From: Paracoccaceae bacterium
GTDB taxonomy: Bacteria > Pseudomonadota > Alphaproteobacteria > Rhodobacterales > Rhodobacteraceae
Length of the DNA stretch: 64,000 nt
Reading direction: 5' to 3'
Assembly (NCBI GenBank): GCA_007692585.1
Contig: REBU01000036.1
Coordinates: forward strand, 1 to 64,000
In this document: positions 1 through 64,000 of the stretch, piece by piece
Numbering within the stretch: the first letter of the stretch is position 1
Layout of the letters: every line of letters starts with the position of its first letter
Notes under the pieces: generated by a model
Seen by the model: the letters and a program-made list of their open reading frames with translations, nothing else
Databases searched by the model: none
Told to the model about the DNA's origin: nothing
Position numbers and translations under genes: made by a program

Positions 1-951
1 TTACCTCTTGATGCGCGGATCAAGCGCGCTTTGCAGGATATCGACGAGCAGGTTCAGCACGACGAAGAACATCGCCAGCACTAGGATCGTGCCCTGCAGC
101 AGCGGCAAATCACGCTGGAAAATGGCGGAGTTCAACAGCATCCCGGTGCCCGGCCAGCTGAACACGGTCTCGATCAGGATCGAGCCGCCCAGCAGATAGC
201 CCAGCTGCACGCCCATCACCGCGAGCGCTGTGGGGGCCGCATTCTTGACCACATGCATGAAAACACCGAATTCCGACAGGCCGCGCGCACGCAGCCCGAT
301 GACGAATTCCTGTGCCAGGATCTCGGCGACCAGCGCGCGGACAGTGCGCGCAATGATGCCCATCGGGATCACGCTCATGGTGATCGCGGGCAGGATCATG
401 TAGCTCAGATGCTCCAGATCGAATTTCCACTGGCTCGATCCGCCGGGCCCCGCGCCTGCTGCAGGCAACCAGCCAAGCTGCGCCGAGAAGATGATCACCA
501 GCACCATGCCCAACCAGTAATGCGGCACCGACACGCCGAAGACCGCTGCAGCGGATGCGGCCTTGTCCAGCGGCGAGTTGCTGAAATAGCCTGCGACGAA
601 GCCAAAGAAGCAGCCCAGCACGAAGCCGATCACCGTGGCGACCGACGCGAGCATCAGCGTATTGCCCACAGCGCGCATCACTTCCGTCGTCACGGGACGG
701 CCGGTGGCGATGGAGGTGCCCAGATCGCCTTGCAACGCGCGGCCGAGCCAGAGGATGAACTGCTCGGGATAGCTGCGGTCAAATCCGTAGAGCGTGCGCA
801 GCCGGTCCTGCAGTTCGACCGAGGCATCCGCAGGCAGGATCGAAATCAGCGGATCACCAGGCGAGATATGGACAAGGGCAAAACAGACCACCGAGACGCC
901 GAAAAGCACCGGGGCCGTGTAGATGATCCGTCGCAAGCTGTAGCCAAGCAT
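1..951 (-). CDS. Peptide-type ABC transporter permease (DppB/OppB family)
   Basis: Inner-membrane permease of an ABC importer for peptides, nickel or similar solutes. The 316-residue protein opens with the family's usual first membrane helix (starting MLGYSLRRIIYTAPVLFG) followed by a periplasmic part containing PGDP, then further hydrophobic helices. The binding-protein-dependent loop lies near residues 205-235 (EFVIGLRARGLSEFGVF, an EAA-type loop that contacts the ATPase). ATG at 951 follows a clear AAGGAG site, and the stop is the first three bases of the window, so the gene is complete. It lies downstream of the binding-protein gene on the same strand; the second permease and ATPases are presumably off the left edge. 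The exact substrate cannot be told. Confidence 0.93.
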   Translation of the reverse strand: MLGYSLRRIIYTAPVLFGVSVVCFALVHISPGDPLISILPADASVELQDRLRTLYGFDRSYPEQFILWLGRALQGDLGTSIATGRPVTTEVMRAVGNTLMLASVATVIGFVLGCFFGFVAGYFSNSPLDKAASAAAVFGVSVPHYWLGMVLVIIFSAQLGWLPAAGAGPGGSSQWKFDLEHLSYMILPAITMSVIPMGIIARTVRALVAEILAQEFVIGLRARGLSEFGVFMHVVKNAAPTALAVMGVQLGYLLGGSILIETVFSWPGTGMLLNSAIFQRDLPLLQGTILVLAMFFVVLNLLVDILQSALDPRIKR

Positions 952-980
952 GGTCGCGCTCCTTTTTGGCGTTGCTGCAT

Positions 981-1015
981 GAAAGAAAACAGGCCCCGGC
1001 GCAGGTCCGGGGCCT
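981..1015 (-). terminator. Hairpin plus U-rich tail between binding protein and permease genes
   Basis: Reading leftwards, a perfect 9-bp stem (AGGCCCCGG / CCGGGGCCT, 991-999 and 1007-1015, 7-nt loop) is followed by GTTTTCTTTC. It sits in the 74-bp gap after the binding-protein gene. This looks like a partial terminator or mRNA stabiliser that would give more binding protein than permease, a common arrangement in such operons. Function is inferred. Confidence 0.6.
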
Positions 1016-1025
1016 TGAGGTCAGG

Positions 1026-2654
1026 TCACTCCATGCCCATTGGCGCGATGTCGATGAACCAACTCTTTGGCTGCACCACGCCCGTCACGCGGCTCGACAT
1101 GGCGCGGGGGCCTGTGTCATGGGCCACCCAGACGAAGGGCGCTTCCTCCACGATGCGGGTGTGCAGCGCGGCAAGTGCTTCATTGCGCTCATCCTCGTCG
1201 AAGGCCGTGCGCGCGGCGGCGATCAGGGCGTCGAACTCGTCATTGCCGAAATAGCCCCAGTTGTTCGACACTGGCGGGAAGGTGCCGGTCGACGTGAAGC
1301 GCACCATGCCAAAGAACGGATCCATGGTCGAGAAGCTGACATTGATCGCATGCGCCCCATTGGCAGATTCGTCCGTGGCCCCGCGCCGCCAGTTGGTGAA
1401 GACCGTGTTCCATTCGATCACATCGAGTTCGATGTCGAAATAGCAGTCGCGCAGCGATTGCTGCAGATATTCGTTCATCGGAATGGGCTGCATCTGACCG
1501 GAGCCGGAGGCCGAGGTCTGCACCTTCACGCGCAGGCGGTTGTCGCTGGAATAGCCTGCCTCGCTCATCAGGCGCTGGGCTTCTTCCAGATCATAGCGGA
1601 TGTCAAAAGACGGGTTGCCGAACCATGGATGGCCGGGCTCGTAGGAGCCTTTGGGCGCGCCCATCATGCCGCCCAGCAGGATCGACAGCTCTTCGCGGTC
1701 GAAACACAGATTGGCCGCATGGCGTACGCGCTGGTCCAGCCAGGGCGAGCCTTCGGCAAAGGACATCTGCCACGGCCAGACATGGGGCTGGGGGTTGGAA
1801 TAGATCGTGAAGCCGCGCGCTTCGATCTGCGGAATGGAATCGGGTGAGGGGGCTTCGATCCAGTCCACCTGTCCCGACAAGAGGGCCGCAGTGCGGGCAT
1901 TGGCTTCGGGCAGTGGTACCAGAACCACGCCGTCCAGTGTCGAGGTGCGCGCCGGGTTCCAGTAGTTTTCGTTCGGCACCATTTCCAGCCGCTCGCGCGG
2001 GGCGAACGACGTCACCCGGAACGGGCCGGACCCTGACGGATCTGCGGCGAAAGCCGCCCATGCGGATTCGGAATTGCCTGTTTCGTCGAATTTGGCTTGC
2101 CAATGCGACGGCGAGGCCATGAACAGGTTGGTCAGGTTGATCGGCAGGAAGCTGTCAGGCTCGGATGTGGTCAGCTCGACAGTGAATTCGTCGATCACCC
2201 GTGCCGAGCGCAGCGTCGGCATCCGCGAGGCGGTCACGCCGACCTGGCTGGCGTCAAAATGCGGCGCGCTCTCATCCAGCACTTTCTGTACGTTCCAGAC
2301 CACGGCTTCCGCGTTGAAAGGACTACCATCATGGAAGGTCACATCTTCGCGCAGGGTGAAAACCCATCTCGTCGTATCCTCGGAGTTGACTTCCCAGCTT
2401 GTCGCAAGACCCGGGATCACGACCGAGGCTTCGTCTTCCTTGCTCAGATCCCATTCTGTGAGGCTGTCATAGATGGTGATCCCGGTGAAGCGGTTGCCCT
2501 CGAAGCCCTGATCTGGCTGGCCCAGTGTGCGCGGAATATCGGCAGCGGTCATGCCGATGCGCAAAATCTTGTCTTGGGCCAGCGCGGCCCCGGCCCCTGT
2601 CAGCACAGAGCTTGCCAGCAGGGCCGCGATCAGTTTGGATGTGGTGTGCGCCAT
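1026..2654 (-). CDS. ABC transporter substrate-binding protein, SBP_bac_5 family
   Basis: Periplasmic solute-binding protein for peptide-type ABC import. It has a classical signal peptide (MAHTTSKLIAALLASSVLTG, cleavage probably after GAALAQ), then the family's lobe I pattern (YDSLTEWD, VIPGLATSWEV, TLREDVTFHDGSPF). The 542-residue length is normal for the family. The start at 2654 is chosen because GGGAGAAG stands just upstream and the signal peptide begins there; longer in-frame starts at 2669 and 2759 add non-signal sequence. First gene of the visible operon, upstream of the permease. Substrate unknown; peptides, sugars or other compounds are all possible in this family. Confidence 0.93.
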   Translation of the reverse strand: MAHTTSKLIAALLASSVLTGAGAALAQDKILRIGMTAADIPRTLGQPDQGFEGNRFTGITIYDSLTEWDLSKEDEASVVIPGLATSWEVNSEDTTRWVFTLREDVTFHDGSPFNAEAVVWNVQKVLDESAPHFDASQVGVTASRMPTLRSARVIDEFTVELTTSEPDSFLPINLTNLFMASPSHWQAKFDETGNSESAWAAFAADPSGSGPFRVTSFAPRERLEMVPNENYWNPARTSTLDGVVLVPLPEANARTAALLSGQVDWIEAPSPDSIPQIEARGFTIYSNPQPHVWPWQMSFAEGSPWLDQRVRHAANLCFDREELSILLGGMMGAPKGSYEPGHPWFGNPSFDIRYDLEEAQRLMSEAGYSSDNRLRVKVQTSASGSGQMQPIPMNEYLQQSLRDCYFDIELDVIEWNTVFTNWRRGATDESANGAHAINVSFSTMDPFFGMVRFTSTGTFPPVSNNWGYFGNDEFDALIAAARTAFDEDERNEALAALHTRIVEEAPFVWVAHDTGPRAMSSRVTGVVQPKSWFIDIAPMGME

Positions 2655-2704
2655 AGATTCTTCTCCCATGTGGACATGCCCTGAAGCGGCACGATCTCGC
2701 GGTT

Positions 2705-2730
2705 TTGACAACAATATTGTTGACAATATC
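2705..2730 (-). promoter_or_regulatory. Palindromic operator-like site upstream of the SBP gene
   Basis: A perfect 14-bp palindrome CAACAATATTGTTG lies at 2709-2722 and overlaps a second dyad (ATTGT-CA-ACAAT on the minus strand, 2716-2727). The spacing resembles TTGT-N2-ACAA operators of GntR/FadR-type repressors. It stands about 50 bp upstream of the binding-protein start. No GntR gene is in the window, so the regulator is unidentified. Confidence 0.5.
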
Positions 2731-2876
2731 AGGATTGCCCAGATTCCTGCGTCTGTCAAAGCTTCTTATGGCTTTGTTAAGAGGCACCCTGTTCATGGCG
2801 CAAAGCGCTCAGCGGATGACCAGTCCTGACCCGTCCTGCCCATCGCTTGAGCAAATGTTGAATGGCTCTGCCGCGC

Positions 2877-5800
2877 TTACTCTGCCTGCAGATCGTGGAT
2901 CTGCACCTCTGGGCAGGCCGCGCGCGCAATCTCGCAAAGATGTGCGTGATGGGTCAGGTAGATCACCTGACCATGTTGCGCCATCTGTCCCAGTAGCCGA
3001 AACGCGGCTAGCGCACGGGTATCGTCGAAGGTTTCGAAAATATCATCGGCGATGAAAGGCACTGTGGCGCGGCTGGCTGCAAATTCGTGATAGCCAGCGG
3101 CGCGGAGCGCCAGATAGAGCTGAAACCGCGTGCCTTTCGACAAGGTCGCCACCGCTTTCGTGGCCCCATTGGCAAGCTGCGCCATCAGCACATCGTCACG
3201 GCCGCCCGCCTGCGTCACAAGCCCGCTGTAGCGGCCGCCGGTCAGCATGGCAAACGCCTCAGATGCCCGGGCCATCATGCTGGAGCGATGTGTGTCGCGG
3301 TAGCGCCGCAGGGCGTGCTCCACCGCGATGATGCCGGCCCGACGGGCGATGAACCGTCGCGTTTCCTCAGCGATCTGCATGATCAGCGTCTGGCGCTCGG
3401 CCTCCAGCCGTGCGGCTGCTGCATCCTGACTGACCCCGTCGCGCGCTTTCTGTGCTGCGGCAAGGGCAACATAGGCGTCTTGCTGTGCGTTTTCCTCATG
3501 CGTCAGCCGCGCCTCAAGAGCGTCCTGCTCGATCTGCAGCGCGGCAATGTCGAGTGTGGCAAGACGCGCGCGTTCAGGCGCTAGATCCGCACAGTCGAGC
3601 TTTTGCGCCAGTTCGTCGCGCAGGCTGGCGCAGTCCTGCGCTACCTCGCGGGCCTGCGCAATCGCGGCCAGCCTCTGCGCCAGCGCATCGAGCGGGCGCA
3701 AACCGAACCTAGCCTGCACGGGCGCGATCCGAGCGACCAGCGCCTCGCGGCGGGCGGCGATCAAGGCACAGTCGTCTATGGCCTCGGCCTTGGCCTTGCG
3801 CAAGCGTTTGCGCTCGGTCTTGCGCTCCAGCGCAGCCTGAAGATGCACCCGCAGCTGGGGCCAGAGCTGCTCTGGCCCACCCAATTCGGGCATATCCAAG
3901 GCCCGCGCGATGCCGCGCAGCTCGCTCGTGAACGCTGCAATATCGCGCTCGATGCTATCGATGCGCTGCGCAAACTCTGCGGCGCGACTGGCGCGCTCGG
4001 TCAGGGTTGCGACGAGGTCAAGAATTGCACGCATCGCTTCGGGCTCGGGTGCAGGTGTGCCGATCCAGCATTGCGCGCAGACTGTCGCCCATCGCTCTTG
4101 CCATTGGGCGCGCGCATCTTGCGCGGCTTTCAACGTTGTCTCGCGCACCACCGCCTCGCGTTCGCGCTCAGCGCGCAAGCGTAGGGCGGCTGCTTGTTCC
4201 AGTTGCGCTTCGGCTTCGGCCAGCATGGTCGTGAAGTCCGGATCCCTTGGCAAAGCGGCCAGCGTACCCAGCGTCTGGGCAAGCGCTGCATGTGCCGCGC
4301 CAATGCGGGATTGCACCGCGTCCAGCTCGGCGGCTGCGCGGTCATGGTCGTTGGCTGCCGCGATTGCTGCGTCGCGCCGTGCGCACCAATTAACGAAATC
4401 CGCCAGACTGCGCCCTTCCGGGGTCACGCCGATCCCGGCCCAGAGTGCGGCCACAGCGGCGCTCTGGCTTGTGCGCTCGGCCTGAGCGGCCACGCGCTCA
4501 GCTTCTGTGCTCTCCAGCGCGGCCTGGGCCTGTGCGATCAGGGTCAGTCTTTCGCTTTGTCGCGCGGCCTCGATCTGTTGCGCGCGAATGCGATCATCAG
4601 CGCGCATGGCCTGCTCGAATGTGGCGGCGGTGCTGGCGCTCAGGCTGGATTTATGGGCCGCCCACGCGCGGTCGCGGTCGTCGCGCAGATCGGCCACATC
4701 CTGCGCGCGCAACTCGGACGCAGCGCCCAGACCCGCGCGCGCCTGCGCCAGCTGCCCGCGCAGCCGCAGGTGATCGGCCTCGACATCGCGCAAGCGCTGG
4801 GCCGCGCTGTCCAGATCGTGGCCCAGCGCATCAAGATGGGCGGCAGATGGCAGGTCCAGACGGGCCAGCGCCTCGGGCGTGCCCGTCCATGGGGCGAGGG
4901 CTGCGAAGGCCGCACGCCGGGCGTTGTCGGCCTGCGCAAGCCCTGCGCGGGCGTTCATGTCCAGCCGCAGCAGATCGGCGCGGTGCAGATCCTTGATCAG
5001 CGGCCCCAGACGGCTCAACGCGGCCTCGTCCAGCGAAGCCCGGGCCGGGCCATCAGGCAGGGCGTCACGCGCGCGGTCATGTTCGCTGCGGGCCAGCTCC
5101 AGCTTGCTGCGCAGCACCGCGTCCTGTTCCAGCAGCGCCAAAAATTCTGCGATCAGCGTGGCAGGCAGGCGCGCGGCTTCCGGGGTCAGGTCCGGGCGGC
5201 CGAGTCTTTCCAGCAGCGCAGTCATCTGGCGGTCAAGATCGGCCGCGGCCGCCTGGCGCTTGGGCAGATCTTCCATATCTTTGGCAATGGCGCCGAAGCG
5301 ACGCTCCAACGCGTCAATCCGGTCGCTCAGCGCTTCGGCCTTCGCATCCTCGCCCAGCGCGTCCAGGGCCTGCGCCAGCGCAGCCCGTCGGGTTTCGGCG
5401 ACCGGGCCGAGCGCGTCCAGCTCTGCCTCCTCGCGCTGCCATGTCGGCATATCCGTAAGCCAGCTTGCAGGAAATTCCTCTACAGGTGGCAGCGTGTCCA
5501 AAACCGCTTCACGGCGCTCCAATCGCGCCAGATCGCGCAGCGCATCAAGATCGCGCGCGATCTCGCCCAGCCGTCGCCTTGTGGCTGCAGAATGCGTGCG
5601 TGCGGTCATGTATCGCGCCTCGGCCTCTGCCTGCGCTTCGCAGAGTTTGCGCCAGTCCGACGCCTTCACATCCGCTGCGCGCCGCGCGCCGTCTAACTCG
5701 CGCAGCCGTGTCTTGTGCTCGTTAAGCGTGAGTTTGCGCGCCCCCGCGCGGAACCATTGATCCGCATCTTCCTGCAAGCTGCGCAGCGCATCGCTCAGAT

Positions 5801-6275
5801 CGGACAATCCCGCGCTTGCGGAAAACAACAGCTGTCCCAATTCGCCTTCGCTCGACAGAATGCTTTCCCCGCCCTGTTCAAGCGTGTCGTCATCGAGCGA
5901 AAACATGGTCGTGATGCTGGCGCGGTCCAGCCCGCCCAGAGCCGCAGAAAGTGTTGCTTCGGGCAGCGGCTGGTCGTGCTGGGCGTCCAAGAGCGTATTG
6001 CTTCGACCCTTGATACGCGCCAGATGCAGCGGGCCCGTGGCCGTGGTGATCTCGGCCTCGATGCGAAGGGCGCGGTAATCATGTAGAAAGCCGTATTGCG
6101 TCTGTGCGGGAAAGCCGAACAGAAAATCCAGCCAGGCTGAAAACAGGGTCGATTTCCCGGCTTCATTCGGGCCGAAAACCACATGCAGATCCGCACCTTG
6201 CGCAGGGCATGGCAAGGCCAGCCGCGCGTCGGTGAAATGGCCGTATCGGATCAGGCCCAGCGCATCGATCCGCAT
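2877..6275 (-). CDS. AAA family coiled-coil ATPase, YhaN/SbcC-like
   Basis: Large SMC/SbcC-type ATPase (1132 residues), probably the partner of the nuclease-like protein encoded just upstream. Walker A is FGPNEAGKST near residue 34-45. A signature-like LSKGTRFQLYLALR and a Walker B VPFIADDIFETFDD lie near the C-terminus. The long middle is rich in Ala, Arg, Glu and Leu, as in coiled coils. A single CAQC (C733, C736) lies in the second half and could be a zinc-hook-like apex, which is unusual for YhaN-type proteins. Its ATG overlaps the stop of the upstream phosphoesterase gene (ATGA at 6273-6276), so the two are translationally coupled. A DNA-end processing role is inferred from the SbcCD/Rad50-Mre11 analogy. 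Confidence 0.88.
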   Translation of the reverse strand: MRIDALGLIRYGHFTDARLALPCPAQGADLHVVFGPNEAGKSTLFSAWLDFLFGFPAQTQYGFLHDYRALRIEAEITTATGPLHLARIKGRSNTLLDAQHDQPLPEATLSAALGGLDRASITTMFSLDDDTLEQGGESILSSEGELGQLLFSASAGLSDLSDALRSLQEDADQWFRAGARKLTLNEHKTRLRELDGARRAADVKASDWRKLCEAQAEAEARYMTARTHSAATRRRLGEIARDLDALRDLARLERREAVLDTLPPVEEFPASWLTDMPTWQREEAELDALGPVAETRRAALAQALDALGEDAKAEALSDRIDALERRFGAIAKDMEDLPKRQAAAADLDRQMTALLERLGRPDLTPEAARLPATLIAEFLALLEQDAVLRSKLELARSEHDRARDALPDGPARASLDEAALSRLGPLIKDLHRADLLRLDMNARAGLAQADNARRAAFAALAPWTGTPEALARLDLPSAAHLDALGHDLDSAAQRLRDVEADHLRLRGQLAQARAGLGAASELRAQDVADLRDDRDRAWAAHKSSLSASTAATFEQAMRADDRIRAQQIEAARQSERLTLIAQAQAALESTEAERVAAQAERTSQSAAVAALWAGIGVTPEGRSLADFVNWCARRDAAIAAANDHDRAAAELDAVQSRIGAAHAALAQTLGTLAALPRDPDFTTMLAEAEAQLEQAAALRLRAEREREAVVRETTLKAAQDARAQWQERWATVCAQCWIGTPAPEPEAMRAILDLVATLTERASRAAEFAQRIDSIERDIAAFTSELRGIARALDMPELGGPEQLWPQLRVHLQAALERKTERKRLRKAKAEAIDDCALIAARREALVARIAPVQARFGLRPLDALAQRLAAIAQAREVAQDCASLRDELAQKLDCADLAPERARLATLDIAALQIEQDALEARLTHEENAQQDAYVALAAAQKARDGVSQDAAAARLEAERQTLIMQIAEETRRFIARRAGIIAVEHALRRYRDTHRSSMMARASEAFAMLTGGRYSGLVTQAGGRDDVLMAQLANGATKAVATLSKGTRFQLYLALRAAGYHEFAASRATVPFIADDIFETFDDTRALAAFRLLGQMAQHGQVIYLTHHAHLCEIARAACPEVQIHDLQAE

Positions 6276-7495
6276 CAGGCGCGGCCTCCGCCTAGCCGCG
6301 CCAGCACTTCGGCGATGCCGCCTTCGACCAGAGCTGCGTCGATCTGCGCGACGCCGTCGCGCAATTCTGCGACCGGTGGCAGCGCGGCCTCCAGATCACG
6401 GCGCAGCGCTTCCAGCGCCGCCTGATAGCCCGCGGAGTCGCGAATCTCGCCTGTGATGATCGCGCCCAGTTCGCCCAGCGCCCCCGTGTCAGGAGCCTGC
6501 GCCTCAAGGTCGAGGCCAAGTGTCTCGACCCAAGTCCCCCCCGTCTCGCGGGCGATCTGCTGCGCTTCCTCCAAGGCGAGATCACGGTCGCGCAACAGCC
6601 GCGCGGCCAGTGGCGTGTGGCCCCGTAAAGTCAGCCGCGCAACGAGATGGGGGACAGAGAGGCGTGTGGCGTCCAGCGCGTTTGCGACTGCGCCGCGCAG
6701 GTCGTGCCAGGCCTCCAGCCCGGTCACATTGACCGTGACCGGCATGAAGGCCGCTTCAGCCACCACGCGTTCCTCGACATGCAGCCCGTTTTCGGTGCAG
6801 CTCACCAGCGTCACGCTGCCTGCGCCCGCCTCGCCGATATCGCGGCCCTGCGGGATGCCAGGCATGACCACATGCGCGGCCCCGGGATATTCAGCGCGCT
6901 TGTGGATATGCCCCAGCGCCCAGTAATCGAAGCCACTCGCCTGCAGATCGGCAAGCGCGCAGGGCGCATAGAGGTCATGGCCGGGACTGCCATTGAGCGA
7001 GGTATGCATCAGCCCGATATTGAGCGCATCGGCAACCGGGGGCTTGTATTTTGACAACAAGCTTTCGGGGGCGTGCGGGGCAGTGAAGCTCAGCCCGTGG
7101 ATATGGATCTGTTGATGGCCTTTGGTGATTGCGACGGCCTTGGCGCGCCCTGCATAGATGAAGACGTCTTCGGGAGGGGTCAGTTCGCGGGTGATCACGC
7201 TTTCGGCGTCATGGTTGCCGCGAATGATGAAGGTGCGGATGCCTGCAGGCCCCAGCCGCGCCAGTTCGGACATCAGAAACCGTGCGGTTTTCATGCTGGT
7301 CTGGCTGCCATCATAGAGATCGCCTGCGATCAGCAGCGCGTCAACCTGTTCGGACAGGCACAGATCGACGATCCGCCTTAGTACGATGCGCGAGGCGTCA
7401 GATATCATCTCTGCCAGCTCCGGATCGCGCAGCGCAAGACTGCGCAGCGGACTGTCGAGATGCAGATCAGCTGTGTGAATGAACCGGAACGCCAT
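6275..7495 (-). CDS. Metallophosphoesterase, YhaO/SbcD-like DNA exonuclease
   Basis: Calcineurin-like phosphoesterase of the Mre11/SbcD/YhaO group, 406 residues. Metal-binding motifs appear in order: HTADLHLDSP near residues 7-16, AGDLYDG, RGNHD, and later GLMHTSLNG and ALGHIHKR. ATG at 7495 is chosen because the fold begins immediately (MAFRFIHTADLH); the longer open frame upstream to 8023 has no domain and overlaps the divergent PagL-like gene. First gene of a two-gene operon with the coiled-coil ATPase. The pair probably acts on DNA ends in repair, by family knowledge; the exact activity is not shown here. Confidence 0.88.
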   Translation of the reverse strand: MAFRFIHTADLHLDSPLRSLALRDPELAEMISDASRIVLRRIVDLCLSEQVDALLIAGDLYDGSQTSMKTARFLMSELARLGPAGIRTFIIRGNHDAESVITRELTPPEDVFIYAGRAKAVAITKGHQQIHIHGLSFTAPHAPESLLSKYKPPVADALNIGLMHTSLNGSPGHDLYAPCALADLQASGFDYWALGHIHKRAEYPGAAHVVMPGIPQGRDIGEAGAGSVTLVSCTENGLHVEERVVAEAAFMPVTVNVTGLEAWHDLRGAVANALDATRLSVPHLVARLTLRGHTPLAARLLRDRDLALEEAQQIARETGGTWVETLGLDLEAQAPDTGALGELGAIITGEIRDSAGYQAALEALRRDLEAALPPVAELRDGVAQIDAALVEGGIAEVLARLGGGRA

Positions 7496-7770
7496 GGCGC
7501 AACTCTGCCTTGGGTGCGCACGGGCCGCAAGGGGCAGTGGCGGAGCTTTGCCCCCTGATCGTCCGGGTGAGCAGACGCAGGGGGGGGCGCGCCACGCCAA
7601 TGTCACTTTTTCTTTGCACGCGCGGGGAAGAATTTTAGCACTGCGACGTCGAAGCCCACAGATCAGTTGACATTCCCGCGAATCTCGCCTCAGGACAATC
7701 TCGTCAGCTCTGAACTGGACACGCGCCGGGTCCGAGCTGTCGAAGCACACTTTACCTTTAGAAAACGCGC

Positions 7771-8241
7771 ATGATTTCGATCCGGTTGCTGCTGATTGCA
7801 GGCCTGTGCCTCGCCAAACCCGCTTTTGCCGAGGCCCCGCGTCTGATCGGCAGTCTGGGGCAGCAACTCTCTGTTGCTGAACCAGAAGCCTATCTGCGCT
7901 ATATGGGGCAACCATTTTTCCGCAATCTTCAACCTGTTCTGGGGCTCTCGGTTGCATCGGACCGGTCTGCCTGGGTCGGGGCGGGCTCTGCGCTGACATG
8001 GCGTCCGGGGGATGGACCCGCATTCGTCCGGATCACCTCCATGGCGGGGCTGCATCGCAATGGGCAGGGCAGGGATCTCGGGGGGCCAATCCAGTTCCGA
8101 ACGGCCCTCGATTTCGGGCTTGCGCGCCCCGGCGGATTTGAATTCGGTATCGGGGTCGATCATCGGTCGAGTGCCCGGATCTACCGGCCCAATCCGGGAT
8201 TGAATACTGCTTATTTCTTTGCCTCGGTGCCCTTGGACTGA
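7771..8241 (+). CDS. PagL-like lipid A 3-O-deacylase / acyloxyacyl hydrolase family protein
   Basis: Small predicted outer-membrane beta-barrel enzyme, 156 residues, with a signal peptide (MISIRLLLIAGLCLAKPAFA). The C-terminal GVDHRSSARIYRPNPG strongly resembles the PagL catalytic stretch (HxS followed by PN-G). The His and Ser match; the acidic residue that usually follows the PN-G turn is not evident (NT instead). Alternating hydrophobic residues fit beta strands. Stand-alone gene, divergent from the phosphoesterase and convergent with cobB (4-bp gap). No strong ribosome site precedes the ATG. It may trim lipid A acyl chains; if the third catalytic residue is truly missing it could be inactive. 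Confidence 0.65.
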   Translation: MISIRLLLIAGLCLAKPAFAEAPRLIGSLGQQLSVAEPEAYLRYMGQPFFRNLQPVLGLSVASDRSAWVGAGSALTWRPGDGPAFVRITSMAGLHRNGQGRDLGGPIQFRTALDFGLARPGGFEFGIGVDHRSSARIYRPNPGLNTAYFFASVPLD

Positions 8242-8244
8242 GCG

Positions 8245-8967
8245 TCAGCGCGGCGGCGGCGCGCCGAGGATTTCCGCAACCCAATCGGCGACGATCCGGC
8301 TGGCGCGACCAAAGCGTGCAGCATCAAAGAGCGAAACAGTCGCTGACGGCTCCAGGTTCAATTCCAGCGTTTGCGCACCGTGGGCGGCAGCTTCCTGCAC
8401 GAAACCGGCAGCTGGATAGACATTGCCCGATGTGCCGATCGCCACGAACAGGTCTGCTGCCTGCAGAGCCGTGTCGATCCTCTCCATGTGATAGGGCATT
8501 TCGCCAAACCATACGATATCAGGCCGGGTGGCGGGCGCATTGCAAGCCGGGCAGGGCGCCGCATGGTCCATCGCACGCGGTGCGTTCCAGCGATAGCCGC
8601 AGGCCGCACAAAGCGCGCGGGTCAGCTGACCATGCATGTGGATCACCGCCGGCGCGCCTGCGCGTTCAAGCAGGTCATCGACGTTCTGGGTGATCAGCGT
8701 GACATGCGAGGGCCGCGAGTGCTGCAGCCTCGCCAGCGCATCATGGGCTGCGTTGGGTCGTGCATCAAGGCAATTCGCCCGGCGCGCATTGTAGAACTCA
8801 TGCACCAGCACAGGGTTGCGCGCGAAGCCCTCAGGGGTGGCGACCTCATTGAGATCGTAGCGCGTCCAGAGCCCGTCCTTATCGCGGAAGGTGCCCAGCC
8901 CCGATTCCGCCGACAGCCCCGCGCCGGTCAGGATCACGATACGCTCAGCGTACGTTGAGATGGTCAT
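8245..8967 (-). CDS. cobB: NAD-dependent protein deacylase, SIR2 family
   Basis: Sirtuin of 240 residues that removes acyl groups from protein lysines using NAD. Visible motifs: NAD-binding [16 protein letters not shown] near residues 14-29, TQNVD, the catalytic IHMHG, and a four-cysteine zinc site (CAAC and CPAC). Start ATG at 8967 lies 23 bp inside the end of uvrC and has AGGTGATCC just upstream, indicating co-transcription with uvrC. Length is typical of bacterial class III sirtuins. Confidence 0.93.
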
Positions 8968-10825
8968 GGATCACCTGCGCCAGGGCTTCTGAAATGCCGT
9001 CCACGGCTTGCAGATCCGCGAGTCCCGCCCGCGCGACGGCCTTGGCCGAGCCGAAATGCGCCAGAAGCGCGCGCTTGCGCCCCGGACCCACCCCCGGAAT
9101 ATCATCGAGCGGCGAGGCGCTGACCGCCTTCGCGCGTTTGGCGCGATGCGTGCCGATGGCGAATCTGTGCGCCTCGTCGCGCAGTCGCTGCACGAAATAA
9201 AGCACCGGGTCATTATGGCGCAGTGCGAAAGGGCGACTGCCGGGGCGGTAGAATTCTTCCTTGCCCGCGTCGCGGTCCACCCCCTTCGCGACCCCCACCA
9301 CCGGAATGTCATCAACCCCCAGATCGGCCATGATAGAGGCCACCGCGCTGATCTGCCCCGCGCCCCCATCGATCAGCAGAAGGTCGGGCCAGGTCTCGCC
9401 TTCGCGGTCGGGATCTTCCTTCAGCAGCCGCTCGAACCGGCGGCTCAGCACTTCTTTCATCATGCCGAAATCATCACCTGCCGTGATGCCATCGCCGCGG
9501 ATGTTGAACTTGCGATACTGGCTCTTGATGAAGCCGTCGCGCCCGGCCACGATCATCGCGCCGACCGCATCCGTGCCCTGAATATGGCTGTTGTCATAGA
9601 CCTCGATGCGTGCGGGCGGCGCGTCCAGGCCGAAGGCTTCGGCCAGCCCGTCCAGCATGCGGCCCTGCGCGGCAGTCGAGGCCAAGCGCATCGCCAGCGC
9701 TTCGCGGGCATTGCGCGCGGCATTTTCGACCAGCTCGGCTTTTTCGCCGCGTTGCGGCACCAGCAATTCCACGCGCCGCCCCGCCCGGTCGCTGAGCAGC
9801 TGCGCCATCAGGTCGGCATTCTCGATGTCATGCGAGATGATCACCTGACGCGGCGGTTCCTTGCTGTCGTAGAATTGCCCCAGAAACGCTTCGAGGATCT
9901 CTGGCTCTTCCGCCCCGGCCCCAGTTGCGGGGTAGAAATCGCGGTTGCCCCAACTCTGGCCGGCCCGGATGAAGAAGACCTGAACACAGGCCTGCCCCTT
10001 GTCGAGATGCAGCGCGATCACATCGGCTTCGGTGACCGTGCGTGGGTTGATCCCCTGGCTTTGCTGCACATGGGTCAATGCCCGGATACGGTCGCGCAGC
10101 GCGGCGGCGCGCTCGAATTCCATCGCTTCTGACGCTGTCTGCATCTCTTCGGCAAGTTGCGCCTGAATCTTGGTGCTTTTGCCCGACAGGAAGCGCTCGG
10201 CATCTGCGACCAGCCCGGCATACTCGTCTTCCGAGATATACCCCACACAGGGCGCGGAGCAGCGCTTGATCTGATAGAGCAGGCAAGGCCGTGTGCGCGC
10301 GTTGAACACTGAATCCGTGCAGTTGCGCAGCAAAAACACGCGCTGCAACTGGTTGAGCGTGCGGTTCACGGCGCCGGCGCTGGCAAAGGGGCCGAAATAC
10401 GCGCCCTTGACCGCGCGCCGCCCGCGATGCTTGCGCAGTTGCGGATAGGCGTGATCCTTGGGCAGCAGGATATAGGGAAAGCTCTTGTCGTCGCGCAGCA
10501 GCACATTGTAGCGCGGCTTGAGCTGCTTGATCAGGTTCTGCTCCAACAGCAGCGCTTCGGTTTCCGTGCGCGTGGTCAGGAACATCATCGACGCGGTTTC
10601 CGAGATCATCCGCGCGATCCGCCCGGAATGCCCCGAGGGGCGCGCATAATTCGACACGCGCGCGCGCAGATTGCGCGCCTTGCCAACATAAAGCACTTCG
10701 GATTTCTCGTTGAGCATCCGGTAGACGCCGGGCGAAGCATCAAGCCGTTTGAGGTAGTCGGCAATGCAGGCATGGCCGCGCAAATCCGAGCCGTCCGCGC
10801 CCTGTGATGTGATCTGATCGGTCAT
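8945..10825 (-). CDS. uvrC: Excinuclease ABC subunit C
   Basis: Nucleotide excision repair nuclease that makes the two incisions beside a lesion in the UvrB-DNA complex. The 626-residue protein has an N-terminal GIY-YIG nuclease domain (SPGVYRML...[14 protein letters not shown], about residues 32-58), a UVR motif near 210-245, the C-terminal RNase H-like domain ([27 protein letters not shown]) and a terminal HhH pair ([15 protein letters not shown]). Full length. It overlaps cobB at its 3' end. Its promoter must lie in the AT-rich gap upstream. Confidence 0.97.
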
Positions 10826-11133
10826 GTGTCAAAGGCTGCCATGATTCTCCTCAGCACTGCACCGTTTTCCATCCCGCATCAACCTGAATCCTGTCCACCA
10901 AATCTGTGGATAACTCTGTGGACGAATTGTCGATCATGGCGATTTTCTTCGTAAAGATAGGTGGTTTCGTGAATTGCCTAAAAAATAGGCAAATTTATAA
11001 GGCCATGATTTTGTTGTAAAATAATTTTGCAATCCGCAAGCGACTGAAAGTTAAGACGTTTTGATCTCAACTCTGTGACAGATCTGTTAACAGTGCATAA
11101 CCTACAGCCCGCAAGCAGGAATCTCTCCCTGCG
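10826..11133. other. AT-rich intergenic region with DnaA box and dyads
   Basis: This 308-bp gap upstream of uvrC has no gene. It contains an exact DnaA-box sequence on the minus strand (TGTGGATAA, 10905-10913), a near copy TGTGGACGA at 10917-10925, a 7-bp stem TTGCCTA/TAGGCAA with an AAAAA loop (10974-10992), a CTGTTAACAG palindrome (11084-11093) and a diverged box AGTGCATAA (11092-11100). The stretch from about 10970 to 11060 is far richer in A and T than its surroundings. It may be just the uvrC promoter, or a DnaA-responsive or origin-like site. Confidence 0.5.
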
Positions 11134-11904
11134 CTAACCCGGATCAGTCGCGCCCCATCCCAGATGTTCGCCCCCGTCAATGCACAGAAGCTGGCCTGTG
11201 ACGGCCTGTGCATCGAGAAAATAGCCGAGTGCCGCTGTGATATCAGCCGGGTTGGCGCCGCGTTCGAGAATTGTGGCCTTGCGGCTGGCGAGGTAAACCT
11301 CCCGCGGCTGGTCGGCGGCCTGCAATGTCGGCCCGGGTCCGATTGCGTTCACGCGGATACGCGGGCCAAGCTCCTGCGCCGCCATCCGCGTGAAGGCCCA
11401 GAGCCCCATCTTGGCGATGGAATAGGTCATGTGCTGCGGGGTCAGGTTGCGCACTTTCTGATCGATCATGTTCACCACCAGCCCCTGCGCGACAGGCTCA
11501 CCGGCGGCATCAGGCAGGGGCGCGGGGCATTGCGCGGCAAAGCCCTGCGTCAGCACGAAGGGCGCGCGCAGGTTGGACATCATGTGGCGGTCCCAGCTCT
11601 CGCGGGTGGCCGTGGCGATGCTGTCTTCCTCAAAGATCGAGGCATTGTTGATCAGCACCTGCAGCGGCCCGCCAAGCCCCTCAGCCGCAGCGGGCACAAG
11701 CGGGGCGAGCGCATCCTCATCCAGCAGATCGGCGCGCAGACAGATCGCATGACGTCCCAGCGTCGTGATTTCCTGTGCCAACTCTTCCGCCGCGATTGCC
11801 GAGCTCTGGTAATGAATCGCCACGTCAAATCCGCGCTCGGCCAAAGCCAGCGCCATGGCGCGGCCCAGTCGTTTCGCGCCGCCGGTCACCAATGCCCGCG
11901 CCAT
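11134..11904 (-). CDS. Short-chain dehydrogenase/reductase, FolM/pteridine-reductase-like
   Basis: Classical SDR oxidoreductase, 256 residues, cytosolic. The nucleotide-binding start is VTGGAKRLGRAMA (the TGxxxxxG motif with Lys-Arg, favouring NADPH). NNAS is at about residue 87 and the catalytic YSIAK near 160, followed by NAIGPGPTL and the C-terminal IDGGEHLGW. The GGAKRLGRAM opening and overall size are like FolM/pteridine reductases, which reduce dihydromonapterin or dihydrofolate, but SDR substrates are hard to predict. It ends the minus-strand run of peptidase, small protein, antiporter and SDR, 3 bp after the antiporter stop. Confidence 0.83.
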   Translation of the reverse strand: MARALVTGGAKRLGRAMALALAERGFDVAIHYQSSAIAAEELAQEITTLGRHAICLRADLLDEDALAPLVPAAAEGLGGPLQVLINNASIFEEDSIATATRESWDRHMMSNLRAPFVLTQGFAAQCPAPLPDAAGEPVAQGLVVNMIDQKVRNLTPQHMTYSIAKMGLWAFTRMAAQELGPRIRVNAIGPGPTLQAADQPREVYLASRKATILERGANPADITAALGYFLDAQAVTGQLLCIDGGEHLGWGATDPG

Positions 11905-11907
11905 GTT

Positions 11908-12849
11908 TCAGCCTCCGTTTGCAAACAGAAGCCAGATGTAGACGGCATATCCCAAAAGCAAGGCCAGCCCCGTGATGCGACCGATTGCGCGGCCCGACCA
12001 GATGAAGGGCACGACGACCAGCGCTGCTGCCAACATCACCCACAGGTCCAGCCGCAGCATTTCTGCCGGGACCGTCATGGTGCCAAACAGCCCCGCAAGG
12101 CCGAGAATGAACAGCAGGTTGAAGATATTCGAGCCCAGGATATTGCCCAGCGCCACGCCGCCCTCGCGCCGGATCGCAGCCATCAGCGTCGTGGCAAGTT
12201 CGGGCAGCGAGGTGCCAATTGCGACGATGGTCAGGCCGATGACCAGATCCGACACGCCGAGGCTCTTGGCGATATCGACCGCTCCGGTGACCAGAAGATG
12301 CGCGCCAAGCGGTAACCCGGCCAGCCCCAGCGCCAGATAGAGCGTCAGCCGCCCCGCAGGCAGGGCCGGGTCCGCCCCTTCGAGATCTTCCGGCGTGACC
12401 CGGCCCTTGCGCGCCCGCAAGACGCTCTCGGCCATGAACAGCGCGAAAGCCAAGAGCAGGACCAATGCCTGCCATGTCCCGATCGCACCGGTCATGGCCA
12501 GCGCCGCGAACAGGGCCGTTGCGGCCAGCATGATCCACATGTCGCGCAGGCTCTCGCGCCCCATTGCCATCGGCGCGATCAGCGCGGGCAGGCCAATGAC
12601 CAGCAGGATGTTGGCGATATTCGAGCCTACGACATTGCCCAGCGCCAGCCCGCCCGCATCGCGCAGCACAGCCTGCACCGAAACCAGCAATTCCGGTGCC
12701 GACGTGCCGAAGGCAACCACCGTCATGCCCACCATCATCGCCGGGATGCCCAATCGCAGCGCCAGATTGACCGCGCCGCGCACCAGAAAATCGCCTGCCA
12801 CCAGAAGCATCACAAGCCCGCCCACCACAAGGGCCAGATCAATCAACAT
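11908..12849 (-). CDS. Calcium/sodium antiporter, CaCA superfamily (YrbG-like)
   Basis: Inner-membrane cation exchanger of 313 residues with about ten hydrophobic helices. The two inverted alpha repeats are clear: VVAFGTSAPELLVSVQA with GNVVGSNIANI in the first half, and IVAIGTSLPELATTLMA with GNILGSNIFNL in the second. The Glu of each SxPE motif is the ion ligand in this family. ATG at 12849. It lies 3 bp downstream of the small zinc-ribbon protein and 3 bp upstream of the SDR gene, so all are probably co-transcribed. Confidence 0.93.
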   Translation of the reverse strand: MLIDLALVVGGLVMLLVAGDFLVRGAVNLALRLGIPAMMVGMTVVAFGTSAPELLVSVQAVLRDAGGLALGNVVGSNIANILLVIGLPALIAPMAMGRESLRDMWIMLAATALFAALAMTGAIGTWQALVLLLAFALFMAESVLRARKGRVTPEDLEGADPALPAGRLTLYLALGLAGLPLGAHLLVTGAVDIAKSLGVSDLVIGLTIVAIGTSLPELATTLMAAIRREGGVALGNILGSNIFNLLFILGLAGLFGTMTVPAEMLRLDLWVMLAAALVVVPFIWSGRAIGRITGLALLLGYAVYIWLLFANGG

Positions 12850-12852
12850 GGG

Positions 12853-13044
12853 TTACCGGTCCTTGCAACGGCAGTCTTCACTGCCGATCAGAAACTTGCC
12901 ACAGCGCTTGCATTTGCGCGGACGTGGCAATTTTGTCTGCCGCAGCTTGTCAAGCGGGGTCTTGTGCCGCGGGTTGAACCACTTCTGCACGGCCCCCATG
13001 ATCACCATAAAGACCAGAAACGCAGCGACGATCTTGATGATCAT
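12853..13044 (-). CDS. Small membrane protein with C-terminal zinc-ribbon-like cysteines
   Basis: A 63-residue protein with one N-terminal membrane helix (residues 2-20, IIKIVAAFLVFMVIMGAVQ), a basic linker, and four cysteines (C45, C48, C58, C60) arranged CKRCG...CRC that could bind zinc. It sits 3 bp from both the upstream peptidase gene and the downstream antiporter gene, which argues that it is a real translated gene of the same operon. Function unknown. The short spacing CxC in the second knuckle is atypical of standard zinc ribbons. Confidence 0.75.
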   Translation of the reverse strand: MIIKIVAAFLVFMVIMGAVQKWFNPRHKTPLDKLRQTKLPRPRKCKRCGKFLIGSEDCRCKDR

Positions 13045-13047
13045 GGC

Positions 13048-13845
13048 TTAGATCCCGAAGCGGGCATAAAGGGTGCGATCCTCGGCCAGCGCCATGGCAT
13101 CTTCGATCATCAGCCGGCCAAACCGGCCCAGAAGCGGGCGGCGTGTCGCATATTGGCGAAGCCGCAATTTGTCGCCGAAGCGTTCTTTCAGAACGGGAAC
13201 CAGATGGCCTAAACCATCGACCAGGCCCAGCTCGACCGCTGTCGTCCCGACCCAGAAGGCCCCGGTGAACAGGCTGTCGTCTTCGGCCAGTTTCGCCTCG
13301 CGCCGCGACTTGACCTGCGCGATGAAATTCTGGTGGATCTGATCCTGCAGCGCGCGCAACCGGGCGACATCTTCGGGGTTTTCAGGGCGGAACGGATCGA
13401 GTTGGGATTTCGACTTGCCCGACGTGTAGACCCGCCGCTCGATCCCGTTGCGTGCCAGCAGTTCATGCAATCCGAAGCCTGCCGAGATCACGCCAATGGA
13501 GCCGACAATCGAATTGGCATCGACGAAGATTTCGTCGGCAGCCGTGGCCAGCCAGTATCCGCCCGAGGCCGCCACATCCTCGACAAAGCCCAGCACGGGC
13601 AGTTTCGTCTGATCCGCCAGCCGCCGGATGCGCGCGGCGATCAGGGCCGACTGCACTGGGCTGCCACCGGGCGAATTGATCACCAGCGCTACGGCCTTGG
13701 GCTTGCCGCGCTTGAACGCAGCCTCGATCACTGGGGCCAGTGCCGCGTCATTGAGGCGTGCCCCACCCCCGCCAGAGGCGATCACCCCTTGCAGGCGCAG
13801 GACAGAAACGGAGGGGTGGCGCGAGATAAACGGGATTTTCATCAT
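13048..13845 (-). CDS. S49 family serine peptidase (SppA/SohB-like)
   Basis: Membrane-associated or periplasm-facing signal-peptide-peptidase-like serine protease, about 265 residues, single-domain form. The nucleophile Ser is in DVAASGGYWLA and a candidate general-base Lys follows in SGKSKSQLDPF about 50 residues later. INSPGGSP near the start of the core is also typical. No clear N-terminal membrane anchor is visible. The start is uncertain: ATG at 13845, 13842 (MKIPFISRH) or 13857 are all possible, the last with an AGGGGGG stretch upstream; the open frame up to 13932 is Arg-rich and unlikely. First gene of the operon leading to the antiporter. Confidence 0.85.
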   Translation of the reverse strand: MMKIPFISRHPSVSVLRLQGVIASGGGGARLNDAALAPVIEAAFKRGKPKAVALVINSPGGSPVQSALIAARIRRLADQTKLPVLGFVEDVAASGGYWLATAADEIFVDANSIVGSIGVISAGFGLHELLARNGIERRVYTSGKSKSQLDPFRPENPEDVARLRALQDQIHQNFIAQVKSRREAKLAEDDSLFTGAFWVGTTAVELGLVDGLGHLVPVLKERFGDKLRLRQYATRRPLLGRFGRLMIEDAMALAEDRTLYARFGI

Positions 13846-13957
13846 GCGCTCGCACATAAGGCGCGTGCCCCCCCTCAGCAAGAGGGGCGCGGCGGTTTTG
13901 CGCGCTTGCCGTCGCCGCGCGATTGCGGTCAAATCAGCTCACTGCCCGGAGGCCCTG

Positions 13958-14854
13958 ATGCTCGACCGTCTTGAAATGTTCATAGCACTGGCCAATGCCC
14001 GCCATTTCGGCCGGGCTGCGGAAGCCTGTGGCGTCACGCAACCCTCGCTTTCTGCGGCGATCAAACAGCTGGAGGGGGAGCTCGGCGTGCAACTCGTCTG
14101 GCGTGGCGCGCGGTTTGAGGGGTTGACGCCAGAAGGCGCGCGCACGCTGGACTGGGCCACGCGCATTGTTGGTGATGCGCGCACCTTGCGCGAGGAAATG
14201 CGCGCCGCGCGCCATGGGCTGTCGGGCAATCTGCGTCTCGGGGTCGTGCCCACAGCGCTGCCGATGATTGCCGGGTTGACCGCGCCTTATCTGCGCCAGA
14301 ACCCGAATATCCATCTCGAAATCCTGTCGCGATCTTCAATCGAGATCCTGCAGCAGATCGACAATCTGCAGCTTGATGCCGGGATCAGCTATCTCGACAA
14401 TGAACCCCTGGGCCGCGTCGTGACCCTGCCGCTTTACGCCGAGCGGTATCTGTTGATCACCCGTCCCGACCATCCGCTGAGCCAGCGTGCAGGGCTCGAC
14501 TGGGCCGAGCTTGCCGAGCTGCCGCTCTGCCTGCTGACGCCTGACATGCAAAACCGCCGCATCATCACAGCCGAACTGACCCGCGCCGGGGTAGATGTGG
14601 TGCCGCAACTGGAATCGAACTCCACTCTGACGCTGATCGCGCATGTGCAGGCCGGGCCCTGGGTCAGTATCGTCAATGCGCATACGGCGGCGCTGTTTTC
14701 GGATACGCCAGGTCTGTGCGCTGTGCCGATCAAAGGCGGTGGCGATGCGAAAATGGTGGGTCTGATCGCACCATGGCGCGAGCCGCACACCCCGGTTCTG
14801 GCCGCCCTTTTGGCAGAGGCGCGGCGTTTTTCGCGCAGTGCCGTCGCGATCTGA
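13958..14854 (+). CDS. LysR family transcriptional regulator
   Basis: DNA-binding regulator of 298 residues. The winged helix-turn-helix is at residues 2-60 (MFIALANARHFGRAAEACG, VTQPSLSAAIKQLE) and a LysR substrate-binding domain follows (GNLRLGVVPTALPMIAGL...). ATG at 13958 follows CGGAGG at the proper distance; longer open frames are not needed. It is divergent from the S49 peptidase gene and 74 bp upstream of a metallo-hydrolase on the same strand. The N-terminus resembles LysR proteins I associate with formate dehydrogenase operons, but no such operon is in the window, so the target is unknown. Confidence 0.92.
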   Translation: MLDRLEMFIALANARHFGRAAEACGVTQPSLSAAIKQLEGELGVQLVWRGARFEGLTPEGARTLDWATRIVGDARTLREEMRAARHGLSGNLRLGVVPTALPMIAGLTAPYLRQNPNIHLEILSRSSIEILQQIDNLQLDAGISYLDNEPLGRVVTLPLYAERYLLITRPDHPLSQRAGLDWAELAELPLCLLTPDMQNRRIITAELTRAGVDVVPQLESNSTLTLIAHVQAGPWVSIVNAHTAALFSDTPGLCAVPIKGGGDAKMVGLIAPWREPHTPVLAALLAEARRFSRSAVAI

Positions 14855-14928
14855 TCAGAGCCGAGGGTTAAGATTGCCTCAGGCCATCGCGGGCGCTACC
14901 ATCTTCGAAAACAACCGGAGGGCATGCA

Positions 14929-15765
14929 ATGAACCGCACAGTGACACAGAAAATCGGCTCTGCAGAGGTCAGTATCATCACCGACGGCGTGCATTGCTTC
15001 ACGCCGGATCTCTTTTCCGAGACGCCCGAGGCGCATCTGAAAGCACTGCTCGACAGTCAGGGGGAAGGCGAGATCGAGACGAATTTCAACGCGGTCCTGA
15101 TCCGCGACGGGGGGCGGGTGATCCTGCTCGATGCCGGGCCGCGCGATCTCTTTGGGGCCGATTGCGGCTTCCTGCATGACGGGTTGGCCGAGATTGGCGT
15201 GACCCCGGATCAGGTCGATACGCTGGTCGCCACCCATCTGCATCCCGATCATGTGGCGGGTATGATCACGCCAGAGGGTGCAGCGGTCTTCGCCAATGCG
15301 ACCTTGCATGTGCCCGATATCGAACGCAGTTTCTGGTCTGATGATAGTAACTTTCAGGGCGCGCTCACGGGTATTTCCGGTTGGTCTGAACTCGCGCAGG
15401 CCGTGCTTGCTGCCTATGGCGACCGGCTTGAGAGCTTCAGCGACGGGGGCGAGGTCGCGCCCGGGGTGCGCGCTGTGGCGCTGCCGGGGCATACGCCCGG
15501 CCATATGGGCTGGCGGCTGGATCGTGATGGTGCAAGCCTGATCCATGTCGGCGATATCGTGCATGCGCCCGCGCTGCAGATCGCTGATCCTGAGGTGGCG
15601 ATCAGCTTCGATCTGGACATGGTGACGGCGCGAGAGACCCGCAAGCGTTTGCTCGACCAGTTGGCGAGCGACGGCACGCTGTTCACGGGCGGCCATTTCC
15701 TGCACCCCGCGTTCAACCGCGTGACGCGCAGGGGGCAGGGCTACGCGCTAGAGCCTGGGGCCTGA
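14929..15765 (+). CDS. MBL fold metallo-hydrolase
   Basis: Metallo-beta-lactamase-fold hydrolase, 278 residues, predicted cytosolic. The zinc motif THLHPDH (H103, H105, D107, H108) is intact and GHTPGHMGW and the late GGHF supply further ligands. The family includes quorum-lactone hydrolases, glyoxalases and alkylsulfatases; this protein's architecture (N-terminal sheet, DAGPRDLFG, long insertion before GHTPGH) is most like the AHL-lactonase-type branch, but the substrate is unknown. GGAGG precedes the ATG. Its end overlaps the end of a convergent LysR gene by 18 bp. Confidence 0.88.
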   Translation: MNRTVTQKIGSAEVSIITDGVHCFTPDLFSETPEAHLKALLDSQGEGEIETNFNAVLIRDGGRVILLDAGPRDLFGADCGFLHDGLAEIGVTPDQVDTLVATHLHPDHVAGMITPEGAAVFANATLHVPDIERSFWSDDSNFQGALTGISGWSELAQAVLAAYGDRLESFSDGGEVAPGVRAVALPGHTPGHMGWRLDRDGASLIHVGDIVHAPALQIADPEVAISFDLDMVTARETRKRLLDQLASDGTLFTGGHFLHPAFNRVTRRGQGYALEPGA

Positions 15766-16677
15766 CGCGTGCCACGCAGGGTGTTCGGCGCCCGCGCTGT
15801 CCACAAGCCAGTCATAGACCAATCGCGCGCGCCGTGAATGCGGCGCGTGCAGGGTGACGTGGAAATCCTCGCGCGGTGTGACCTGATCGGGCAGCAGCGG
15901 AACCAGTTGCCCGCTGTGCAGATAGGTCCGCGCCAGCCCGACCCAGCCCAGCACTGCGCCCATATCATCGCGCGCCGCCTGCAGCGCGATCAGGTAGTTG
16001 TTCACACGGTGGCTGTTGCGCAGTGGGCCCGTATGGCCGAGCGCCTGAAACCAGCCTTGCCAATCGGTCCAACCGGCGATCCGCGTCTCGAAATGGATCA
16101 GCGGCAGGGCGGCCAGATCCGCAAGGCTTGTGACCGGATGCGCCGCCGCGAAGCCCGGACTTGCAATCGCCATCAGCCGGTCGCGAAAAAGCACGGTGCA
16201 GCCGGTCCTGTCGCGTGGCAGGATGCTGTAGCGGATGCTCAGGTCGCATTGCGCAGGGGGCGTGTCCGTGTCGCTGACCATTTGCGCCACCGAAACATCG
16301 CCATGGGTTTTCCAGAATTGCGCGAGTTTCGGCGTCAGCCAGAGCGAACTGACCGCCGTGGTCACGCTGATCGTGACCGAGGCCTGCATCGCGCGTCTGC
16401 GCAACTGGTCCACAGCTTCGCCAATCCCTTCGAAACCGCGCTGCAGGGCGACGAGCAGGTAAGCGCCCGTTTCGGTCAGCGCAACGCCGCGGTGGTGACG
16501 CTCGAACAAGCTGCAGTTCAGCGCGCGCTCCAGCGCTTTGATCTGGTGGCTGACAGCGGCGGGGGTCACGTTCAACTCCTGTGCGGCGCGCACGAAACTG
16601 ACATGGCGCGCGGCGGCCTCAAACGCAACGAGCGCGCTCATCGGGGGCAGGTCATAGGGCGATTTGGGCAAGATCAC
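15748..16677 (-). CDS. LysR family regulator, GcvA-like
   Basis: LysR regulator of 309 residues with the GcvA-type N-terminus (LPPMSALVAFEAAARH, then VTPAAVSHQIKALE). The start is a GTG at 16677; the next ATG at 16641 would cut into the characteristic LPP-AL-AFEAAARH stretch. It is divergent from the MttB-family gene across a 151-bp gap that carries a long inverted repeat (16717-16756), so it probably controls the methyltransferase/flavoprotein operon. It is convergent with the MBL-fold gene, overlapping it by 18 bp. Confidence 0.9.
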   Translation of the reverse strand: MILPKSPYDLPPMSALVAFEAAARHVSFVRAAQELNVTPAAVSHQIKALERALNCSLFERHHRGVALTETGAYLLVALQRGFEGIGEAVDQLRRRAMQASVTISVTTAVSSLWLTPKLAQFWKTHGDVSVAQMVSDTDTPPAQCDLSIRYSILPRDRTGCTVLFRDRLMAIASPGFAAAHPVTSLADLAALPLIHFETRIAGWTDWQGWFQALGHTGPLRNSHRVNNYLIALQAARDDMGAVLGWVGLARTYLHSGQLVPLLPDQVTPREDFHVTLHAPHSRRARLVYDWLVDSAGAEHPAWHASGPRL

Positions 16678-16716
16678 CTCAGTTCAGAAAGGCATGTGTT
16701 GGTTCATTGCTTCAAC

Positions 16717-16756
16717 TTCATCGTGCATAGCATTATCTGAATTATGCCACGATGAA
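16717..16756. promoter_or_regulatory. Long inverted repeat between LysR and mttB-like genes
   Basis: Arms TTCATCGTGCATA (16717-16729) and TATGCCACGATGAA (16743-16756) pair along their whole length with a single unpaired base, around a 13-nt spacer. It lies in the centre of the divergent gap. A regulator-binding site for the adjacent LysR protein is the simplest reading; LysR sites commonly are interrupted dyads. Binding is not proven. Confidence 0.65.
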
Positions 16757-16828
16757 TTTTTGTGTTCTTGCCAGACCGTCCAGTGTGGCGCAGCATCACC
16801 CCGATCAGAACTGCCGGGAGATCATGAG

Positions 16829-18421
16829 ATGCTGCAAGATGCGCCGCAACCCGACACAGCGCCCCGCGACCCGGCCCCGCGCCGTGTCCGCAAAGGGCGT
16901 GGCCAGTCCACCCGCAGCGCGGAACCCGGCCAGAACCTGCATCTGCGCACCCCCTTCATAACCCGCCGTATTCCGACATATGATCTGCTCGGCGACGCTG
17001 CGCTGACGCGGATCGAAGCGACCGCAGACCGGATCCTGGCCGAAATCGGGATCGAGTTGCGCGACGACCCGGAAGCCGTGGCGCTCTTCCGTCAAGCGGG
17101 CGCGGAGGTGACGCATCAGGGCGGCGCAACCTGGCGCATCCGCTTCGCGCCCGGCATGCTGCGCGAAGTGTTGAAAACCGCGCCCGCGCGCTTTACTCAG
17201 CACGCCCGCAACCCCGCCAATACCGTCGAGATCGGCGGCGATGCGATGGTCTTCGCGCCGGCTTATGGCTCGCCTTTCGTCATGGATCTCGATCAGGGGA
17301 GGCGTTACGGGACGATTACGGATTTCGAAAACCTGATCAAACTCGCGCAATCCTCGCCCTGGCTGCACCATTCCGGCGGCACGATTTGCGAGCCGACCGA
17401 TGTGGCCGTCAACAAGCGCCATCTGGACATGGTCTATGCCCATATGCGCTATTCCGACCGCGCCTTTCTGGGCTCGATCACCGCCCCCGAACGCGCCGCC
17501 GACAGTATCGAAATGTGCCGCATCCTGTTCGGCGCGGAATTTGTCGAGAATAACTGCGTGATCATGGGCAATTTCAACACAACCTCGCCGCTGGTCTTCG
17601 ACGGGGTAACGACCGCTGGCATCCGCACCTATGCCGAGGCCGGGCAGGGCTCGATCCATCTGCCCTTCCTTTTGGGCGGCGCGGTCTCGCCGCTGACCAT
17701 GGCAGGGGCGGTGGCGCAATGTCTGGCCGAATCGATGGCCTCCTGCGCGCTCGCGCAGCTCGTGCGGCCCGGCGCGCCGGTGGTCTTCGCGGGCTTTCTG
17801 TCCTCGATGTCGCTGCGCTCCGGCTCGCCGACTTTCGGCACGCCAGAACCCGCGCTGGGCTCGCTGGTCATGGGGCAACTCGCGCGGCGGCTGAACCTGC
17901 CTTTGCGCTGTGCAGGCAATTTCTCCACTTCTAAAGCGCCGGACGGGCAGGCGATGCAGCAGGCCATGATGTCGATGATGTCGGCGGTGCAGGGCGGCGC
18001 GAATTATATCCTTCACGCGGCAGGGTTCGTCGACGGGCTGTTGTCGATGTCCTACGAGAAGATGGTCATGGACATGGATATGTGCGGCGCGCTGCATGCC
18101 TATCTTGCGGGGCTGGAGGTCAATGAGGACACGCTGGCTTTCGAGGCGCTGGCGCAATTCGGCCCCGGTGCGCATCTCTTTGGCACCGACCACACGCTCC
18201 GCCATTATGAGACCGCCTATTGGGACAGCGGCTTCAACGATGACCGCACCTATGAGACATGGTCGGAGACCGGCAGCATTGACGCCGCCGCGCGTGCCAA
18301 CCAGCGCTGGAAGGACGTGCTTGCGCGCTACACAGCGCCGCCCATTGACCCCGGCACGGATGAGGCGTTGAAAGACTTCATCGCGCAAAAGAAAGCCGCG
18401 ATGCCGGATGCGTGGTATTGA
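16829..18421 (+). CDS. Trimethylamine methyltransferase (MttB) family protein, non-pyrrolysine
   Basis: MttB superfamily protein of 530 residues. In known members these enzymes move a methyl group from a quaternary or tertiary amine (trimethylamine, glycine betaine, proline betaine, carnitine) to a corrinoid protein. The N-terminal 40 residues are an Arg/Pro-rich extension, then the family core starts (RRIPTYDLLGD...ILAEIGIELRDDPEAV). The frame is open with no internal TAG, so it carries no pyrrolysine. ATG at 16829 follows CGGGAG. It is directly followed by a TMADH-like flavoprotein (8-bp gap), suggesting sequential demethylation. No corrinoid protein gene is adjacent. Substrate unknown. Confidence 0.85.
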   Translation: MLQDAPQPDTAPRDPAPRRVRKGRGQSTRSAEPGQNLHLRTPFITRRIPTYDLLGDAALTRIEATADRILAEIGIELRDDPEAVALFRQAGAEVTHQGGATWRIRFAPGMLREVLKTAPARFTQHARNPANTVEIGGDAMVFAPAYGSPFVMDLDQGRRYGTITDFENLIKLAQSSPWLHHSGGTICEPTDVAVNKRHLDMVYAHMRYSDRAFLGSITAPERAADSIEMCRILFGAEFVENNCVIMGNFNTTSPLVFDGVTTAGIRTYAEAGQGSIHLPFLLGGAVSPLTMAGAVAQCLAESMASCALAQLVRPGAPVVFAGFLSSMSLRSGSPTFGTPEPALGSLVMGQLARRLNLPLRCAGNFSTSKAPDGQAMQQAMMSMMSAVQGGANYILHAAGFVDGLLSMSYEKMVMDMDMCGALHAYLAGLEVNEDTLAFEALAQFGPGAHLFGTDHTLRHYETAYWDSGFNDDRTYETWSETGSIDAAARANQRWKDVLARYTAPPIDPGTDEALKDFIAQKKAAMPDAWY

Positions 18422-18428
18422 GGGCCCC

Positions 18429-20471
18429 ATGTCAAATGATCCGCTGCTCCAGCCCTATCAGCTCAAGCATCTGACCCTGCGCAACCGCATCATGACCACG
18501 GCGCATGAACCGGCCTATCCCGAAGACGGCATGCCCAAGGCGCGCTATGTGGCCTATCACGCCGAGCGCGCGAAAGCGGGTGTCGCGCTGACTATGACGG
18601 CGGGATCAGCGGCGGTGTCGCGCGACAGCCCGCCGGTGTTCAACAATATTCTTGCGTGGAAGGATGAAGTCGTCCCCCATATTCGCGCGCTGACCGATGC
18701 CTGCCACGAGCATGGCTGCGCCGTGATGATCCAGCTCACCCACCTGGGACGGCGCACAGGCTGGAACAAGGGCGACTGGCTGCCCTCGCTCTCGTCCAGC
18801 AAACACCGCGAACCGGCGCATCGCGCGTTCCCGAAACTGGCCGAGGACTGGGACATTGCCCGCATCATCGGCGATTTCGCGGACGCGGCCGAACGCATGC
18901 AGGCGGGCGGCATGGATGGGATCGAGCTGCAGGTCTATGGCCATCTGCTCGACCAGTTCTGGTCGCCCCTGACCAATGACCTCGATGGCCCCTATGGCGG
19001 CGCGACGCTTGCGACGCGGATGCAGCTTCTGATGGATACGCTGCAAGCAATCCGCGCGCGTGTGGGCGAAGGATTCATCGTTGGTGTGCGCTACACAGCC
19101 GATGAGGCCGCCAAGGGCGGGATTGATGCGGCTGAAGGGCTCGAGATCTCGGAACGGCTGGCCGCGAGCGGGCTGGTCGATTTCCTGAATGTCATTCGTG
19201 GGCGCATCCACACAGACCCGGCCATGACCGATGTGATCCCGGTGCAGGGCATGAAAAGCGCCCCGCATCTGGATTTCGCAGGCTCTGTGCGCGCCGCGAC
19301 GGGCATGCCAACTTTCCATGCAGCCCGGATCCCTGATGTCGCGACCGCACGCCACGCGGTCGCGGCGGGGTTGATCGATATGGTGGGCATGACCCGCGCC
19401 CATATGGCCGACCCGCATATCGTCCAGAAAATCCGCGAGGGGCGCGAGGACGATATCCGCCCCTGTGTGGGCGCGACCTATTGTCTGGACCGCATCTATC
19501 AGGCGGGCGAGGCGCTGTGCATCCACAACGCCGCCACCGGGCGCGAATTGTCGCTGCCCCATGTCATCACGCATGCCGCGACCCGAAAGAAGGTCGTGAT
19601 CGTAGGCGCAGGCCCCGCTGGGCTGGAAGCCGCGCGTGTCGCAGCCGAGCGCGGTCATGATGTGACAGTGTTCGAGGCCCAGCCCGACCCCGGCGGCCAG
19701 ATCCGGCTGACCGCGCAGAACCCGCGCAGGCGGGAGATGATCGGCATCATCGACTGGCGCATGGCGCAATGCGCCGCGCGCGATGTTGTCTTTCATTTCA
19801 ACACATTCGCCGAGGTTTCTGATGTGATGCATGAAGTCCCTGATGTGGTGATCATCGCGACTGGCGGCCTGCCCAATACGGAACTCTTCGAGAGTGGCGC
19901 GCAGAACCCGCATGTGATCAGCGCCTGGGACATGATCGCGGGCGATGTGAAACCCGCAGGCCATGTGTTGATCTATGACGAGGCGGGCGATCATCCCGGT
20001 CTGATGGCCGCCGAGGTCGCGGCCAATGCAGGCGCACAGGTCGAGGTGATGACCCCTGACCGCACGTTTGCGCCTGAGATCATGGGCTTGAACCTGGTGC
20101 CTTACATGCGCGCGCTGCAGGACAAGGATGTGGTCTTCACCGTGACGCGCAGGCTGCTGGACGTGTCCCGCGACGGCAATCGGCTCCGCGCGACGATCGG
20201 TACGGATTACAGCGATTTCACGCGCCAGCAGCACTATGATCAAGTGGTGGTGAATTACGGCACCTTGCCGCTGGATGACCTCTATTTCGCGCTCAAACCA
20301 CTCTCGGCGAATGGCGGGGCGGTGGATTACGCGGCACTTCTGGCCGGTCTCCGGCAACCTGCGAGCGGGGGCGAGGGGCGCTTTGAGCTCTACCGCATCG
20401 GCGATGCAGTCAGCGCACGCAATACGCACGCCGCAATCCATGATGCACTGCGCCTGATGAAGAATATCTGA
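18429..20471 (+). CDS. TMADH-like FMN/FAD flavoprotein (NADH:flavin oxidoreductase, putative N-methyl amine demethylase)
   Basis: Old-yellow-enzyme barrel fused to an FAD/NAD(P)-type domain, 680 residues, as in trimethylamine dehydrogenase, 2,4-dienoyl-CoA reductase and N-methylproline demethylase. Domain order: OYE/FMN barrel about 1-340 (MIQLTHLGRRTGW, FLNVIRGRIHTD), iron-sulfur segment about 345-365, then Rossmann fold (VVIVGAGPAGLEAARVAAE, about 390-410). In the cluster segment Cys346, Cys352 and Cys364 are present but the position of the expected fourth Cys is Ala349. ATG at 18429 follows GAGGG overlapping the upstream stop. Pairing with the MttB-like gene points to catabolism of a methylated amine or betaine; substrate is inferred only by class. 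Confidence 0.85.
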   Translation: MSNDPLLQPYQLKHLTLRNRIMTTAHEPAYPEDGMPKARYVAYHAERAKAGVALTMTAGSAAVSRDSPPVFNNILAWKDEVVPHIRALTDACHEHGCAVMIQLTHLGRRTGWNKGDWLPSLSSSKHREPAHRAFPKLAEDWDIARIIGDFADAAERMQAGGMDGIELQVYGHLLDQFWSPLTNDLDGPYGGATLATRMQLLMDTLQAIRARVGEGFIVGVRYTADEAAKGGIDAAEGLEISERLAASGLVDFLNVIRGRIHTDPAMTDVIPVQGMKSAPHLDFAGSVRAATGMPTFHAARIPDVATARHAVAAGLIDMVGMTRAHMADPHIVQKIREGREDDIRPCVGATYCLDRIYQAGEALCIHNAATGRELSLPHVITHAATRKKVVIVGAGPAGLEAARVAAERGHDVTVFEAQPDPGGQIRLTAQNPRRREMIGIIDWRMAQCAARDVVFHFNTFAEVSDVMHEVPDVVIIATGGLPNTELFESGAQNPHVISAWDMIAGDVKPAGHVLIYDEAGDHPGLMAAEVAANAGAQVEVMTPDRTFAPEIMGLNLVPYMRALQDKDVVFTVTRRLLDVSRDGNRLRATIGTDYSDFTRQQHYDQVVVNYGTLPLDDLYFALKPLSANGGAVDYAALLAGLRQPASGGEGRFELYRIGDAVSARNTHAAIHDALRLMKNI

Positions 20472-20529
20472 GCATCGGGGCGCGCCGCCCCACTTGTCTC
20501 GGCAAGCGCTGCGCGATACATCCGGATGC

Positions 20530-21051
20530 ATGAGCGTGAAACCAATCCTTCTGCACCCGGATCCGCGGCTGAAAAAAGCCTGCGCTCCGATCGCGTCCGT
20601 CACTTCAGAAATCGGCAAGCTGGCCGAAGACATGCTGGCGACCATGTATGATGCCCCCGGCGTGGGTCTCGCGGCCCCACAAATTGGGGTTCTGTCGCGC
20701 ATGTTCGTGATGGATTGCGTCAAGGAAGAAGGGGCCACGCCGCGCCCCATGGTGCTGATCAACCCCGAGATCGTGGCGTCCTCTGACGAGATGAACACCT
20801 ATGAAGAGGGCTGCCTGTCGATCCCCGAGCATTACGCCGAAGTCATCCGCCCCAAGCGGGTCACGATGCGCTGGACCGGGCTCGATGGCAAAGCGCAGGA
20901 AGAGGAATTCGACGGGCTCTGGGCGACCTGCGCGCAGCATGAGCTGGATCATCTTAACGGCAAGCTGTTTATCGATTACCTCGGCACGATCAAGCGCAGC
21001 ATGATCACCCGCAAGATGGTCAAATTCAAACGCGAACAGGCGCGGGGGTGA
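20530..21051 (+). CDS. def: Peptide deformylase
   Basis: Metalloenzyme that removes the N-formyl group from nascent proteins. The 173-residue protein has all three family motifs: GVGLAAPQIG (44-53), EGCLSIP with the metal-binding Cys95, and QHELDH with H137, catalytic E138 and H141. ATG at 20530 gives MSVKPILLHPDPRL, the usual start. It is followed, with a GTGA overlap, by a degenerate paralogue and then fmt, so formylation and deformylation functions share one operon. Confidence 0.96.
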   Translation: MSVKPILLHPDPRLKKACAPIASVTSEIGKLAEDMLATMYDAPGVGLAAPQIGVLSRMFVMDCVKEEGATPRPMVLINPEIVASSDEMNTYEEGCLSIPEHYAEVIRPKRVTMRWTGLDGKAQEEEFDGLWATCAQHELDHLNGKLFIDYLGTIKRSMITRKMVKFKREQARG

Positions 21052-21542
21052 GCGTTCGGCGCTGCATCCCCTGGCCCGATCCGCGCCTGCGCCGGGTCGC
21101 TGCACCTGTAGACGCGATCACCGACGAGATCCGCGCCATCTGGACCGACATGATCGACACGATGGAAGCGATGCCCGGTGTGGGTCTGGCGGCACCGCAG
21201 ATCGGGGTCATGCTGCAACTCGCCGTAGTTGATGCGTCCGAGACGCGCGGGCAGGTGCTGCGCATGGCCAATCCGGTAATCCTGCACGCCAGTGTGACGC
21301 TGCGCGCCCATGACGAGGCCAGCCCCAACCTGCCCGGTGTCAGGGCGCGGATCGAGCGCCCGCGCGCTGTGACCGTGCGTTTCCTCAATGCCGATGGGGA
21401 GTGGGAGGAGCGCGATCTGGTGGGGCTTTGGGCGACCTCGGTCCAGCACCAGATCGACCATTTGCAGGGGCGGATGTATTTCGACCATCTGAGCAAGGTC
21501 AAGCGCGATATGCTGTTGCGCCGCGCCAGGAAGGCCAGCTGA
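21048..21542 (+). CDS. Degenerate peptide deformylase-like protein
   Basis: Second deformylase-fold protein, 164 residues, starting at GTG 21048 that overlaps the def stop. Motif 1 is intact (GVGLAAPQIG, 44-53) but motif 2 reads EASPNLP, with Ser92 where the metal-binding Cys belongs, and motif 3 reads HQIDH (H134, Q135, H138), with Gln in place of the catalytic Glu. It is therefore unlikely to deformylate. The reading frame is clean and coupled to def and fmt, so it looks maintained, perhaps as a regulatory or scaffolding paralogue. It is directly followed by fmt without overlap. Confidence 0.88.
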   Translation: MSVRRCIPWPDPRLRRVAAPVDAITDEIRAIWTDMIDTMEAMPGVGLAAPQIGVMLQLAVVDASETRGQVLRMANPVILHASVTLRAHDEASPNLPGVRARIERPRAVTVRFLNADGEWEERDLVGLWATSVQHQIDHLQGRMYFDHLSKVKRDMLLRRARKAS

Positions 21543-22445
21543 ATGCGGGTCATCTTCATGGGAACGCCCGATTTTTCGGTGGCGGCGCTGGAGGCCGTTC
21601 ATGCTGCGCATGACGTGGTCTGCGTCTATACTCAGCCCCCGCGCCCTGCGGGGCGGGGCAAACAGCCGCGCCTGACGCCAGTTCATGCGCGCGCGGCCGC
21701 ACTTGGGCTTGAGGTGCGCCATCCGGTCAGTCTGCGTGATGCTCAGGTGCAGGCGCACTACGCCACTCTGCAGGCTGACGTGGCCGTGGTCGTGGCCTAT
21801 GGGTTGATCCTGCCGCAGCCTGTGCTTGATGCCCCGCGTCATGGGTGCCTGAATATCCACGCTTCGCTTCTGCCACGCTGGCGCGGCGCGGCCCCGATCC
21901 AGCGGGCGATCATGGCCGGGGATGCAGAGACCGGGATTTGCATCATGCAGATGGAAGCGGGGCTCGACACAGGTCCGGTCTTGCTCCGGGCCGCGACGCG
22001 GGTCACGGAGGCAGACACGGCGCAGAGCCTGCATGACCGCCTGTCGCAGATGGGGGCCGCGCTGATCGTCGATGCGCTGGCGCAACTGCCCGAGTTGCGC
22101 GCCGTGCCACAGCTTGACACCGGGGTTACCTACGCCGCCAAGATCGACAAATCCGAAGCCAGGGTGGATTGGACCCGGCCTGCGGAGGAGGTTGCGCGGC
22201 AAATCCGGGGACTTTCGCCCTTTCCCGGTGCGTGGTGCGAGACGCCTCTGGGCCGTCTGAAACTGCTGGATGCGCGTGCAGTTGTCGGATCGGGAGCGCC
22301 CGGCACTGTCTTGGGCGGTTTGACGATCGCTTGCGGGACGGGCGCAGTCGAACTGCGATCCGTTCAGCGCGAAGGAAAGCGCGTAATGGAACCAGAGGCG
22401 TTGCTGCGTGGGGCAGGCGACCTCAAGGGACAGGTCTTCAGCTAA
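21543..22445 (+). CDS. fmt: Methionyl-tRNA formyltransferase
   Basis: Adds the formyl group to initiator Met-tRNA using 10-formyl-tetrahydrofolate. The 300-residue protein begins [19 protein letters not shown]; the catalytic segment [21 protein letters not shown] (about residues 100-120) holds the Asn and His, followed by the conserved Asp in [11 protein letters not shown]-terminal tRNA-binding domain of normal size follows. It starts at the base after the preceding stop codon, closing the def operon. Confidence 0.97.
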
Positions 22446-22592
22446 GAACCTGCGCACTGCTTGGTACTGCGCAAGCCCGCGTGTGTTTTGGGCGAAAAAA
22501 ATGCGCAGCCTAGCGTTCAGCCCAGGTTCGTGCTGCTGATGGCTAAGACACCAACACCCGCACCGTCCGGGCGTAAGCCTGGCATGTCCAGA

Positions 22593-23045
22593 TCAGACGC
22601 TCTTGTTGACTTCCGGGGATACCAAAGCCTCGGCGTCACCGCGCATCTTTACATAGCTCTCATAGGCGCTGTCGGGCAGCTTTATCGGCGCCTCTGCATC
22701 GGTGTCTTCCTTCGAGCCAGTCATTTCCGGATGATCCATATCTGCCTCTAATGGCATCTGAACTTCAGGGTCCATACGTGTTTCCTGAAGGTGTTGAAGC
22801 AGATTGACTTGGAAAGTGGGGGGAGGGCCGATCAACCGGCTGCGTTTGTCCTGTTGCGTGGTCAGGACTTTTGGCACTGTCTTTTCAGGGGCATCAGCAT
22901 TGGACGCCTGATGCACAGCATCGGCCATGATCGTGCGGATAGCCGTGGTGGTGGCTTGGGCAGGGTTTAGCGGATGCGCCCCGTGCATATCTCGCACTGG
23001 CATCTGCACTGTGTTCACAGGTGCTAAAATTGGCAAACCAGACAT
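22593..23045 (-). CDS. Hypothetical protein, no recognised domain
   Basis: A 150-residue acidic protein with no membrane segment, signal peptide or family that I recognise. It is rich in Pro, Met, Asp, Glu and Thr, and is probably largely disordered (PTFQVNLLQHL is the most ordered-looking part). GGTGAG lies 8 bases before the ATG and a plausible promoter stands upstream, so it is probably expressed alone. Base composition is lower in GC than its neighbours. It is convergent with fmt and downstream of enolase on the same strand. Function unknown. Confidence 0.6.
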   Translation of the reverse strand: MSGLPILAPVNTVQMPVRDMHGAHPLNPAQATTTAIRTIMADAVHQASNADAPEKTVPKVLTTQQDKRSRLIGPPPTFQVNLLQHLQETRMDPEVQMPLEADMDHPEMTGSKEDTDAEAPIKLPDSAYESYVKMRGDAEALVSPEVNKSV

Positions 23046-23077
23046 ACTAATATCTCACCATACAAGATAGAATTCTC

Positions 23078-23106
23078 CATATACGATGATGCCTATTGGC
23101 AGTTAA
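23078..23106 (-). promoter_or_regulatory. Candidate promoter for the 22593-23045 gene
   Basis: On the minus strand, TTAACT (top 23101-23106) and TATATG (top 23078-23083) are separated by exactly 17 bases in an AT-rich gap, giving a leader of about 25 nt before the start codon. Each hexamer matches four of six sigma-70 consensus positions. Not tested. Confidence 0.4.
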
Positions 23107-23164
23107 GAAGTCGTTAAACCCTCACTGGCTCGCGCAAAGAATATATGTCGTTTTTTATCGACCA

Positions 23165-23192
23165 CACGGGGCGTCCGGCTGAACGCCCCGTG
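23165..23192 (-). terminator. Hairpin downstream of enolase
   Basis: A perfect 9-bp GC-rich stem (CACGGGGCG at 23165-23173, CGCCCCGTG at 23184-23192, 10-nt loop) lies 8 bp past the enolase stop. There is no U-run behind it in the direction of enolase transcription, so it may be a weak terminator or an RNA-stabilising hairpin. Confidence 0.5.
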
Positions 23193-23200
23193 AAGCCGGC

Positions 23201-25401
<2,201 letters not shown>

Positions 25402-25451
25402 GAAGGGTCTTTCACATGTTCATCGGGGCAGGGCTATCTGGATTGGTGGCA

Positions 25452-25489
25452 CAAGAAAAGAAAAAAGCGCGCCCCGAGGGGCGCGCTTT
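25452..25489 (-). terminator. Rho-independent terminator of the bc1 operon
   Basis: Reading leftwards from petC, an 11-bp stem AAAGCGCGCCC/GGGCGCGCTTT (25464-25474 and 25479-25489, CTCG loop) runs directly into TTTTTTCTTTTCTTG. It lies 20 bp past the petC stop. A textbook intrinsic terminator. Confidence 0.88.
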
Positions 25490-25509
25490 AAGTGGTCATG
25501 TCAGGCCGC

Positions 25510-26307
25510 TCAGTCTTCTTTGGCGGCTTTCTTGATCGGAGCCCAGAGCTGCTTGTTGCTCAGGTACAGCAATGCCGCAAAGACCGACAGGAAGATGACC
25601 CCCACGAAACCTGCGCGCTTGCGCTCGACCATTTTCGGTTCGGCCGTCCAGGTCAGGAAGGCTGCGACATCAAGCGCCATTTGCTCCTCGGTGGCCGGCG
25701 TTCCGTCTTCATAGAACACCATGTCGTCAAACAGTACAGGTGCCATCGAGACCCAGTCGCCATAGGCCTTGTTGTAGTAGAACATGGAGCCAGCCTGAAA
25801 ATCTTCCTCGCCCGTGTAGCCCAACAGGAAGGAGGCAATGTATTCCGGCCCCCCGATGCCCTTCATCAGCTGGTTGATGCCCAGGCCGTAGGGGCCGCTG
25901 AAGCCCGCACGGGCCTTGGTCATCAGGCTGAGATCGGGCGCACCCTCGAACTGCGATTCCGGGAAGTGGTCCGGACCTGTTGCAGTGCGCCAGTCGCGCA
26001 GCTCAGGATCCCACACTTCGTACATTTCCGCGAAAGCGCGCATCTGATCGTCGGGCAGCTCCGGGCCATTGCGGTCCGAGAGCGTGCGGAAGGCCACATA
26101 TTGCAACCCGTGGCAGGCGGCGCAGACCTCATGATAGACCTGCAAGCCGCGCTGCAGCTGGTTGCGGTCATAAGTGCCGGTCAGGCCCTGAAAGGAGAAG
26201 TCGAAATTCGTGACTTCACCTTTCACTTTCTTGGCCTCGGCCATGGAGGCTGGCAGGGCCAGCACCAGAGCCGAAATTGCAGCGACCGCAAGGTTTTTCA
26301 GTTTCAT
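25510..26307 (-). CDS. petC: Cytochrome c1 of the bc1 complex
   Basis: Periplasm-facing heme subunit that carries electrons from the Rieske protein to cytochrome c. The 265-residue protein has a Sec signal peptide ([20 protein letters not shown]), heme-attachment motif C62-AA-C65-H66, the cytochrome c1 pattern [10 protein letters not shown] and [20 protein letters not shown], and a C-terminal membrane anchor ([15 protein letters not shown]). ATG at 26307 is chosen over the upstream 26334 because AAGGA is 7 bases before it and the signal peptide starts there. Last gene of petABC. Confidence 0.97.
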
Positions 26308-26330
26308 CTTCGTATCCTTTTGGTTTGCTG

Positions 26331-27686
26331 TCATTCTGCCGGGATCGGATCGGCTGCCGGACCTTTCGGGCCACCATCCTTGTCCGATTTCAGGCTCGCC
26401 TTGAAGTCTTCCTCGATGGTTGCAGGCTGCGGCAGGGGCTTTTCAAGGACACCCAGCAACGGCATGATCACGAGGAAATAGGCAAACCAGTAGGTCGTCC
26501 CAATCAGTGCGATATTCGTGTAGATCCCTTCGGCAGGCATCGCACCGGCCCAAGTCAGAACCACGAAATTGACGATGAACAACCAGAACCAGATCTTGAA
26601 CATCGGACGATAACGCCCCGAGCGCACCGAGGAGGTGTCGAGCCACGGCAGCAGCGCCCAGACAAAGATCGACCCGAACATCGCCAGAACACCGAAGAAG
26701 GTTGCGTCCACGATGCCGAAGGTCAGCCAGTTCACGGCGATGACAATCCAGACATCCGAGGTGAAGGCGCGCAGGATGGCGTAGAAGGGCAGGAAGTACC
26801 ACTCCGGCACGATTTCGGGCGGGGTCACCAGCGGGTTGGCTTCGATATAGTTGTCAGTATGACCGAGGAAGTTTGGCATAAAGCCAATGAGCGCCCAGAA
26901 GATCGCCAGAATGATCGCCAGGGCGAACAAGTCCTTGATCACGAAATAGGGCCAGAAGGGTAGCGTGTCCTTGTCGGCCTCTTCACGCGACGTCCGACGC
27001 ACCTCAACACCGGTGGGGTTGTTGTTGCCCGTGGTGTGGAACGCCCAGACATGAACGATCGACAAGCCAAGGATCACGAAGGGCAGCAGATAATGCAGCG
27101 TGAAGAAGCGTGTCAGGGCGGCATTGTCCACAGCAGGTCCGCCCAGAAGCCAGGTCTGCAGCGTGTCCCCGATGCCCGGAATGGCACCAAAGAGGCCCGT
27201 GATCACAGTCGCACCCCAGAAGGACATCTGACCCCATGGCAGCACATAGCCCATGAAGGCGGTTGCCATCATCGCCAAATAGATCAGCATGCCGATGATC
27301 CAGGTGATTTCGCGCGGGGCTTTGTAGCTCCCGTAATACATGCTGCGGAACATGTGCAGATAGACGGCAAAGAAGAACAGCATCGCGCCATTCTGGTGCA
27401 GGTAGCGCAGCATATGACCGCCATTCACATTGCGCATGATATGCTCAACACTGGCGAAGGCGTGGTTCACGTCAGCTGTGTAATGCATCGCCAGCACAAT
27501 GCCGGTGACAATCTGCAGCACGAGGCAGAAAAACAGCACGATGCCCCAGATCCACATCCAGTTGAGGTTCTTGGGCGTGGGGATCATGATCGTATCATAG
27601 ATCAGGCCGACAATCGGCAGCCGGCGGTGCATCCACTTTTCGGGATTTGTCTTCGGCTCATAGTGATCGTGTGGAATACCAGACAT
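26331..27686 (-). CDS. petB: Cytochrome b of the bc1 complex
   Basis: Membrane core of ubiquinol:cytochrome c oxidoreductase, 451 residues with eight hydrophobic helices. The Qo-site PEWY is present ([20 protein letters not shown] region), as are the paired histidines of helices B and D for the two b hemes ([42 protein letters not shown]). The protein is the full-length unsplit form of proteobacteria. GGGAGA precedes the ATG. It follows petA by 14 bp and precedes petC. Confidence 0.98.
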
Positions 27687-27700
27687 AAGTTCTTTCTCCC

Positions 27701-28264
27701 TTAGCCCAGCTGAACTGTGGTTTCGTCGACGAAGCGCGCGACCGGAATATGCATGTTTTCCGGCGCCGGACCGCGACGGATACGTCCGGCGGTGTCATAA
27801 TGCGAGCCGTGGCAGGGGCAGAACCAGCCACCGAAATCGCCCGCGCCATTGCCCAGCGGCACGCAGCCCAGATGGGTGCAGACACCCGTCATCACCAGCC
27901 ACTCGCCCGCATCGTCCATCGTGCGGTTCGCGTCAGACGCATCTGTGCCCGGTTTGTTGGGATTGCGCGAGTCGCGGTCAATGCTGAGATCCGACAGCGC
28001 GACCGCGCGCCCAGCTTCGATTTCTTCGAGCGTGCGGCGGCGCAGGAAAACCGGCTTGCCGAGGAAATTCACCGTGAGCTGACCGCCCGGCTCCAGACCG
28101 CCGACATCGACAAAGATAGAAGACAGTGCCTGAACATCGGCTGTGGGGTTCATCTGATGGACCAGCGGCCAGACTGCCGCGCCGGTCACAACGACACCGG
28201 CCCCGGCTGTGGCATAATAGATGAAGTCCCGGCGGGTGGCGTCGTTGTCATCGGAATGGGACAC
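27701..28264 (-). CDS. petA: Rieske iron-sulfur subunit of the bc1 complex
   Basis: Electron-transfer subunit with a [2Fe-2S] cluster ligated by CTHLGC and CPCHGS. The N-terminus has the twin-arginine segment ATRRDF followed by a membrane helix ([19 protein letters not shown]) that stays as anchor. I place the start at GTG 28264 (giving MSHSDDND, as in Rhodobacter homologues, 187 residues); the ATG at 28270 is only two codons earlier but sits almost on top of the AAGGGAGA ribosome site. First gene of petABC. Confidence 0.95.
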
Positions 28265-28342
28265 GAGCATTCTCCCTTTCATGTGGGTACGTGGCTGCAA
28301 TAAGTGCTCTGGCCGCATGAAAAATGCCGCCTCACGCTTTGG

Positions 28343-28371
28343 TATTTAGCGAGGAAAGCCCAACACGTCTA
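28343..28371 (-). promoter_or_regulatory. Possible petABC promoter
   Basis: On the minus strand TAGACG (top 28366-28371) and TAAATA (top 28343-28348) are 17 bases apart, about 80 bp upstream of petA. Matches to sigma-70 hexamers are four and three of six, so this is a weak prediction. Confidence 0.25.
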
Positions 28372-28468
28372 GCCGCGAATCCGGGTTAGAGTGTCGCAGG
28401 CAGGCGGTATTTCTACAGCTTTTGAACGCGTTTCACCCGAGTGCGGGCTGTCAGCGCAAACAACCTGC

Positions 28469-29092
28469 TCATGTATCGGGCGGAGCAGTTGCACGCAAAC
28501 TGTCGCGCGCGGCAATCCGCACTTGCCAAGCCGCAAGCGCGGGTCGATCCTGCTGCCAGCCCCGCGCGTCATGGCGCAGGTCGAGATAGCCCAGCGCGCA
28601 GGCCAGCGCGATCTGACCGATGCAAAGCGGCCCGGCCAGATAGGCCATCCAGCGATCCTCGATCAGATCAAGGCTGCGGGCAATCTTGGACCACTGCCCT
28701 TCGACATAGGCGGGAAATTGCAGTGCTTCGGGGCGCAGGCGATGCTCATAAACCATCAGCAGCGCCGCATCGAGGATCCCGTCGGCCGTTGCTTCGAGCA
28801 CCAGCGCGTCCCATTTGCGCCGACCGTCCGGGTAAAAGCCCGATTGCGCGCGTGCATCCAGATACTGGCAAATCACCCGGCTGTCATAAAGCGCACTGCC
28901 ATCGCTGCGCACCAGCACCGGGATCTTGCCCAGCGGGTTGGCCGCAACCGGGATACGCCCCGGATCAAGCGGGCTGCCCGAAGCGTTTTCGACCAGCGTG
29001 ATGTCGCGGGCCAGACCCGCCTCATGCGCCAGAACCATCACCTTGCGTACATAGGGCGAGCTCTGGCTGTGATAAAGCGTCAGCGCACTCAT
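28469..29092 (-). CDS. Glutathione S-transferase family protein
   Basis: Cytosolic GST of 207 residues. The thioredoxin-like N-terminal domain shows SSPYVRKVMVLAHEAGL (Ser near residue 11 as likely glutathione-activating residue), NPLGKIPVLV and the SRVICQYLD stretch (family ESxxI replaced by DSRVI). An all-helical C-terminal domain follows. Its ATG overlaps the stop of the upstream small gene (ATGA at 29089-29092), so they are translationally coupled. Substrate unknown. Confidence 0.9.
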   Translation of the reverse strand: MSALTLYHSQSSPYVRKVMVLAHEAGLARDITLVENASGSPLDPGRIPVAANPLGKIPVLVRSDGSALYDSRVICQYLDARAQSGFYPDGRRKWDALVLEATADGILDAALLMVYEHRLRPEALQFPAYVEGQWSKIARSLDLIEDRWMAYLAGPLCIGQIALACALGYLDLRHDARGWQQDRPALAAWQVRIAARDSLRATAPPDT

Positions 29093-29373
29093 ATCCGGCG
29101 AAACCGGAACCGCCCCAGCGCTGTCGCGTCAATCTCGATGCCAGGCCCTTGCGTGCCCAGGCGCACGACCCTGCGGAAGCGCAGCGCGCCATTGACCTGT
29201 TCGCGGTCGCGCGGCCGGTGCATGCTCAGCCCCTCATCGAGTTCGTCGAGCGCATCCTCGACCGTCTGATCAGTGCGGCCGGGCTGGATCTGACGCGCCA
29301 GCGCATAGCCTGCCAGCGCCACCGCGCCATATTTCGCGGCCATCGCAGCCAGTGGGGCAAGAGGCAGAGCCAT
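29089..29373 (-). CDS. Small protein of unknown function with one hydrophobic segment
   Basis: A 94-residue protein (MALPLAPLAAMAAKYGAVAL start) with an N-terminal Ala-rich hydrophobic helix of about 25 residues and an acidic middle (EDALDELDEGLSMHRPRDREQ). AAGGA stands 9 bases before ATG 29373. It is coupled by an ATGA overlap to the GST gene. No family recognised; possibly a membrane-associated partner of the GST, which is speculation. Confidence 0.65.
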   Translation of the reverse strand: MALPLAPLAAMAAKYGAVALAGYALARQIQPGRTDQTVEDALDELDEGLSMHRPRDREQVNGALRFRRVVRLGTQGPGIEIDATALGRFRFRRI

Positions 29374-29461
29374 AGGGTCAGTCCTTCCATCGCAGATCTT
29401 GGAAAAGATGATAGCAAAGCCAGACGCTTTGTCCATTCACCTTTGCGACGGCGCCGCGTCG

Positions 29462-30850
29462 TCAGGGCAGGTGGGGCATATTCTGTCCCAGCCGCTCCAA
29501 TGGATCAACGACGATGCGAGGCAAGGACCAGATCAGTGTGATCTGTGCGCCCTTGGCCCGACCCTCGCCGGGGGCGTCTTCTTCGGCGGGATCGGCATTG
29601 GTGAAATCCAGCACCGCCCCGGAACGCTCCAAAAGCGTCTTGGCGATGAACAGGCCCAACCCCATCCCCTCGTAATCGGGGCGCTGGCGCAGCCGACCGG
29701 GGTCACGGCGGTTGCGGATGAAGGGCTCGCCGATGGAGCCGAGGATCTGCGGTGCAAAGCCCGGCCCATCATCAAGGATGCGGATGCTCAGATGCTTGTC
29801 GGTCCAGCGCGCCTGCACCCAGACGTCGGCATGGGCGAAATCCACTGCGTTCTGGATCAGGTTGCGCAGCCCGTGAATGATTTCGGGACGGCGCTGGATC
29901 ATGGGCTGGTCAGGCGCACCACCCGTGCCGGGAATGGTCAGGAAATGCACGCGTTTGCCGCGCGCGAGATGTGGCTCGGCAGCTTCCATCAGCACGGCTT
30001 CGATGGGGGCGCGGCGCAGATGCGTGTCCTCCTTGCCCGCCCGCCCCATCGAGCGCAGGATGTCGCGGCAGCGATCGGCCTGTTGCGACAGGATCAGCGC
30101 ATCCTCGGCCAGTTCGGGTTGGTCGCGCAATTCCGTCACCAACTCGGAGGCGATCAGCTTGATGGTCGCAAGCGGCGTGCCCAGTTCATGCGCTGTGGCC
30201 GCGATGACCCCGCCCAGATCGGTCAGCTTCTGTTCGCGCGACAGCGCCATCTGCGCGGCCAGAAGTGCGTTGGCCAGTGATGTTCCCTCGGCGGCCACAC
30301 GATGCGCGTAAAAGGCCTGAAACAGGATGCCGATGACAATCGCGGCCCAGAAGCCAAAGGCAAAGAGTGGCGGTACGACCAGTGCCGTGCCATCGTGGAA
30401 GCGCAGAGGCTGGTAATTCAGCGCAATCAGCGTCACCAGCGCAATGGCGATCGATGAAAGGATCAGCGTCGAGCGCGGCCTGAGTGCCATGGCCGAGACC
30501 GCGATGGGCGCGAGGATCAGCAAACTGAAGGGGTTGGTGATCCCGCCAGTCAGATACAGCAGACAGACCAGAAGCGCGATGTCGAAAAGGAAGGTCAGGA
30601 AGGCCTCGGTTTCCGAGAGGCGCTTGGTCTGCGGAAACAGCAACAACGATGTCAGGATCGAAAGTGCCGCCGCCCCCATCACCAGCCAGACCAGCGGCGC
30701 CTCGTATTGCAGCCCGAAATAGAGCTGCGCCACAAGTACCGCGCCCGCCTGTCCGCTCAGCGCCAGCATACGCACATAGGTCATTGTGCGCAGGCGCACC
30801 CAGTCGCCGCGATGGTCTTGTGAAATTTCGCCAAATGCAGGTGAAGTCAT
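29462..30850 (-). CDS. regB: Redox-sensing histidine kinase RegB/PrrB/ActS
   Basis: Membrane sensor kinase of the global redox regulator RegBA, 462 residues with six predicted helices in the first 185 residues. The ubiquinone-binding heptapeptide GGITNPF (102-108), phospho-acceptor H221 (TAHELGTPL) and redox-active Cys (C261 in ADRCRDILRSMG) are all present, followed by N-box (NLIQNAVDFA) and G-box (DDGPGF, GMGLGLFIAKTLL). These match the Rhodobacter RegB features, so redox sensing is probably intact. ATG at 30850 is chosen; another lies at 30880. It is divergent from senC and regA, the classic arrangement. Confidence 0.95.
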   Translation of the reverse strand: MTSPAFGEISQDHRGDWVRLRTMTYVRMLALSGQAGAVLVAQLYFGLQYEAPLVWLVMGAAALSILTSLLLFPQTKRLSETEAFLTFLFDIALLVCLLYLTGGITNPFSLLILAPIAVSAMALRPRSTLILSSIAIALVTLIALNYQPLRFHDGTALVVPPLFAFGFWAAIVIGILFQAFYAHRVAAEGTSLANALLAAQMALSREQKLTDLGGVIAATAHELGTPLATIKLIASELVTELRDQPELAEDALILSQQADRCRDILRSMGRAGKEDTHLRRAPIEAVLMEAAEPHLARGKRVHFLTIPGTGGAPDQPMIQRRPEIIHGLRNLIQNAVDFAHADVWVQARWTDKHLSIRILDDGPGFAPQILGSIGEPFIRNRRDPGRLRQRPDYEGMGLGLFIAKTLLERSGAVLDFTNADPAEEDAPGEGRAKGAQITLIWSLPRIVVDPLERLGQNMPHLP

Positions 30851-30982
30851 GGTGTTATCCCTGCGCTGGTCGGGGGGCATGGGGGCAAACCGGGGCGTCT
30901 TGTCACAGTTGTGCTATGCGGGATTGTTAGAGCGCAAGCCATGGGGCATCAAGGGGCGTTGCGCGCAATCGGGGATTTCCGC

Positions 30983-31603
30983 ATGATTCGTCTATATTCG
31001 GTTCTGGCACTTGGCTTCATCGCGGCACTGCTCGGCGGACTTGGATACATGATGTATAGCGGCGCGCCGTCGGGCGATTTCGCGCAATGTCGCGGAACCT
31101 CGATCACCGGGGGGGCAGGGGCCATCGGCGGGCCGTTCGAACTGGTCAATCACAATGGCGAGATCATGACCGATGCCGATTTCGCGGACCGTCCGACGCT
31201 GATCTATTTCGGCTACACGTTCTGCCCGGATGTCTGCCCGCTCGACACGGCACGCAACGCGCAGGCGGTCGATCTGCTGGCAGAACGCGGGATGGAGGTC
31301 ACGCCCGTCTTTGTCTCGGTCGACCATGAGCGCGACACGCAGGAGGTGCTGGCCGAATTCGTGCGCTTCATGCATCCGCAGATGATCGGCCTGACCGGCT
31401 CCGAAGCGCAGTTGCGCGACGCGGCGCGTGCCTACCGCGTCTATTTCGCGCGCCAGGACACGGAGGACGAGTTTTTCCTCATCGATCATTCGACCTTCAG
31501 CTATTTCCTGCTGCCTGGCCATGGCTTCGTGGACATCATCCGTCGCGATCAGTCCCCCGAGCAGGTTGCGGACACGCTGGCCTGTTTCATTCAGAACGCC
31601 TGA
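30983..31603 (+). CDS. senC: SCO1/SenC/PrrC family copper chaperone-like protein
   Basis: Membrane-anchored periplasmic protein of 206 residues that in this family helps copper delivery to cytochrome c oxidase and affects RegBA signalling. N-terminal anchor (VLALGFIAALLGGLGYMMY), then the thioredoxin-like fold with the metal-binding CPDVC (C81, C85) and H169 (LIDHSTFSYFLLPGHG). GGGGAT precedes the ATG at 30983. It lies between regB (divergent) and regA (same strand, 65 bp downstream), exactly as in Rhodobacter. Confidence 0.95.
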   Translation: MIRLYSVLALGFIAALLGGLGYMMYSGAPSGDFAQCRGTSITGGAGAIGGPFELVNHNGEIMTDADFADRPTLIYFGYTFCPDVCPLDTARNAQAVDLLAERGMEVTPVFVSVDHERDTQEVLAEFVRFMHPQMIGLTGSEAQLRDAARAYRVYFARQDTEDEFFLIDHSTFSYFLLPGHGFVDIIRRDQSPEQVADTLACFIQNA

Positions 31604-31668
31604 GCGAAACGGAAATTGACCTGCGACCTGCTGCGCTCTACTTGTCAGGCAGCAACAAGAGCGCGAAG

Positions 31669-32232
31669 ATGACGACAGACCCTGTGACTGACCTCGACCT
31701 TGGCCCGGATGCATCGCTGCTTCTGGTCGATGATGATGAAGTATTCCTCAAGCGCCTCGCACGGGCGATGGAAAAGCGCGGCTTTGCGGTCGAAACGGCG
31801 GGCTCCGTTGTGGCTGGAATGGCCATCGCCAAGGCCCGCCCGCCTGCCTATGCCGTGGTTGACCTGCGGCTGGAAGATGGAAACGGGCTTGATGTGGTCG
31901 AAGCCCTGCGCGCGGTGCGGGAAGATGCGCGCATCGTCGTGTTGACGGGCTATGGGGCAATCGCCACGGCGGTCGCGGCGGTCAAGATCGGGGCGACGGA
32001 TTACATCTCGAAACCGGCCGATGCCGAAGATGTGGTGCGCGCGCTGCTGTCTCGCTCGGAAGATGCGCTGCCAGAGCCGCCCGAAAATCCGATGTCGGCC
32101 GATCGTGTGCGCTGGGAGCATATTCAGCGCGTGTATGAGCAATGTGACCGCAATGTGTCTGAGACGGCGCGCCGCTTGTCGATGCATCGCCGCACGCTGC
32201 AGCGTATCCTTGCCAAGCGGTCGCCCAAATGA
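31669..32232 (+). CDS. regA: Response regulator RegA/PrrA/ActR
   Basis: DNA-binding response regulator of the RegBA system, 187 residues. Receiver domain: acidic pocket D21-D23, phospho-acceptor D65 in VVDLRLEDGNGLDVVEAL, and K115 in SKPADAED. A proline hinge (PEPPENP) leads to the Fis-like helix-turn-helix (SETARRLSMHRRTLQRILAK), nearly identical to that of Rhodobacter RegA. ATG at 31669 gives the family's length; the frame is open from 31642. RegA controls photosynthesis, carbon and nitrogen fixation and respiration genes in relatives; targets here may include the nearby petABC, which is inference. Confidence 0.96.
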   Translation: MTTDPVTDLDLGPDASLLLVDDDEVFLKRLARAMEKRGFAVETAGSVVAGMAIAKARPPAYAVVDLRLEDGNGLDVVEALRAVREDARIVVLTGYGAIATAVAAVKIGATDYISKPADAEDVVRALLSRSEDALPEPPENPMSADRVRWEHIQRVYEQCDRNVSETARRLSMHRRTLQRILAKRSPK

Positions 32233-32263
32233 GCGCGGCGCCAAGATCCGGCCCGCTGTCGTG

Positions 32264-32632
32264 ATGCGGCCCTGCGCCCTGCGCGTTGTTTTGCTGCTGT
32301 CTGTGCTTGGGCTGTCGGGCTGTGCACATCAAACATGCCTCCGCGCCGCAGAAGCGGAACTGCGTGCGCTTGATGCTCAGATCGCTGAGAGCGAACAGGC
32401 ACTCGCGCGGGGCTTTCGGGTGACACTGGCAACAGAGCCGCGCACAGTGCTCAACATCTGCGCATGGCCGCGCGAACCGGTGCTGTTTTGCACCACCCAC
32501 ACGCCCGGACAGCGTGCGACCCGAATCAATGTCCTGCCCGTCGCCGAAGAAGCGCGTCTGGCTGAGTTGCGGCGCGAACGCGCGCGGCTTGTGGTTGTCA
32601 CAGCAGACCGTGTGGCCGCCTGTCCGGCATGA
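32264..32632 (+). CDS. Small putative lipoprotein
   Basis: A 122-residue protein with a lipoprotein signal (VVLLLSVLGLSGC, Cys19 would be lipidated) followed by an Ala/Glu/Leu-rich helix (CLRAAEAELRALDAQIAESEQALARG) and a second helix near the end (EEARLAELRRERARLV), with Cys-containing middle. No ribosome site is evident at ATG 32264; GTG 32261 is an alternative. It begins 31 bp after regA and ends 33 bp before the convergent MarR gene. No family recognised. Confidence 0.7.
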   Translation: MRPCALRVVLLLSVLGLSGCAHQTCLRAAEAELRALDAQIAESEQALARGFRVTLATEPRTVLNICAWPREPVLFCTTHTPGQRATRINVLPVAEEARLAELRRERARLVVVTADRVAACPA

Positions 32633-32665
32633 GCAAGAAGACGCGCCGCGCGGGCTGAGCGCGGA

Positions 32666-33166
32666 TCAGGCGCGCGCAGCGTAGCGGGGCGCAGACGGTT
32701 CGGGCAGCTCTTCCAGCGCATCCATGCTCTGCACGGTGTCGCGCAACTCGTTGAGAAGATCCAGCAGCGTATCAAGTCGGTCCGGACCGAACGCGTCGGC
32801 AAGGCGTTGGTATGACGGCTCCGAGATTTCGACCACATGCTGAAACAGCGCCCTGCCTTGCGATGTCAGCCGCACCATATGGCGGCGTCCATCGTCACAG
32901 GCGACCTGCGAGATCAACCCACGCTGAGACAGGCTGCGGAAGATCCGTGTCAACGAGGGCGGCAGGATCACGCAGCGTTCGGCCAGTGTCTTCGCATCCA
33001 GCGCATCCGCTTCGGCCAATGCGCGGATCACGCGCCACTGCGGCATGGTCAGGTCGTGGATATCGATAAAGGGTTTGAACAGCCGCATGGTCGCTTCGCG
33101 CGAGCGCAGAAGCGCGATGGGCAGGGACTTCTCAAATTTCCGCAGACAGGGGGTGTTGGTTGTCAA
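32666..33166 (-). CDS. MarR family regulator, HpaR-like
   Basis: Winged-helix repressor of 166 residues. The pattern SLPIALLRSREATMRLFKP and QWRVIRALAEADALDAKTLAERC...LPPSLTRIFRSL is that of HpaR, which controls homoprotocatechuate degradation; no hpa genes are in the window, so only the family is claimed. The start is a TTG at 33166, supported by GCGAGG at proper spacing; the first internal ATG (33088) would remove the conserved N-terminal helix. Convergent with the lipoprotein gene and divergent from gapR. Confidence 0.87.
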   Translation of the reverse strand: MTTNTPCLRKFEKSLPIALLRSREATMRLFKPFIDIHDLTMPQWRVIRALAEADALDAKTLAERCVILPPSLTRIFRSLSQRGLISQVACDDGRRHMVRLTSQGRALFQHVVEISEPSYQRLADAFGPDRLDTLLDLLNELRDTVQSMDALEELPEPSAPRYAARA

Positions 33167-33289
33167 AACAGCCTCGCTTTACGAACTCTGCCGACAGTAA
33201 CAATCCTGCGGTTCGTTTCAAATGAAAATTAATTAACCTTGGGTCAACTTCTCGACAGGCATCGGTTCTGTCTCTCGTCTCTGAAGATC

Positions 33290-33343
33290 ATCGGCCCAAT
33301 GGCACACCTGCTCTTGCATGCGACTGGCCGATTGGGCAAGAGC
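33290..33343 (+). promoter_or_regulatory. Structured leader upstream of gapR with competing stems
   Basis: Three complementary arm pairs overlap here: ATCGGCC/GGCCGAT (33290-33296, 33326-33332), GCCCAAT/ATTGGGC (33294-33300, 33331-33337) and GCTCTTGC/GCAAGAGC (33310-33317, 33336-33343). The first two exclude each other and the last two interleave like a pseudoknot. It ends about 50 bp before gapR. A regulatory leader is possible. Confidence 0.4.
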
Positions 33344-33393
33344 TTTGAGCCAAGGGCCCCTTGCGGGCTCATCAGAGAAAACAGGAGCAGAGC

Positions 33394-33651
33394 ATGAGTG
33401 ATATCACACAGGACGCTTACAACGTCACCGCAGACGAATTGCGCCAGTTCATCGAGCGGTTCGAGCATCTGGAAGCCGAGAAGAAGGATATCGCGGACCA
33501 GCAGAAAGAGGTCATGGCCGAGGCCAAGGGGCGCGGCTATGACACGAAAGTGCTGCGCAAGATCATTGCCATGCGCAAGCGCAAGCCTGATGAGATCGCC
33601 GAAGAAGAAGCTGTGCTCGAGCTCTATAAAGCCGCCCTGGGCATGGAATAA
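33394..33651 (+). CDS. gapR: GapR family DNA-binding protein (DUF2312)
   Basis: Small nucleoid protein of 85 residues. In Caulobacter, GapR forms clamps on overtwisted DNA ahead of replication and transcription and guides topoisomerases. The sequence shows the long coiled helix (ELRQFIERFEHLEAEKKDIADQQKEVM) then the conserved AKGRGYDTKVLRKIIAMRKRK basic part and the C-terminal helix DEIAEEEAVLELYKAALG. AGGAG precedes ATG 33394. Monocistronic, with a potentially structured leader. Confidence 0.95.
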   Translation: MSDITQDAYNVTADELRQFIERFEHLEAEKKDIADQQKEVMAEAKGRGYDTKVLRKIIAMRKRKPDEIAEEEAVLELYKAALGME

Positions 33652-34048
33652 GCTGCTTTGCTGGCCGATATGCATCTGCGTATCGGCCTAGCCATCGGCA
33701 CGTGCGCCTGCATTGCTCCGCAGCAGGTTCTGGTCCTTGTGGGGTGTCATCTTCTCCAGCCCGCGCCGATCGGGGTGTCAACGCAGTCGCGTCGGGCGTC
33801 CTCTGCCATGTGTTCCGCAGACGGGAATGACTGTTGCAACGGCACGACATTGCCGCGCGCGTGTCATTTGATCGTCGCGCCCGCCCTAAGCCGTGCCGCC
33901 TCCGGGACCCTTCGGAAGGACGGTCCTTTGGAGCGGCGAGGCCCCGTGGCGGCGGTAGCGTGACCGCAAGCGGGCCATTGTGCAGACGCGCGGCACAACC
34001 GGGTTTTATGAAAATTGCTGTGTGCTGGTGGAACGCTGTTGTGCGGGA
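33652..34048. other. Non-coding gap rich in potential RNA hairpins
   Basis: This 397-bp stretch has no convincing gene; the open frame 33658-33963 has no recognisable protein features. It contains an 8-bp stem GGCCGATA/TATCGGCC (33663-33688) right after gapR, probably a terminator without U-run; a nested structure at 33896-33936 (outer CCG-CTCC/GGAGCGG, inner GGACC/GGTCC and CCTT/AAGG); and GCGGT/ACCGC (33952-33967). A small RNA is possible. Confidence 0.45.
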
Positions 34049-35281
34049 TTATGGTGCCGCGCGGCGTTCTGCGGTCAGGATGGCTTGCGGCCCCGCGCGG
34101 AGTGTCAGAACACCCGCAGGGCTGATATCGAACCCTGTCACCGCTTCGAGCGCGTCAAGAAAGCGCAGTTCGATATTGCGCAGATCCGCAGGGCAGGCCA
34201 GTCGCGTGGTGCCAAGTTCCCGAAAGGCCAGTGCAAACGCCTCGATCCGGGCGACACCGACATATCGATTACAGGTGCCGCGCCCGGAAATCGCATCGCC
34301 GCTGACTTCGATTGTCAGGTTGCGCAAGGTGTCGCGATCCAGTCGTTGACCGAGCAGCGCCGTGACCTGCCAGGCGCCGCCACCCAGCAGCGCGCGTGGA
34401 TCGCCCGCGCATCCCGCAGAAGTGATGTCTTGTTCCGCGCTCGTCAGATGTGCTGTGATCGGATAGATGAGATCCCCGTCCCGCAGGCGGCAGCGCTCTT
34501 GCGTCAGTCGCAACTGAAACGGGTCGCCCTGCAAGGTGATGGACCCGTCCCGCGGCGCAGAGACGCGCAGGCCGCGCGTCGCCAGCATCTGCGTGTCGAT
34601 GCCCGGAAGTGTGATCAGCGCTTCGTCGCGGTTCAGTTCGAACGCCCAGCTGAGATCCGTTGCCAAGGCGTTCAGCGGCAGCAAAGGCGCGAAAAGCGCC
34701 ACGCTGCACGTTTGCTGCGTGCCTTCGGGCGTCCCAAGGATAGCGCGGTTCCCTGTCATCGCCCAGTAGTGACCATCCGCAGTGATGAAGCGTTCGACTT
34801 CCTCGGCGGCGTCGTTTTCAGGGTCGGGGTCGAAGCGCATACGCTCATGATCCCGGATCAGCTCCAGCCCGCCGCCCACATACAGGATCTGATAAGGCCG
34901 CGCGGCTTCGCAATCCCAGACATCCGCGAAGCCGATCGCGAGATTGCGCGACAGGCCCATGCTGATCTCCAGCCCGATATTTCCGGCCAAAGGCGTATCC
35001 GGAGATTGCATCACGACCGTGCCATCCTGCACGACGCCTGCCTGGATCGTGTAGGCCGCGCGGGGCAGTGAAGGCAGCACAATACGCTGAGCGCGGACCC
35101 CCGCTGCCAGATCTTCGCGGATCGACAGCACAACCTCGCCTGTCGCATTGCGCATCATGATGACGGCTTCTGCCTCAGCGCCGACAGGTTCCGGCCATTC
35201 AAGTCGCACAGCCCCATCGCGCGCCTGTGCAGAAGACAGGCCCGACAACAGGATCAGAAAAAGCAACAAGACGTGGCGCAT
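34049..35281 (-). CDS. Secreted META (HslJ-like) domain protein
   Basis: Predicted periplasmic protein of 410 residues. Signal peptide MRHVLLLFLILLSGLSSAQA, an N-terminal beta-rich part of unknown family (residues 25-290, with several Cys), and a C-terminal META/HslJ domain from about residue 305 (WQVTALLG...GRGTCNRYVG...LAFRELGTTRLACPADL), with the typical G-CN--G motif. META domains occur in stress and motility-related lipoproteins; function is unknown. ATG 35281 follows GGGAGCTGAT. Stand-alone gene downstream of efp on the same strand. Confidence 0.82.
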   Translation of the reverse strand: MRHVLLLFLILLSGLSSAQARDGAVRLEWPEPVGAEAEAVIMMRNATGEVVLSIREDLAAGVRAQRIVLPSLPRAAYTIQAGVVQDGTVVMQSPDTPLAGNIGLEISMGLSRNLAIGFADVWDCEAARPYQILYVGGGLELIRDHERMRFDPDPENDAAEEVERFITADGHYWAMTGNRAILGTPEGTQQTCSVALFAPLLPLNALATDLSWAFELNRDEALITLPGIDTQMLATRGLRVSAPRDGSITLQGDPFQLRLTQERCRLRDGDLIYPITAHLTSAEQDITSAGCAGDPRALLGGGAWQVTALLGQRLDRDTLRNLTIEVSGDAISGRGTCNRYVGVARIEAFALAFRELGTTRLACPADLRNIELRFLDALEAVTGFDISPAGVLTLRAGPQAILTAERRAAP

Positions 35282-35354
35282 ATCAGCTCCCATCCGCCGG
35301 GATCGGGATCGCGTGATAGTGCCGTCAAACCATGAAGATCAAGTAACGATGGGG

Positions 35355-35918
35355 TCAGGCGCGTTCGCTGTACTCAAAGGTCTCGGTATTGACGACAATA
35401 TCCTCGTCCTGCCCGACAAAAGGCGGCACCAGAACGCGCAGACCATTGTCGAGAAGCGCAGGCTTGAAGCTGTTGGCCGCGGTCTGCCCTTTGACGACAG
35501 GTTCGGTCTCGACAATCTTGCACACGACTTTCTGCGGCAGGGCGACATTCAGCGCTTCTTCGCCATAATATTCAACAGTGACGGTCATGCCGTCCTGCAG
35601 GAACGGACGACGCTCGCCCAGGATCTCTGCATCAAGCTCGACCTGCTCGAAGGTCTCCATATCCATCACGACCAGACGACCGTCGGTTTCATAGAGAAAC
35701 TGCTGATCCTTCTGCTCCAGACGGACGCGCTCGACCTTGTCATCGGAGCGGAATCTTTCGTTGAGCTTGCGCCCGTCGCGCAGATTCTTCATCTCGACCT
35801 GCGCAAAGGCGCCGCCCTTGCCAGGTTTGACATGGCTGACCTTCACCGCAGCCCACAGACCGCCGTCATGTTCAAGCACATTTCCGGGCCTGATTTCGTT
35901 TCCGTTAATTTTGGGCAT
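35355..35918 (-). CDS. efp: Elongation factor P
   Basis: Translation factor that relieves ribosome stalling at proline runs. The 187-residue protein has the KOW-like N-terminal domain with Lys34 at the loop tip (KPGKGGAF), the site of beta-lysylation in EpmA-type systems, and two OB domains ending in [10 protein letters not shown]...[16 protein letters not shown] lies 9 bases before ATG. It is divergent from the DUF6280 gene. The modification enzymes are not in this window. Confidence 0.97.
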
Positions 35919-36043
35919 GGCGAAACCTTGTCAAAACCTTGGTATTTCTTCGATGACGCCTATATCGCGGGGAAGGTTGGTGCGCAAGAACAGGATCTTG
36001 CTCCTTCGGAGGCTGAGATATGCGATATGCGCATGGCAGGTAT

Positions 36044-36078
36044 GCTTTTTCGATGTAGCGAATCACACGCGAAAAAGC
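36044..36078 (+). promoter_or_regulatory. 9-bp inverted repeat in the efp / DUF6280 divergent gap
   Basis: GCTTTTTCG (36044-36052) and CGAAAAAGC (36070-36078) form a perfect stem around 17 nt. It lies 49 bp upstream of the DUF6280 start. It may be a regulator site or a leader hairpin; the absence of a U-run argues against a terminator. Confidence 0.45.
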
Positions 36079-36127
36079 GTAGTCAGCCTTGAGCGGTAAA
36101 GGCAATATAAGAACAAAGGAAACTGGA

Positions 36128-36451
36128 ATGTTTGATGCAGCGGATGGAACGGCGTTTACGCATGAGCAAGGCGCGCGTGCCCGCAAGTTGTTTGCAGCCG
36201 TAGTTCTGGCCGCACTGGATGACGCGATTGCAGACGACAAGAAATATGGCAACGGTCCTGAACAGATTGCACGTTGGGCCCGGTCGCGCGATGGTCGCGA
36301 AGTGCTCAGCTGTGCGGGCATTGACCCCAATGAGCGCGTGGTCTCTGGTCTGATGGAATTTGTCTCTAAAGGTGTGCGGACCTCGGTGGCTCTGTCGCGT
36401 GAGGAAAGCGAGCGGCGCAATGCAGCTGCGGCAGAAGCCGAAGCGGCCTGA
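36128..36451 (+). CDS. DUF6280-like small protein of Rhodobacterales
   Basis: A 107-residue soluble, mostly helical protein (MFDAADGTAFTHEQGARARK start, then KLFAAVVLAALDDAIADDKKYG, and an Ala/Glu-rich end). I recognise it as a small conserved protein type of Rhodobacterales; its function is unknown. AAGGAA precedes ATG 36128, while an earlier in-frame start at 36089 lies inside the leader. It ends at a strong bidirectional terminator. Confidence 0.75.
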   Translation: MFDAADGTAFTHEQGARARKLFAAVVLAALDDAIADDKKYGNGPEQIARWARSRDGREVLSCAGIDPNERVVSGLMEFVSKGVRTSVALSREESERRNAAAAEAEAA

Positions 36452-36477
36452 AATCGCGCGGATTTAGCGACTTATGC

Positions 36478-36507
36478 AAAAGGCCCTGCTGACCAGCAGG
36501 GCCTTTT
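36478..36507. terminator. Bidirectional intrinsic terminator
   Basis: A perfect 14-bp stem (AAAAGGCCCTGCTG at 36478-36491, CAGCAGGGCCTTTT at 36494-36507) lies between two convergent genes. The A and T tracts at its foot give a U-run on both strands, so it can serve the DUF6280 gene and the isomerase gene alike. Confidence 0.9.
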
Positions 36508-36514
36508 GCGTCTC

Positions 36515-37111
36515 TCAGCCGTGGACGCCCAGATGCGCGGCGAGAAATTCCAGCCGGTCCTGTCCCCAGAAAGATGCTTCCCCGACTTTGAAAAAGGGCA
36601 GGCCGAACACGTCAGCGGCCACGGCGTCCTCCAGATTGCGTGGATAGATCTCGGCCCCCTGCAACATGCCGCTGAAGGCCAGCCCGGGATCAAATCCTGC
36701 GGCAGACAGACAGTCGCGGATCACGTCATCTTCTGCGATGTTGCGCTCTTCTTCCCAGCAGGCGCGGGTCAGCGCTGTCACCAGCGCGGCCAGATCTCCC
36801 CCGCCGGTTTCCTGAGCCGCGATGATCGCGTAGGATGCAGGCGCAGGATTGGTCGGAAACCAGGCAGGCTGCAGCCTGATCGGCAGGCCGAGGCGCTCTG
36901 ACCAGCGCGCAAGCTCCTGCAGGCGGTAGGCTTTGCGGCTGTCATGGCGCTCGGCCAGCACCTTGCCGCCCGTGCGCTGAAACAGCGCTGTCGGATCGAC
37001 AGGCTTGTAGCGCAATGCGACCCCGGCGCGCGCGGCGATCTCGGCGGGGCGGGTGCCTGCCATATGGGTCCATGGAGAGATCGGGCTGAGATAGTAATCA
37101 ATCTGGGTCAT
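36515..37111 (-). CDS. DsbA-like 2-hydroxychromene-2-carboxylate isomerase family protein
   Basis: Glutathione-dependent isomerase-type protein of 198 residues with a thioredoxin/DsbA fold. It starts IDYYLSPISPWTHMAG, with Ser at the position that activates glutathione in HCCA isomerases instead of a CxxC, and has the closing GLPFFKVGEASFWGQDRLEFLA. Family members isomerise naphthalene-pathway intermediates, but many genomic copies have unknown roles. CAGGAGCG precedes ATG 37111. Single gene, divergent from prs. Confidence 0.87.
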   Translation of the reverse strand: MTQIDYYLSPISPWTHMAGTRPAEIAARAGVALRYKPVDPTALFQRTGGKVLAERHDSRKAYRLQELARWSERLGLPIRLQPAWFPTNPAPASYAIIAAQETGGGDLAALVTALTRACWEEERNIAEDDVIRDCLSAAGFDPGLAFSGMLQGAEIYPRNLEDAVAADVFGLPFFKVGEASFWGQDRLEFLAAHLGVHG

Positions 37112-37201
37112 TGGCGCTCCTGAGGGGCTGGCAGGCAGTTTGCAAGACCGTAACGGGGTGGTAAGCGGTGTCAACATTTGCGAATCTCGAAGGATGGCCC
37201 G

Positions 37202-38218
37202 ATGATCGAACGCTCTGAACCCAAGCTGATTGCCGGGAATTCAAACGCGCCATTATCAGCCGCCATCGCGCGACGCATGTCGCTGCATCGCGGTATGTCG
37301 GTCAGCCTTGTCGATGCGCGGGTCGAGCGGTTCAATGATGGCGAGGTCTTCGTCGAGGTGTTCGAAAATGTCCGCGGCGAGGACATGTTCATCATTCAGT
37401 CAACCTCGAAGCCCGCCAATGACCATCTGATGGAGCTTCTGATCATCGCGGATGCGCTCAAGCGCTCCTCGGCGGCGCGGATCACGGCGGTCATTCCCTA
37501 TTTCGGCTATGCCCGTCAGGACCGCCGCACCAAGGCGCGCACGCCGATTTCCGCAAAGCTTGTGTCGAACATGATCACCCAGGCCGGGATCGAGCGGATC
37601 CTGACGCTGGATCTGCACGCGGCGCAGATTCAGGGCTTTTTCGACATCCCGGTGGACAATCTCTATGCCGCGCCGGTTTTTGCGCTGGATCTGATGCATC
37701 ACTTCAAGGGGCGGCTGGACGATGTGATCATCGTCTCGCCCGATGTGGGCGGTGTGGCGCGGGCGCGCGAGCTTGCCAAACGGGTGGGCTGTGCGCTCGC
37801 CATCGTCGACAAGCGGCGCGAAAAGCCCGGCGAGATTGCGGAAATGACCGTGATCGGCGAGGTGAAGGGCAAGACCTGCATCATCGTCGATGACATCTGT
37901 GACACTGCCGGAACGCTCTGCAAGGCCGCCGAAGTGCTGATCGAGGCGGGGGCTACCGAAGTTCACAGCTACATCACCCATGGCGTGCTTTCTGGCCCTG
38001 CGGTCGAGCGGATCACCAAATCCGTGATGAAAACCCTCGTGATCACCGATTCCATCGCCCCCACCGAGGCCGTGAAATCCGCGCCCAATATCCGCATCGT
38101 GCCGACTGCGCCGATGTTTGCCCAAGGTATCCTGAACACATGGAAAGGCACCTCGGTTTCGTCGCTCTTTGACACTGAAACCCTGATGCCGATCTATGAA
38201 GGGCTCTACGGCAGCTGA
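37202..38218 (+). CDS. prs: Ribose-phosphate pyrophosphokinase
   Basis: Makes phosphoribosyl pyrophosphate from ribose 5-phosphate and ATP for nucleotide, His and Trp synthesis. The 338-residue protein has [10 protein letters not shown], the ATP flexible loop region [20 protein letters not shown], the metal His in [12 protein letters not shown], and the PRPP loop [22 protein letters not shown] precedes ATG 37202. Monocistronic and convergent with the nfeD-like gene (10-bp gap). Confidence 0.97.
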
Positions 38219-38228
38219 GCCGCGCCTG

Positions 38229-38555
38229 TCACTCCTTCGGATCGCGCCGCCTGCGCGCGCGTTCTTCTGGTGTAAGCGAGTCGAGCGAGTCAAAATCGTT
38301 GATGTCGCGCCGGGTCGCGTGGCGGTTGCGGTTCAGCCGCGACAGGCCGAGCCAGATCGCAAGCCCCAGCACGGCCCAGATCAGCCCTTGCACCGCCGCA
38401 TGCAGACCCGGCAGCAGATATACGATGACCGCGACCAGGGCGGCACTCAGGCCAAAGCCCAGCGCCACATAGATCGTGGTCAGCATTTCCACGATTACCA
38501 GCGTGATGGCGATCAGGCCCCAGATGCTCCAGTCCGGCAGGGAAAACAGCTCCAT
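38229..38555 (-). CDS. Short NfeD-like membrane protein
   Basis: A 108-residue inner-membrane protein with about three hydrophobic helices (WGLIAITLVIVEMLTTIYVALGFG; AALVAVIVYLLPGL; LIWAVLGLAIWLGL) and a charged tail. This is the membrane half of NfeD; the C-terminal OB-fold domain is absent, replaced by a short Arg/Asp/Glu-rich end. It starts 3 bp after the stomatin-like gene, its usual partner in NfeD-stomatin operons. Confidence 0.85.
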   Translation of the reverse strand: MELFSLPDWSIWGLIAITLVIVEMLTTIYVALGFGLSAALVAVIVYLLPGLHAAVQGLIWAVLGLAIWLGLSRLNRNRHATRRDINDFDSLDSLTPEERARRRRDPKE

Positions 38556-38558
38556 CCT

Positions 38559-39413
38559 TCACATCTCTTTCAGGATTGCGGCGGCTTCGCGGAATGAATT
38601 CGACGGCCCGCCTGGCAACATGATCAGCTTCGCATTATCGGATTTCGACAGCCCTTCCAGCGCCTCGACCTGCATCCGCGCGGTCTGGAAGATCAGCGCG
38701 TCGCGGGCATTCTCACCGCCGAGCGAATTCGCGATCACGCGGTTGGCTTCGGCATTGGCCTCGGCAATCGCGCGGATACCATCGGCACGGCGCTGCGCCT
38801 CATAGAGTTCGGCATCAGCGTTCAATTCGGTCGCGCGCCGCACCCCTTCGGCGCGGGTGATCGCGGCACGGCGTTCACGTTCGGCGGCCAGCACTTCGGC
38901 CATAGCCTTCTGCGTGGTCTCATTGAGCCGCACATCCGTGATCTCCGAGCGGGAAATGCGGATGCCATAGGTCTTGCCCGCATCCTCCAGCGCTTCGAGC
39001 AGGGCCACATTCAGCGAGCCGCGATCCGATTGCACGGCGTCCAGTTCCACCTTGCCCAGTTCCGAACGCACCAGCGACTGCACCAGCCCGATGACCAGCT
39101 CATCGATCTTGTTGACGCGAAACACCGCCGCTTCCGGGTTCTCGATCCGGTAGACCACCAGCAATTGCGCGCCAAAGACCACGTTATCGGCCGACACCAC
39201 TTCCAGCGAGATGTCATTGAGCACCTGATCATTCACAGGCACTTTGGAATGCACCCGGTCCAGAAACGGCACGATCACATTCACCCCGGCATCCAGCGTG
39301 CGATGATAGGCCCCAAGCCGCGTTATGACGAAATTCTGCGCCTGCGGCACGATTTTCAGCCCCATCAGGACGATCAGAACCAAGAGGACGACAAGTGCGA
39401 GAATGAGTTCCAT
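38559..39413 (-). CDS. SPFH/Band 7 stomatin-like protein (QmcA type)
   Basis: Membrane-anchored scaffold protein of 284 residues. One N-terminal helix (LILALVVLLVLIVLMG), then the Band 7 domain (VPQAQNFVITRLGAYHRTLDAGVNVIVPFLD) and a long Ala/Glu/Arg-rich coiled coil (KAMAEVLAAERERRAAITRAEG). Members form membrane microdomains and pair with NfeD proteins. ATG 39413 follows GGAAGGAAG. Upstream gene of the stomatin-nfeD pair. Confidence 0.93.
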   Translation of the reverse strand: MELILALVVLLVLIVLMGLKIVPQAQNFVITRLGAYHRTLDAGVNVIVPFLDRVHSKVPVNDQVLNDISLEVVSADNVVFGAQLLVVYRIENPEAAVFRVNKIDELVIGLVQSLVRSELGKVELDAVQSDRGSLNVALLEALEDAGKTYGIRISRSEITDVRLNETTQKAMAEVLAAERERRAAITRAEGVRRATELNADAELYEAQRRADGIRAIAEANAEANRVIANSLGGENARDALIFQTARMQVEALEGLSKSDNAKLIMLPGGPSNSFREAAAILKEM

Positions 39414-39454
39414 GAAACTTCCTTCCAATGATGGTGATAGGGCAGGCGGTGGGA

Positions 39455-40684
39455 TCAGCTTGCCGCTTCTTCAAGGCTGATGTGGCGTGCCAGTAGCATC
39501 AGGGCAAGGGCCACGCTGGCACAGACGACCATTCCGAACACAAGCGGCAGCGGCGTGCCGTCATAGGCCAGCGAAATCGGCACAGCGATCAGCGCCGCGC
39601 AAACGGTCGAAACCGACTGCACCACCGACGCGCCGATCCCCGCCATATGGCCCAGCGGTTGCAGCGCCAGCGCATTCAGATTGCCGAAGGTCAGCCCGAT
39701 GGAAAAGAAGCCTGCGCACATGAACGCAAAGAACAGCGCGAAATCCCAGGGCGCTGGTAGGCCAAGCATCATCAGCCCCAGAAACAGCAGCGACACGCTC
39801 GCCTGCCACGCAAAGGCCAATGTCGCAATCCGGCGCATCCCGTAGCGCATGACCATTTTCGCATTGGCAACGCTCGCTGTGCCCGCAACGATCGCCGTGA
39901 CGGCAAACCAGAAGGGAAAGCTCGCCGCGCGCCCATACACATCGTCAAAAATCATCGGCAGGTTCGACAGCCAGACATAGAGCGGCGCGAAGGCAAAGGT
40001 CAGCGCCACGACATAGATCATGACATGCGGGTTGCTCACGATCTCGACCAGCGCCGCGCCGATCTTGCGCGCGCTCAGTGGGCGGCGGCGCTCGGGCGGC
40101 AGCGATTCCGGCTGGCGCAGCATCAGCCACAGCCCCGCAACCAGGCCAAAGACCACGAAAGCCACAAAGATCATGCGCCAATGCGACACCCACATGATGC
40201 CCGCACCGATAGCCGGGGCAAGGGCGGGGACCAGCACGAACAGCGTCATGATGATCGAGGTGACGCGCGCCATGGCCCGACCCTCATAGAGATCGCGCAC
40301 CATGGCGGTCGCGACGACGCGCGGGGCCGCGCCGCCAATGCCCTGCAGGAAGCGCGCGGCCAGCAGCATGTCGATGCTCTGCGCCTGAATCGCCATGATC
40401 GCGCCCGCCAGATAGAGCGCGATGCCCGCCAGCAGCACCGATTTGCGCCCGAACGCGTCCGAGACCGGCCCGCAAATCAGCGTGCCGAGCCCCAGGCCCA
40501 GCACGAAGCTGGTGATGACCAATTGCCCGCGCGCAGGCGCGTCGGGCGACAGTTCCTGCCCGATCAGTGGCAGCGCAGGCAGCATCGCATCGAGCGAAAA
40601 CGCGACCGAAGCCATCATCAGCGCCATCAGCGCCACAAACTCGCCAAAGCGCAGCGGTTTCGTGGGGGTCAGCCAGCGGATCAC
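39455..40684 (-). CDS. MFS multidrug efflux transporter, Bcr/CflA family
   Basis: Twelve-helix inner-membrane drug:proton antiporter of 409 residues. It opens with GEFVALMALMMASVAFSLDAMLPALP and has the motif A loop GPVSDAFGRKSVLLAG near residue 72 and motif C-like LVPALAPAIGAGI. The start is GTG at 40684, overlapping the stop of the frnE-like gene (GTGA), so it is the third gene of a coupled operon with the ligase and FrnE. Substrate unknown. Confidence 0.92.
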   Translation of the reverse strand: MIRWLTPTKPLRFGEFVALMALMMASVAFSLDAMLPALPLIGQELSPDAPARGQLVITSFVLGLGLGTLICGPVSDAFGRKSVLLAGIALYLAGAIMAIQAQSIDMLLAARFLQGIGGAAPRVVATAMVRDLYEGRAMARVTSIIMTLFVLVPALAPAIGAGIMWVSHWRMIFVAFVVFGLVAGLWLMLRQPESLPPERRRPLSARKIGAALVEIVSNPHVMIYVVALTFAFAPLYVWLSNLPMIFDDVYGRAASFPFWFAVTAIVAGTASVANAKMVMRYGMRRIATLAFAWQASVSLLFLGLMMLGLPAPWDFALFFAFMCAGFFSIGLTFGNLNALALQPLGHMAGIGASVVQSVSTVCAALIAVPISLAYDGTPLPLVFGMVVCASVALALMLLARHISLEEAAS

Positions 40685-41316
40685 TGTGGCGTGCCTGTCA
40701 GCTCATCAATGACATTTTGCCAGACCGCGACGGGCTGTGCACCCGATGTCGCATATTGGCCGTCAATGATGAAGAACGGCACCGCCTGAATGCCGCGCGC
40801 ACGGGCGCTGCGGTCAGCCTCTGCGATCAGATCGGCATCGGCGCCCGCGTCCAGAAGTCGCGCGATCATGTCACGGTCCAGCCCCGTCCCGGCGGCAAGA
40901 TCGAGCAGCACATCGCGCGCCCCGATATCGCGGCCTTCGCGGAAATAGGCGCGAAACAAAGCGCTGACCATCGCGGTCTGCCGCCCCTCAAGCCCCGCCC
41001 AATGGATCAGCCGATGCGCGTCGCGCGTGTTGGGCGTGCGGGTGATTGCTGGCAGGTCCAGCTCCAGCCCGGCGGCTTCGGCGGCTTCCACGACCGGGCG
41101 ATAGGCGTCCAGAACCCCCTGATCCCCGCCGAATTTCAGCGCCAGATAGTCGTCGCGCGCCATGCCCTCGGGCGGCATATCGGGGTTCAGCTGGAATGGG
41201 TGCCAGCGGATATGAAAAGGGTGTTCGGGCCGGCTTTCCAGCGCGCGATCAAGCTGCGCCTTGCCGATATAGCACCATGGGCAGATCGGGTCGGAATGAA
41301 TGTCGAGCGTGATCAT
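40681..41316 (-). CDS. DsbA family oxidoreductase, FrnE-like
   Basis: Cytosolic thioredoxin-fold oxidoreductase of 211 residues without a signal peptide. The active site is C12-P-W-C15 in SDPICPWCYIGKAQLDRAL; the cis-Pro segment is IQAVPFFIIDGQYATSGAQP, typical of FrnE, a polyketide-pathway and stress-related isomerase. Start and stop overlap its neighbours (ATGA with the ligase gene; GTGA with the transporter), indicating one operon. Confidence 0.92.
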   Translation of the reverse strand: MITLDIHSDPICPWCYIGKAQLDRALESRPEHPFHIRWHPFQLNPDMPPEGMARDDYLALKFGGDQGVLDAYRPVVEAAEAAGLELDLPAITRTPNTRDAHRLIHWAGLEGRQTAMVSALFRAYFREGRDIGARDVLLDLAAGTGLDRDMIARLLDAGADADLIAEADRSARARGIQAVPFFIIDGQYATSGAQPVAVWQNVIDELTGTPQ

Positions 41317-42821
41317 GCGCCCCCCTCAAATTCTGCGCGCAAGGCGCGGCGCGACAGCTTTCCATTCGCGCTGCGCGGCAGGCTGTCGCAATGGCGGTAA
41401 ATGCGCGGTTGCTTGTAACGCGCCAGATGCGCGGCAGCGAAATCCTGCAGCGCGTCTTCGGCCAGCGGCGCATCGGCCGTGTAGAAAGCCGCGATGACGC
41501 TGACGCCTGCGCGCGGGCTGACCTCGGTGCAGGCGATGTCATGGATCGCGGGATGGGCCATCAGCGCGCGTTCGACCTCCAGCGGCGAGACGCGGAAGCC
41601 GCCCGCATTCATCATGTCATCGTCGCGTCCCAGATAGCTGATTGCGCCATCCTCGGCCATCATGGCGCGGTCGCCGGTCAGGAACCACTCGCCTTGCAGC
41701 GGCAGGACCGGTGCTGCGTTTTCCAGATAGCCCAGCATCAGCCCCGGCTCGTCGCGGTGCAGCGCCAGCACGCCCTCGGTGCCCCGCGCGACCGGCGTCA
41801 TCTCCGGCCCCAGGATCGCGAGCCTGCGCCCCGGCTGCGCGCGGCCCGCTGTGCCGGGCGCGGCAGGCTGTGCGGGGTTGGCCGAGATATAGGTCGAGCA
41901 TTCCGACATTCCGAGCGCCTCATAGATCGCGGTGCCCGTGGCTGCATGCCAGGCCGCGCGCGTGGCCTCGGGCAGCTTCTCACCTGCCGATAGCCCATGA
42001 CGCAGGCGCGGCAGCGCCAGCCGCGCGGGCTCTTTCAGCATCTGCCGGTAAACGCCCGGCACTGCGGCAAAAAGCGTGGCGTCAAAGCGCTTGAGGATCA
42101 ATGCCAGCGGCGCGCCCGGATCGGGGATCAGCGCGGTCGCACCAATAGCCCAGGGGTCCATCAGACCGGTGCCAAGCGTATAGGTCCAGTTGAAGGCGCC
42201 CGCATGCAGCACGCGGTCCTCAGCCGTCAGGCCATACCAGCCCTCCCACATCATCCGCCGCGCCCAGATCGCGCGATGGGCATGGACTACGGCGCGCGGG
42301 CTGCCACCACTGCCAGAGGTGTAGATGATATAGCCGGGCCGTGCCGGGTCGCCCATGTGCCAGTCACAGGGCGGCAGATCCTGCATCGCGCGCAGGGCAT
42401 CGGGCGCGAGCACCGGGGCCGGATGATCGGGCAACGCCGCGCCCTCACCTGCCAGCACCAGCGCAGGGGCAAGCGTGGCCGCCATGCGCGTGATCTCTGG
42501 CCGCGTCAGCTGGGTCGAGGTCGGCACAGGCACCAACCCCGCCGCGATGGCCCCCAGATAGGCGACCGGAAAATCGACCGTATGCCCGAGCCGCATCAGC
42601 ACGCGGTCACCGGGCAAAAGCCCCAGGCGCAAAAGCCCGGTGCCGGTGGCGCGCACCGCGTCAATCAGCCGCGCATAGGACCAGCGCTCGGCCCCGCTGG
42701 CGCGCAGGATCTGCAGCGCGATCTTGTCGGGCGTCTGCGCGCCTGCAGCGAGCACATATTGCGCCATGTTGAACGGCGTGGGGCAGGGCGGATGCAGGGG
42801 CGCGTCGATCAGGGCTTTCAT
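41313..42821 (-). CDS. AMP-dependent acyl/aryl-CoA ligase
   Basis: ANL-superfamily ligase of 502 residues that would activate a carboxylic acid to its CoA ester. The P-loop-like A3 motif is IIYTSGSGGSPRAVVHAH, then YEALGMSE (A5), WFLTGDRAMM (A7), YLGRDDDMMNAGGFRVSP (A8) and the catalytic Lys in RSANGKLSRRAL (A10). The pattern is nearest to benzoate-CoA ligase-type enzymes. ATG 42821 is chosen over the frame to 42905, which lacks family similarity. First gene of the ligase-frnE-efflux operon, divergent from selD. Acid substrate unknown. Confidence 0.88.
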   Translation of the reverse strand: MKALIDAPLHPPCPTPFNMAQYVLAAGAQTPDKIALQILRASGAERWSYARLIDAVRATGTGLLRLGLLPGDRVLMRLGHTVDFPVAYLGAIAAGLVPVPTSTQLTRPEITRMAATLAPALVLAGEGAALPDHPAPVLAPDALRAMQDLPPCDWHMGDPARPGYIIYTSGSGGSPRAVVHAHRAIWARRMMWEGWYGLTAEDRVLHAGAFNWTYTLGTGLMDPWAIGATALIPDPGAPLALILKRFDATLFAAVPGVYRQMLKEPARLALPRLRHGLSAGEKLPEATRAAWHAATGTAIYEALGMSECSTYISANPAQPAAPGTAGRAQPGRRLAILGPEMTPVARGTEGVLALHRDEPGLMLGYLENAAPVLPLQGEWFLTGDRAMMAEDGAISYLGRDDDMMNAGGFRVSPLEVERALMAHPAIHDIACTEVSPRAGVSVIAAFYTADAPLAEDALQDFAAAHLARYKQPRIYRHCDSLPRSANGKLSRRALRAEFEGGA

Positions 42822-42940
42822 GCGCTCAGAGCTACGCCGCCGCGCGCCGAAGTGCAAGCCAGTGGGGTGTGACGTGCCCTTGCCCTGCGGCGCGCTTTGG
42901 CGCATTGCCCGACCACACCCGCTGCAGTATCGAGAGCATC

Positions 42941-45097
42941 ATGACACCGACCATTCCCCTGACCAAGGATCTCGTGCTGATCGGCGGCGGCCATACGCAT
43001 GCGCTCGTGCTGCGCAAATGGGGCATGGGCGGCCTGCCCGGCGTGCGCGTGAGCGTCATCAGCCCCGGCCCGACCGCCGTCTATTCCGGCATGCTGCCGG
43101 GCTATATCGCAGGCCATTACAGTCGCGCGGAACTCGATATCGATCTGGTGCGCCTCGCGCGCTTTGCGGGCGCACGGCTGATCACCGGTCCCGCCACAGC
43201 GCTCGATCCGGTCGCGCGCGTGGTCACGGTTGCAGGGCGCGCGGAGCCTGTCGCCTATGATGTCGCCTCGGTCGATATCGGGATCACGTCCGAGATGCCC
43301 GCAATGCCGGGTTTTTCCGCGCATGGCTTCCCGGCGAAGCCTCTGGGACGATTTGCCAGCGCATGGGCTGAGTACCTGTCGAACGCCCCTGATCCACGGC
43401 TCGCCGTGATCGGCGGCGGGGTGGCGGGGGCAGAGCTTGCCATGGCGATGGCGCACAGGCTGCGCGCGCAGGGGCTTGTGCCAAAGGTCGCGCTGATCGA
43501 CCAGGGCCGCGTTCTGGGCGCGCTCTCGCCGCGGGGCCGCGCCCGCGTCATGGAGGCCATGCAGGCGCTGGGCGTCACGCCCATCGAGCATGCGCAGGTC
43601 TGCGAATTGCGCGCAGATGCCGTCTGCCTTGCAGATGGGCGCGAGATCGTCAGCGCCTTCACCATCGGGGCGGCGGGGGCGCGCCCGCAGGGCTGGCTGG
43701 CGGCTACAGGGCTGGACTGCCATGAGGGCTATCTCAGCGTCGGCCCGACCCTGCAGACCTCTGCGCCCGATGTCTTTGCGGTGGGCGACTGTGCGCATCA
43801 GGCTTTTGCGCCGCGCCCCAAGGCAGGCGTTTTCGCGGTGCGCCAAGCGCCGGTGCTTTATGACAATCTGACGGCGCAGCTCTCCGGCCAGCCCTTGCGC
43901 GCCTACAAACCCCAGAAAGACTATCTGAAATTGATCGCGCTGGGCGACAAGACCGCGGTGGCGGATAAATTCGGCCTGACAGCCCATGGCCGCGCACTCT
44001 GGCGGCTGAAGGACGGGATCGACGCAAAATTCATGCGGCAGTTCCGCGACTTGCCCGCCATGACCCCCGCGCCGCCCGCGCAGGCCGCCACAGGCGTGGC
44101 CGAGATCATGGGCGCGGCGCCGCTCTGTTCGGGCTGCGGGGGCAAGGTCGGGCGCAGCGCGCTTTCCTCTGCGCTCGACGCGCTCGCACAGCCTCCGCGC
44201 GCGGATATCCTCAGCCTGCCCGGTGACGATGCGGCCTGTCTGGTCATGGACGGCGTGCGGCAAGTGATCAGCACCGATCATCTGAGCGCCGTGACCCCTG
44301 ACCCCGCGCTGATGACGCGGATCGCGGCCATTCATGCGCTGGGCGATATCTGGGCGATGGGCGCGCGTCCGCAGGCCGCGCTGATCAGTCTGATCCTGCC
44401 GCGCATGTCCGCCACGCTGCAAGCGCGGACCATGGCCGAGATCACTCAGACCGCGCGCGAGGTGCTGGGCGCGGCCGGGGCGGTGCTTGTCGGCGGCCAT
44501 AGCAGCCAGGGCGAGGCGATGACCATCGGCTTCACCGTGACAGGGCTCGTGGACGGCGATCCGATAACGCTTGCAGGGGCGCAACCCGGCGATGCGCTGA
44601 TCCTGACCAAACCCCTCGGCGTGGGCACGATCCTTGCCGCCGAAATGCGCGGTATGGCCGAAGGGGGCGATGTGCTGGCGGCTTTTGCCCAGATGCTTCG
44701 CCCGCAATCGGACGCGTCGCGCATTCTCGCAGGCGCCCATGCCATGACCGATGTGACAGGCTTCGGGCTGGCAGGGCATCTGTCGGGGATGTGTCGCGCC
44801 TCGGGCACAGGCGCGGTGCTGGACGCGCTGCCTTTGCTGCCCGGCGCGCTGGCGCTTGCGCAGGCCGGGGTCAGATCGTCAATCTTTGCTGATAACGTCA
44901 CCGGGGCGCTGCCTGTCGACGGACCAGAGGGCGCGCAAAAAGATCTGCTCTTTGACCCGCAGACCTGCGGCGGCCTTTTGGCGGCCGTGCACCCGGATGC
45001 GGCAGGGGCGCTGCTGAGCGCGCTGCGCGGTGCTGGCCATGACGCCCACCAGATTGGCCAGATCACCGCAGGCGACCGGATCACGCTGCGCCTGTGA
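42941..45097 (+). CDS. selD: Selenophosphate synthetase fused to an N-terminal FAD-dependent oxidoreductase
   Basis: Two-domain protein of 718 residues. The N-terminal 370 residues are a type II NADH-dehydrogenase-like FAD/NAD(P) domain (LVLIGGGHTHALVLRKW, AVIGGGVAGAELAMA, VFAVGDCAHQ). The C-terminal half is SelD, which makes selenophosphate from selenide and ATP; the catalytic pair is C399 and K402 (CSGCGGKVG), with LPGDDAA, STDHLSAV and TDVTGFGLAGHL following. The catalytic residue is Cys, not selenocysteine. The fusion is known in several bacteria and may link selenide supply to redox chemistry. It overlaps the end of the convergent mnmH by 17 bp. No selA or selB is in the window. Confidence 0.96.
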   Translation: MTPTIPLTKDLVLIGGGHTHALVLRKWGMGGLPGVRVSVISPGPTAVYSGMLPGYIAGHYSRAELDIDLVRLARFAGARLITGPATALDPVARVVTVAGRAEPVAYDVASVDIGITSEMPAMPGFSAHGFPAKPLGRFASAWAEYLSNAPDPRLAVIGGGVAGAELAMAMAHRLRAQGLVPKVALIDQGRVLGALSPRGRARVMEAMQALGVTPIEHAQVCELRADAVCLADGREIVSAFTIGAAGARPQGWLAATGLDCHEGYLSVGPTLQTSAPDVFAVGDCAHQAFAPRPKAGVFAVRQAPVLYDNLTAQLSGQPLRAYKPQKDYLKLIALGDKTAVADKFGLTAHGRALWRLKDGIDAKFMRQFRDLPAMTPAPPAQAATGVAEIMGAAPLCSGCGGKVGRSALSSALDALAQPPRADILSLPGDDAACLVMDGVRQVISTDHLSAVTPDPALMTRIAAIHALGDIWAMGARPQAALISLILPRMSATLQARTMAEITQTAREVLGAAGAVLVGGHSSQGEAMTIGFTVTGLVDGDPITLAGAQPGDALILTKPLGVGTILAAEMRGMAEGGDVLAAFAQMLRPQSDASRILAGAHAMTDVTGFGLAGHLSGMCRASGTGAVLDALPLLPGALALAQAGVRSSIFADNVTGALPVDGPEGAQKDLLFDPQTCGGLLAAVHPDAAGALLSALRGAGHDAHQIGQITAGDRITLRL

Positions 45098-46136
45098 TCC
45101 GTGCCGCGATGCGCTGCGCCAGCGCGTCGCGGGACGCGGGGCTCAGATCCGGCGCGTCCATCAGGGCAATCACCGCAAACGTGTGATTGGCCCGGGATTT
45201 CGCATAGCTTGGATCATAATGATCGCGGATCAATGCTTCGGCCAGCGCCAGATCATCGCCCGCTGCGAGCAGGTCCAGCCAATGCGCGATCATGCGGCCA
45301 TCGCGATGCGGCCGCAACGCATTCAGACGCGCGGCCAGGTCTTCGCGCCGCGCAAGGATGTCGTGATATTCGCCCAGAAGGTAGCGTGCGCGGGCGTCCT
45401 GTGGGACGGTGATCTCGATACGCGGGGCGTGTTTCATGGCGTCCCAGAGCATTGGCGGGATGATGCGCGCGCCGATCTTGCTGCTCTCGGCCTCGACCAG
45501 CACCGGGCGCGCCGGATCGAGCCGGGCCAGCCTGCAGGCGAGGGCGCTCTCAAAGGCTTTCTGGCTGGGTTGCGGATGCTCGCGCCCGCCAAGGATCGAG
45601 CCGCGATGCTGCGCCATCCCCTCAAGATCGAGCACCTGCAGCCCCAGATCGCCCAGCCGGTGCAGGATATCGGTCTTGGCGGTGCCAGTATAGCCATCAA
45701 GCAGGATCAGGCGATGCGCCAGCGGCACGTCGTAAAGCGCCGTTTGCACAAGCCGGCGATAGCTCTGATAGCCGCCCGCAAGCGTCTGCGCGCGCCAGCC
45801 CACAGCACTCAGGATCGTCGCCACAGAGCCCGAACGCTGCCCGCCGCGCCAGCAATAAACCAATGGCTGCCAGTCGCCGCCACGATCCCGCAGGACGGTT
45901 TCCAGATGCCGAGCGACATTGCGCGCCACCAGCGCCGCGCCGACCTTGCGGGCCTCGAAGGGGGCCACCTGCTTGTAGATCGTGCCGACCTGCGCGCGCT
46001 CCGTGTCCGACAGCGCGGGCAGGTTGATCGCGCCGGGGATGTGATCGAGCGCGAATTCAGCAGGCGAGCGCACGTCGATCACATCATCATGCCCGTGATC
46101 GAGCAGATGGGCGAGGGAGGCGAAACAGCGGGGCAT
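45081..46136 (-). CDS. mnmH: tRNA 2-selenouridine synthase
   Basis: Replaces sulfur by selenium at the wobble 2-thiouridine of certain tRNAs, via a geranylated intermediate. The 351-residue protein has an N-terminal rhodanese domain (VIDVRSPAEFALDHIPGAI; active Cys95 in YCWRGGQRSGS) and a P-loop domain (LLDGYTGTAKTDIL, G148-K154-T155). ATG 46136 is chosen; a TTG at 46157 is possible, and neither has a good ribosome site. It lies 78 bp downstream of dabA on the same strand and convergent with selD, which supplies its selenophosphate. Confidence 0.95.
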   Translation of the reverse strand: MPRCFASLAHLLDHGHDDVIDVRSPAEFALDHIPGAINLPALSDTERAQVGTIYKQVAPFEARKVGAALVARNVARHLETVLRDRGGDWQPLVYCWRGGQRSGSVATILSAVGWRAQTLAGGYQSYRRLVQTALYDVPLAHRLILLDGYTGTAKTDILHRLGDLGLQVLDLEGMAQHRGSILGGREHPQPSQKAFESALACRLARLDPARPVLVEAESSKIGARIIPPMLWDAMKHAPRIEITVPQDARARYLLGEYHDILARREDLAARLNALRPHRDGRMIAHWLDLLAAGDDLALAEALIRDHYDPSYAKSRANHTFAVIALMDAPDLSPASRDALAQRIAARITGAA

Positions 46137-46214
46137 CGGGCGGGCCTGACATGGCAAGAGGGCAATGGCCCTACATGCCTTGCCTTCGCCGCCGGACGCA
46201 AGGCCGTCTCGCGT

Positions 46215-48578
46215 TCAGCCCTGCGCGGCCTCCCAGGTCAGGCCCGGACGGTAGCGCCGCGTGGCCTGTCCGTTTTCCAGCGCGAAAAGATGCAGCCAGC
46301 CGTTGTCAAACAGCGCCCGCACTTGGGGATGGCGGTCCAGAACCCCGGTGATCGCGTCTTCGGGCGCCTCAACCATGACTGACAGGCGCAGCGGTTCATG
46401 GACAAGCCCTGCGCCGTCATGGAGCGCCTGCCATGGCAGACCGGGGCGCAGGATGCCGCCATTGCCCTGCACGACGCCGATCCCGCCCACGACATTATGG
46501 ATCAGCTTGTTGCCCCCGCCAAAGACCAGCGGCGCGACGGTCGATCCATAATATTGCAGGTTGATCCAGCTCGCCACGACCACAGGGGCTGTCAGGATCA
46601 GCTCCAGTGTCGCGAAATCCGCATCGGCCTTCCAGTCATAGCTGTGCAGAAAGACGCGGCCCTGCAAATCGGCCTTGGCGGTCACGCTGCGCGGCGCGGC
46701 GATGAAACCCGCGCAGCCTGCAAGCCCCCATTCGGGGCGCAGCTCGGCCCAGTTGCGCGCGCGCAAGCTCAGCTCATCGGCCCGCGCGCCCGGCAGCTTC
46801 AGCGCCCGTTCACCGCGAGCAATCTTGCCTGCAGCTTTCAGCCATGTTCTGGCCTGGGCGATATCGGCACTATGTGCGCCTGCCGGGGCATCGCGATAGA
46901 GCGTCACCTCATCGGTCACGGTATCATGCAGCGCGGCCAGAAACAGCGTGTCGTCAGGCAGGGTGATGCCGCGCTCGGGCAGGCCCGCCCGCGTTTCCGG
47001 GTCATTGAGCACTGTTGCCAGAACGCGGGCCGAGACTTCGCCCGTCTGCCCGCAGCACGCCCCGCAATGATAGGCGCTTTCATGGGGGTTGTTCGTGACC
47101 TGCGCCCCATGGCCGACCAGCAGCACCAGACGCGCATGACCCGCCGTCATGCTCATCGCGCGCAGCACAGCGGCCGCGGTGTCGGCTTTCTGCGCCGCAC
47201 TCAGCCCGCCTGCGACCTGCGGCATGGGTTCGGGAACCAGCCCCTTGGCCCCAAGCCCCAGCGTATCCTTGACGAGCTTCCAGCCATAGGCCGGTCCGGC
47301 CGCTTCGACGAAGGCGAAGGAAGACACAGCCGCCTGCCGGAACCGCCCCCAGGCGCGGGTCGCGCGCGCGGCGATACGGAAGCTCTGCTCCTCGGCCTCA
47401 TCGGCGTGGCTTGTGGTCGTGATCGCTGCATTCAGCAGCGCGGGCAGGTGCTTTTGCGCCATATCCGTGCCGCGCGCCTGATGAGCGAGCGGCAGACCGA
47501 AGAAGCCTGCGAAACCTAGCGTCTCGATTGTGGGGCTTTGCGCCTCAAAGGCGCGGCGGAAGACTTCGGAGCGCACATCGATGCAGAAAGCCGCTTGCAG
47601 GGCCGGGCGCGTGGGCGCGCTTTGCGTCCCTGCAAGCCGCGCGAAAAGGCGACGCTGATAGGCCCGCTCGGCGGCGTCCTGCGCGATGGCATCGAGCACC
47701 TGATCTGCTGTCGGCGCGACCGGTGCTGCATGGGCGTCAACTGTTTTGCGCCAAGCCTCCGCGACCTGCGGAAAGGCCTTCAGCAGCGCTTCGTCCCAGA
47801 TCAGCCGGATCGCCAGCAGATCGATCAGGGTCTGGTCGCTCTTGCCTTCCAGCTCGGCCTGCCACAACAACCAGCGGGCGTGCTGTGCCCAGCCGCCCAG
47901 ATCCATCAGCAGGCGGTGATAGACCGTCTTCGTAGCCTCGCGCGGCACTTCAAGCGCCTGCGTGGCGCGCAGCACCGCGCGCTTGGCGGTGTCCGGGGCT
48001 GCGGCCACATGCGCGCAAAACCCGGTCAGCCCGGCGATTTCCGGGGCCAGATCATGCGTCGCCCAGGCCCGCCACGCGGCAAGCGCGCCGAGGCCGGGGG
48101 CAGGGCTCCAGAAGGCCTGGCCCCGGTCGAAATGCCCTGCCGCCCACAGCCCGAAGCTGCGCGAGATGATGGCTGGCCAATCCCTGCCCGTGGCCTGTGC
48201 GACCAGATCGGCCACGGTCGGCAGGGCCTGCGGCGCAGGCGCGGGCCGGGACAGGGCCGGGGCGACCTGTGCGGGATCAGCGGGCTTGAGCGGATGGACG
48301 CAAGCCTGCCAGGCGGCAGCGATATCGGCATCGGTGATCTCACCTGCAGCGATCCGGGCGGTGAAATCCGCGCGCGCGCGGGTCATGGGCGCGCCAGCCA
48401 CGCGCGCAAGCCGTGCCGCTGTCTGCGCCAGATCCTGCGCGCTCTGGCCGAGATACGGATTGACCGCCACAGTCGCATCGAGCGGGAAGGCGGGCGGAAT
48501 GGCCCGCGCAGCGGCCTCGGCTGCGGCAAGCGCATCGGAAATGAAATCGGCGCTCAGTCTGTCGTGCTTCATGAACAT
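46215..48578 (-). CDS. dabA: DabA, inorganic-carbon transporter subunit (DUF2309)
   Basis: Carbonic-anhydrase-like subunit of the DAB system, thought to hydrate CO2 in the cytosol vectorially, driven by the cation gradient through DabB. The 787-residue protein has the zinc ligands expected from DabA: C332 and D334 (FCIDVRSEVF), H490 (LVGHGAQ) and C505 (YHCGACCG), with the same 15-residue His-Cys spacing. The start at 48578 is favoured since AAAGG is 9 bases before it, while it touches the upstream ATG 48587. Follows dabB by 22 bp. Confidence 0.94.
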   Translation of the reverse strand: MFMKHDRLSADFISDALAAAEAAARAIPPAFPLDATVAVNPYLGQSAQDLAQTAARLARVAGAPMTRARADFTARIAAGEITDADIAAAWQACVHPLKPADPAQVAPALSRPAPAPQALPTVADLVAQATGRDWPAIISRSFGLWAAGHFDRGQAFWSPAPGLGALAAWRAWATHDLAPEIAGLTGFCAHVAAAPDTAKRAVLRATQALEVPREATKTVYHRLLMDLGGWAQHARWLLWQAELEGKSDQTLIDLLAIRLIWDEALLKAFPQVAEAWRKTVDAHAAPVAPTADQVLDAIAQDAAERAYQRRLFARLAGTQSAPTRPALQAAFCIDVRSEVFRRAFEAQSPTIETLGFAGFFGLPLAHQARGTDMAQKHLPALLNAAITTTSHADEAEEQSFRIAARATRAWGRFRQAAVSSFAFVEAAGPAYGWKLVKDTLGLGAKGLVPEPMPQVAGGLSAAQKADTAAAVLRAMSMTAGHARLVLLVGHGAQVTNNPHESAYHCGACCGQTGEVSARVLATVLNDPETRAGLPERGITLPDDTLFLAALHDTVTDEVTLYRDAPAGAHSADIAQARTWLKAAGKIARGERALKLPGARADELSLRARNWAELRPEWGLAGCAGFIAAPRSVTAKADLQGRVFLHSYDWKADADFATLELILTAPVVVASWINLQYYGSTVAPLVFGGGNKLIHNVVGGIGVVQGNGGILRPGLPWQALHDGAGLVHEPLRLSVMVEAPEDAITGVLDRHPQVRALFDNGWLHLFALENGQATRRYRPGLTWEAAQG

Positions 48579-48600
48579 CTTGGTCATCCTTTGCAGGCCA

Positions 48601-50154
48601 TCAATGCTTCAGGGTCACGCGCAGCCCGCCGATGGCACGGTCGAGCAAGGCGTTCAGATAAAGGCCGTTGGCGATATGCACTCTGAGCCCGGCGGTTGCG
48701 GGATGATGCGCCCAGAGCGGGAACAGCGCCTGCGCCACGGCCACGCCGCCGAATGACAGGACAGCCAGCACGATCAGCGCCCATTCCAGCGGGCCTGCGA
48801 CCGGGGGGGCAGGCAGATGCGCGGCCCAGAGCGCCTCGGCCAATGTATGGAACGCGAAATAGGCCACGGCTGCCCCAAGCGACGCGGCAAGCGTGCGCAG
48901 CGTCAGCGCTTTGGGCGCGGCGTCAGCCAGACCCTGCGCCACCAGATAGGCGACACCGAAAATCAGGATCGCGCCCAAGGCCAGCGCCTGTGCGGATTTC
49001 GGCCCCAGCGTGGCCGCAAAGCCCAATGCGACCAGCGCATAAAGCGCCAGCGCCAGCGCGAAGGATTTGCCCACGGCGGACAGATCCGGTGCGGCAATCG
49101 GGCCAGGGCGGCGCACGGCCAGCACAGCCTGGATAGCGCCGCCTGAGGAAAGGAAGGCATGCGCCTTGTAGAGCGAATGCGCAACAATGTGCAAAAGTGC
49201 CAGCGCCCAGAGCCCAAGCCCGCATTGCAAGAGCATGAAACCCATCTGCGCCACCGTTGACCACGCGAGCGCGGTCTTGACCGCACTCTGGGTCAGCATC
49301 ACCACCGCCCCGAAAAGCGCGGTCAGCCCGCCCAGCATCACCAGCGCGGCCATCGCGCCCGCGCTGGCCTGGATCAGCCCGGAGGTGACGATCAACAGCA
49401 TGCCGCCGGCATTGATGATCCCCGCATGCAGCAACGCCGAGACAGGTGTGGGCGCTTCCATCACTTCGGTCAGCCATCCATGCAGCGGAAAGGCGGCGGT
49501 CTTGAAGACGGCGCTCAGCACCACAAGCGCCACAGCCGCATGTCCCATCGGGGTCAGACCCTCTGCCGCTGCAGCGTTGAGCACTGCGAGCGAGACACTG
49601 CCGTAGCTCTGCACCAGCAGCAGCGTGGCCAGAACCAGCGCCGCATCCCCGGCCCCCCAGACCAGCGAGAATTTGGCTGCGGCGCGACGCGCTTCGGGGC
49701 GGTCGGGGTAAAATAGCAGCAATTGCCGCATCACCAGCCCGATGGCGACGAAACACGCGATCAGCATCGGCAAACTTGCGGCCTGTACCAGCAAGAGAAC
49801 CGAGGCCAGCGCCGCCAGCATCCAGCCATGGAACGCGCCCTCGCGTGCCTCGCCGTCCAGATAACTGCGGGAATACCGCACAACCACCCAGCCGACGAAA
49901 GCGACCAGCACCGTCATCGTCGCGCTGACCGCATCGAGCCGGACCGCCAGAACATCCCCCATCAGCGCCATGTTGGCGGGGCCAGATATGAGCAACTGGA
50001 GCGCGCCCCCGAGCGCAAGCCCGAGCGCGCCGAGCGTTGCCGCTTCGGCCATCCGCGGCAACAGGCCCGGCCGTCGCCCTGTGTGTCGCGTGAACACCAG
50101 CGCCATGCTCAGAACCACAAGCGGGGATAGCAGCGAAAAGACTGGAAGCGTCAT
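48601..50154 (-). CDS. dabB: DabB, NuoL/MrpA-like membrane subunit
   Basis: Proton/cation-conducting membrane protein of 517 residues with about 13 hydrophobic helices, homologous to NuoL and MrpA. Proton-pathway motifs are visible: SRSYLDGE, HGWLTEVMEAPTPVSALLHAG and a Lys in the TALAWSTVAQMG and HSLYKAHAFLSSG helices. The NADH dehydrogenase operon is absent and DabA follows directly, so the DAB assignment is strong. ATG 50154 is preferred to 50160 because AGGAG has better spacing to it. It is divergent from a LysR gene. Confidence 0.94.
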   Translation of the reverse strand: MTLPVFSLLSPLVVLSMALVFTRHTGRRPGLLPRMAEAATLGALGLALGGALQLLISGPANMALMGDVLAVRLDAVSATMTVLVAFVGWVVVRYSRSYLDGEAREGAFHGWMLAALASVLLLVQAASLPMLIACFVAIGLVMRQLLLFYPDRPEARRAAAKFSLVWGAGDAALVLATLLLVQSYGSVSLAVLNAAAAEGLTPMGHAAVALVVLSAVFKTAAFPLHGWLTEVMEAPTPVSALLHAGIINAGGMLLIVTSGLIQASAGAMAALVMLGGLTALFGAVVMLTQSAVKTALAWSTVAQMGFMLLQCGLGLWALALLHIVAHSLYKAHAFLSSGGAIQAVLAVRRPGPIAAPDLSAVGKSFALALALYALVALGFAATLGPKSAQALALGAILIFGVAYLVAQGLADAAPKALTLRTLAASLGAAVAYFAFHTLAEALWAAHLPAPPVAGPLEWALIVLAVLSFGGVAVAQALFPLWAHHPATAGLRVHIANGLYLNALLDRAIGGLRVTLKH

Positions 50155-50197
50155 GGGCATCCTCTCCTCTGTGAATCGGTCTTGCGGAGATAGGATG

Positions 50198-50253
50198 GTT
50201 CGAACATAAATAATAATACATATTTTTCTTGTAAGCGTTCTGAAATATAGAAC
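50198..50253. promoter_or_regulatory. Twin GTTC/GAAC dyads in the dabB-lysR gap
   Basis: The 103-bp AT-rich gap has GTTCGAAC (50198-50205, perfect palindrome) and GTTCT-N7-AGAAC (50237-50253). The second fits the T-N11-A form of LysR binding sites (TTCT-N7-AGAA core) and ends 4 bp before the lysR start codon, fitting autorepression and control of dabBA. Binding is inferred. Confidence 0.6.
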
Positions 50254-50257
50254 ACTC

Positions 50258-51136
50258 ATGCAGCTTAATCTCCATCACCTCCGACTGTTCCGCGCGATAG
50301 CACGCGATGGCACGCTGACGGGTGCAGCGCGCAGCCTCAATATCTCGCAATCCGCGATTTCGACCCAGTTACGGGCGCTCGAAGCCGCATTGGGCCATGA
50401 CCTGTTCGAGCGGCGCGGGCGCGGTTTGCTGTTGACCGAGGCAGGGCGGATCGCGCTTGATCATGCCGAAGCGATTTTCCGCACGGCAGATGATCTCACG
50501 GCGACGCTTGCGCAGGTGGGGCGCGCGCGCCAGGTGCTGCGCGTCGGCGCGCTTTCGACCTTGTCGCGCAATTTCCTGATCGGATTTGTTGCGCCCTTGA
50601 TCGGGCGTGCGGATGTGGAACTGGTGTTGCGCTCGGGCGCGCAGCCTGACCTGATGCACGGGCTGGACTCGCTGGCGCTCGATATCGTGCTGACCAATCT
50701 TGCGCCCGCGCGCGATGCCGCCAGCCCCTATCTGGTGCAGGCTCTGTCCGAGCAGCCAGTCAGTGTCGTGGGCTTCCCGCGTGACGCGCCCGCGCGTCAA
50801 TCCGTGGCCGAGGTGCTGAGCACGGAGCCGCTGATTCTGCCGACCCCGGAATCGGGCCTGCGCGCGAGTTTTGACAACCTGACCGAACGGCTGGGCATCA
50901 CCCCGCTGATCGCTGCCGAGGCCGATGACATGGCCACCCTGCGCCTGCTTGCGCGCGCAGGGGCGGGGCTTGCGGTGTTGCCGCCCATCGTCGTGCGCGA
51001 TGAGTTGCAATCGGGATTTCTGGTCGAACGCGCCAAGCTCGACGGGCTGAGCGAGCGCTTTCTGGCCGTGACGCTGCGGCGTCGTTTTCCCAATCCTCTG
51101 GTCGCCGAAGTCCTGGCGCAAGCGGATCGGGGCTGA
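50258..51136 (+). CDS. LysR family regulator, probably of dabBA
   Basis: LysR protein of 292 residues: N-terminal winged helix (LHHLRLFRAIARDGTLTGAARSLNISQSAISTQLRALE pattern within residues 5-43) and a co-inducer domain similar to NhaR-type members. It is divergent from dabB with shared palindromic sites, so control of carbon uptake genes is likely. ATG 50258 has no good ribosome site and the operator lies nearly against it. The mmsA operon starts 108 bp downstream on the same strand, so a role there cannot be excluded. Confidence 0.9.
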   Translation: MQLNLHHLRLFRAIARDGTLTGAARSLNISQSAISTQLRALEAALGHDLFERRGRGLLLTEAGRIALDHAEAIFRTADDLTATLAQVGRARQVLRVGALSTLSRNFLIGFVAPLIGRADVELVLRSGAQPDLMHGLDSLALDIVLTNLAPARDAASPYLVQALSEQPVSVVGFPRDAPARQSVAEVLSTEPLILPTPESGLRASFDNLTERLGITPLIAAEADDMATLRLLARAGAGLAVLPPIVVRDELQSGFLVERAKLDGLSERFLAVTLRRRFPNPLVAEVLAQADRG

Positions 51137-51244
51137 AGGATCCGTCACGCGGGCGCGGCCTGAAATACCCCTGCAAGAATCGCCATTCACACTTCCGAAG
51201 CCTGCGTCTATCGTGCGGCGCAGCAAATACCGAGGAGGATGAGG

Positions 51245-52744
51245 ATGAAAGAGCTTTCGCATTGGATCGACGGCAAACATGTCGCAGGCACATCCGGGCG
51301 CTTTGCCGATGTGTTCAACCCGGCGACGGGCGAGGTGCAGGCACGCGTGCCGCTGGCGTCGAAAGCCGAGCTTGACGATGCCGTGGCGCGTGCCGCCGTG
51401 GCACAGCGCGCCTGGGGCGCGACCAACCCGCAAAAACGCGCGCGGGTGATGATGGCCGCTGTCGGTCTGATCAATCGCGATATGGACAAGCTGGCCGAGG
51501 CGCTGTCCTCAGAGCATGGCAAGACCTTCGTCGATGCCAAGGGCGATGTGCAGCGCGGCCTGGAAGTGATCGAATTCTGCATCGGCGCGCCGCATCTGTT
51601 GAAGGGCGAGTTCACCGACAGCGCAGGCCCGGGCATCGATATGTATTCCATGCGCCAGCCGCTGGGCGTGGTCGCAGGCATCACACCGTTCAACTTCCCG
51701 GCCATGATCCCGCTGTGGAAAATGGGCCCGGCGCTGGCTTGCGGCAATGCGATGATCCTCAAACCGTCCGAGCGCGACCCGTCCGTGCCCTTGATGCTGG
51801 CCGAGATCTTCAAGGAAGCCGGGCTCCCCGACGGGGTATTGCAGGTCGTCAATGGCGACAAGGAGTCGGTCGACGCGATCCTCGACAACCCGGTGATCCA
51901 GGCCGTGGGTTTCGTGGGCTCGACCCCCATTGCGCATTACATCTATCACCGCGCCGCCGAGACCGGGAAGCGCGCGCAATGCTTCGGCGGTGCCAAGAAC
52001 CACATGATCATCATGCCAGATGCCGATATGGATCAGGCCGCAGATGCGCTGATCGGCGCGGGCTATGGCGCGGCAGGCGAGCGCTGCATGGCGATCTCGG
52101 TCGCGGTCCCTGTGGGCGATGGCACGGCCGATGCGCTGCGCGAACGGCTGGTGCCGAAGATCGAAGCGCTTAAGGTCGGGCCATGGACCGCAGGCGATGA
52201 TGTCGATTACGGCCCCGTTGTCACGGCGGCCGCCAAGGAAAACATCCTGCGGCTGGTCGAAAGCGGGGTCGAGCAAGGTGCGGAACTGGTCGTCGACGGG
52301 CGCAACTTCAGCCTGCAGGGCTATGAGGACGGCTTTTTCGTCGGCCCGCATTTCTTCGATCATGTGACCACTGACATGGACATCTATCGCAAGGAAATCT
52401 TCGGCCCGGTCCTGTCGATGGTGCGCGCCAAGACCTATGACGAGGCGATCAGCATGGCGATGGACCACGAATACGGCAATGGCACCGCGATCTACACCCG
52501 CGATGGCGACACCGCGCGCGATTTCGCAAGCCGGATCAATATCGGGATGGTGGGCATCAATGTGCCGATCCCGGTGCCGCTGGCCTATCACACATTTGGC
52601 GGCTGGAAGAAATCGGGCTTTGGTGACTTGAACCAGCATGGGCCGGACGCCTTCCGCTTCTACACGCGCACCAAGACAGTGACGGCGCGCTGGCCCTCGG
52701 GGATCAAGGAAGGCGCTGCCTTCAACTTCAAGGCCATGGACTGA
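51245..52744 (+). CDS. mmsA: Methylmalonate-semialdehyde dehydrogenase (CoA-acylating)
   Basis: Converts methylmalonate semialdehyde to propionyl-CoA at the end of valine (and thymine) catabolism. The 499-residue aldehyde dehydrogenase has ITPFNFPAMIPLWK, the catalytic Cys281 in GAAGERCMAIS (typical of CoA-acylating MmsA/IolA) and GIKEGAAFNFKAMD at its end. GAGGAGG lies 6 bases before ATG 51245. It leads the valine operon and is followed by hairpins, so downstream genes may be transcribed at lower level. Confidence 0.96.
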   Translation: MKELSHWIDGKHVAGTSGRFADVFNPATGEVQARVPLASKAELDDAVARAAVAQRAWGATNPQKRARVMMAAVGLINRDMDKLAEALSSEHGKTFVDAKGDVQRGLEVIEFCIGAPHLLKGEFTDSAGPGIDMYSMRQPLGVVAGITPFNFPAMIPLWKMGPALACGNAMILKPSERDPSVPLMLAEIFKEAGLPDGVLQVVNGDKESVDAILDNPVIQAVGFVGSTPIAHYIYHRAAETGKRAQCFGGAKNHMIIMPDADMDQAADALIGAGYGAAGERCMAISVAVPVGDGTADALRERLVPKIEALKVGPWTAGDDVDYGPVVTAAAKENILRLVESGVEQGAELVVDGRNFSLQGYEDGFFVGPHFFDHVTTDMDIYRKEIFGPVLSMVRAKTYDEAISMAMDHEYGNGTAIYTRDGDTARDFASRINIGMVGINVPIPVPLAYHTFGGWKKSGFGDLNQHGPDAFRFYTRTKTVTARWPSGIKEGAAFNFKAMD

Positions 52745-52750
52745 GCGAAA

Positions 52751-52792
52751 AAAGGGGGCCTGTGCGGCCCCCTCTTGGCGCTGAAGCGCCAA
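52751..52792 (+). terminator. Tandem hairpins after mmsA
   Basis: GGGGGCC/GGCCCCC (52754-52760, 52766-52772, 5-nt loop), followed by TCTT, then TTGGCGCT/AGCGCCAA (52775-52782, 52785-52792). The first could be a weak intrinsic terminator; the pair may act as attenuator between mmsA and the acyl-CoA dehydrogenase gene. Confidence 0.55.
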
Positions 52793-52881
52793 TTCACCCC
52801 CGCAGGATATTTGGGCAAGGATGAAATATTGCTGAAAGATTCGCCGATTAGGGCAGGTGGGCGCAGGTCAGGGAGGGTGCG

Positions 52882-54027
52882 ATGGAGTTCAATCTGAGCG
52901 AGGAATCTCAGGCGATTTTCGACATGGCGCGCGATTTCGGACAGGAGCAGATCGCGCCCCATGCCCGCGATTGGGAAGCGCAGGGCACGATCCCGAAAGC
53001 GCTCTGGGCACAATTTGCCGAGTTGGGCTTCGGTGGGCTTTATGTGCGCGAAGACTCGGGCGGGGCAGGGCTGTCGCGGCTTGACGCGACGCTGATTTTT
53101 GAAGCGCTCTCGATGGCCTGCCCCTCGGTCGCGGCGTTTTTGTCGATCCACAATATGTGCGCGGCGATGATCGACAAATTCGGCTCCGATCAGATGCGCG
53201 CCGAGTTGCTGCCCAAGGTCGTGGGACTGGACTGTTTCATGTCCTATTGCCTGACCGAACCCGGCTCAGGCTCGGATGCGGCGGCGCTCAAGACACGGGC
53301 CGCGCGCGACAATGAAGGTTATGTGCTTGACGGGACCAAGGCGTTCATTTCGGGCGGGGGGTATTCGGACGGATATATCGTCATGGCCCGGACGGGCGAG
53401 GCCGGGCCCAAAGGTATTTCGGCGCTGGTCGTGATGGATGGCGCGCCGGGGCTGAGTTTCGGGGGGCTCGAAGACAAGATGGGCTGGCGTTCGCAGCCCA
53501 CGCGACAGGTGCAGTTCGATGCCTGCCGGGTCGGGGCAGAGGCGCTTCTGGGCGAGGAAGGTCAGGGGTTTCGCTACGCGATGGCGGGGCTTGACGGCGG
53601 GCGGCTGAATATCGCGGCCTGTTCGCTGGGCGGCGCACAGGCGGCACTTGACGCGACCCTGACCTATCTGGGCGAGCGCCGGGCCTTCGGGCAGACGCTC
53701 GACCAGTTTCAGGCGCTGCAATTCCGCCTTGCCGATATGGAGATCGAATTGCAGGCCGCCCGCATCCTGCTGCGCCAGGCAGCCTGGAAGCTTGATCACG
53801 GCGCGCCGGATGCCACCAAATACTGTGCCATGGCCAAGAAATTCGTGACCGAGGCGGGCAGCCGTGTCGCGGATCAATGCCTGCAACTGCATGGGGGCTA
53901 CGGCTATCTGGCCGATTACGGGATCGAGAAGCTGGTGCGAGATCTGCGCGTGCATCAGATCCTTGAGGGCACAAACGAGATCATGCGCCTGATCGTGGCG
54001 CGGCAGATGCTGGCGGCGCGCGGATGA
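52882..54027 (+). CDS. Acyl-CoA dehydrogenase, probable isobutyryl-CoA dehydrogenase
   Basis: FAD-dependent acyl-CoA dehydrogenase of 381 residues that fits the valine pathway step isobutyryl-CoA to methacrylyl-CoA. It shows CLTEPGSGSDAAALKT, the FAD-binding ISGGGYSDGYIVMART and LQLHGGYGYLADYGIEK, and the catalytic Glu near residue 368 in LEGTNEIMR. Its stop overlaps the next gene's ATG (ATGA). Substrate is inferred from the neighbours mmsA, hydrolase and mmsB. Confidence 0.93.
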   Translation: MEFNLSEESQAIFDMARDFGQEQIAPHARDWEAQGTIPKALWAQFAELGFGGLYVREDSGGAGLSRLDATLIFEALSMACPSVAAFLSIHNMCAAMIDKFGSDQMRAELLPKVVGLDCFMSYCLTEPGSGSDAAALKTRAARDNEGYVLDGTKAFISGGGYSDGYIVMARTGEAGPKGISALVVMDGAPGLSFGGLEDKMGWRSQPTRQVQFDACRVGAEALLGEEGQGFRYAMAGLDGGRLNIAACSLGGAQAALDATLTYLGERRAFGQTLDQFQALQFRLADMEIELQAARILLRQAAWKLDHGAPDATKYCAMAKKFVTEAGSRVADQCLQLHGGYGYLADYGIEKLVRDLRVHQILEGTNEIMRLIVARQMLAARG

Positions 54028-55073
54028 GCGATGTTGTGATCCGCCGCGAAGGCCATGCGGGCCGGATCACGCTGACCCGCCCCAAGGCGCTTAATGCGCT
54101 TAGCTATGAGATGTGTCTGGAAATTGACGCAGCCTTGCAGGCATGGGCGCAGGACCGCGCCGTGTTGTTGGTCGTAATCGATGCCGAGGGCGACAAGGCC
54201 TTTTGCGCCGGCGGCGATATTGCTGATATCTACGCCACAGGCCGCGCGGGCGATTACAGCTATGCCCGCCGCTTCTGGCGCGACGAATACCGCATGAATG
54301 CGCGTATCGCTGAATACCCCAAAGCCGTGGTCAGCTTCCTGCAAGGCTTCACCATGGGTGGCGGCGTCGGGCTTGGCTGCCATGCCAGCCACCGCGTGGT
54401 CGGGGACAGCAGCCAGATTGCCATGCCGGAATGTGGCATCGGGCTGGTGCCGGATGTGGGCGGCTCGCTTCTGCTTGCGCGCGCGCCCGGCCAGCTTGGC
54501 GCCTATCTGGGGCTGACTGGCGCGCGGATGGGGCCGGGGGATGCGATCCGCGCGGGCTTTGCCGATCTCTACAGGTCCGAGGCCGATTGGCCGCAGATCA
54601 AGGCCGCGCTGATTGAGACTGGCGATATCGCGGAGCTGACCGGCGCGCCGCCCCCGGAGGCGTCCTTGGCGGCAGAGGCTGCGCTGATCGATACGGCCTT
54701 CGGGCGGGACACGCTTGCGGCGGTCGTGGACGCGCTCGCGGCCTCGGACAGCGCTTTCGCGCAGCGCGCGCTGGCGGCAGTGTTGCGCAATTCGCCGCTT
54801 GCGATGGCTTGCGCGCTCGCCATGCTGCGCCGCTTGCAGGCCACTGACACGATCCGCACGGCGCTTGCTCTGGAATACCGCTTCACGCATCGCGCGCTGG
54901 GCGCATCTGATTTTCTGGAAGGCATCCGCGCGGCCATCATCGACCGGGACCGCAGCCCGGGCTGGCGCCATGCCCGCGTCGGTGATGTCACGCAGGCCGA
55001 GGTCGCAGCGATGCTGGCCGCGCTCGGTGCAGAAGAACTGAGCTTCGAGACGAGGGAGGAGCGCACGCAATGA
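54024..55073 (+). CDS. 3-hydroxyisobutyryl-CoA hydrolase (enoyl-CoA hydratase/isomerase fold)
   Basis: Crotonase-fold protein of 349 residues that should release 3-hydroxyisobutyrate from its CoA ester in valine catabolism. The HIBCH-type signature includes AFCAGGDIADIY, GFTMGGGVGLGCHASHRVV and MPECGIGLVPDVGGS, the Glu being the catalytic residue; the C-terminal extension beyond 260 residues is typical of HIBCH rather than plain enoyl-CoA hydratase. It overlaps both neighbours by ATGA. A separate enoyl-CoA hydratase for the preceding step is not in this operon. Confidence 0.93.
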   Translation: MSDVVIRREGHAGRITLTRPKALNALSYEMCLEIDAALQAWAQDRAVLLVVIDAEGDKAFCAGGDIADIYATGRAGDYSYARRFWRDEYRMNARIAEYPKAVVSFLQGFTMGGGVGLGCHASHRVVGDSSQIAMPECGIGLVPDVGGSLLLARAPGQLGAYLGLTGARMGPGDAIRAGFADLYRSEADWPQIKAALIETGDIAELTGAPPPEASLAAEAALIDTAFGRDTLAAVVDALAASDSAFAQRALAAVLRNSPLAMACALAMLRRLQATDTIRTALALEYRFTHRALGASDFLEGIRAAIIDRDRSPGWRHARVGDVTQAEVAAMLAALGAEELSFETREERTQ

Positions 55074-55942
55074 AAATCGGATTTATCGGACTGGGCAATA
55101 TGGGTGGCCCGATGGCGGCCAATCTCGCTCGCGCGGGGCATCAGGTGACGGGCTTTGATCTGACCGCGCCCTGTCCCGACGGTGTGGCCGGGGCTGCGCG
55201 TGCGCAGGATGCGGCAAGCGGTGCGGAAGTCGTCATCACCATGCTTCCCAATGGCGCGATCCTGCGCGATGTGGCGGCGCAGATCATCCCGGTCATGGCG
55301 CCGGGGGCCGTGCTCTGCGATTGCTCGACGGTCGATGTCGAAAGCGCCCGCACTGTGGCGGCGCAGGCCGAAGCTGCCGGGCTGGAAGCGCTCGATGCGC
55401 CGGTATCAGGTGGGGTCGGGGGCGCAAGCGCGGGAACGCTGACCTTCATGGTGGGCGGGTCGGATCTGGCCTTCACGACCGCACAGCCGCTCTTTGCCGT
55501 CATGGGGCAAAAGGCCGTGCATTGTGGTGCGTCCGGGGCCGGGCAGGCGGCAAAGATCTGCAACAACATGATCCTTGGCGCGACGATGGCCGTCACATGC
55601 GAAGCCTTCGCGCTCGCAGACAAGCTGGGGCTCGACCGGGCACGGATGTTCGATGTGGTCTCGACCTCCTCGGGCTACAGCTGGTCGATGAACGCGTATT
55701 GCCCTGCGCCCGGTGTCGGGCCGCAAAGCCCTGCCGATAACGATTACAAGCCCGGTTTCGCCGCAGAGTTGATGCTGAAGGATCTGCGCCTGTCCCAGCA
55801 GGCTGCCGAGACTGTCGATGCCGACACCCCGATGGGCGCGCGCGCGACCGAGCTTTACACCGAATTTGTCGAGCGTGCAGATGGCCGGGGGCGCGACTTT
55901 TCGGGCCTGTTGCCGCATTTTTCAGCGCGCGGTCGGGGCTGA
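55070..55942 (+). CDS. mmsB: 3-hydroxyisobutyrate dehydrogenase
   Basis: NAD-dependent oxidation of 3-hydroxyisobutyrate to methylmalonate semialdehyde. The 290-residue protein has the Rossmann start IGFIGLGNMGGPMAANLARAG, the substrate motif LDAPVSGGVGGASAGTL, and the catalytic Lys in GAGQAAKICNNMILG. ATG overlaps the hydrolase stop. Its product is the substrate of MmsA encoded at the operon start. Confidence 0.96.
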   Translation: MKIGFIGLGNMGGPMAANLARAGHQVTGFDLTAPCPDGVAGAARAQDAASGAEVVITMLPNGAILRDVAAQIIPVMAPGAVLCDCSTVDVESARTVAAQAEAAGLEALDAPVSGGVGGASAGTLTFMVGGSDLAFTTAQPLFAVMGQKAVHCGASGAGQAAKICNNMILGATMAVTCEAFALADKLGLDRARMFDVVSTSSGYSWSMNAYCPAPGVGPQSPADNDYKPGFAAELMLKDLRLSQQAAETVDADTPMGARATELYTEFVERADGRGRDFSGLLPHFSARGRG

Positions 55943-56118
55943 TCCCTTCGACCGCAAACGCGCGCCGAGAAGCGGCCCGTGCATGTCTTGCCAGTGGCGG
56001 CATCTTGGTGCCGCAACACGCCTGCGTCGCGTAGAAATCTGGCGGTTGCTGATGCGTGCGGCCTGTCACGCTGCGTGGTTTGGGTCGACCCGCAAACGCG
56101 ATCCATCCGCCTTTGCCG

Positions 56119-57021
56119 TTAACGCCCCAGCGACGCAAGCGTTTCTGAAATTTCGCGCACCACCACGCCTGTCGTATCGCCCAGATTATTGCCCCGACAA
56201 ATCGAGATGCTCAGCGTTTCGGTCAAGCGTCGATTTGCCAGCGGTCTGAAGCACAATGTCCCCGCTTCGACATCGGCGCAGACATCTGGCCATGTCAGGA
56301 AGCCAAGCCCGGCGCCTTGCCGCAGGAATGTCAGCAGAGCGGAGATGGAATTCGAGCTGATGCGCACCCTGGGATTGATACGTTCGCTGAGAATTTCCGC
56401 CAGCAGGCGCGTGTGCATCGACAGCGCCGAGGAGGGCAGGCAGAGCGGGTATTTCAGAGCTGTCGCCAGCGCCAGAGGCCCGTCGCCCTGCAGCGGCAGC
56501 GATGGGGCAAAGACGGCGCCCAGATGGTATTCCTGGGTTTCAACCACCACCAGACGCGACAGCCTGGGCATGTTGAAAGCCACGATCATGTCCAGTTCGA
56601 GCGCTTCGGCATGAGCGATGATATCGCCCGTCGTGCCTACGGCGAGATCCAGTTCGACATCGCCATAAAGCGCTTCCAGCCGCGTCGTCAGGCGCGGGAT
56701 CAGGGTGCCGACAAGCCCTTCCATCACCCCCAGCCGCAACCGCAGATCTGTTTTCTTGCCGGCCTGTTGCAGCCGCTTTGAAAAGGCCGCATCTGCTGCC
56801 ATCCAGCGCAATGCCTCGTCGCGCAGCGCGGCCCCTTCGGCGGTCAGCGCCACGCCGCCTGCACTGCGCACCAATAGCTTGGTGTCATAGCTGCGCTCCA
56901 GAAGTTGCAGCTGCCGCGACAGGGCAGGTGCGGAAATATTCAGCCGTTCGGCTGCGGCCCGGATCGAGTCGGATTGCGACACCACAAGGAAGGATCTGAT
57001 TTCACGAGAAAAAGACGACAT
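56119..57021 (-). CDS. LysR family regulator of the nucleobase-like cluster
   Basis: LysR protein of 300 residues: helix-turn-helix at about residues 5-45 (IRSFLVVSQSDSIRAAAERLN, ISAPALSRQLQLLE) and a substrate domain from about 90 (RLRLGVMEGLVGTLIPRLTTRL). ATG 57021 is chosen; the frame extends to 57099 without similarity. It is divergent from the deaminase gene with a 105-bp gap that has dyads, so it probably responds to the substrate of that operon. Confidence 0.9.
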   Translation of the reverse strand: MSSFSREIRSFLVVSQSDSIRAAAERLNISAPALSRQLQLLERSYDTKLLVRSAGGVALTAEGAALRDEALRWMAADAAFSKRLQQAGKKTDLRLRLGVMEGLVGTLIPRLTTRLEALYGDVELDLAVGTTGDIIAHAEALELDMIVAFNMPRLSRLVVVETQEYHLGAVFAPSLPLQGDGPLALATALKYPLCLPSSALSMHTRLLAEILSERINPRVRISSNSISALLTFLRQGAGLGFLTWPDVCADVEAGTLCFRPLANRRLTETLSISICRGNNLGDTTGVVVREISETLASLGR

Positions 57022-57028
57022 GGCCGGA

Positions 57029-57049
57029 GTGTAAGGTTTTACGCAACAC
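57029..57049. promoter_or_regulatory. Nested dyads in the LysR/deaminase gap
   Basis: GTGT (57029-57032) and ACAC flank a core GTAA-GGTT-TTAC palindrome (57031-57042). Such an interrupted dyad just upstream of the LysR start fits a LysR operator. The deaminase-side promoter may include TTGAAA at 57072-57077. Inference only. Confidence 0.4.
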
Positions 57050-57126
57050 CATGTAAATATCTTTCTACTTTTTGAAACACTCCTGCTGTGGCTAATCAAT
57101 GATGCACCGCAGCACAGGAGCCGCCC

Positions 57127-57597
57127 TTGCCCGATGACATTGCTTTACTTCGCCACTCTCTGCGCGCCGGAGAAGCCGCGCGCGCTGCTGGCAATCATCC
57201 TTTCGGGGCAGTTCTGGCCGATGCAGAGGGCACTGTGCTCATGACCATGGGCAATGCCTATCTGACCGACAAAGGCCCGGGCCATGCTGAAACCAATCTC
57301 GCCCGCGAAGCCGCGCGCCGCTATGACGCCGACTTTCTGGCCACCTGCACGCTCTACACGGCCTTCGAGCCCTGTTCGATGTGCGCAGGCACCATCTACT
57401 GGGCCGGGATTGGCCGCGTGGTCTTTGGCGTCACAGAGGCGCGCTTGCTCGAATTGACCGGCGACAACCCCGAAAACCCCACCATGTCCCTCTCGTGTCG
57501 CGATGTTCTGGCCGCGGGCCAGCGCCATGTGCAGGTCGAGGGTCCGTTTCCCGATCTCGAAGACGAAATCATCCGCTCGCATGACGGCTTCTGGTGA
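57127..57597 (+). CDS. Nucleoside/nucleobase deaminase, cytidine-deaminase fold
   Basis: Zinc deaminase of 156 residues in the guanine/cytosine/TadA-type group. Ligands: H53 and catalytic E55 in GHAETN, C83 and C86 in EPCSMC. NHPFGAVLAD near residue 24 is typical of guanine- and TadA-like members. The start is a TTG at 57127 with an ideal CAGGAG six bases before it; no in-frame ATG would keep the fold. First gene of the operon with the ABC importer and the 8-oxoguanine-deaminase-like enzyme, so a role in base catabolism is likely. Substrate not determined. Confidence 0.88.
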   Translation: MPDDIALLRHSLRAGEAARAAGNHPFGAVLADAEGTVLMTMGNAYLTDKGPGHAETNLAREAARRYDADFLATCTLYTAFEPCSMCAGTIYWAGIGRVVFGVTEARLLELTGDNPENPTMSLSCRDVLAAGQRHVQVEGPFPDLEDEIIRSHDGFW

Positions 57598-57636
57598 AGC
57601 CAAGTTCCCTGTTTCTTGCCCTCGAAAGGACATCTG

Positions 57637-58635
57637 ATGTCACGCACCACTCTGCCCCTTCTTGCCACCGTTTCCCTGATCGCCTCTGTCGCGCTGCCTG
57701 CCATGGCGGCCGACAAGGTCACGTTCCAGCTTGACTGGCTGCCGGGGGGCGACAAATCGGCGATCTATGTCTGCATCCATCACGGGTTCTGCGCCGATGC
57801 CGGGATCGAAGTCTCGCTTGAGCCGGGGCGCGGCTCGTCCGAGGCGATCACCAAACTCGCGACTGGCACCTCCGAGATCGGCCTCGCCGGGATCGAGGCG
57901 CTGATGGCCGCGCGCGCGAATGAAAATGTTCCCGTCACCGCGGTGATGAATGTCTTCAACATGGGTCCACATGCCTTCTACACGACTACGGAGACAGGCA
58001 TCACCACACTGGCCGATGTCCGGGGCCGCTCCGTCGCCACCTCGCCGTTTACCTCGTCCAATGTCTTTCTGCCGCTGGTGCTGGAAGAAAACGGCATGAC
58101 CGAGGATGATATCTCGCTCACCCGCTCTGACCCCGGCGCGCTCGGCCCGCTGCTGATGACCGGGCAGAGCGATGCGATCATCGCCTGGCTGACCGATGTC
58201 TCGCGCTATCAGGGACAGGCGCGCGAAGCGGGCAAGGAACTGGTGATCCTGCCCTGGGCTGATGCGGGGCTGGAACTGTATTCGGCGTCGCTTGTGGCGT
58301 CTGACACCTTCCTGGCCGAGCGCCCCGATGTCGCGAAACGCTTTGTTGCCGCGTTCAAGCAATCCCTGGAATTCGCCCAGGCCAACCCAGAGGGCGCAGC
58401 CGAAGCCGTGGCCGCGGTCGTTCCTGAACTGTCGGCCGAAGATGTTCTGGGCTCCTGGCTCGATGCGTCGAAACTGGCTTTTAACGAGCTGACCGAGACA
58501 TACGGGCTCGGCGCATTCGACGCTGACCGCCTGGCCGCCACATGGACGCGCGTGGCGGCAGCGCAGGGTCTGGACCCGGCCGCGCTCGACCCCGAGAGCA
58601 TCGTCGATCGCAGCTTCATGCCTGATGCGGACTGA
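57637..58635 (+). CDS. ABC transporter substrate-binding protein, NMT1/THI5-like
   Basis: Periplasmic binding protein of 332 residues with a Sec signal ([20 protein letters not shown], cleavage after AMAA). The NMT1/THI5 pattern is seen: [45 protein letters not shown]. Relatives bind hydroxymethylpyrimidine, pyrimidines, nitrate, taurine or aromatic sulfonates. AAAGGA precedes ATG 57637. The genes around it favour a heterocyclic base; this is inference. Confidence 0.92.
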
Positions 58636-58639
58636 ACCG

Positions 58640-59422
58640 ATGCCCCTTGCCCCGAACGCCATTGATTTCAACGCCGTCGGTCAGGTCTTTGCAACCCAGA
58701 GCGGTCCGCTGACGGCGCTTGATGCGGTGAACCTGTCCATCGCGCAGCATGAATTCGTGGCGGTTCTGGGGCCATCGGGCTGTGGGAAATCCACGCTGCT
58801 GCGGCTGACCGCCGGTCTGATGCTGCCCAGCGAAGGGCAGGTTTCGGTTTTCCGTCATCCTGTGACACGCCCGCGCGATGATGTCGGGATCGTGTTTCAG
58901 CAACCAACCCTGCTGCCTTGGGCGAATGTCCTCGACAATGTGACCTTCCCGGCCAGACACAAGCGCGGGCGGGTCAGTGCCCTGGACCGCGACCGCGCCG
59001 CCGAGGTGATTGCGGCTGTGGGCCTCAAAGGGTTCGAGGCGCGGCTTCCCGCAGAGTTGTCAGGCGGCATGCAGCAGCGCGTGGGCATCGCGCGCGCGCT
59101 GTTTCTCAACCCTGATATCCTGCTGATGGATGAGCCCTTCTCGGCGCTCGATGCGCTGACGCGCGATGCGATGGGCTATGAATTGCTCAAGCTCTGGCAG
59201 GCCAGTCCCAAAACCGTGATGTTTATCACCCATTCCATTCCCGAAGCCGTGCTTCTGGCCGACCGCGTGATCGTGATGAGTGCCCGGCCCGGACGCATCA
59301 TCGCGGATCTGCAAGTGCCACTGGGCCGACCGCGCGACGAGCTGGCCCTGCGGGCCCCCGAAGTGCAGGATTTCGCGGCCCATCTGCGTGAGCTGCTGAT
59401 CGCAAAGGAGCCTGCCCTGTGA
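58640..59422 (+). CDS. ABC transporter ATP-binding protein (nitrate/sulfonate/pyrimidine type)
   Basis: Cytosolic ATPase of 260 residues: Walker [11 protein letters not shown]-loop [10 protein letters not shown], signature LSGGMQQR, Walker B ILLMDEPF, and H-loop ITHS. The SsuB/TauB/ThiZ type matches its NMT1-like binding protein. Start uncertain: ATG 58640 or 58625, the latter overlapping the preceding stop; neither has a clear ribosome site. The gene overlaps the permease gene. Confidence 0.94.
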
Positions 59423-60273
59423 GTGCCGATGTCGAGCCGCATGCCAAACGCGCGGGGGCCGTGCCCGCTGCGCCCACGCGCAAAGCCCCGGGGCTGCCCC
59501 TGACCGAGCGGCTGATCGCCACGCCGGTCGTGCTACCTTTGCTGACCTTCGCGGTCATTCTGGTGCTCTGGGAAGTGGCGACACGGGTCTTTGCGGTCCC
59601 GTCCTTCATCCTGCCCGCGCCCAGCCGGATCATCGACGGCTTCGGGGCCGTTCCGCCCGCACGCTGGAGCGCGCATGTCTGGGCCACGCTGCGGGTCGCG
59701 CTGCTCGGCTATCTTGTGGCAATCGTGGTGTCGCTGCCCATCGCCATCGGGCTGGCCAAATCGCGGCTGATGTCGCGCGCGCTCTACCCGCTGCTGGTGG
59801 TGATCCAATCTGTGCCGGTCGTGGCTGTGGCACCGATCATCATCGTGGTGCTGGGCACCGATGACGCGCCGCGCGTTGTCATCACCTTCATGATCGCCTT
59901 TTTCCCGCTGGTAGTGTCGATGACGACCGGGCTGATGGCCACGCCGCCAGAACTGATCGAGCTCTCGCGCAGCCTGCGCGCACCGGGCTATCGCGAGATC
60001 TCGCAGATCCGGCTGCCCTATGCCGTGCCCTATATCTTCTCGGGGCTGAAAATCTCGGTCACGCTGGCGGTCATCGGGGCCGTGGTCGCGGAATTTGTCG
60101 CCGCCGATGTGGGAATTGGTTTCTTCATCCAGTTCTCGACCTCGATGTTCCGGCTGCCGCAAGCCTGGGCGGGACTGGTGGTGCTGGTCGCCATGTCGCT
60201 GATCCTGTTTCAGGCCGTCAGTCTTGCGCAGCGCGTCTTTTTCCCTTGGTCTTTGCCCAAGGAGCGCCGCTGA
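59419..60273 (+). CDS. ABC transporter permease (nitrate/sulfonate/pyrimidine type)
   Basis: Inner-membrane permease of 284 residues with six hydrophobic helices and the EAA-type loop ([26 protein letters not shown]). A 40-residue Ala/Pro-rich cytosolic N-terminus precedes the first helix. The start is GTG 59419, overlapping the ATPase stop, with AAGGAG 8 bases ahead. Its stop overlaps the next ATG (TGATG at 60271). Completes the importer. Confidence 0.93.
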
Positions 60274-61631
60274 TGCTGATCACGAATATCGCCCATGGCT
60301 GGACAGGGGATGCCGCCGGAACGCGACTGACAGGCGCGATCCGCGTCGAGGGCGGGATCATCACGGCCATGGGCACGCTCGCGCCCCGGCCCGGCGAAGA
60401 CTTGCTGGACGCGCGCGGCTGCGTGGTCACGCCGGGACTGGTGAATACGCATCACCACCTCTTTCAATCCGCGCTCAAGGGGCTCGCGATCAACGCGCCG
60501 CTCGACAGCTGGCTTGAACAGGTGCCCTACAGCTACTGGCCCGCCCTCGATGAGGATGCCTTGCGCATCTCCGCGCGGATCGGGCTGGCGGAACTGGCGC
60601 TCAGCGGCGCGACAACGGTCTGCGATCATCACTACATTTTTTCGGACAGATACGATTACGATCCGGCAGAGGTGCTGTTTTCGGAGGCCGCGCGCTTTGG
60701 GTTGCGTTTCGTTCTCGCGCGGGGCGGCATGGCGCGGGGGCGCGATTTCGGCCCCGCTGTGCCGGCTGCGCCGACCGAAAGCGTCGCGCGGTTTCTCGAC
60801 GGGGTGGCGCAGGCCGCTGCGCGCTGGCACGATCCTGCGCCAGACGCTATGATGCGGGTCGCCTGCGCGCCGACGACGCCGAATTTCAACTTTCCGCCGA
60901 CAGCCCTGCCCGAAATCGCGCAGGAAGCCCGCCGCCTTGGCCTGCGGTTGCATGCCCATCTGTCTGAAAACACCGCCTATGCCGCCCAGACCCTGCGCGA
61001 TTTTGGCAAACGGCCCGTGCCGTGGCTCGCGGATCTGGACTGGCTGGGGCCTGATGTGTGGTTCGCGCATCTGGTCGATCTGCAGCCCGAGGAGGTCGCA
61101 TTGCTCGCGGCCACCGGCACGGCGATGGCGCATTGTCCCCAAGCCAATGCCCGGCTTGGCTCGGGGATCGCACCTGCCCCTGCGCTGCACCGTGCGGGCG
61201 GCATCGTCTCGCTGGCGGTGGATGGTGCGGGCGCCAATGAGGCGGCCGATATGGGCGCGGCGCTCTATACGGCCTTCAGCCTGCATCGCGCGGCCCATGG
61301 GGTCGCGGCCACCGCGCCCGGCACAATCCTGCACTGGACGACCATGGGCGGGGCGCGGGCGCTTGGCCTGCCGTCGCTGGGGGAACTGGCGGTCGGCAAG
61401 GCGGCTGATATCACGCTGTTCGATCTGGACGATCTGCGCAATTTCGGGCTGCACGACCCTGGCCTTGCCCCGATGGTCACCGGCGCTGCCCGCGTGCGTC
61501 ACAGCATGGTGGCAGGTCGCCTGATCGTGCGTGACGGGCGGCTGCCTGGCCTTGATCTGGCGGCCCTGTCGGACGCGGCCCACCATACCACACGACGACT
61601 GGCACGCTTGCCCGTGCCTGACCTTGTTTGA
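60273..61631 (+). CDS. 8-oxoguanine deaminase-like amidohydrolase
   Basis: Amidohydrolase-superfamily deaminase of 452 residues. Metal ligands: H60-H-H62 (VNTHHHLFQS), a later His in LHAHLSEN, AHCPQANARLGSGIAP and the Asp of VDGAGANEAADMG. This combination is that of 8-oxoguanine deaminase; close relatives act on isoxanthopterin, hydroxyatrazine and other heterocycles. ATG 60273 overlaps the permease stop (TGATG). A second deaminase beside the CDA-fold one, but of an unrelated fold. Confidence 0.9.
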   Translation: MLITNIAHGWTGDAAGTRLTGAIRVEGGIITAMGTLAPRPGEDLLDARGCVVTPGLVNTHHHLFQSALKGLAINAPLDSWLEQVPYSYWPALDEDALRISARIGLAELALSGATTVCDHHYIFSDRYDYDPAEVLFSEAARFGLRFVLARGGMARGRDFGPAVPAAPTESVARFLDGVAQAAARWHDPAPDAMMRVACAPTTPNFNFPPTALPEIAQEARRLGLRLHAHLSENTAYAAQTLRDFGKRPVPWLADLDWLGPDVWFAHLVDLQPEEVALLAATGTAMAHCPQANARLGSGIAPAPALHRAGGIVSLAVDGAGANEAADMGAALYTAFSLHRAAHGVAATAPGTILHWTTMGGARALGLPSLGELAVGKAADITLFDLDDLRNFGLHDPGLAPMVTGAARVRHSMVAGRLIVRDGRLPGLDLAALSDAAHHTTRRLARLPVPDLV

Positions 61632-61706
61632 CCCCCGGAGTAGAAGCAGTCAGCGCCGCTCGTTGGCGCAGGTCATTGCTCCCCCATGTTCGAAGGAGAC
61701 AACATC

Positions 61707-62705
61707 ATGAGCAACGCAACTGACTACACCCTCGCGGAACTGACGAAGGAAGCCGGGCTGGGCGCTTACGGCGAAGAGGTCGAGCGCGACATCCCGCAGA
61801 TCGATCTGTCCGACTATTTCAACCGCAAGCCGGAGATCAGCGAGGCGCTTTGGGATGCGGCAACGGGCATCGGCTTTTTCCAGCTCACGGGCCACGGCAT
61901 CCCTCAGACGCTGATCGATGACGCCTTCGCGCTTTCTGCCGGGTTTTTCGACATGCCAAGCGACACGAAGGCCAGATACCCGCTCAAACCCGGCACCAAT
62001 GCAGGGTGGGAATACATGGCGCAGGTGCGTCCTTCGACCGGGACAGCGGACCGCAAGGAAAGCTACCAGATCACCTTGCCGCGCATGTCGGATCTCTGGC
62101 CGACCGGGCAGGAGCTGTTCGGCTTCAAGGAAACCATGCTGGCTTTCGAGCGCCACAACTGGGCTGTGGCGATGAAAGTGCTCGACTGCTTTGCCGAGCG
62201 CCTCAGTTTCCCGCCGGGGTTTTTCACTGATGGCCACAACCCCGACACCAAGGAATACCAGTCCACGTTGCGGCTGATCCATTATCTGGGGATGGAAGAT
62301 GCCAAGCCCGAGGATTTCAAGTTCTGGCGCGCGGGCGCACATACCGATTTCGACTGCCTGACGCTTCTGCACCAGAAAGACGGGCAGGGGGGCTTGCAGG
62401 TCTGCCCGGGCAAGGATGAAAAGGGCCGCGCGACGCAATGGACCGATGTGCCCCCCATTGGCGGGGTCATCACCTGCAATATCGGCGATATGCTGATGCG
62501 GTGGTCCGATGACAAGCTGCTGTCAAACCTGCACCGCGTGCGTATGCCCAAGCCGCAGGAATATCTCGGCCCGCGCTATTCCATCGCCTATTTCGCGCAG
62601 GCCAATATGGACACGCTTCTGGCCGGACCGATGGGCAAATATGAGCCGATGACCGCACATGACTACATCCAGATGCGCCTTGGCGCGAATTTCGGGAAAA
62701 AATGA
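61707..62705 (+). CDS. Fe(II)/2-oxoglutarate oxygenase, isopenicillin-N-synthase-like (A)
   Basis: Non-heme iron oxygenase of 332 residues in the IPNS/2OG family. The iron triad is H212, D214 (GAHTDFDCLTLL) and H276 (NLHRVRM); R290-x-S292 (PRYSIAYF) would bind the 2-oxoglutarate carboxylate. AAGGAG precedes ATG 61707. It follows the amidohydrolase by 75 bp and overlaps the second oxygenase (ATGA). Thymine 7-hydroxylase belongs to the same fold, which would fit a base pathway. Substrate unknown. Confidence 0.93.
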   Translation: MSNATDYTLAELTKEAGLGAYGEEVERDIPQIDLSDYFNRKPEISEALWDAATGIGFFQLTGHGIPQTLIDDAFALSAGFFDMPSDTKARYPLKPGTNAGWEYMAQVRPSTGTADRKESYQITLPRMSDLWPTGQELFGFKETMLAFERHNWAVAMKVLDCFAERLSFPPGFFTDGHNPDTKEYQSTLRLIHYLGMEDAKPEDFKFWRAGAHTDFDCLTLLHQKDGQGGLQVCPGKDEKGRATQWTDVPPIGGVITCNIGDMLMRWSDDKLLSNLHRVRMPKPQEYLGPRYSIAYFAQANMDTLLAGPMGKYEPMTAHDYIQMRLGANFGKK

Positions 62706-63649
62706 TGGGACTTCCGCTCATTGATATTTCGGGGCTGACGGCCTCTGACCCTGCTGCGCGCCGCGCAGTGGGGGCAGAGTTGCGCGCGGCCTGTCTGGAG
62801 CACGGCTTCTTCTACTGCACCGGGCATGGCGTGCCCATCGGGCTGATCGAGGCCGCCATGACACAGACCCGCGCGCTGTTCGATCTGCCGCTGGCGGCAA
62901 AGCATGCCCTCGACAAGGCGCAAAGCCCTGCAAATCGGGGCTACGAGCATCTGGGCGGCCAGACGCTGCAGCCTGGCGCGCTGCCTGACCGGAAGGAAGG
63001 CTTCTACCTTGGCGAGGATCTCGGCCCTGATCATCCGCGCGTGCGCGCCGGGGCCTTCAATGCAGGCGCCAATCTCTGGCCTGCGGACCTGCCGGCCTTT
63101 CGCCCGGTCATGGTCGCCTATTTCGCCGCTCTGGGCGTCGTGGCCGAGCGCCTGATGTCCGGGCTTGCCCTGTCGCTGGAGTTGCCAGAGGATCACTTCC
63201 GCGCTTTCACGACCGAGCCCGCCGCAACCCTGCGTCTGCTGCATTACCCGCCCAGCCGCCCCGAGCAACCCGATGAGCTGGGGGCGGGGGCGCATACTGA
63301 TTTCGGCGGACTGACGCTTCTGTTGCAGGATGATGTCGGCGGCTTGCAAGTGATGGGCCGGGACGGCTGGATCGAGGCGCCGCCAATGCCGGGCGCCTAT
63401 GTGGTCAATCTGGGCGACATGATCGCGCGCTGGACGAATGATCGTTACTGCTCGACCCTGCACCGGGTCGTCAACCGATCGGGCCGCGAGCGCTACTCGA
63501 TCCCCTATTTCTACAGCGGCAATCCAGAGCATGAGGTCCGCTGCCTGCCCACCTGTCTCGCTTCTGGGGAACAGCCGAAATACCCGCCCGTCAAGGTGCA
63601 GGACCATCTGCGCGCCATGTATGCCCGGACCTATGCCACAACTTCCTGA
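62702..63649 (+). CDS. Fe(II)/2-oxoglutarate oxygenase, isopenicillin-N-synthase-like (B)
   Basis: Second oxygenase of 315 residues. The triad is H198, D200 (GAHTDFGGLTLL) and H254 (TLHRVVN), with R264-x-S266 (RYSIPYF). It aligns with oxygenase A at the motifs but is clearly different elsewhere (NRGYEHLGG, PDRKEGFYLGED), so it is not a recent duplicate. Two successive ATGs (62702, 62705) are possible starts, coupled to the preceding stop. Likely a consecutive oxidation step. Confidence 0.93.
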   Translation: MMGLPLIDISGLTASDPAARRAVGAELRAACLEHGFFYCTGHGVPIGLIEAAMTQTRALFDLPLAAKHALDKAQSPANRGYEHLGGQTLQPGALPDRKEGFYLGEDLGPDHPRVRAGAFNAGANLWPADLPAFRPVMVAYFAALGVVAERLMSGLALSLELPEDHFRAFTTEPAATLRLLHYPPSRPEQPDELGAGAHTDFGGLTLLLQDDVGGLQVMGRDGWIEAPPMPGAYVVNLGDMIARWTNDRYCSTLHRVVNRSGRERYSIPYFYSGNPEHEVRCLPTCLASGEQPKYPPVKVQDHLRAMYARTYATTS

Positions 63650-64000
63650 GCGTCTGATCCTGATCCATGGCGCCTGGGCGGGCCCCTGGGTCTGGGATGC
63701 GCTGATCGCGGAACTCGCGCGGCATGGGCTGCCCGCTCAGGCGCTTGCGCTGCCCGGTGATGGCACGCATCACATCCCGCCGCCAAAAGCCACCGAGACC
63801 GATTTTCTGCAGTGCATCGTACAGGCGATAGAGGCCGCGCCGGGCCCGGTCGCTCTGGTGGGCCATTCGGGTGGCGGTATGCTGGTCACCGCAGGCGCCG
63901 AGGCAGTCCCTGACAAGGTCAGCCACGGGATCTGGATCGCAGGCATGCTGATCCCCGATGGCCGCAGCTTTGACGATATTCAGGCGCAGATCATGGGGCC
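63633..64000 (+). CDS. Alpha/beta hydrolase, partial at window end
   Basis: Start of an alpha/beta-fold hydrolase; 122 codons are visible before the right edge. The oxyanion-hole segment LILIHGAWAGPWVW (8-21) and nucleophile elbow GHSGGG with S79 are clear. Its ATG lies 17 bp inside the end of oxygenase B, in another frame, showing translational coupling. It could hydrolyse a ring-opened or ester product of the oxygenases; the remaining triad residues and the true length lie off the window. Confidence 0.85.
   Translation, partial: MPQLPERLILIHGAWAGPWVWDALIAELARHGLPAQALALPGDGTHHIPPPKATETDFLQCIVQAIEAAPGPVALVGHSGGGMLVTAGAEAVPDKVSHGIWIAGMLIPDGRSFDDIQAQIMG

Follow-up and report, generated by a model that had tools for sequence, protein, structure and literature searches.

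The last part of the window (the whole stretch of 64,000 nucleotides analysed here) carries genes for an importer, two kinds of deaminase-like protein and two oxygenases, and the question is which compound this operon takes up and degrades. The earlier note proposed a modified purine, pyrimidine or pterin, and did not recognise a pathway that it could name.

Layout of the locus

Pfam places each operon gene above the cut-off of its family and confirms the gene set that had been named. The features are as follows.

56119..57021, minus strand: divergent LysR-type regulator (PF00126, PF03466)
57127..57597, plus strand: CDA-fold deaminase (PF00383, 63.8 bits; under every curated subfamily cut-off)
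57616..58635, plus strand: SBP, NMT1/THI5-type binding protein (PF09084, 131.9 bits)
58625..59422, plus strand: ABC ATPase (PF00005)
59419..60273, plus strand: ABC permease (PF00528)
60273..61631, plus strand: AH1, COG0402-type amidohydrolase of the 2PAJ clade (PRK12393, PDB 2PAJ, tree)
61633..61686, plus strand: xanthine riboswitch aptamer (NMT1 motif, RF03054; 52.2 bits)
61692..61698, plus strand: likely OXY1 ribosome-binding site GAAGGAG (from the sequence)
61707..62705, plus strand: OXY1, Fe(II)/2OG oxygenase nearest thymine 7-hydroxylase (Pfam, PDB matches, AlphaFold2/Foldseek)
62702..63649, plus strand: OXY2, second IPNS-like Fe(II)/2OG oxygenase (Pfam, PDB matches)
about 63633 to 64499 (past the window), plus strand: ABH, alpha/beta hydrolase (gene call beyond the window)

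The start of OXY1 is probably the ATG at 61707. The earlier note had suggested reading past position 64000 for further steps, and the operon continues there with a second amidohydrolase, of ATZ/TRZ type (64496-65935), which is followed by a convergent response-regulator gene. The metal and 2-oxoglutarate motifs read as intact, as had been stated, in AH1 (HHH, H, H, D), the CDA protein (HAE...PCSMC) and, also by alignment, OXY1 and OXY2 (HxD...H and RxS).

The CDA protein has its best PDB matches among CMP/dCMP and guanine deaminases, and scores 46.9 against the TadA (tRNA adenosine deaminase) equivalog, below the cut-off of 150. The SBP matches PDB entries 4nmy and 3ix1 (a formyl-aminopyrimidine binder) and THI5/THI13. 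Sulfonate uptake was rejected on scores of 93.8 against the SsuA cut-off of 163.5 and 33.1 against the taurine cut-off of 304.25. Uptake of a thiamin precursor, at which the NMT1/THI5 likeness hints, was rejected because OXY1 is preceded by an RF03054 aptamer and the test RNA of PMC7373994 was reported as unresponsive to thiamin-pathway compounds.

A xanthine riboswitch inside the operon

The aptamer matches RF03054 over its full length (1-56; E 1.2e-9) and above the gathering threshold of 36 bits, and ends at 61686, just upstream of the Shine-Dalgarno sequence (61692-61698) and ATG (61707) of an IPNS-like oxygenase gene. The earlier note had missed this element. Fold energies are -21.9 kcal/mol for the free and -22.1 kcal/mol for the aptamer-constrained RNA, with no clear difference at the Shine-Dalgarno sequence.

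Other RF03054 members bind xanthine and urate, reject xanthine methylated at N1, N3 or N7, and, for members of this RNA class, OFF switching has been demonstrated (PMC7373994). Isoxanthopterin is among the compounds purchased for the published binding tests, and the word lumazine is absent from the main text of the literature searched on this RNA. Yu and Breaker (2020; PMC7373994) outlined such riboswitch operons, with neighbours that include the gene types of the window, and stated that the oxygenase functions were not established. The earlier note's remark that it could not name the pathway was therefore only partly right. The published reading is canonical purine oxidation, in which guanine, adenine and hypoxanthine would be converted to xanthine or urate by deaminases plus the oxygenase, bypassing xanthine dehydrogenase; both the ligands of the riboswitch and the gene neighbourhoods reported for it speak for this reading (PMC7373994), as do nucleobase permease genes near 3/47 operon loci (but 5/45 control loci).

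Distribution and gene order

Of 295 family genomes, 12 contain the riboswitch (11 over the cut-off), and each of these 12 is one of the 13 genomes with OXY1 (hypergeometric 1.8e-20 on the assumption that genomes are independent). Every one of the 16 family copies, 11 of which score over the cut-off, precedes OXY1 or SBP. In a wider set of 398 Pseudomonadota genomes, 17 carry the riboswitch, and 29/29 copies besides the window's own precede an OXY1, NMT1-type SBP, Rieske, AH1-type or CDA gene. The binding proteins tested downstream of the riboswitch belong to PF09084 in 9/9 cases. Rhizobium johnstonii 3841, for example, has the importer, OXY1 and two riboswitches. Conversely, 8 of the first 27 loci scanned with Rfam lack the riboswitch, including the Alteromonas locus, which has OXY1 with AH1, and the Bradyrhizobium locus, which has AH1 with the Rieske gene, and only 11 of 18 loci labelled AH1-type have OXY1. 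Because a 2PAJ-type enzyme is present in only 8/17 riboswitch genomes, and AH1 in 7/13 family OXY1 carriers, it is the oxygenase that accompanies the riboswitch constantly, rather than the deaminase. Different lineages may use different substrates.

The order of most genes is conserved more than chance would give, so the loss of order that had been named as refuting did not occur. The exceptions, with much weaker conservation, are OXY2, the hydrolase and the second amidohydrolase. The earlier note had suggested a search for conserved order of both oxygenases; their joint conservation is narrow, and OXY1 is the conserved one. OXY2 directly follows OXY1 in 4/13 family loci and lies elsewhere within 20 kb in one more (OXY2-labelled genes in L027, L028 and L035 were counted as OXY3, a third oxygenase of the C108-type cluster; of these, L027 was checked).

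The gene caller performed poorly at some loci, and L027, L053, L055, L056, L066, L096, L101, L202 and L206 were re-read with tblastn; few genes were called in L087 and L100. Riboswitch census rows reading 'none' (3), 'ATP2' (1) and '.' (3) were reassigned by hand. After tblastn, G514 was given to OXY1, SBP and AH1-type, and G447 to OXY1; sequence comparison put the '.' rows of G313 and G659 with the Rieske gene, and in G398 a short frame that precedes SBP was counted as SBP.

The amidohydrolase

AH1 exceeds the cut-off of PRK12393 (557.1 vs 543 bits), a model titled only 'amidohydrolase family protein'. Its PDB match at E 3.5e-113 and 45% identity is 2PAJ, which we take to be the characterised isoxanthopterin deaminase Sgx9339a. 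In a quick tree with flagged long branches (24 AH1-type rows and 2PAJ), AH1 falls in a clade with 2PAJ (SH-aLRT 99), apart from the 8-oxoguanine deaminase 7WW2. The motif APTT is found in the window's AH1 and in 15/24 AH1-type rows, the other nine having APTS (4), APNT (3), APTA (1) or APTC (1). Isoxanthopterin deaminase reportedly has two active-site threonines, according to a 2010 abstract, and we read these as APTT. Relatives closer to 2PAJ, at 90% and 83% identity, come from riboswitch operons in genomes G603 and G533, Klebsiella and Pantoea loci combine a 2PAJ-type enzyme, OXY1 and the riboswitch, and the AH1 ortholog in CP031587 was named isoxanthopterin deaminase by its depositor. To our knowledge, the only characterised relatives of AH1 act on pterins. 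These pterin-acting relatives are reviewed in PMC5270733.

AH1 shares its superfamily with 8-oxoguanine deaminase, and had been described as resembling it; were it such an enzyme, the operon would serve an 8-oxopurine or damaged-guanine route. That route is very improbable: AH1 scores 397.6 against the PRK08203 cut-off of 532, belongs to a separate clade, and has APTT where 8-oxoguanine-type rows have APCS or GPCS, so that the description was imprecise. In addition, 5/7 family AH1 carriers have a second match with a score typical of the 8-oxoguanine type (the type being assigned from the score).

The oxygenases

The AlphaFold2 model of OXY1 (pLDDT 80.6) has thymine 7-hydroxylase (T7H) as its best 11 Foldseek chains, all at 29-32% identity. 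In the 17 riboswitch genomes of the 398 Pseudomonadota, OXY1 occurs in 13 and an NdmA/SxtT-like Rieske oxygenase in 4, and none has both (E 1e-60); at this threshold the Rieske enzyme was not found in the window's genome. Among solved structures, the Rieske enzyme is closest to SxtDIOX/SxtT and next to the methylxanthine N1-demethylase NdmA. As the two oxygenases replace each other across the 17 riboswitch genomes, they probably perform the same chemistry.

This strict complementarity with an NdmA/Sxt-related enzyme also suits the chief alternative to a pterin, an N-methylguanine substrate from RNA turnover, which AH1 and the CDA protein would deaminate and OXY1 or the Rieske enzyme would demethylate, with release of formaldehyde, to xanthine as the feedback signal. 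A riboswitch that binds xanthine and rejects N1-, N3- and N7-methylxanthine would give the product feedback that a demethylation route needs (PMC7373994). The oxygenase swap and the rejection of methylxanthines fit an N-methylpurine as well as a pterin, or better. In CP031587, folD and a metF-like gene adjoin the operon; across loci C1 markers give no conserved signal (FolD 2/47, MetF 1/47, DMGDH-like 1/47 and GFA 1/47, controls 0/45 each), and the characterised AH1 relatives act, as far as we know, on pterins. An N-methylguanine substrate is possible, though on balance doubtful.

Links to purine breakdown

Neighbourhoods of 47 test loci were compared with those of 45 control loci. Linkage is favoured by the counts for OXY1 (43 vs 0), the 2PAJ-type enzyme (27 vs 0) and CDA (18 vs 1), but OXY1 or AH1 had served to select many of the test loci, and the controls, being of the 8-oxoguanine type, are themselves purine loci and so not neutral. 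UraD was linked in 4 vs 1. No enrichment was seen for XdhB (6 vs 8), HIUase (4 vs 6), PuuD (3 vs 3), nucleobase permease (3 vs 5) or guanine deaminase (4 vs 31) in the same comparison. The Marinobacter cluster that holds OXY1 and AH1 also contains, next to them, xdhB, xdhC and guanine deaminase genes above curated cut-offs (guanine deaminase 547.1 vs 375.4), together with genes for OHCU decarboxylase, HIUase and urate oxidase.

XdhB and guanine deaminase exceed curated cut-offs in 13/13 family OXY1 carriers; therefore the operon is no substitute for either enzyme, and a replacement role is disfavoured. The same carriers count against the canonical purine reading, as do the Marinobacter pair beside its own guanine deaminase and xdhB, and the AH1 score of 101.6 against the guanine deaminase (TIGR02967) cut-off of 375.4. 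Canonical purine oxidation is therefore considered unlikely. Of the substrates proposed in the earlier note, a modified purine or a pterin as the compound degraded is supported by the riboswitch, the 2PAJ clade of AH1 and the Marinobacter xanthine/urate cluster.

Proposed pathway

From the gene content, riboswitch, linkage, clade and fold observed here, we infer a substrate, an order of reactions and an entry into purine breakdown. The NMT1/THI5-type importer would take up a guanine-like fused pyrimidine, from which AH1, and perhaps also the CDA-fold protein, would strip the 2-amino group. OXY1, with Fe(II), O2 and 2-oxoglutarate, would oxidise the resulting pyrimidinedione-type bicycle, and the product would enter xanthine/urate oxidation. 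Accumulating xanthine or urate would then bind the aptamer upstream of OXY1 and turn off OXY1 translation. With no substrate named, this general scheme is quite probable. The likeliest substrate would be a pterin (isoxanthopterin or pterin-6-carboxylate), and the whole scheme of a riboswitch-regulated catabolic operon with that substrate is put forward tentatively, at slightly less than an even chance.

A pteridine-to-purine route is said to have been described in 1960s work of McNutt and others. The operon could supply its missing genes, with the riboswitch as feedback sensor of pterin breakdown, a rather unlikely extension. AH1 would turn isoxanthopterin into 7-hydroxylumazine, OXY1 or its Rieske stand-in would oxidise this, and ring contraction would give xanthine-8-carboxylate, then xanthine; the riboswitch would perhaps also bind lumazine intermediates. 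No enzyme for pteridine ring breakage was identified, and a literature search on pteridine degradation and methylguanine catabolism, at the level of search listings, returned nothing relevant.

Comparison with known systems

The swap of OXY1 and the Rieske enzyme and the 2PAJ relatives in riboswitch operons narrow the function of the oxygenase. A riboswitch of the xanthine-sensing class inside the operon makes the question of the substrate directly testable, and a settled pathway would tell what this riboswitch really monitors.

The operons of Yu and Breaker (2020; PMC7373994) likewise have RF03054 upstream of an IPNS-like oxygenase gene, an NMT1/THI5 importer, a PRK12393 amidohydrolase and tadA-like genes. 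In the window, by contrast, the aptamer lies inside the operon, between AH1 and OXY1, and a second oxygenase, a hydrolase, a second amidohydrolase and a divergent LysR gene are added. AH1 shares with the isoxanthopterin deaminase 2PAJ its clade (SH-aLRT 99), APTT and PRK12393, but only 45% identity. Thymine 7-hydroxylase (PDB 5C3P-5C3S) is the best match of OXY1 in sequence and fold, with HxD...H and RxS in common; it is a Neurospora enzyme acting on thymine, at 29-32% identity, whereas OXY1 is encoded among genes that concern bicyclic bases. The NdmA and Sxt Rieske oxygenases, the nearest solved relatives of the OXY1 stand-in, have a fold unrelated to that of OXY1.

Operon Layout and Riboswitch

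The gene set claimed in the earlier note is present: a divergent LysR gene, a CDA-fold deaminase, an NMT1/THI5 importer, an amidohydrolase, two 2OG oxygenases and a hydrolase. By sequence reading and Pfam, the rightward order is CDA-fold deaminase (CDA), NMT1/THI5 binding protein (SBP), ATPase, permease, first amidohydrolase (AH1), two Fe(II)/2OG oxygenases (OXY1, OXY2) and alpha/beta hydrolase (ABH). Inspection of the contig beyond 64000 for more steps placed the end of ABH at 64499, past the window, and revealed a second amidohydrolase (AH2), after which a convergent response-regulator/phosphatase gene follows. The likeliest start codon of OXY1 is ATG 61707, preceded by GAAGGAG, rather than the frame's first ATG at 61686.

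Features of the operon
56119-57021, minus strand: LysR gene, divergent from the operon
61633-61686: xanthine riboswitch aptamer RF03054 (Rfam, 52.2 bits), between the AH1 stop at 61631 and the OXY1 ribosome-binding site
64496-65935, past the window: AH2, second amidohydrolase (contig reading)

The riboswitch was missed in the earlier sequence-only note; with Rfam at a threshold of E 0.5, no other RNA was found between 56000 and 64000. Yu and Breaker (PMC7373994) showed binding of one class member to xanthine at about 3.7 uM and to urate at about 25 uM; N-methylxanthines are rejected by the tested member, and another member turns gene expression off. The same paper names IPNS-like oxygenases, genes of NMT1/THI5 and tauA type and PRK12393 amidohydrolases as downstream genes, with tadA as a rare one, and describes the precise functions of the oxygenases as not established. 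In the crystal structure (PMC8266621), the pyrimidinedione half is recognized and purine C8 faces the solvent.

Conservation Within the Family

Of 295 Rhodobacteraceae genomes, 13 contain OXY1 relatives (E 1e-40) and 12 contain RF03054 (11 over cut-off), all 12 being among these 13; the co-occurrence would arise by chance at 1.8e-20, genomes taken as independent. Each of the 16 riboswitch copies in the family (11 over cut-off) precedes OXY1 or SBP at a distance of 5-369 bases, and the Rfam search found none in 14 control genomes. In the 13th carrier, G056, OXY1 (L035:9571-10557) departs from the iron-binding HxD motif, lacks the riboswitch and is surrounded by shortened genes, an apparent decay.

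AH1 model matches (E 1e-100) are found in 208 of the 295 genomes; with matches < 1e-220 taken as AH1 itself, seven remain, every one an OXY1 carrier. The proposed conservation of gene order held for the pair AH1-OXY1, adjacent in this order in six of the seven (in G042 they are on different contigs), but not for OXY2, which directly follows OXY1 in only 4 of 13 loci and stands elsewhere within the 20 kb in one more. The operon is an accessory catabolic module, since G179, a second genome of the window's genus, is without OXY1, AH1 (E 1e-100) and riboswitch, and two family loci are located on plasmids.

Another contig of the window's genome, C108, carries a second cluster:
L010 (C108:5000-24000), 5464-14311: creatininase-type hydrolase, third 2OG oxygenase, two flavodoxin-like proteins, FAD_binding_4 oxidase, cytosine-deaminase-like amidohydrolase, second NMT1 importer and a gene read as RidA

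The two clusters may serve one pathway, because C108-type clusters adjoin OXY1 in three genomes, G127, G215 and G056 (loci L027, L028, L035; genes shortened in G056), and Bradyrhizobium and Klebsiella have similar genes alongside genes of the AH1 type. A cobalamin riboswitch (L010:2519-2726, 136.5 bits) precedes a gene for a TonB-dependent receptor, which most resembles the vitamin B12 type but scores below that type's curated cut-off.

Conservation Beyond the Family

A scan for AH1 relatives, one genome per species, retained at least 80 loci. Among the matches listed, OXY1 is also found in 11 of 18 loci with an annotation-labelled AH1-type gene (Hyphomicrobiales, Rhodobacterales, Pseudovibrio, Acetobacteraceae, Oceanospirillaceae, Marinobacter, Halopseudomonas, Pseudomonas, Alteromonas), and three of the seven without it are Bradyrhizobium with a Rieske gene in its place. 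By tblastn, OXY1 with an AH1-type gene was added in L053, L055 and L066, and not found in L056 and L096. Rfam scanning of 27 loci, preselected for OXY1 or AH1 (for L010, by its resemblance to the window) and thus not an independent count, gave 26 riboswitches in 19 loci, the next gene being OXY1 (17), SBP (5) or AH1 (4), and none in L010, L035, L036, L040, L041, L043, L047 and L050.

OXY1 reaches Actinomycetota, as it is found on a Streptomyces plasmid (L166:11950-14311), followed by a nucleobase:cation symporter; RF03054 gave no match there above its gathering score. On Agrobacterium and Rhizobium plasmids with importer, OXY1, LysR and two riboswitches each, a cytosine-deaminase-like gene (PRK07583; L162:10124-11476, L163:9924-11276) stands in for AH1. 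L164 (CP125156.1, 5.37 million bases), filed as a Klebsiella plasmid, is probably a chromosome.

An independent test, a survey by riboswitch alone in 398 Pseudomonadota genomes, identified 30 copies in 17 genomes. Besides the window's own, the 29 copies directly precede OXY1 (12), NMT1-type binding protein (13), Rieske oxygenase (2), AH1-type (1) or CDA (1) genes, after resolving rows left unassigned by automatic gene calling; all nine binding proteins tested carry PF09084. Genome-wide at E 1e-60, OXY1 is present in 13 of the 17 and the Rieske enzyme in the other four, with none having both; the 2PAJ-type enzyme (E 1e-80) is present in eight. The operon belongs, as a genuine and conserved member with an unusual layout, to the xanthine-riboswitch regulon. 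At four riboswitch loci from a single proteobacterial family (L201, L205, L214, L215), binding protein and CDA genes run into ureD; in L215 an OXY2-like gene intervenes.

Probable Deaminase AH1 and the Substrate

AH1, described earlier as 8-oxoguanine-deaminase-like, scores as an amidohydrolase of another type: it passes PRK12393 (557.1 vs. cut-off 543) and falls below the cut-offs for 8-oxoguanine deaminase (397.6 vs. 532) and guanine deaminase (101.6 vs. 375.4). Its closest solved relative is 2PAJ (45% identical), which groups with 24 AH1-type rows (SH-aLRT 99) in a tree from a quick method, whose program flagged several branches as long; 7WW2 falls elsewhere with the 8-oxoguanine type. APTT is found in 15 of the 24 rows (APTS, APNT, APTA or APTC in nine), where 8-oxoguanine-type rows have APCS or GPCS. 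2PAJ is reported to be the isoxanthopterin deaminase Sgx9339a, marked by two active-site threonines. The AH1 ortholog in CP031587 was named isoxanthopterin deaminase by its depositor. A review (PMC5270733) states that isoxanthopterin and pterin-6-carboxylate are deaminated by amidohydrolases from the Sargasso Sea. In the operons of G603 and G533, the riboswitch is followed by genes for a binding protein, a Rieske oxygenase, an ATPase and a permease, and then for an enzyme 90% (G603) or 83% (G533) identical to 2PAJ. Klebsiella pneumoniae and Pantoea have the riboswitch grouped with the genes for the binding protein, the 2PAJ-type enzyme and OXY1.

XdhB and guanine deaminase exceed curated cut-offs in all 13 family carriers, and the urate-breakdown enzyme OHCU decarboxylase is encoded in the window's genome as well. 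In Marinobacter, OXY1 and AH1 are divergent and each has a riboswitch of its own; their neighbours are xdhB, xdhC and guanine deaminase (above curated cut-offs) and genes for OHCU decarboxylase, HIUase and urate oxidase. Since these enzymes are already present, the module most likely channels a non-canonical compound into complete purine oxidation; purine-gene linkage involves few of the 47 loci and is not more frequent than among 45 controls of 8-oxoguanine type, themselves purine loci. The proposed catabolism is partly supported, for a modified purine or pterin. Import, deamination, oxygenation and entry into purine oxidation under xanthine control make a likely general scheme, with the substrate narrowed tentatively to a pterin; N-methylguanine is the main, less likely alternative. 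In searches of open-access literature on isoxanthopterin/riboswitch, xanthine riboswitch and pteridine degradation, the link between riboswitch, 2PAJ-type enzyme and oxygenase swap did not turn up.

Comparison of the Oxygenases With Known Enzymes

The OXY1 structure model (12 sequences, mean pLDDT 80.6) best matches thymine 7-hydroxylase, which provides the first 11 Foldseek chains, so OXY1 would fit as an enzyme for a pyrimidinedione ring, although identity is only 29-32% and the fold is common. OXY1 and the Rieske enzyme probably catalyze the same reaction, because two unrelated oxygenases replace each other; ring hydroxylation and N-demethylation are both possible. By sequence, the closest solved relatives of the Rieske stand-in are SxtDIOX/SxtT, followed by the methylxanthine N1-demethylase NdmA.
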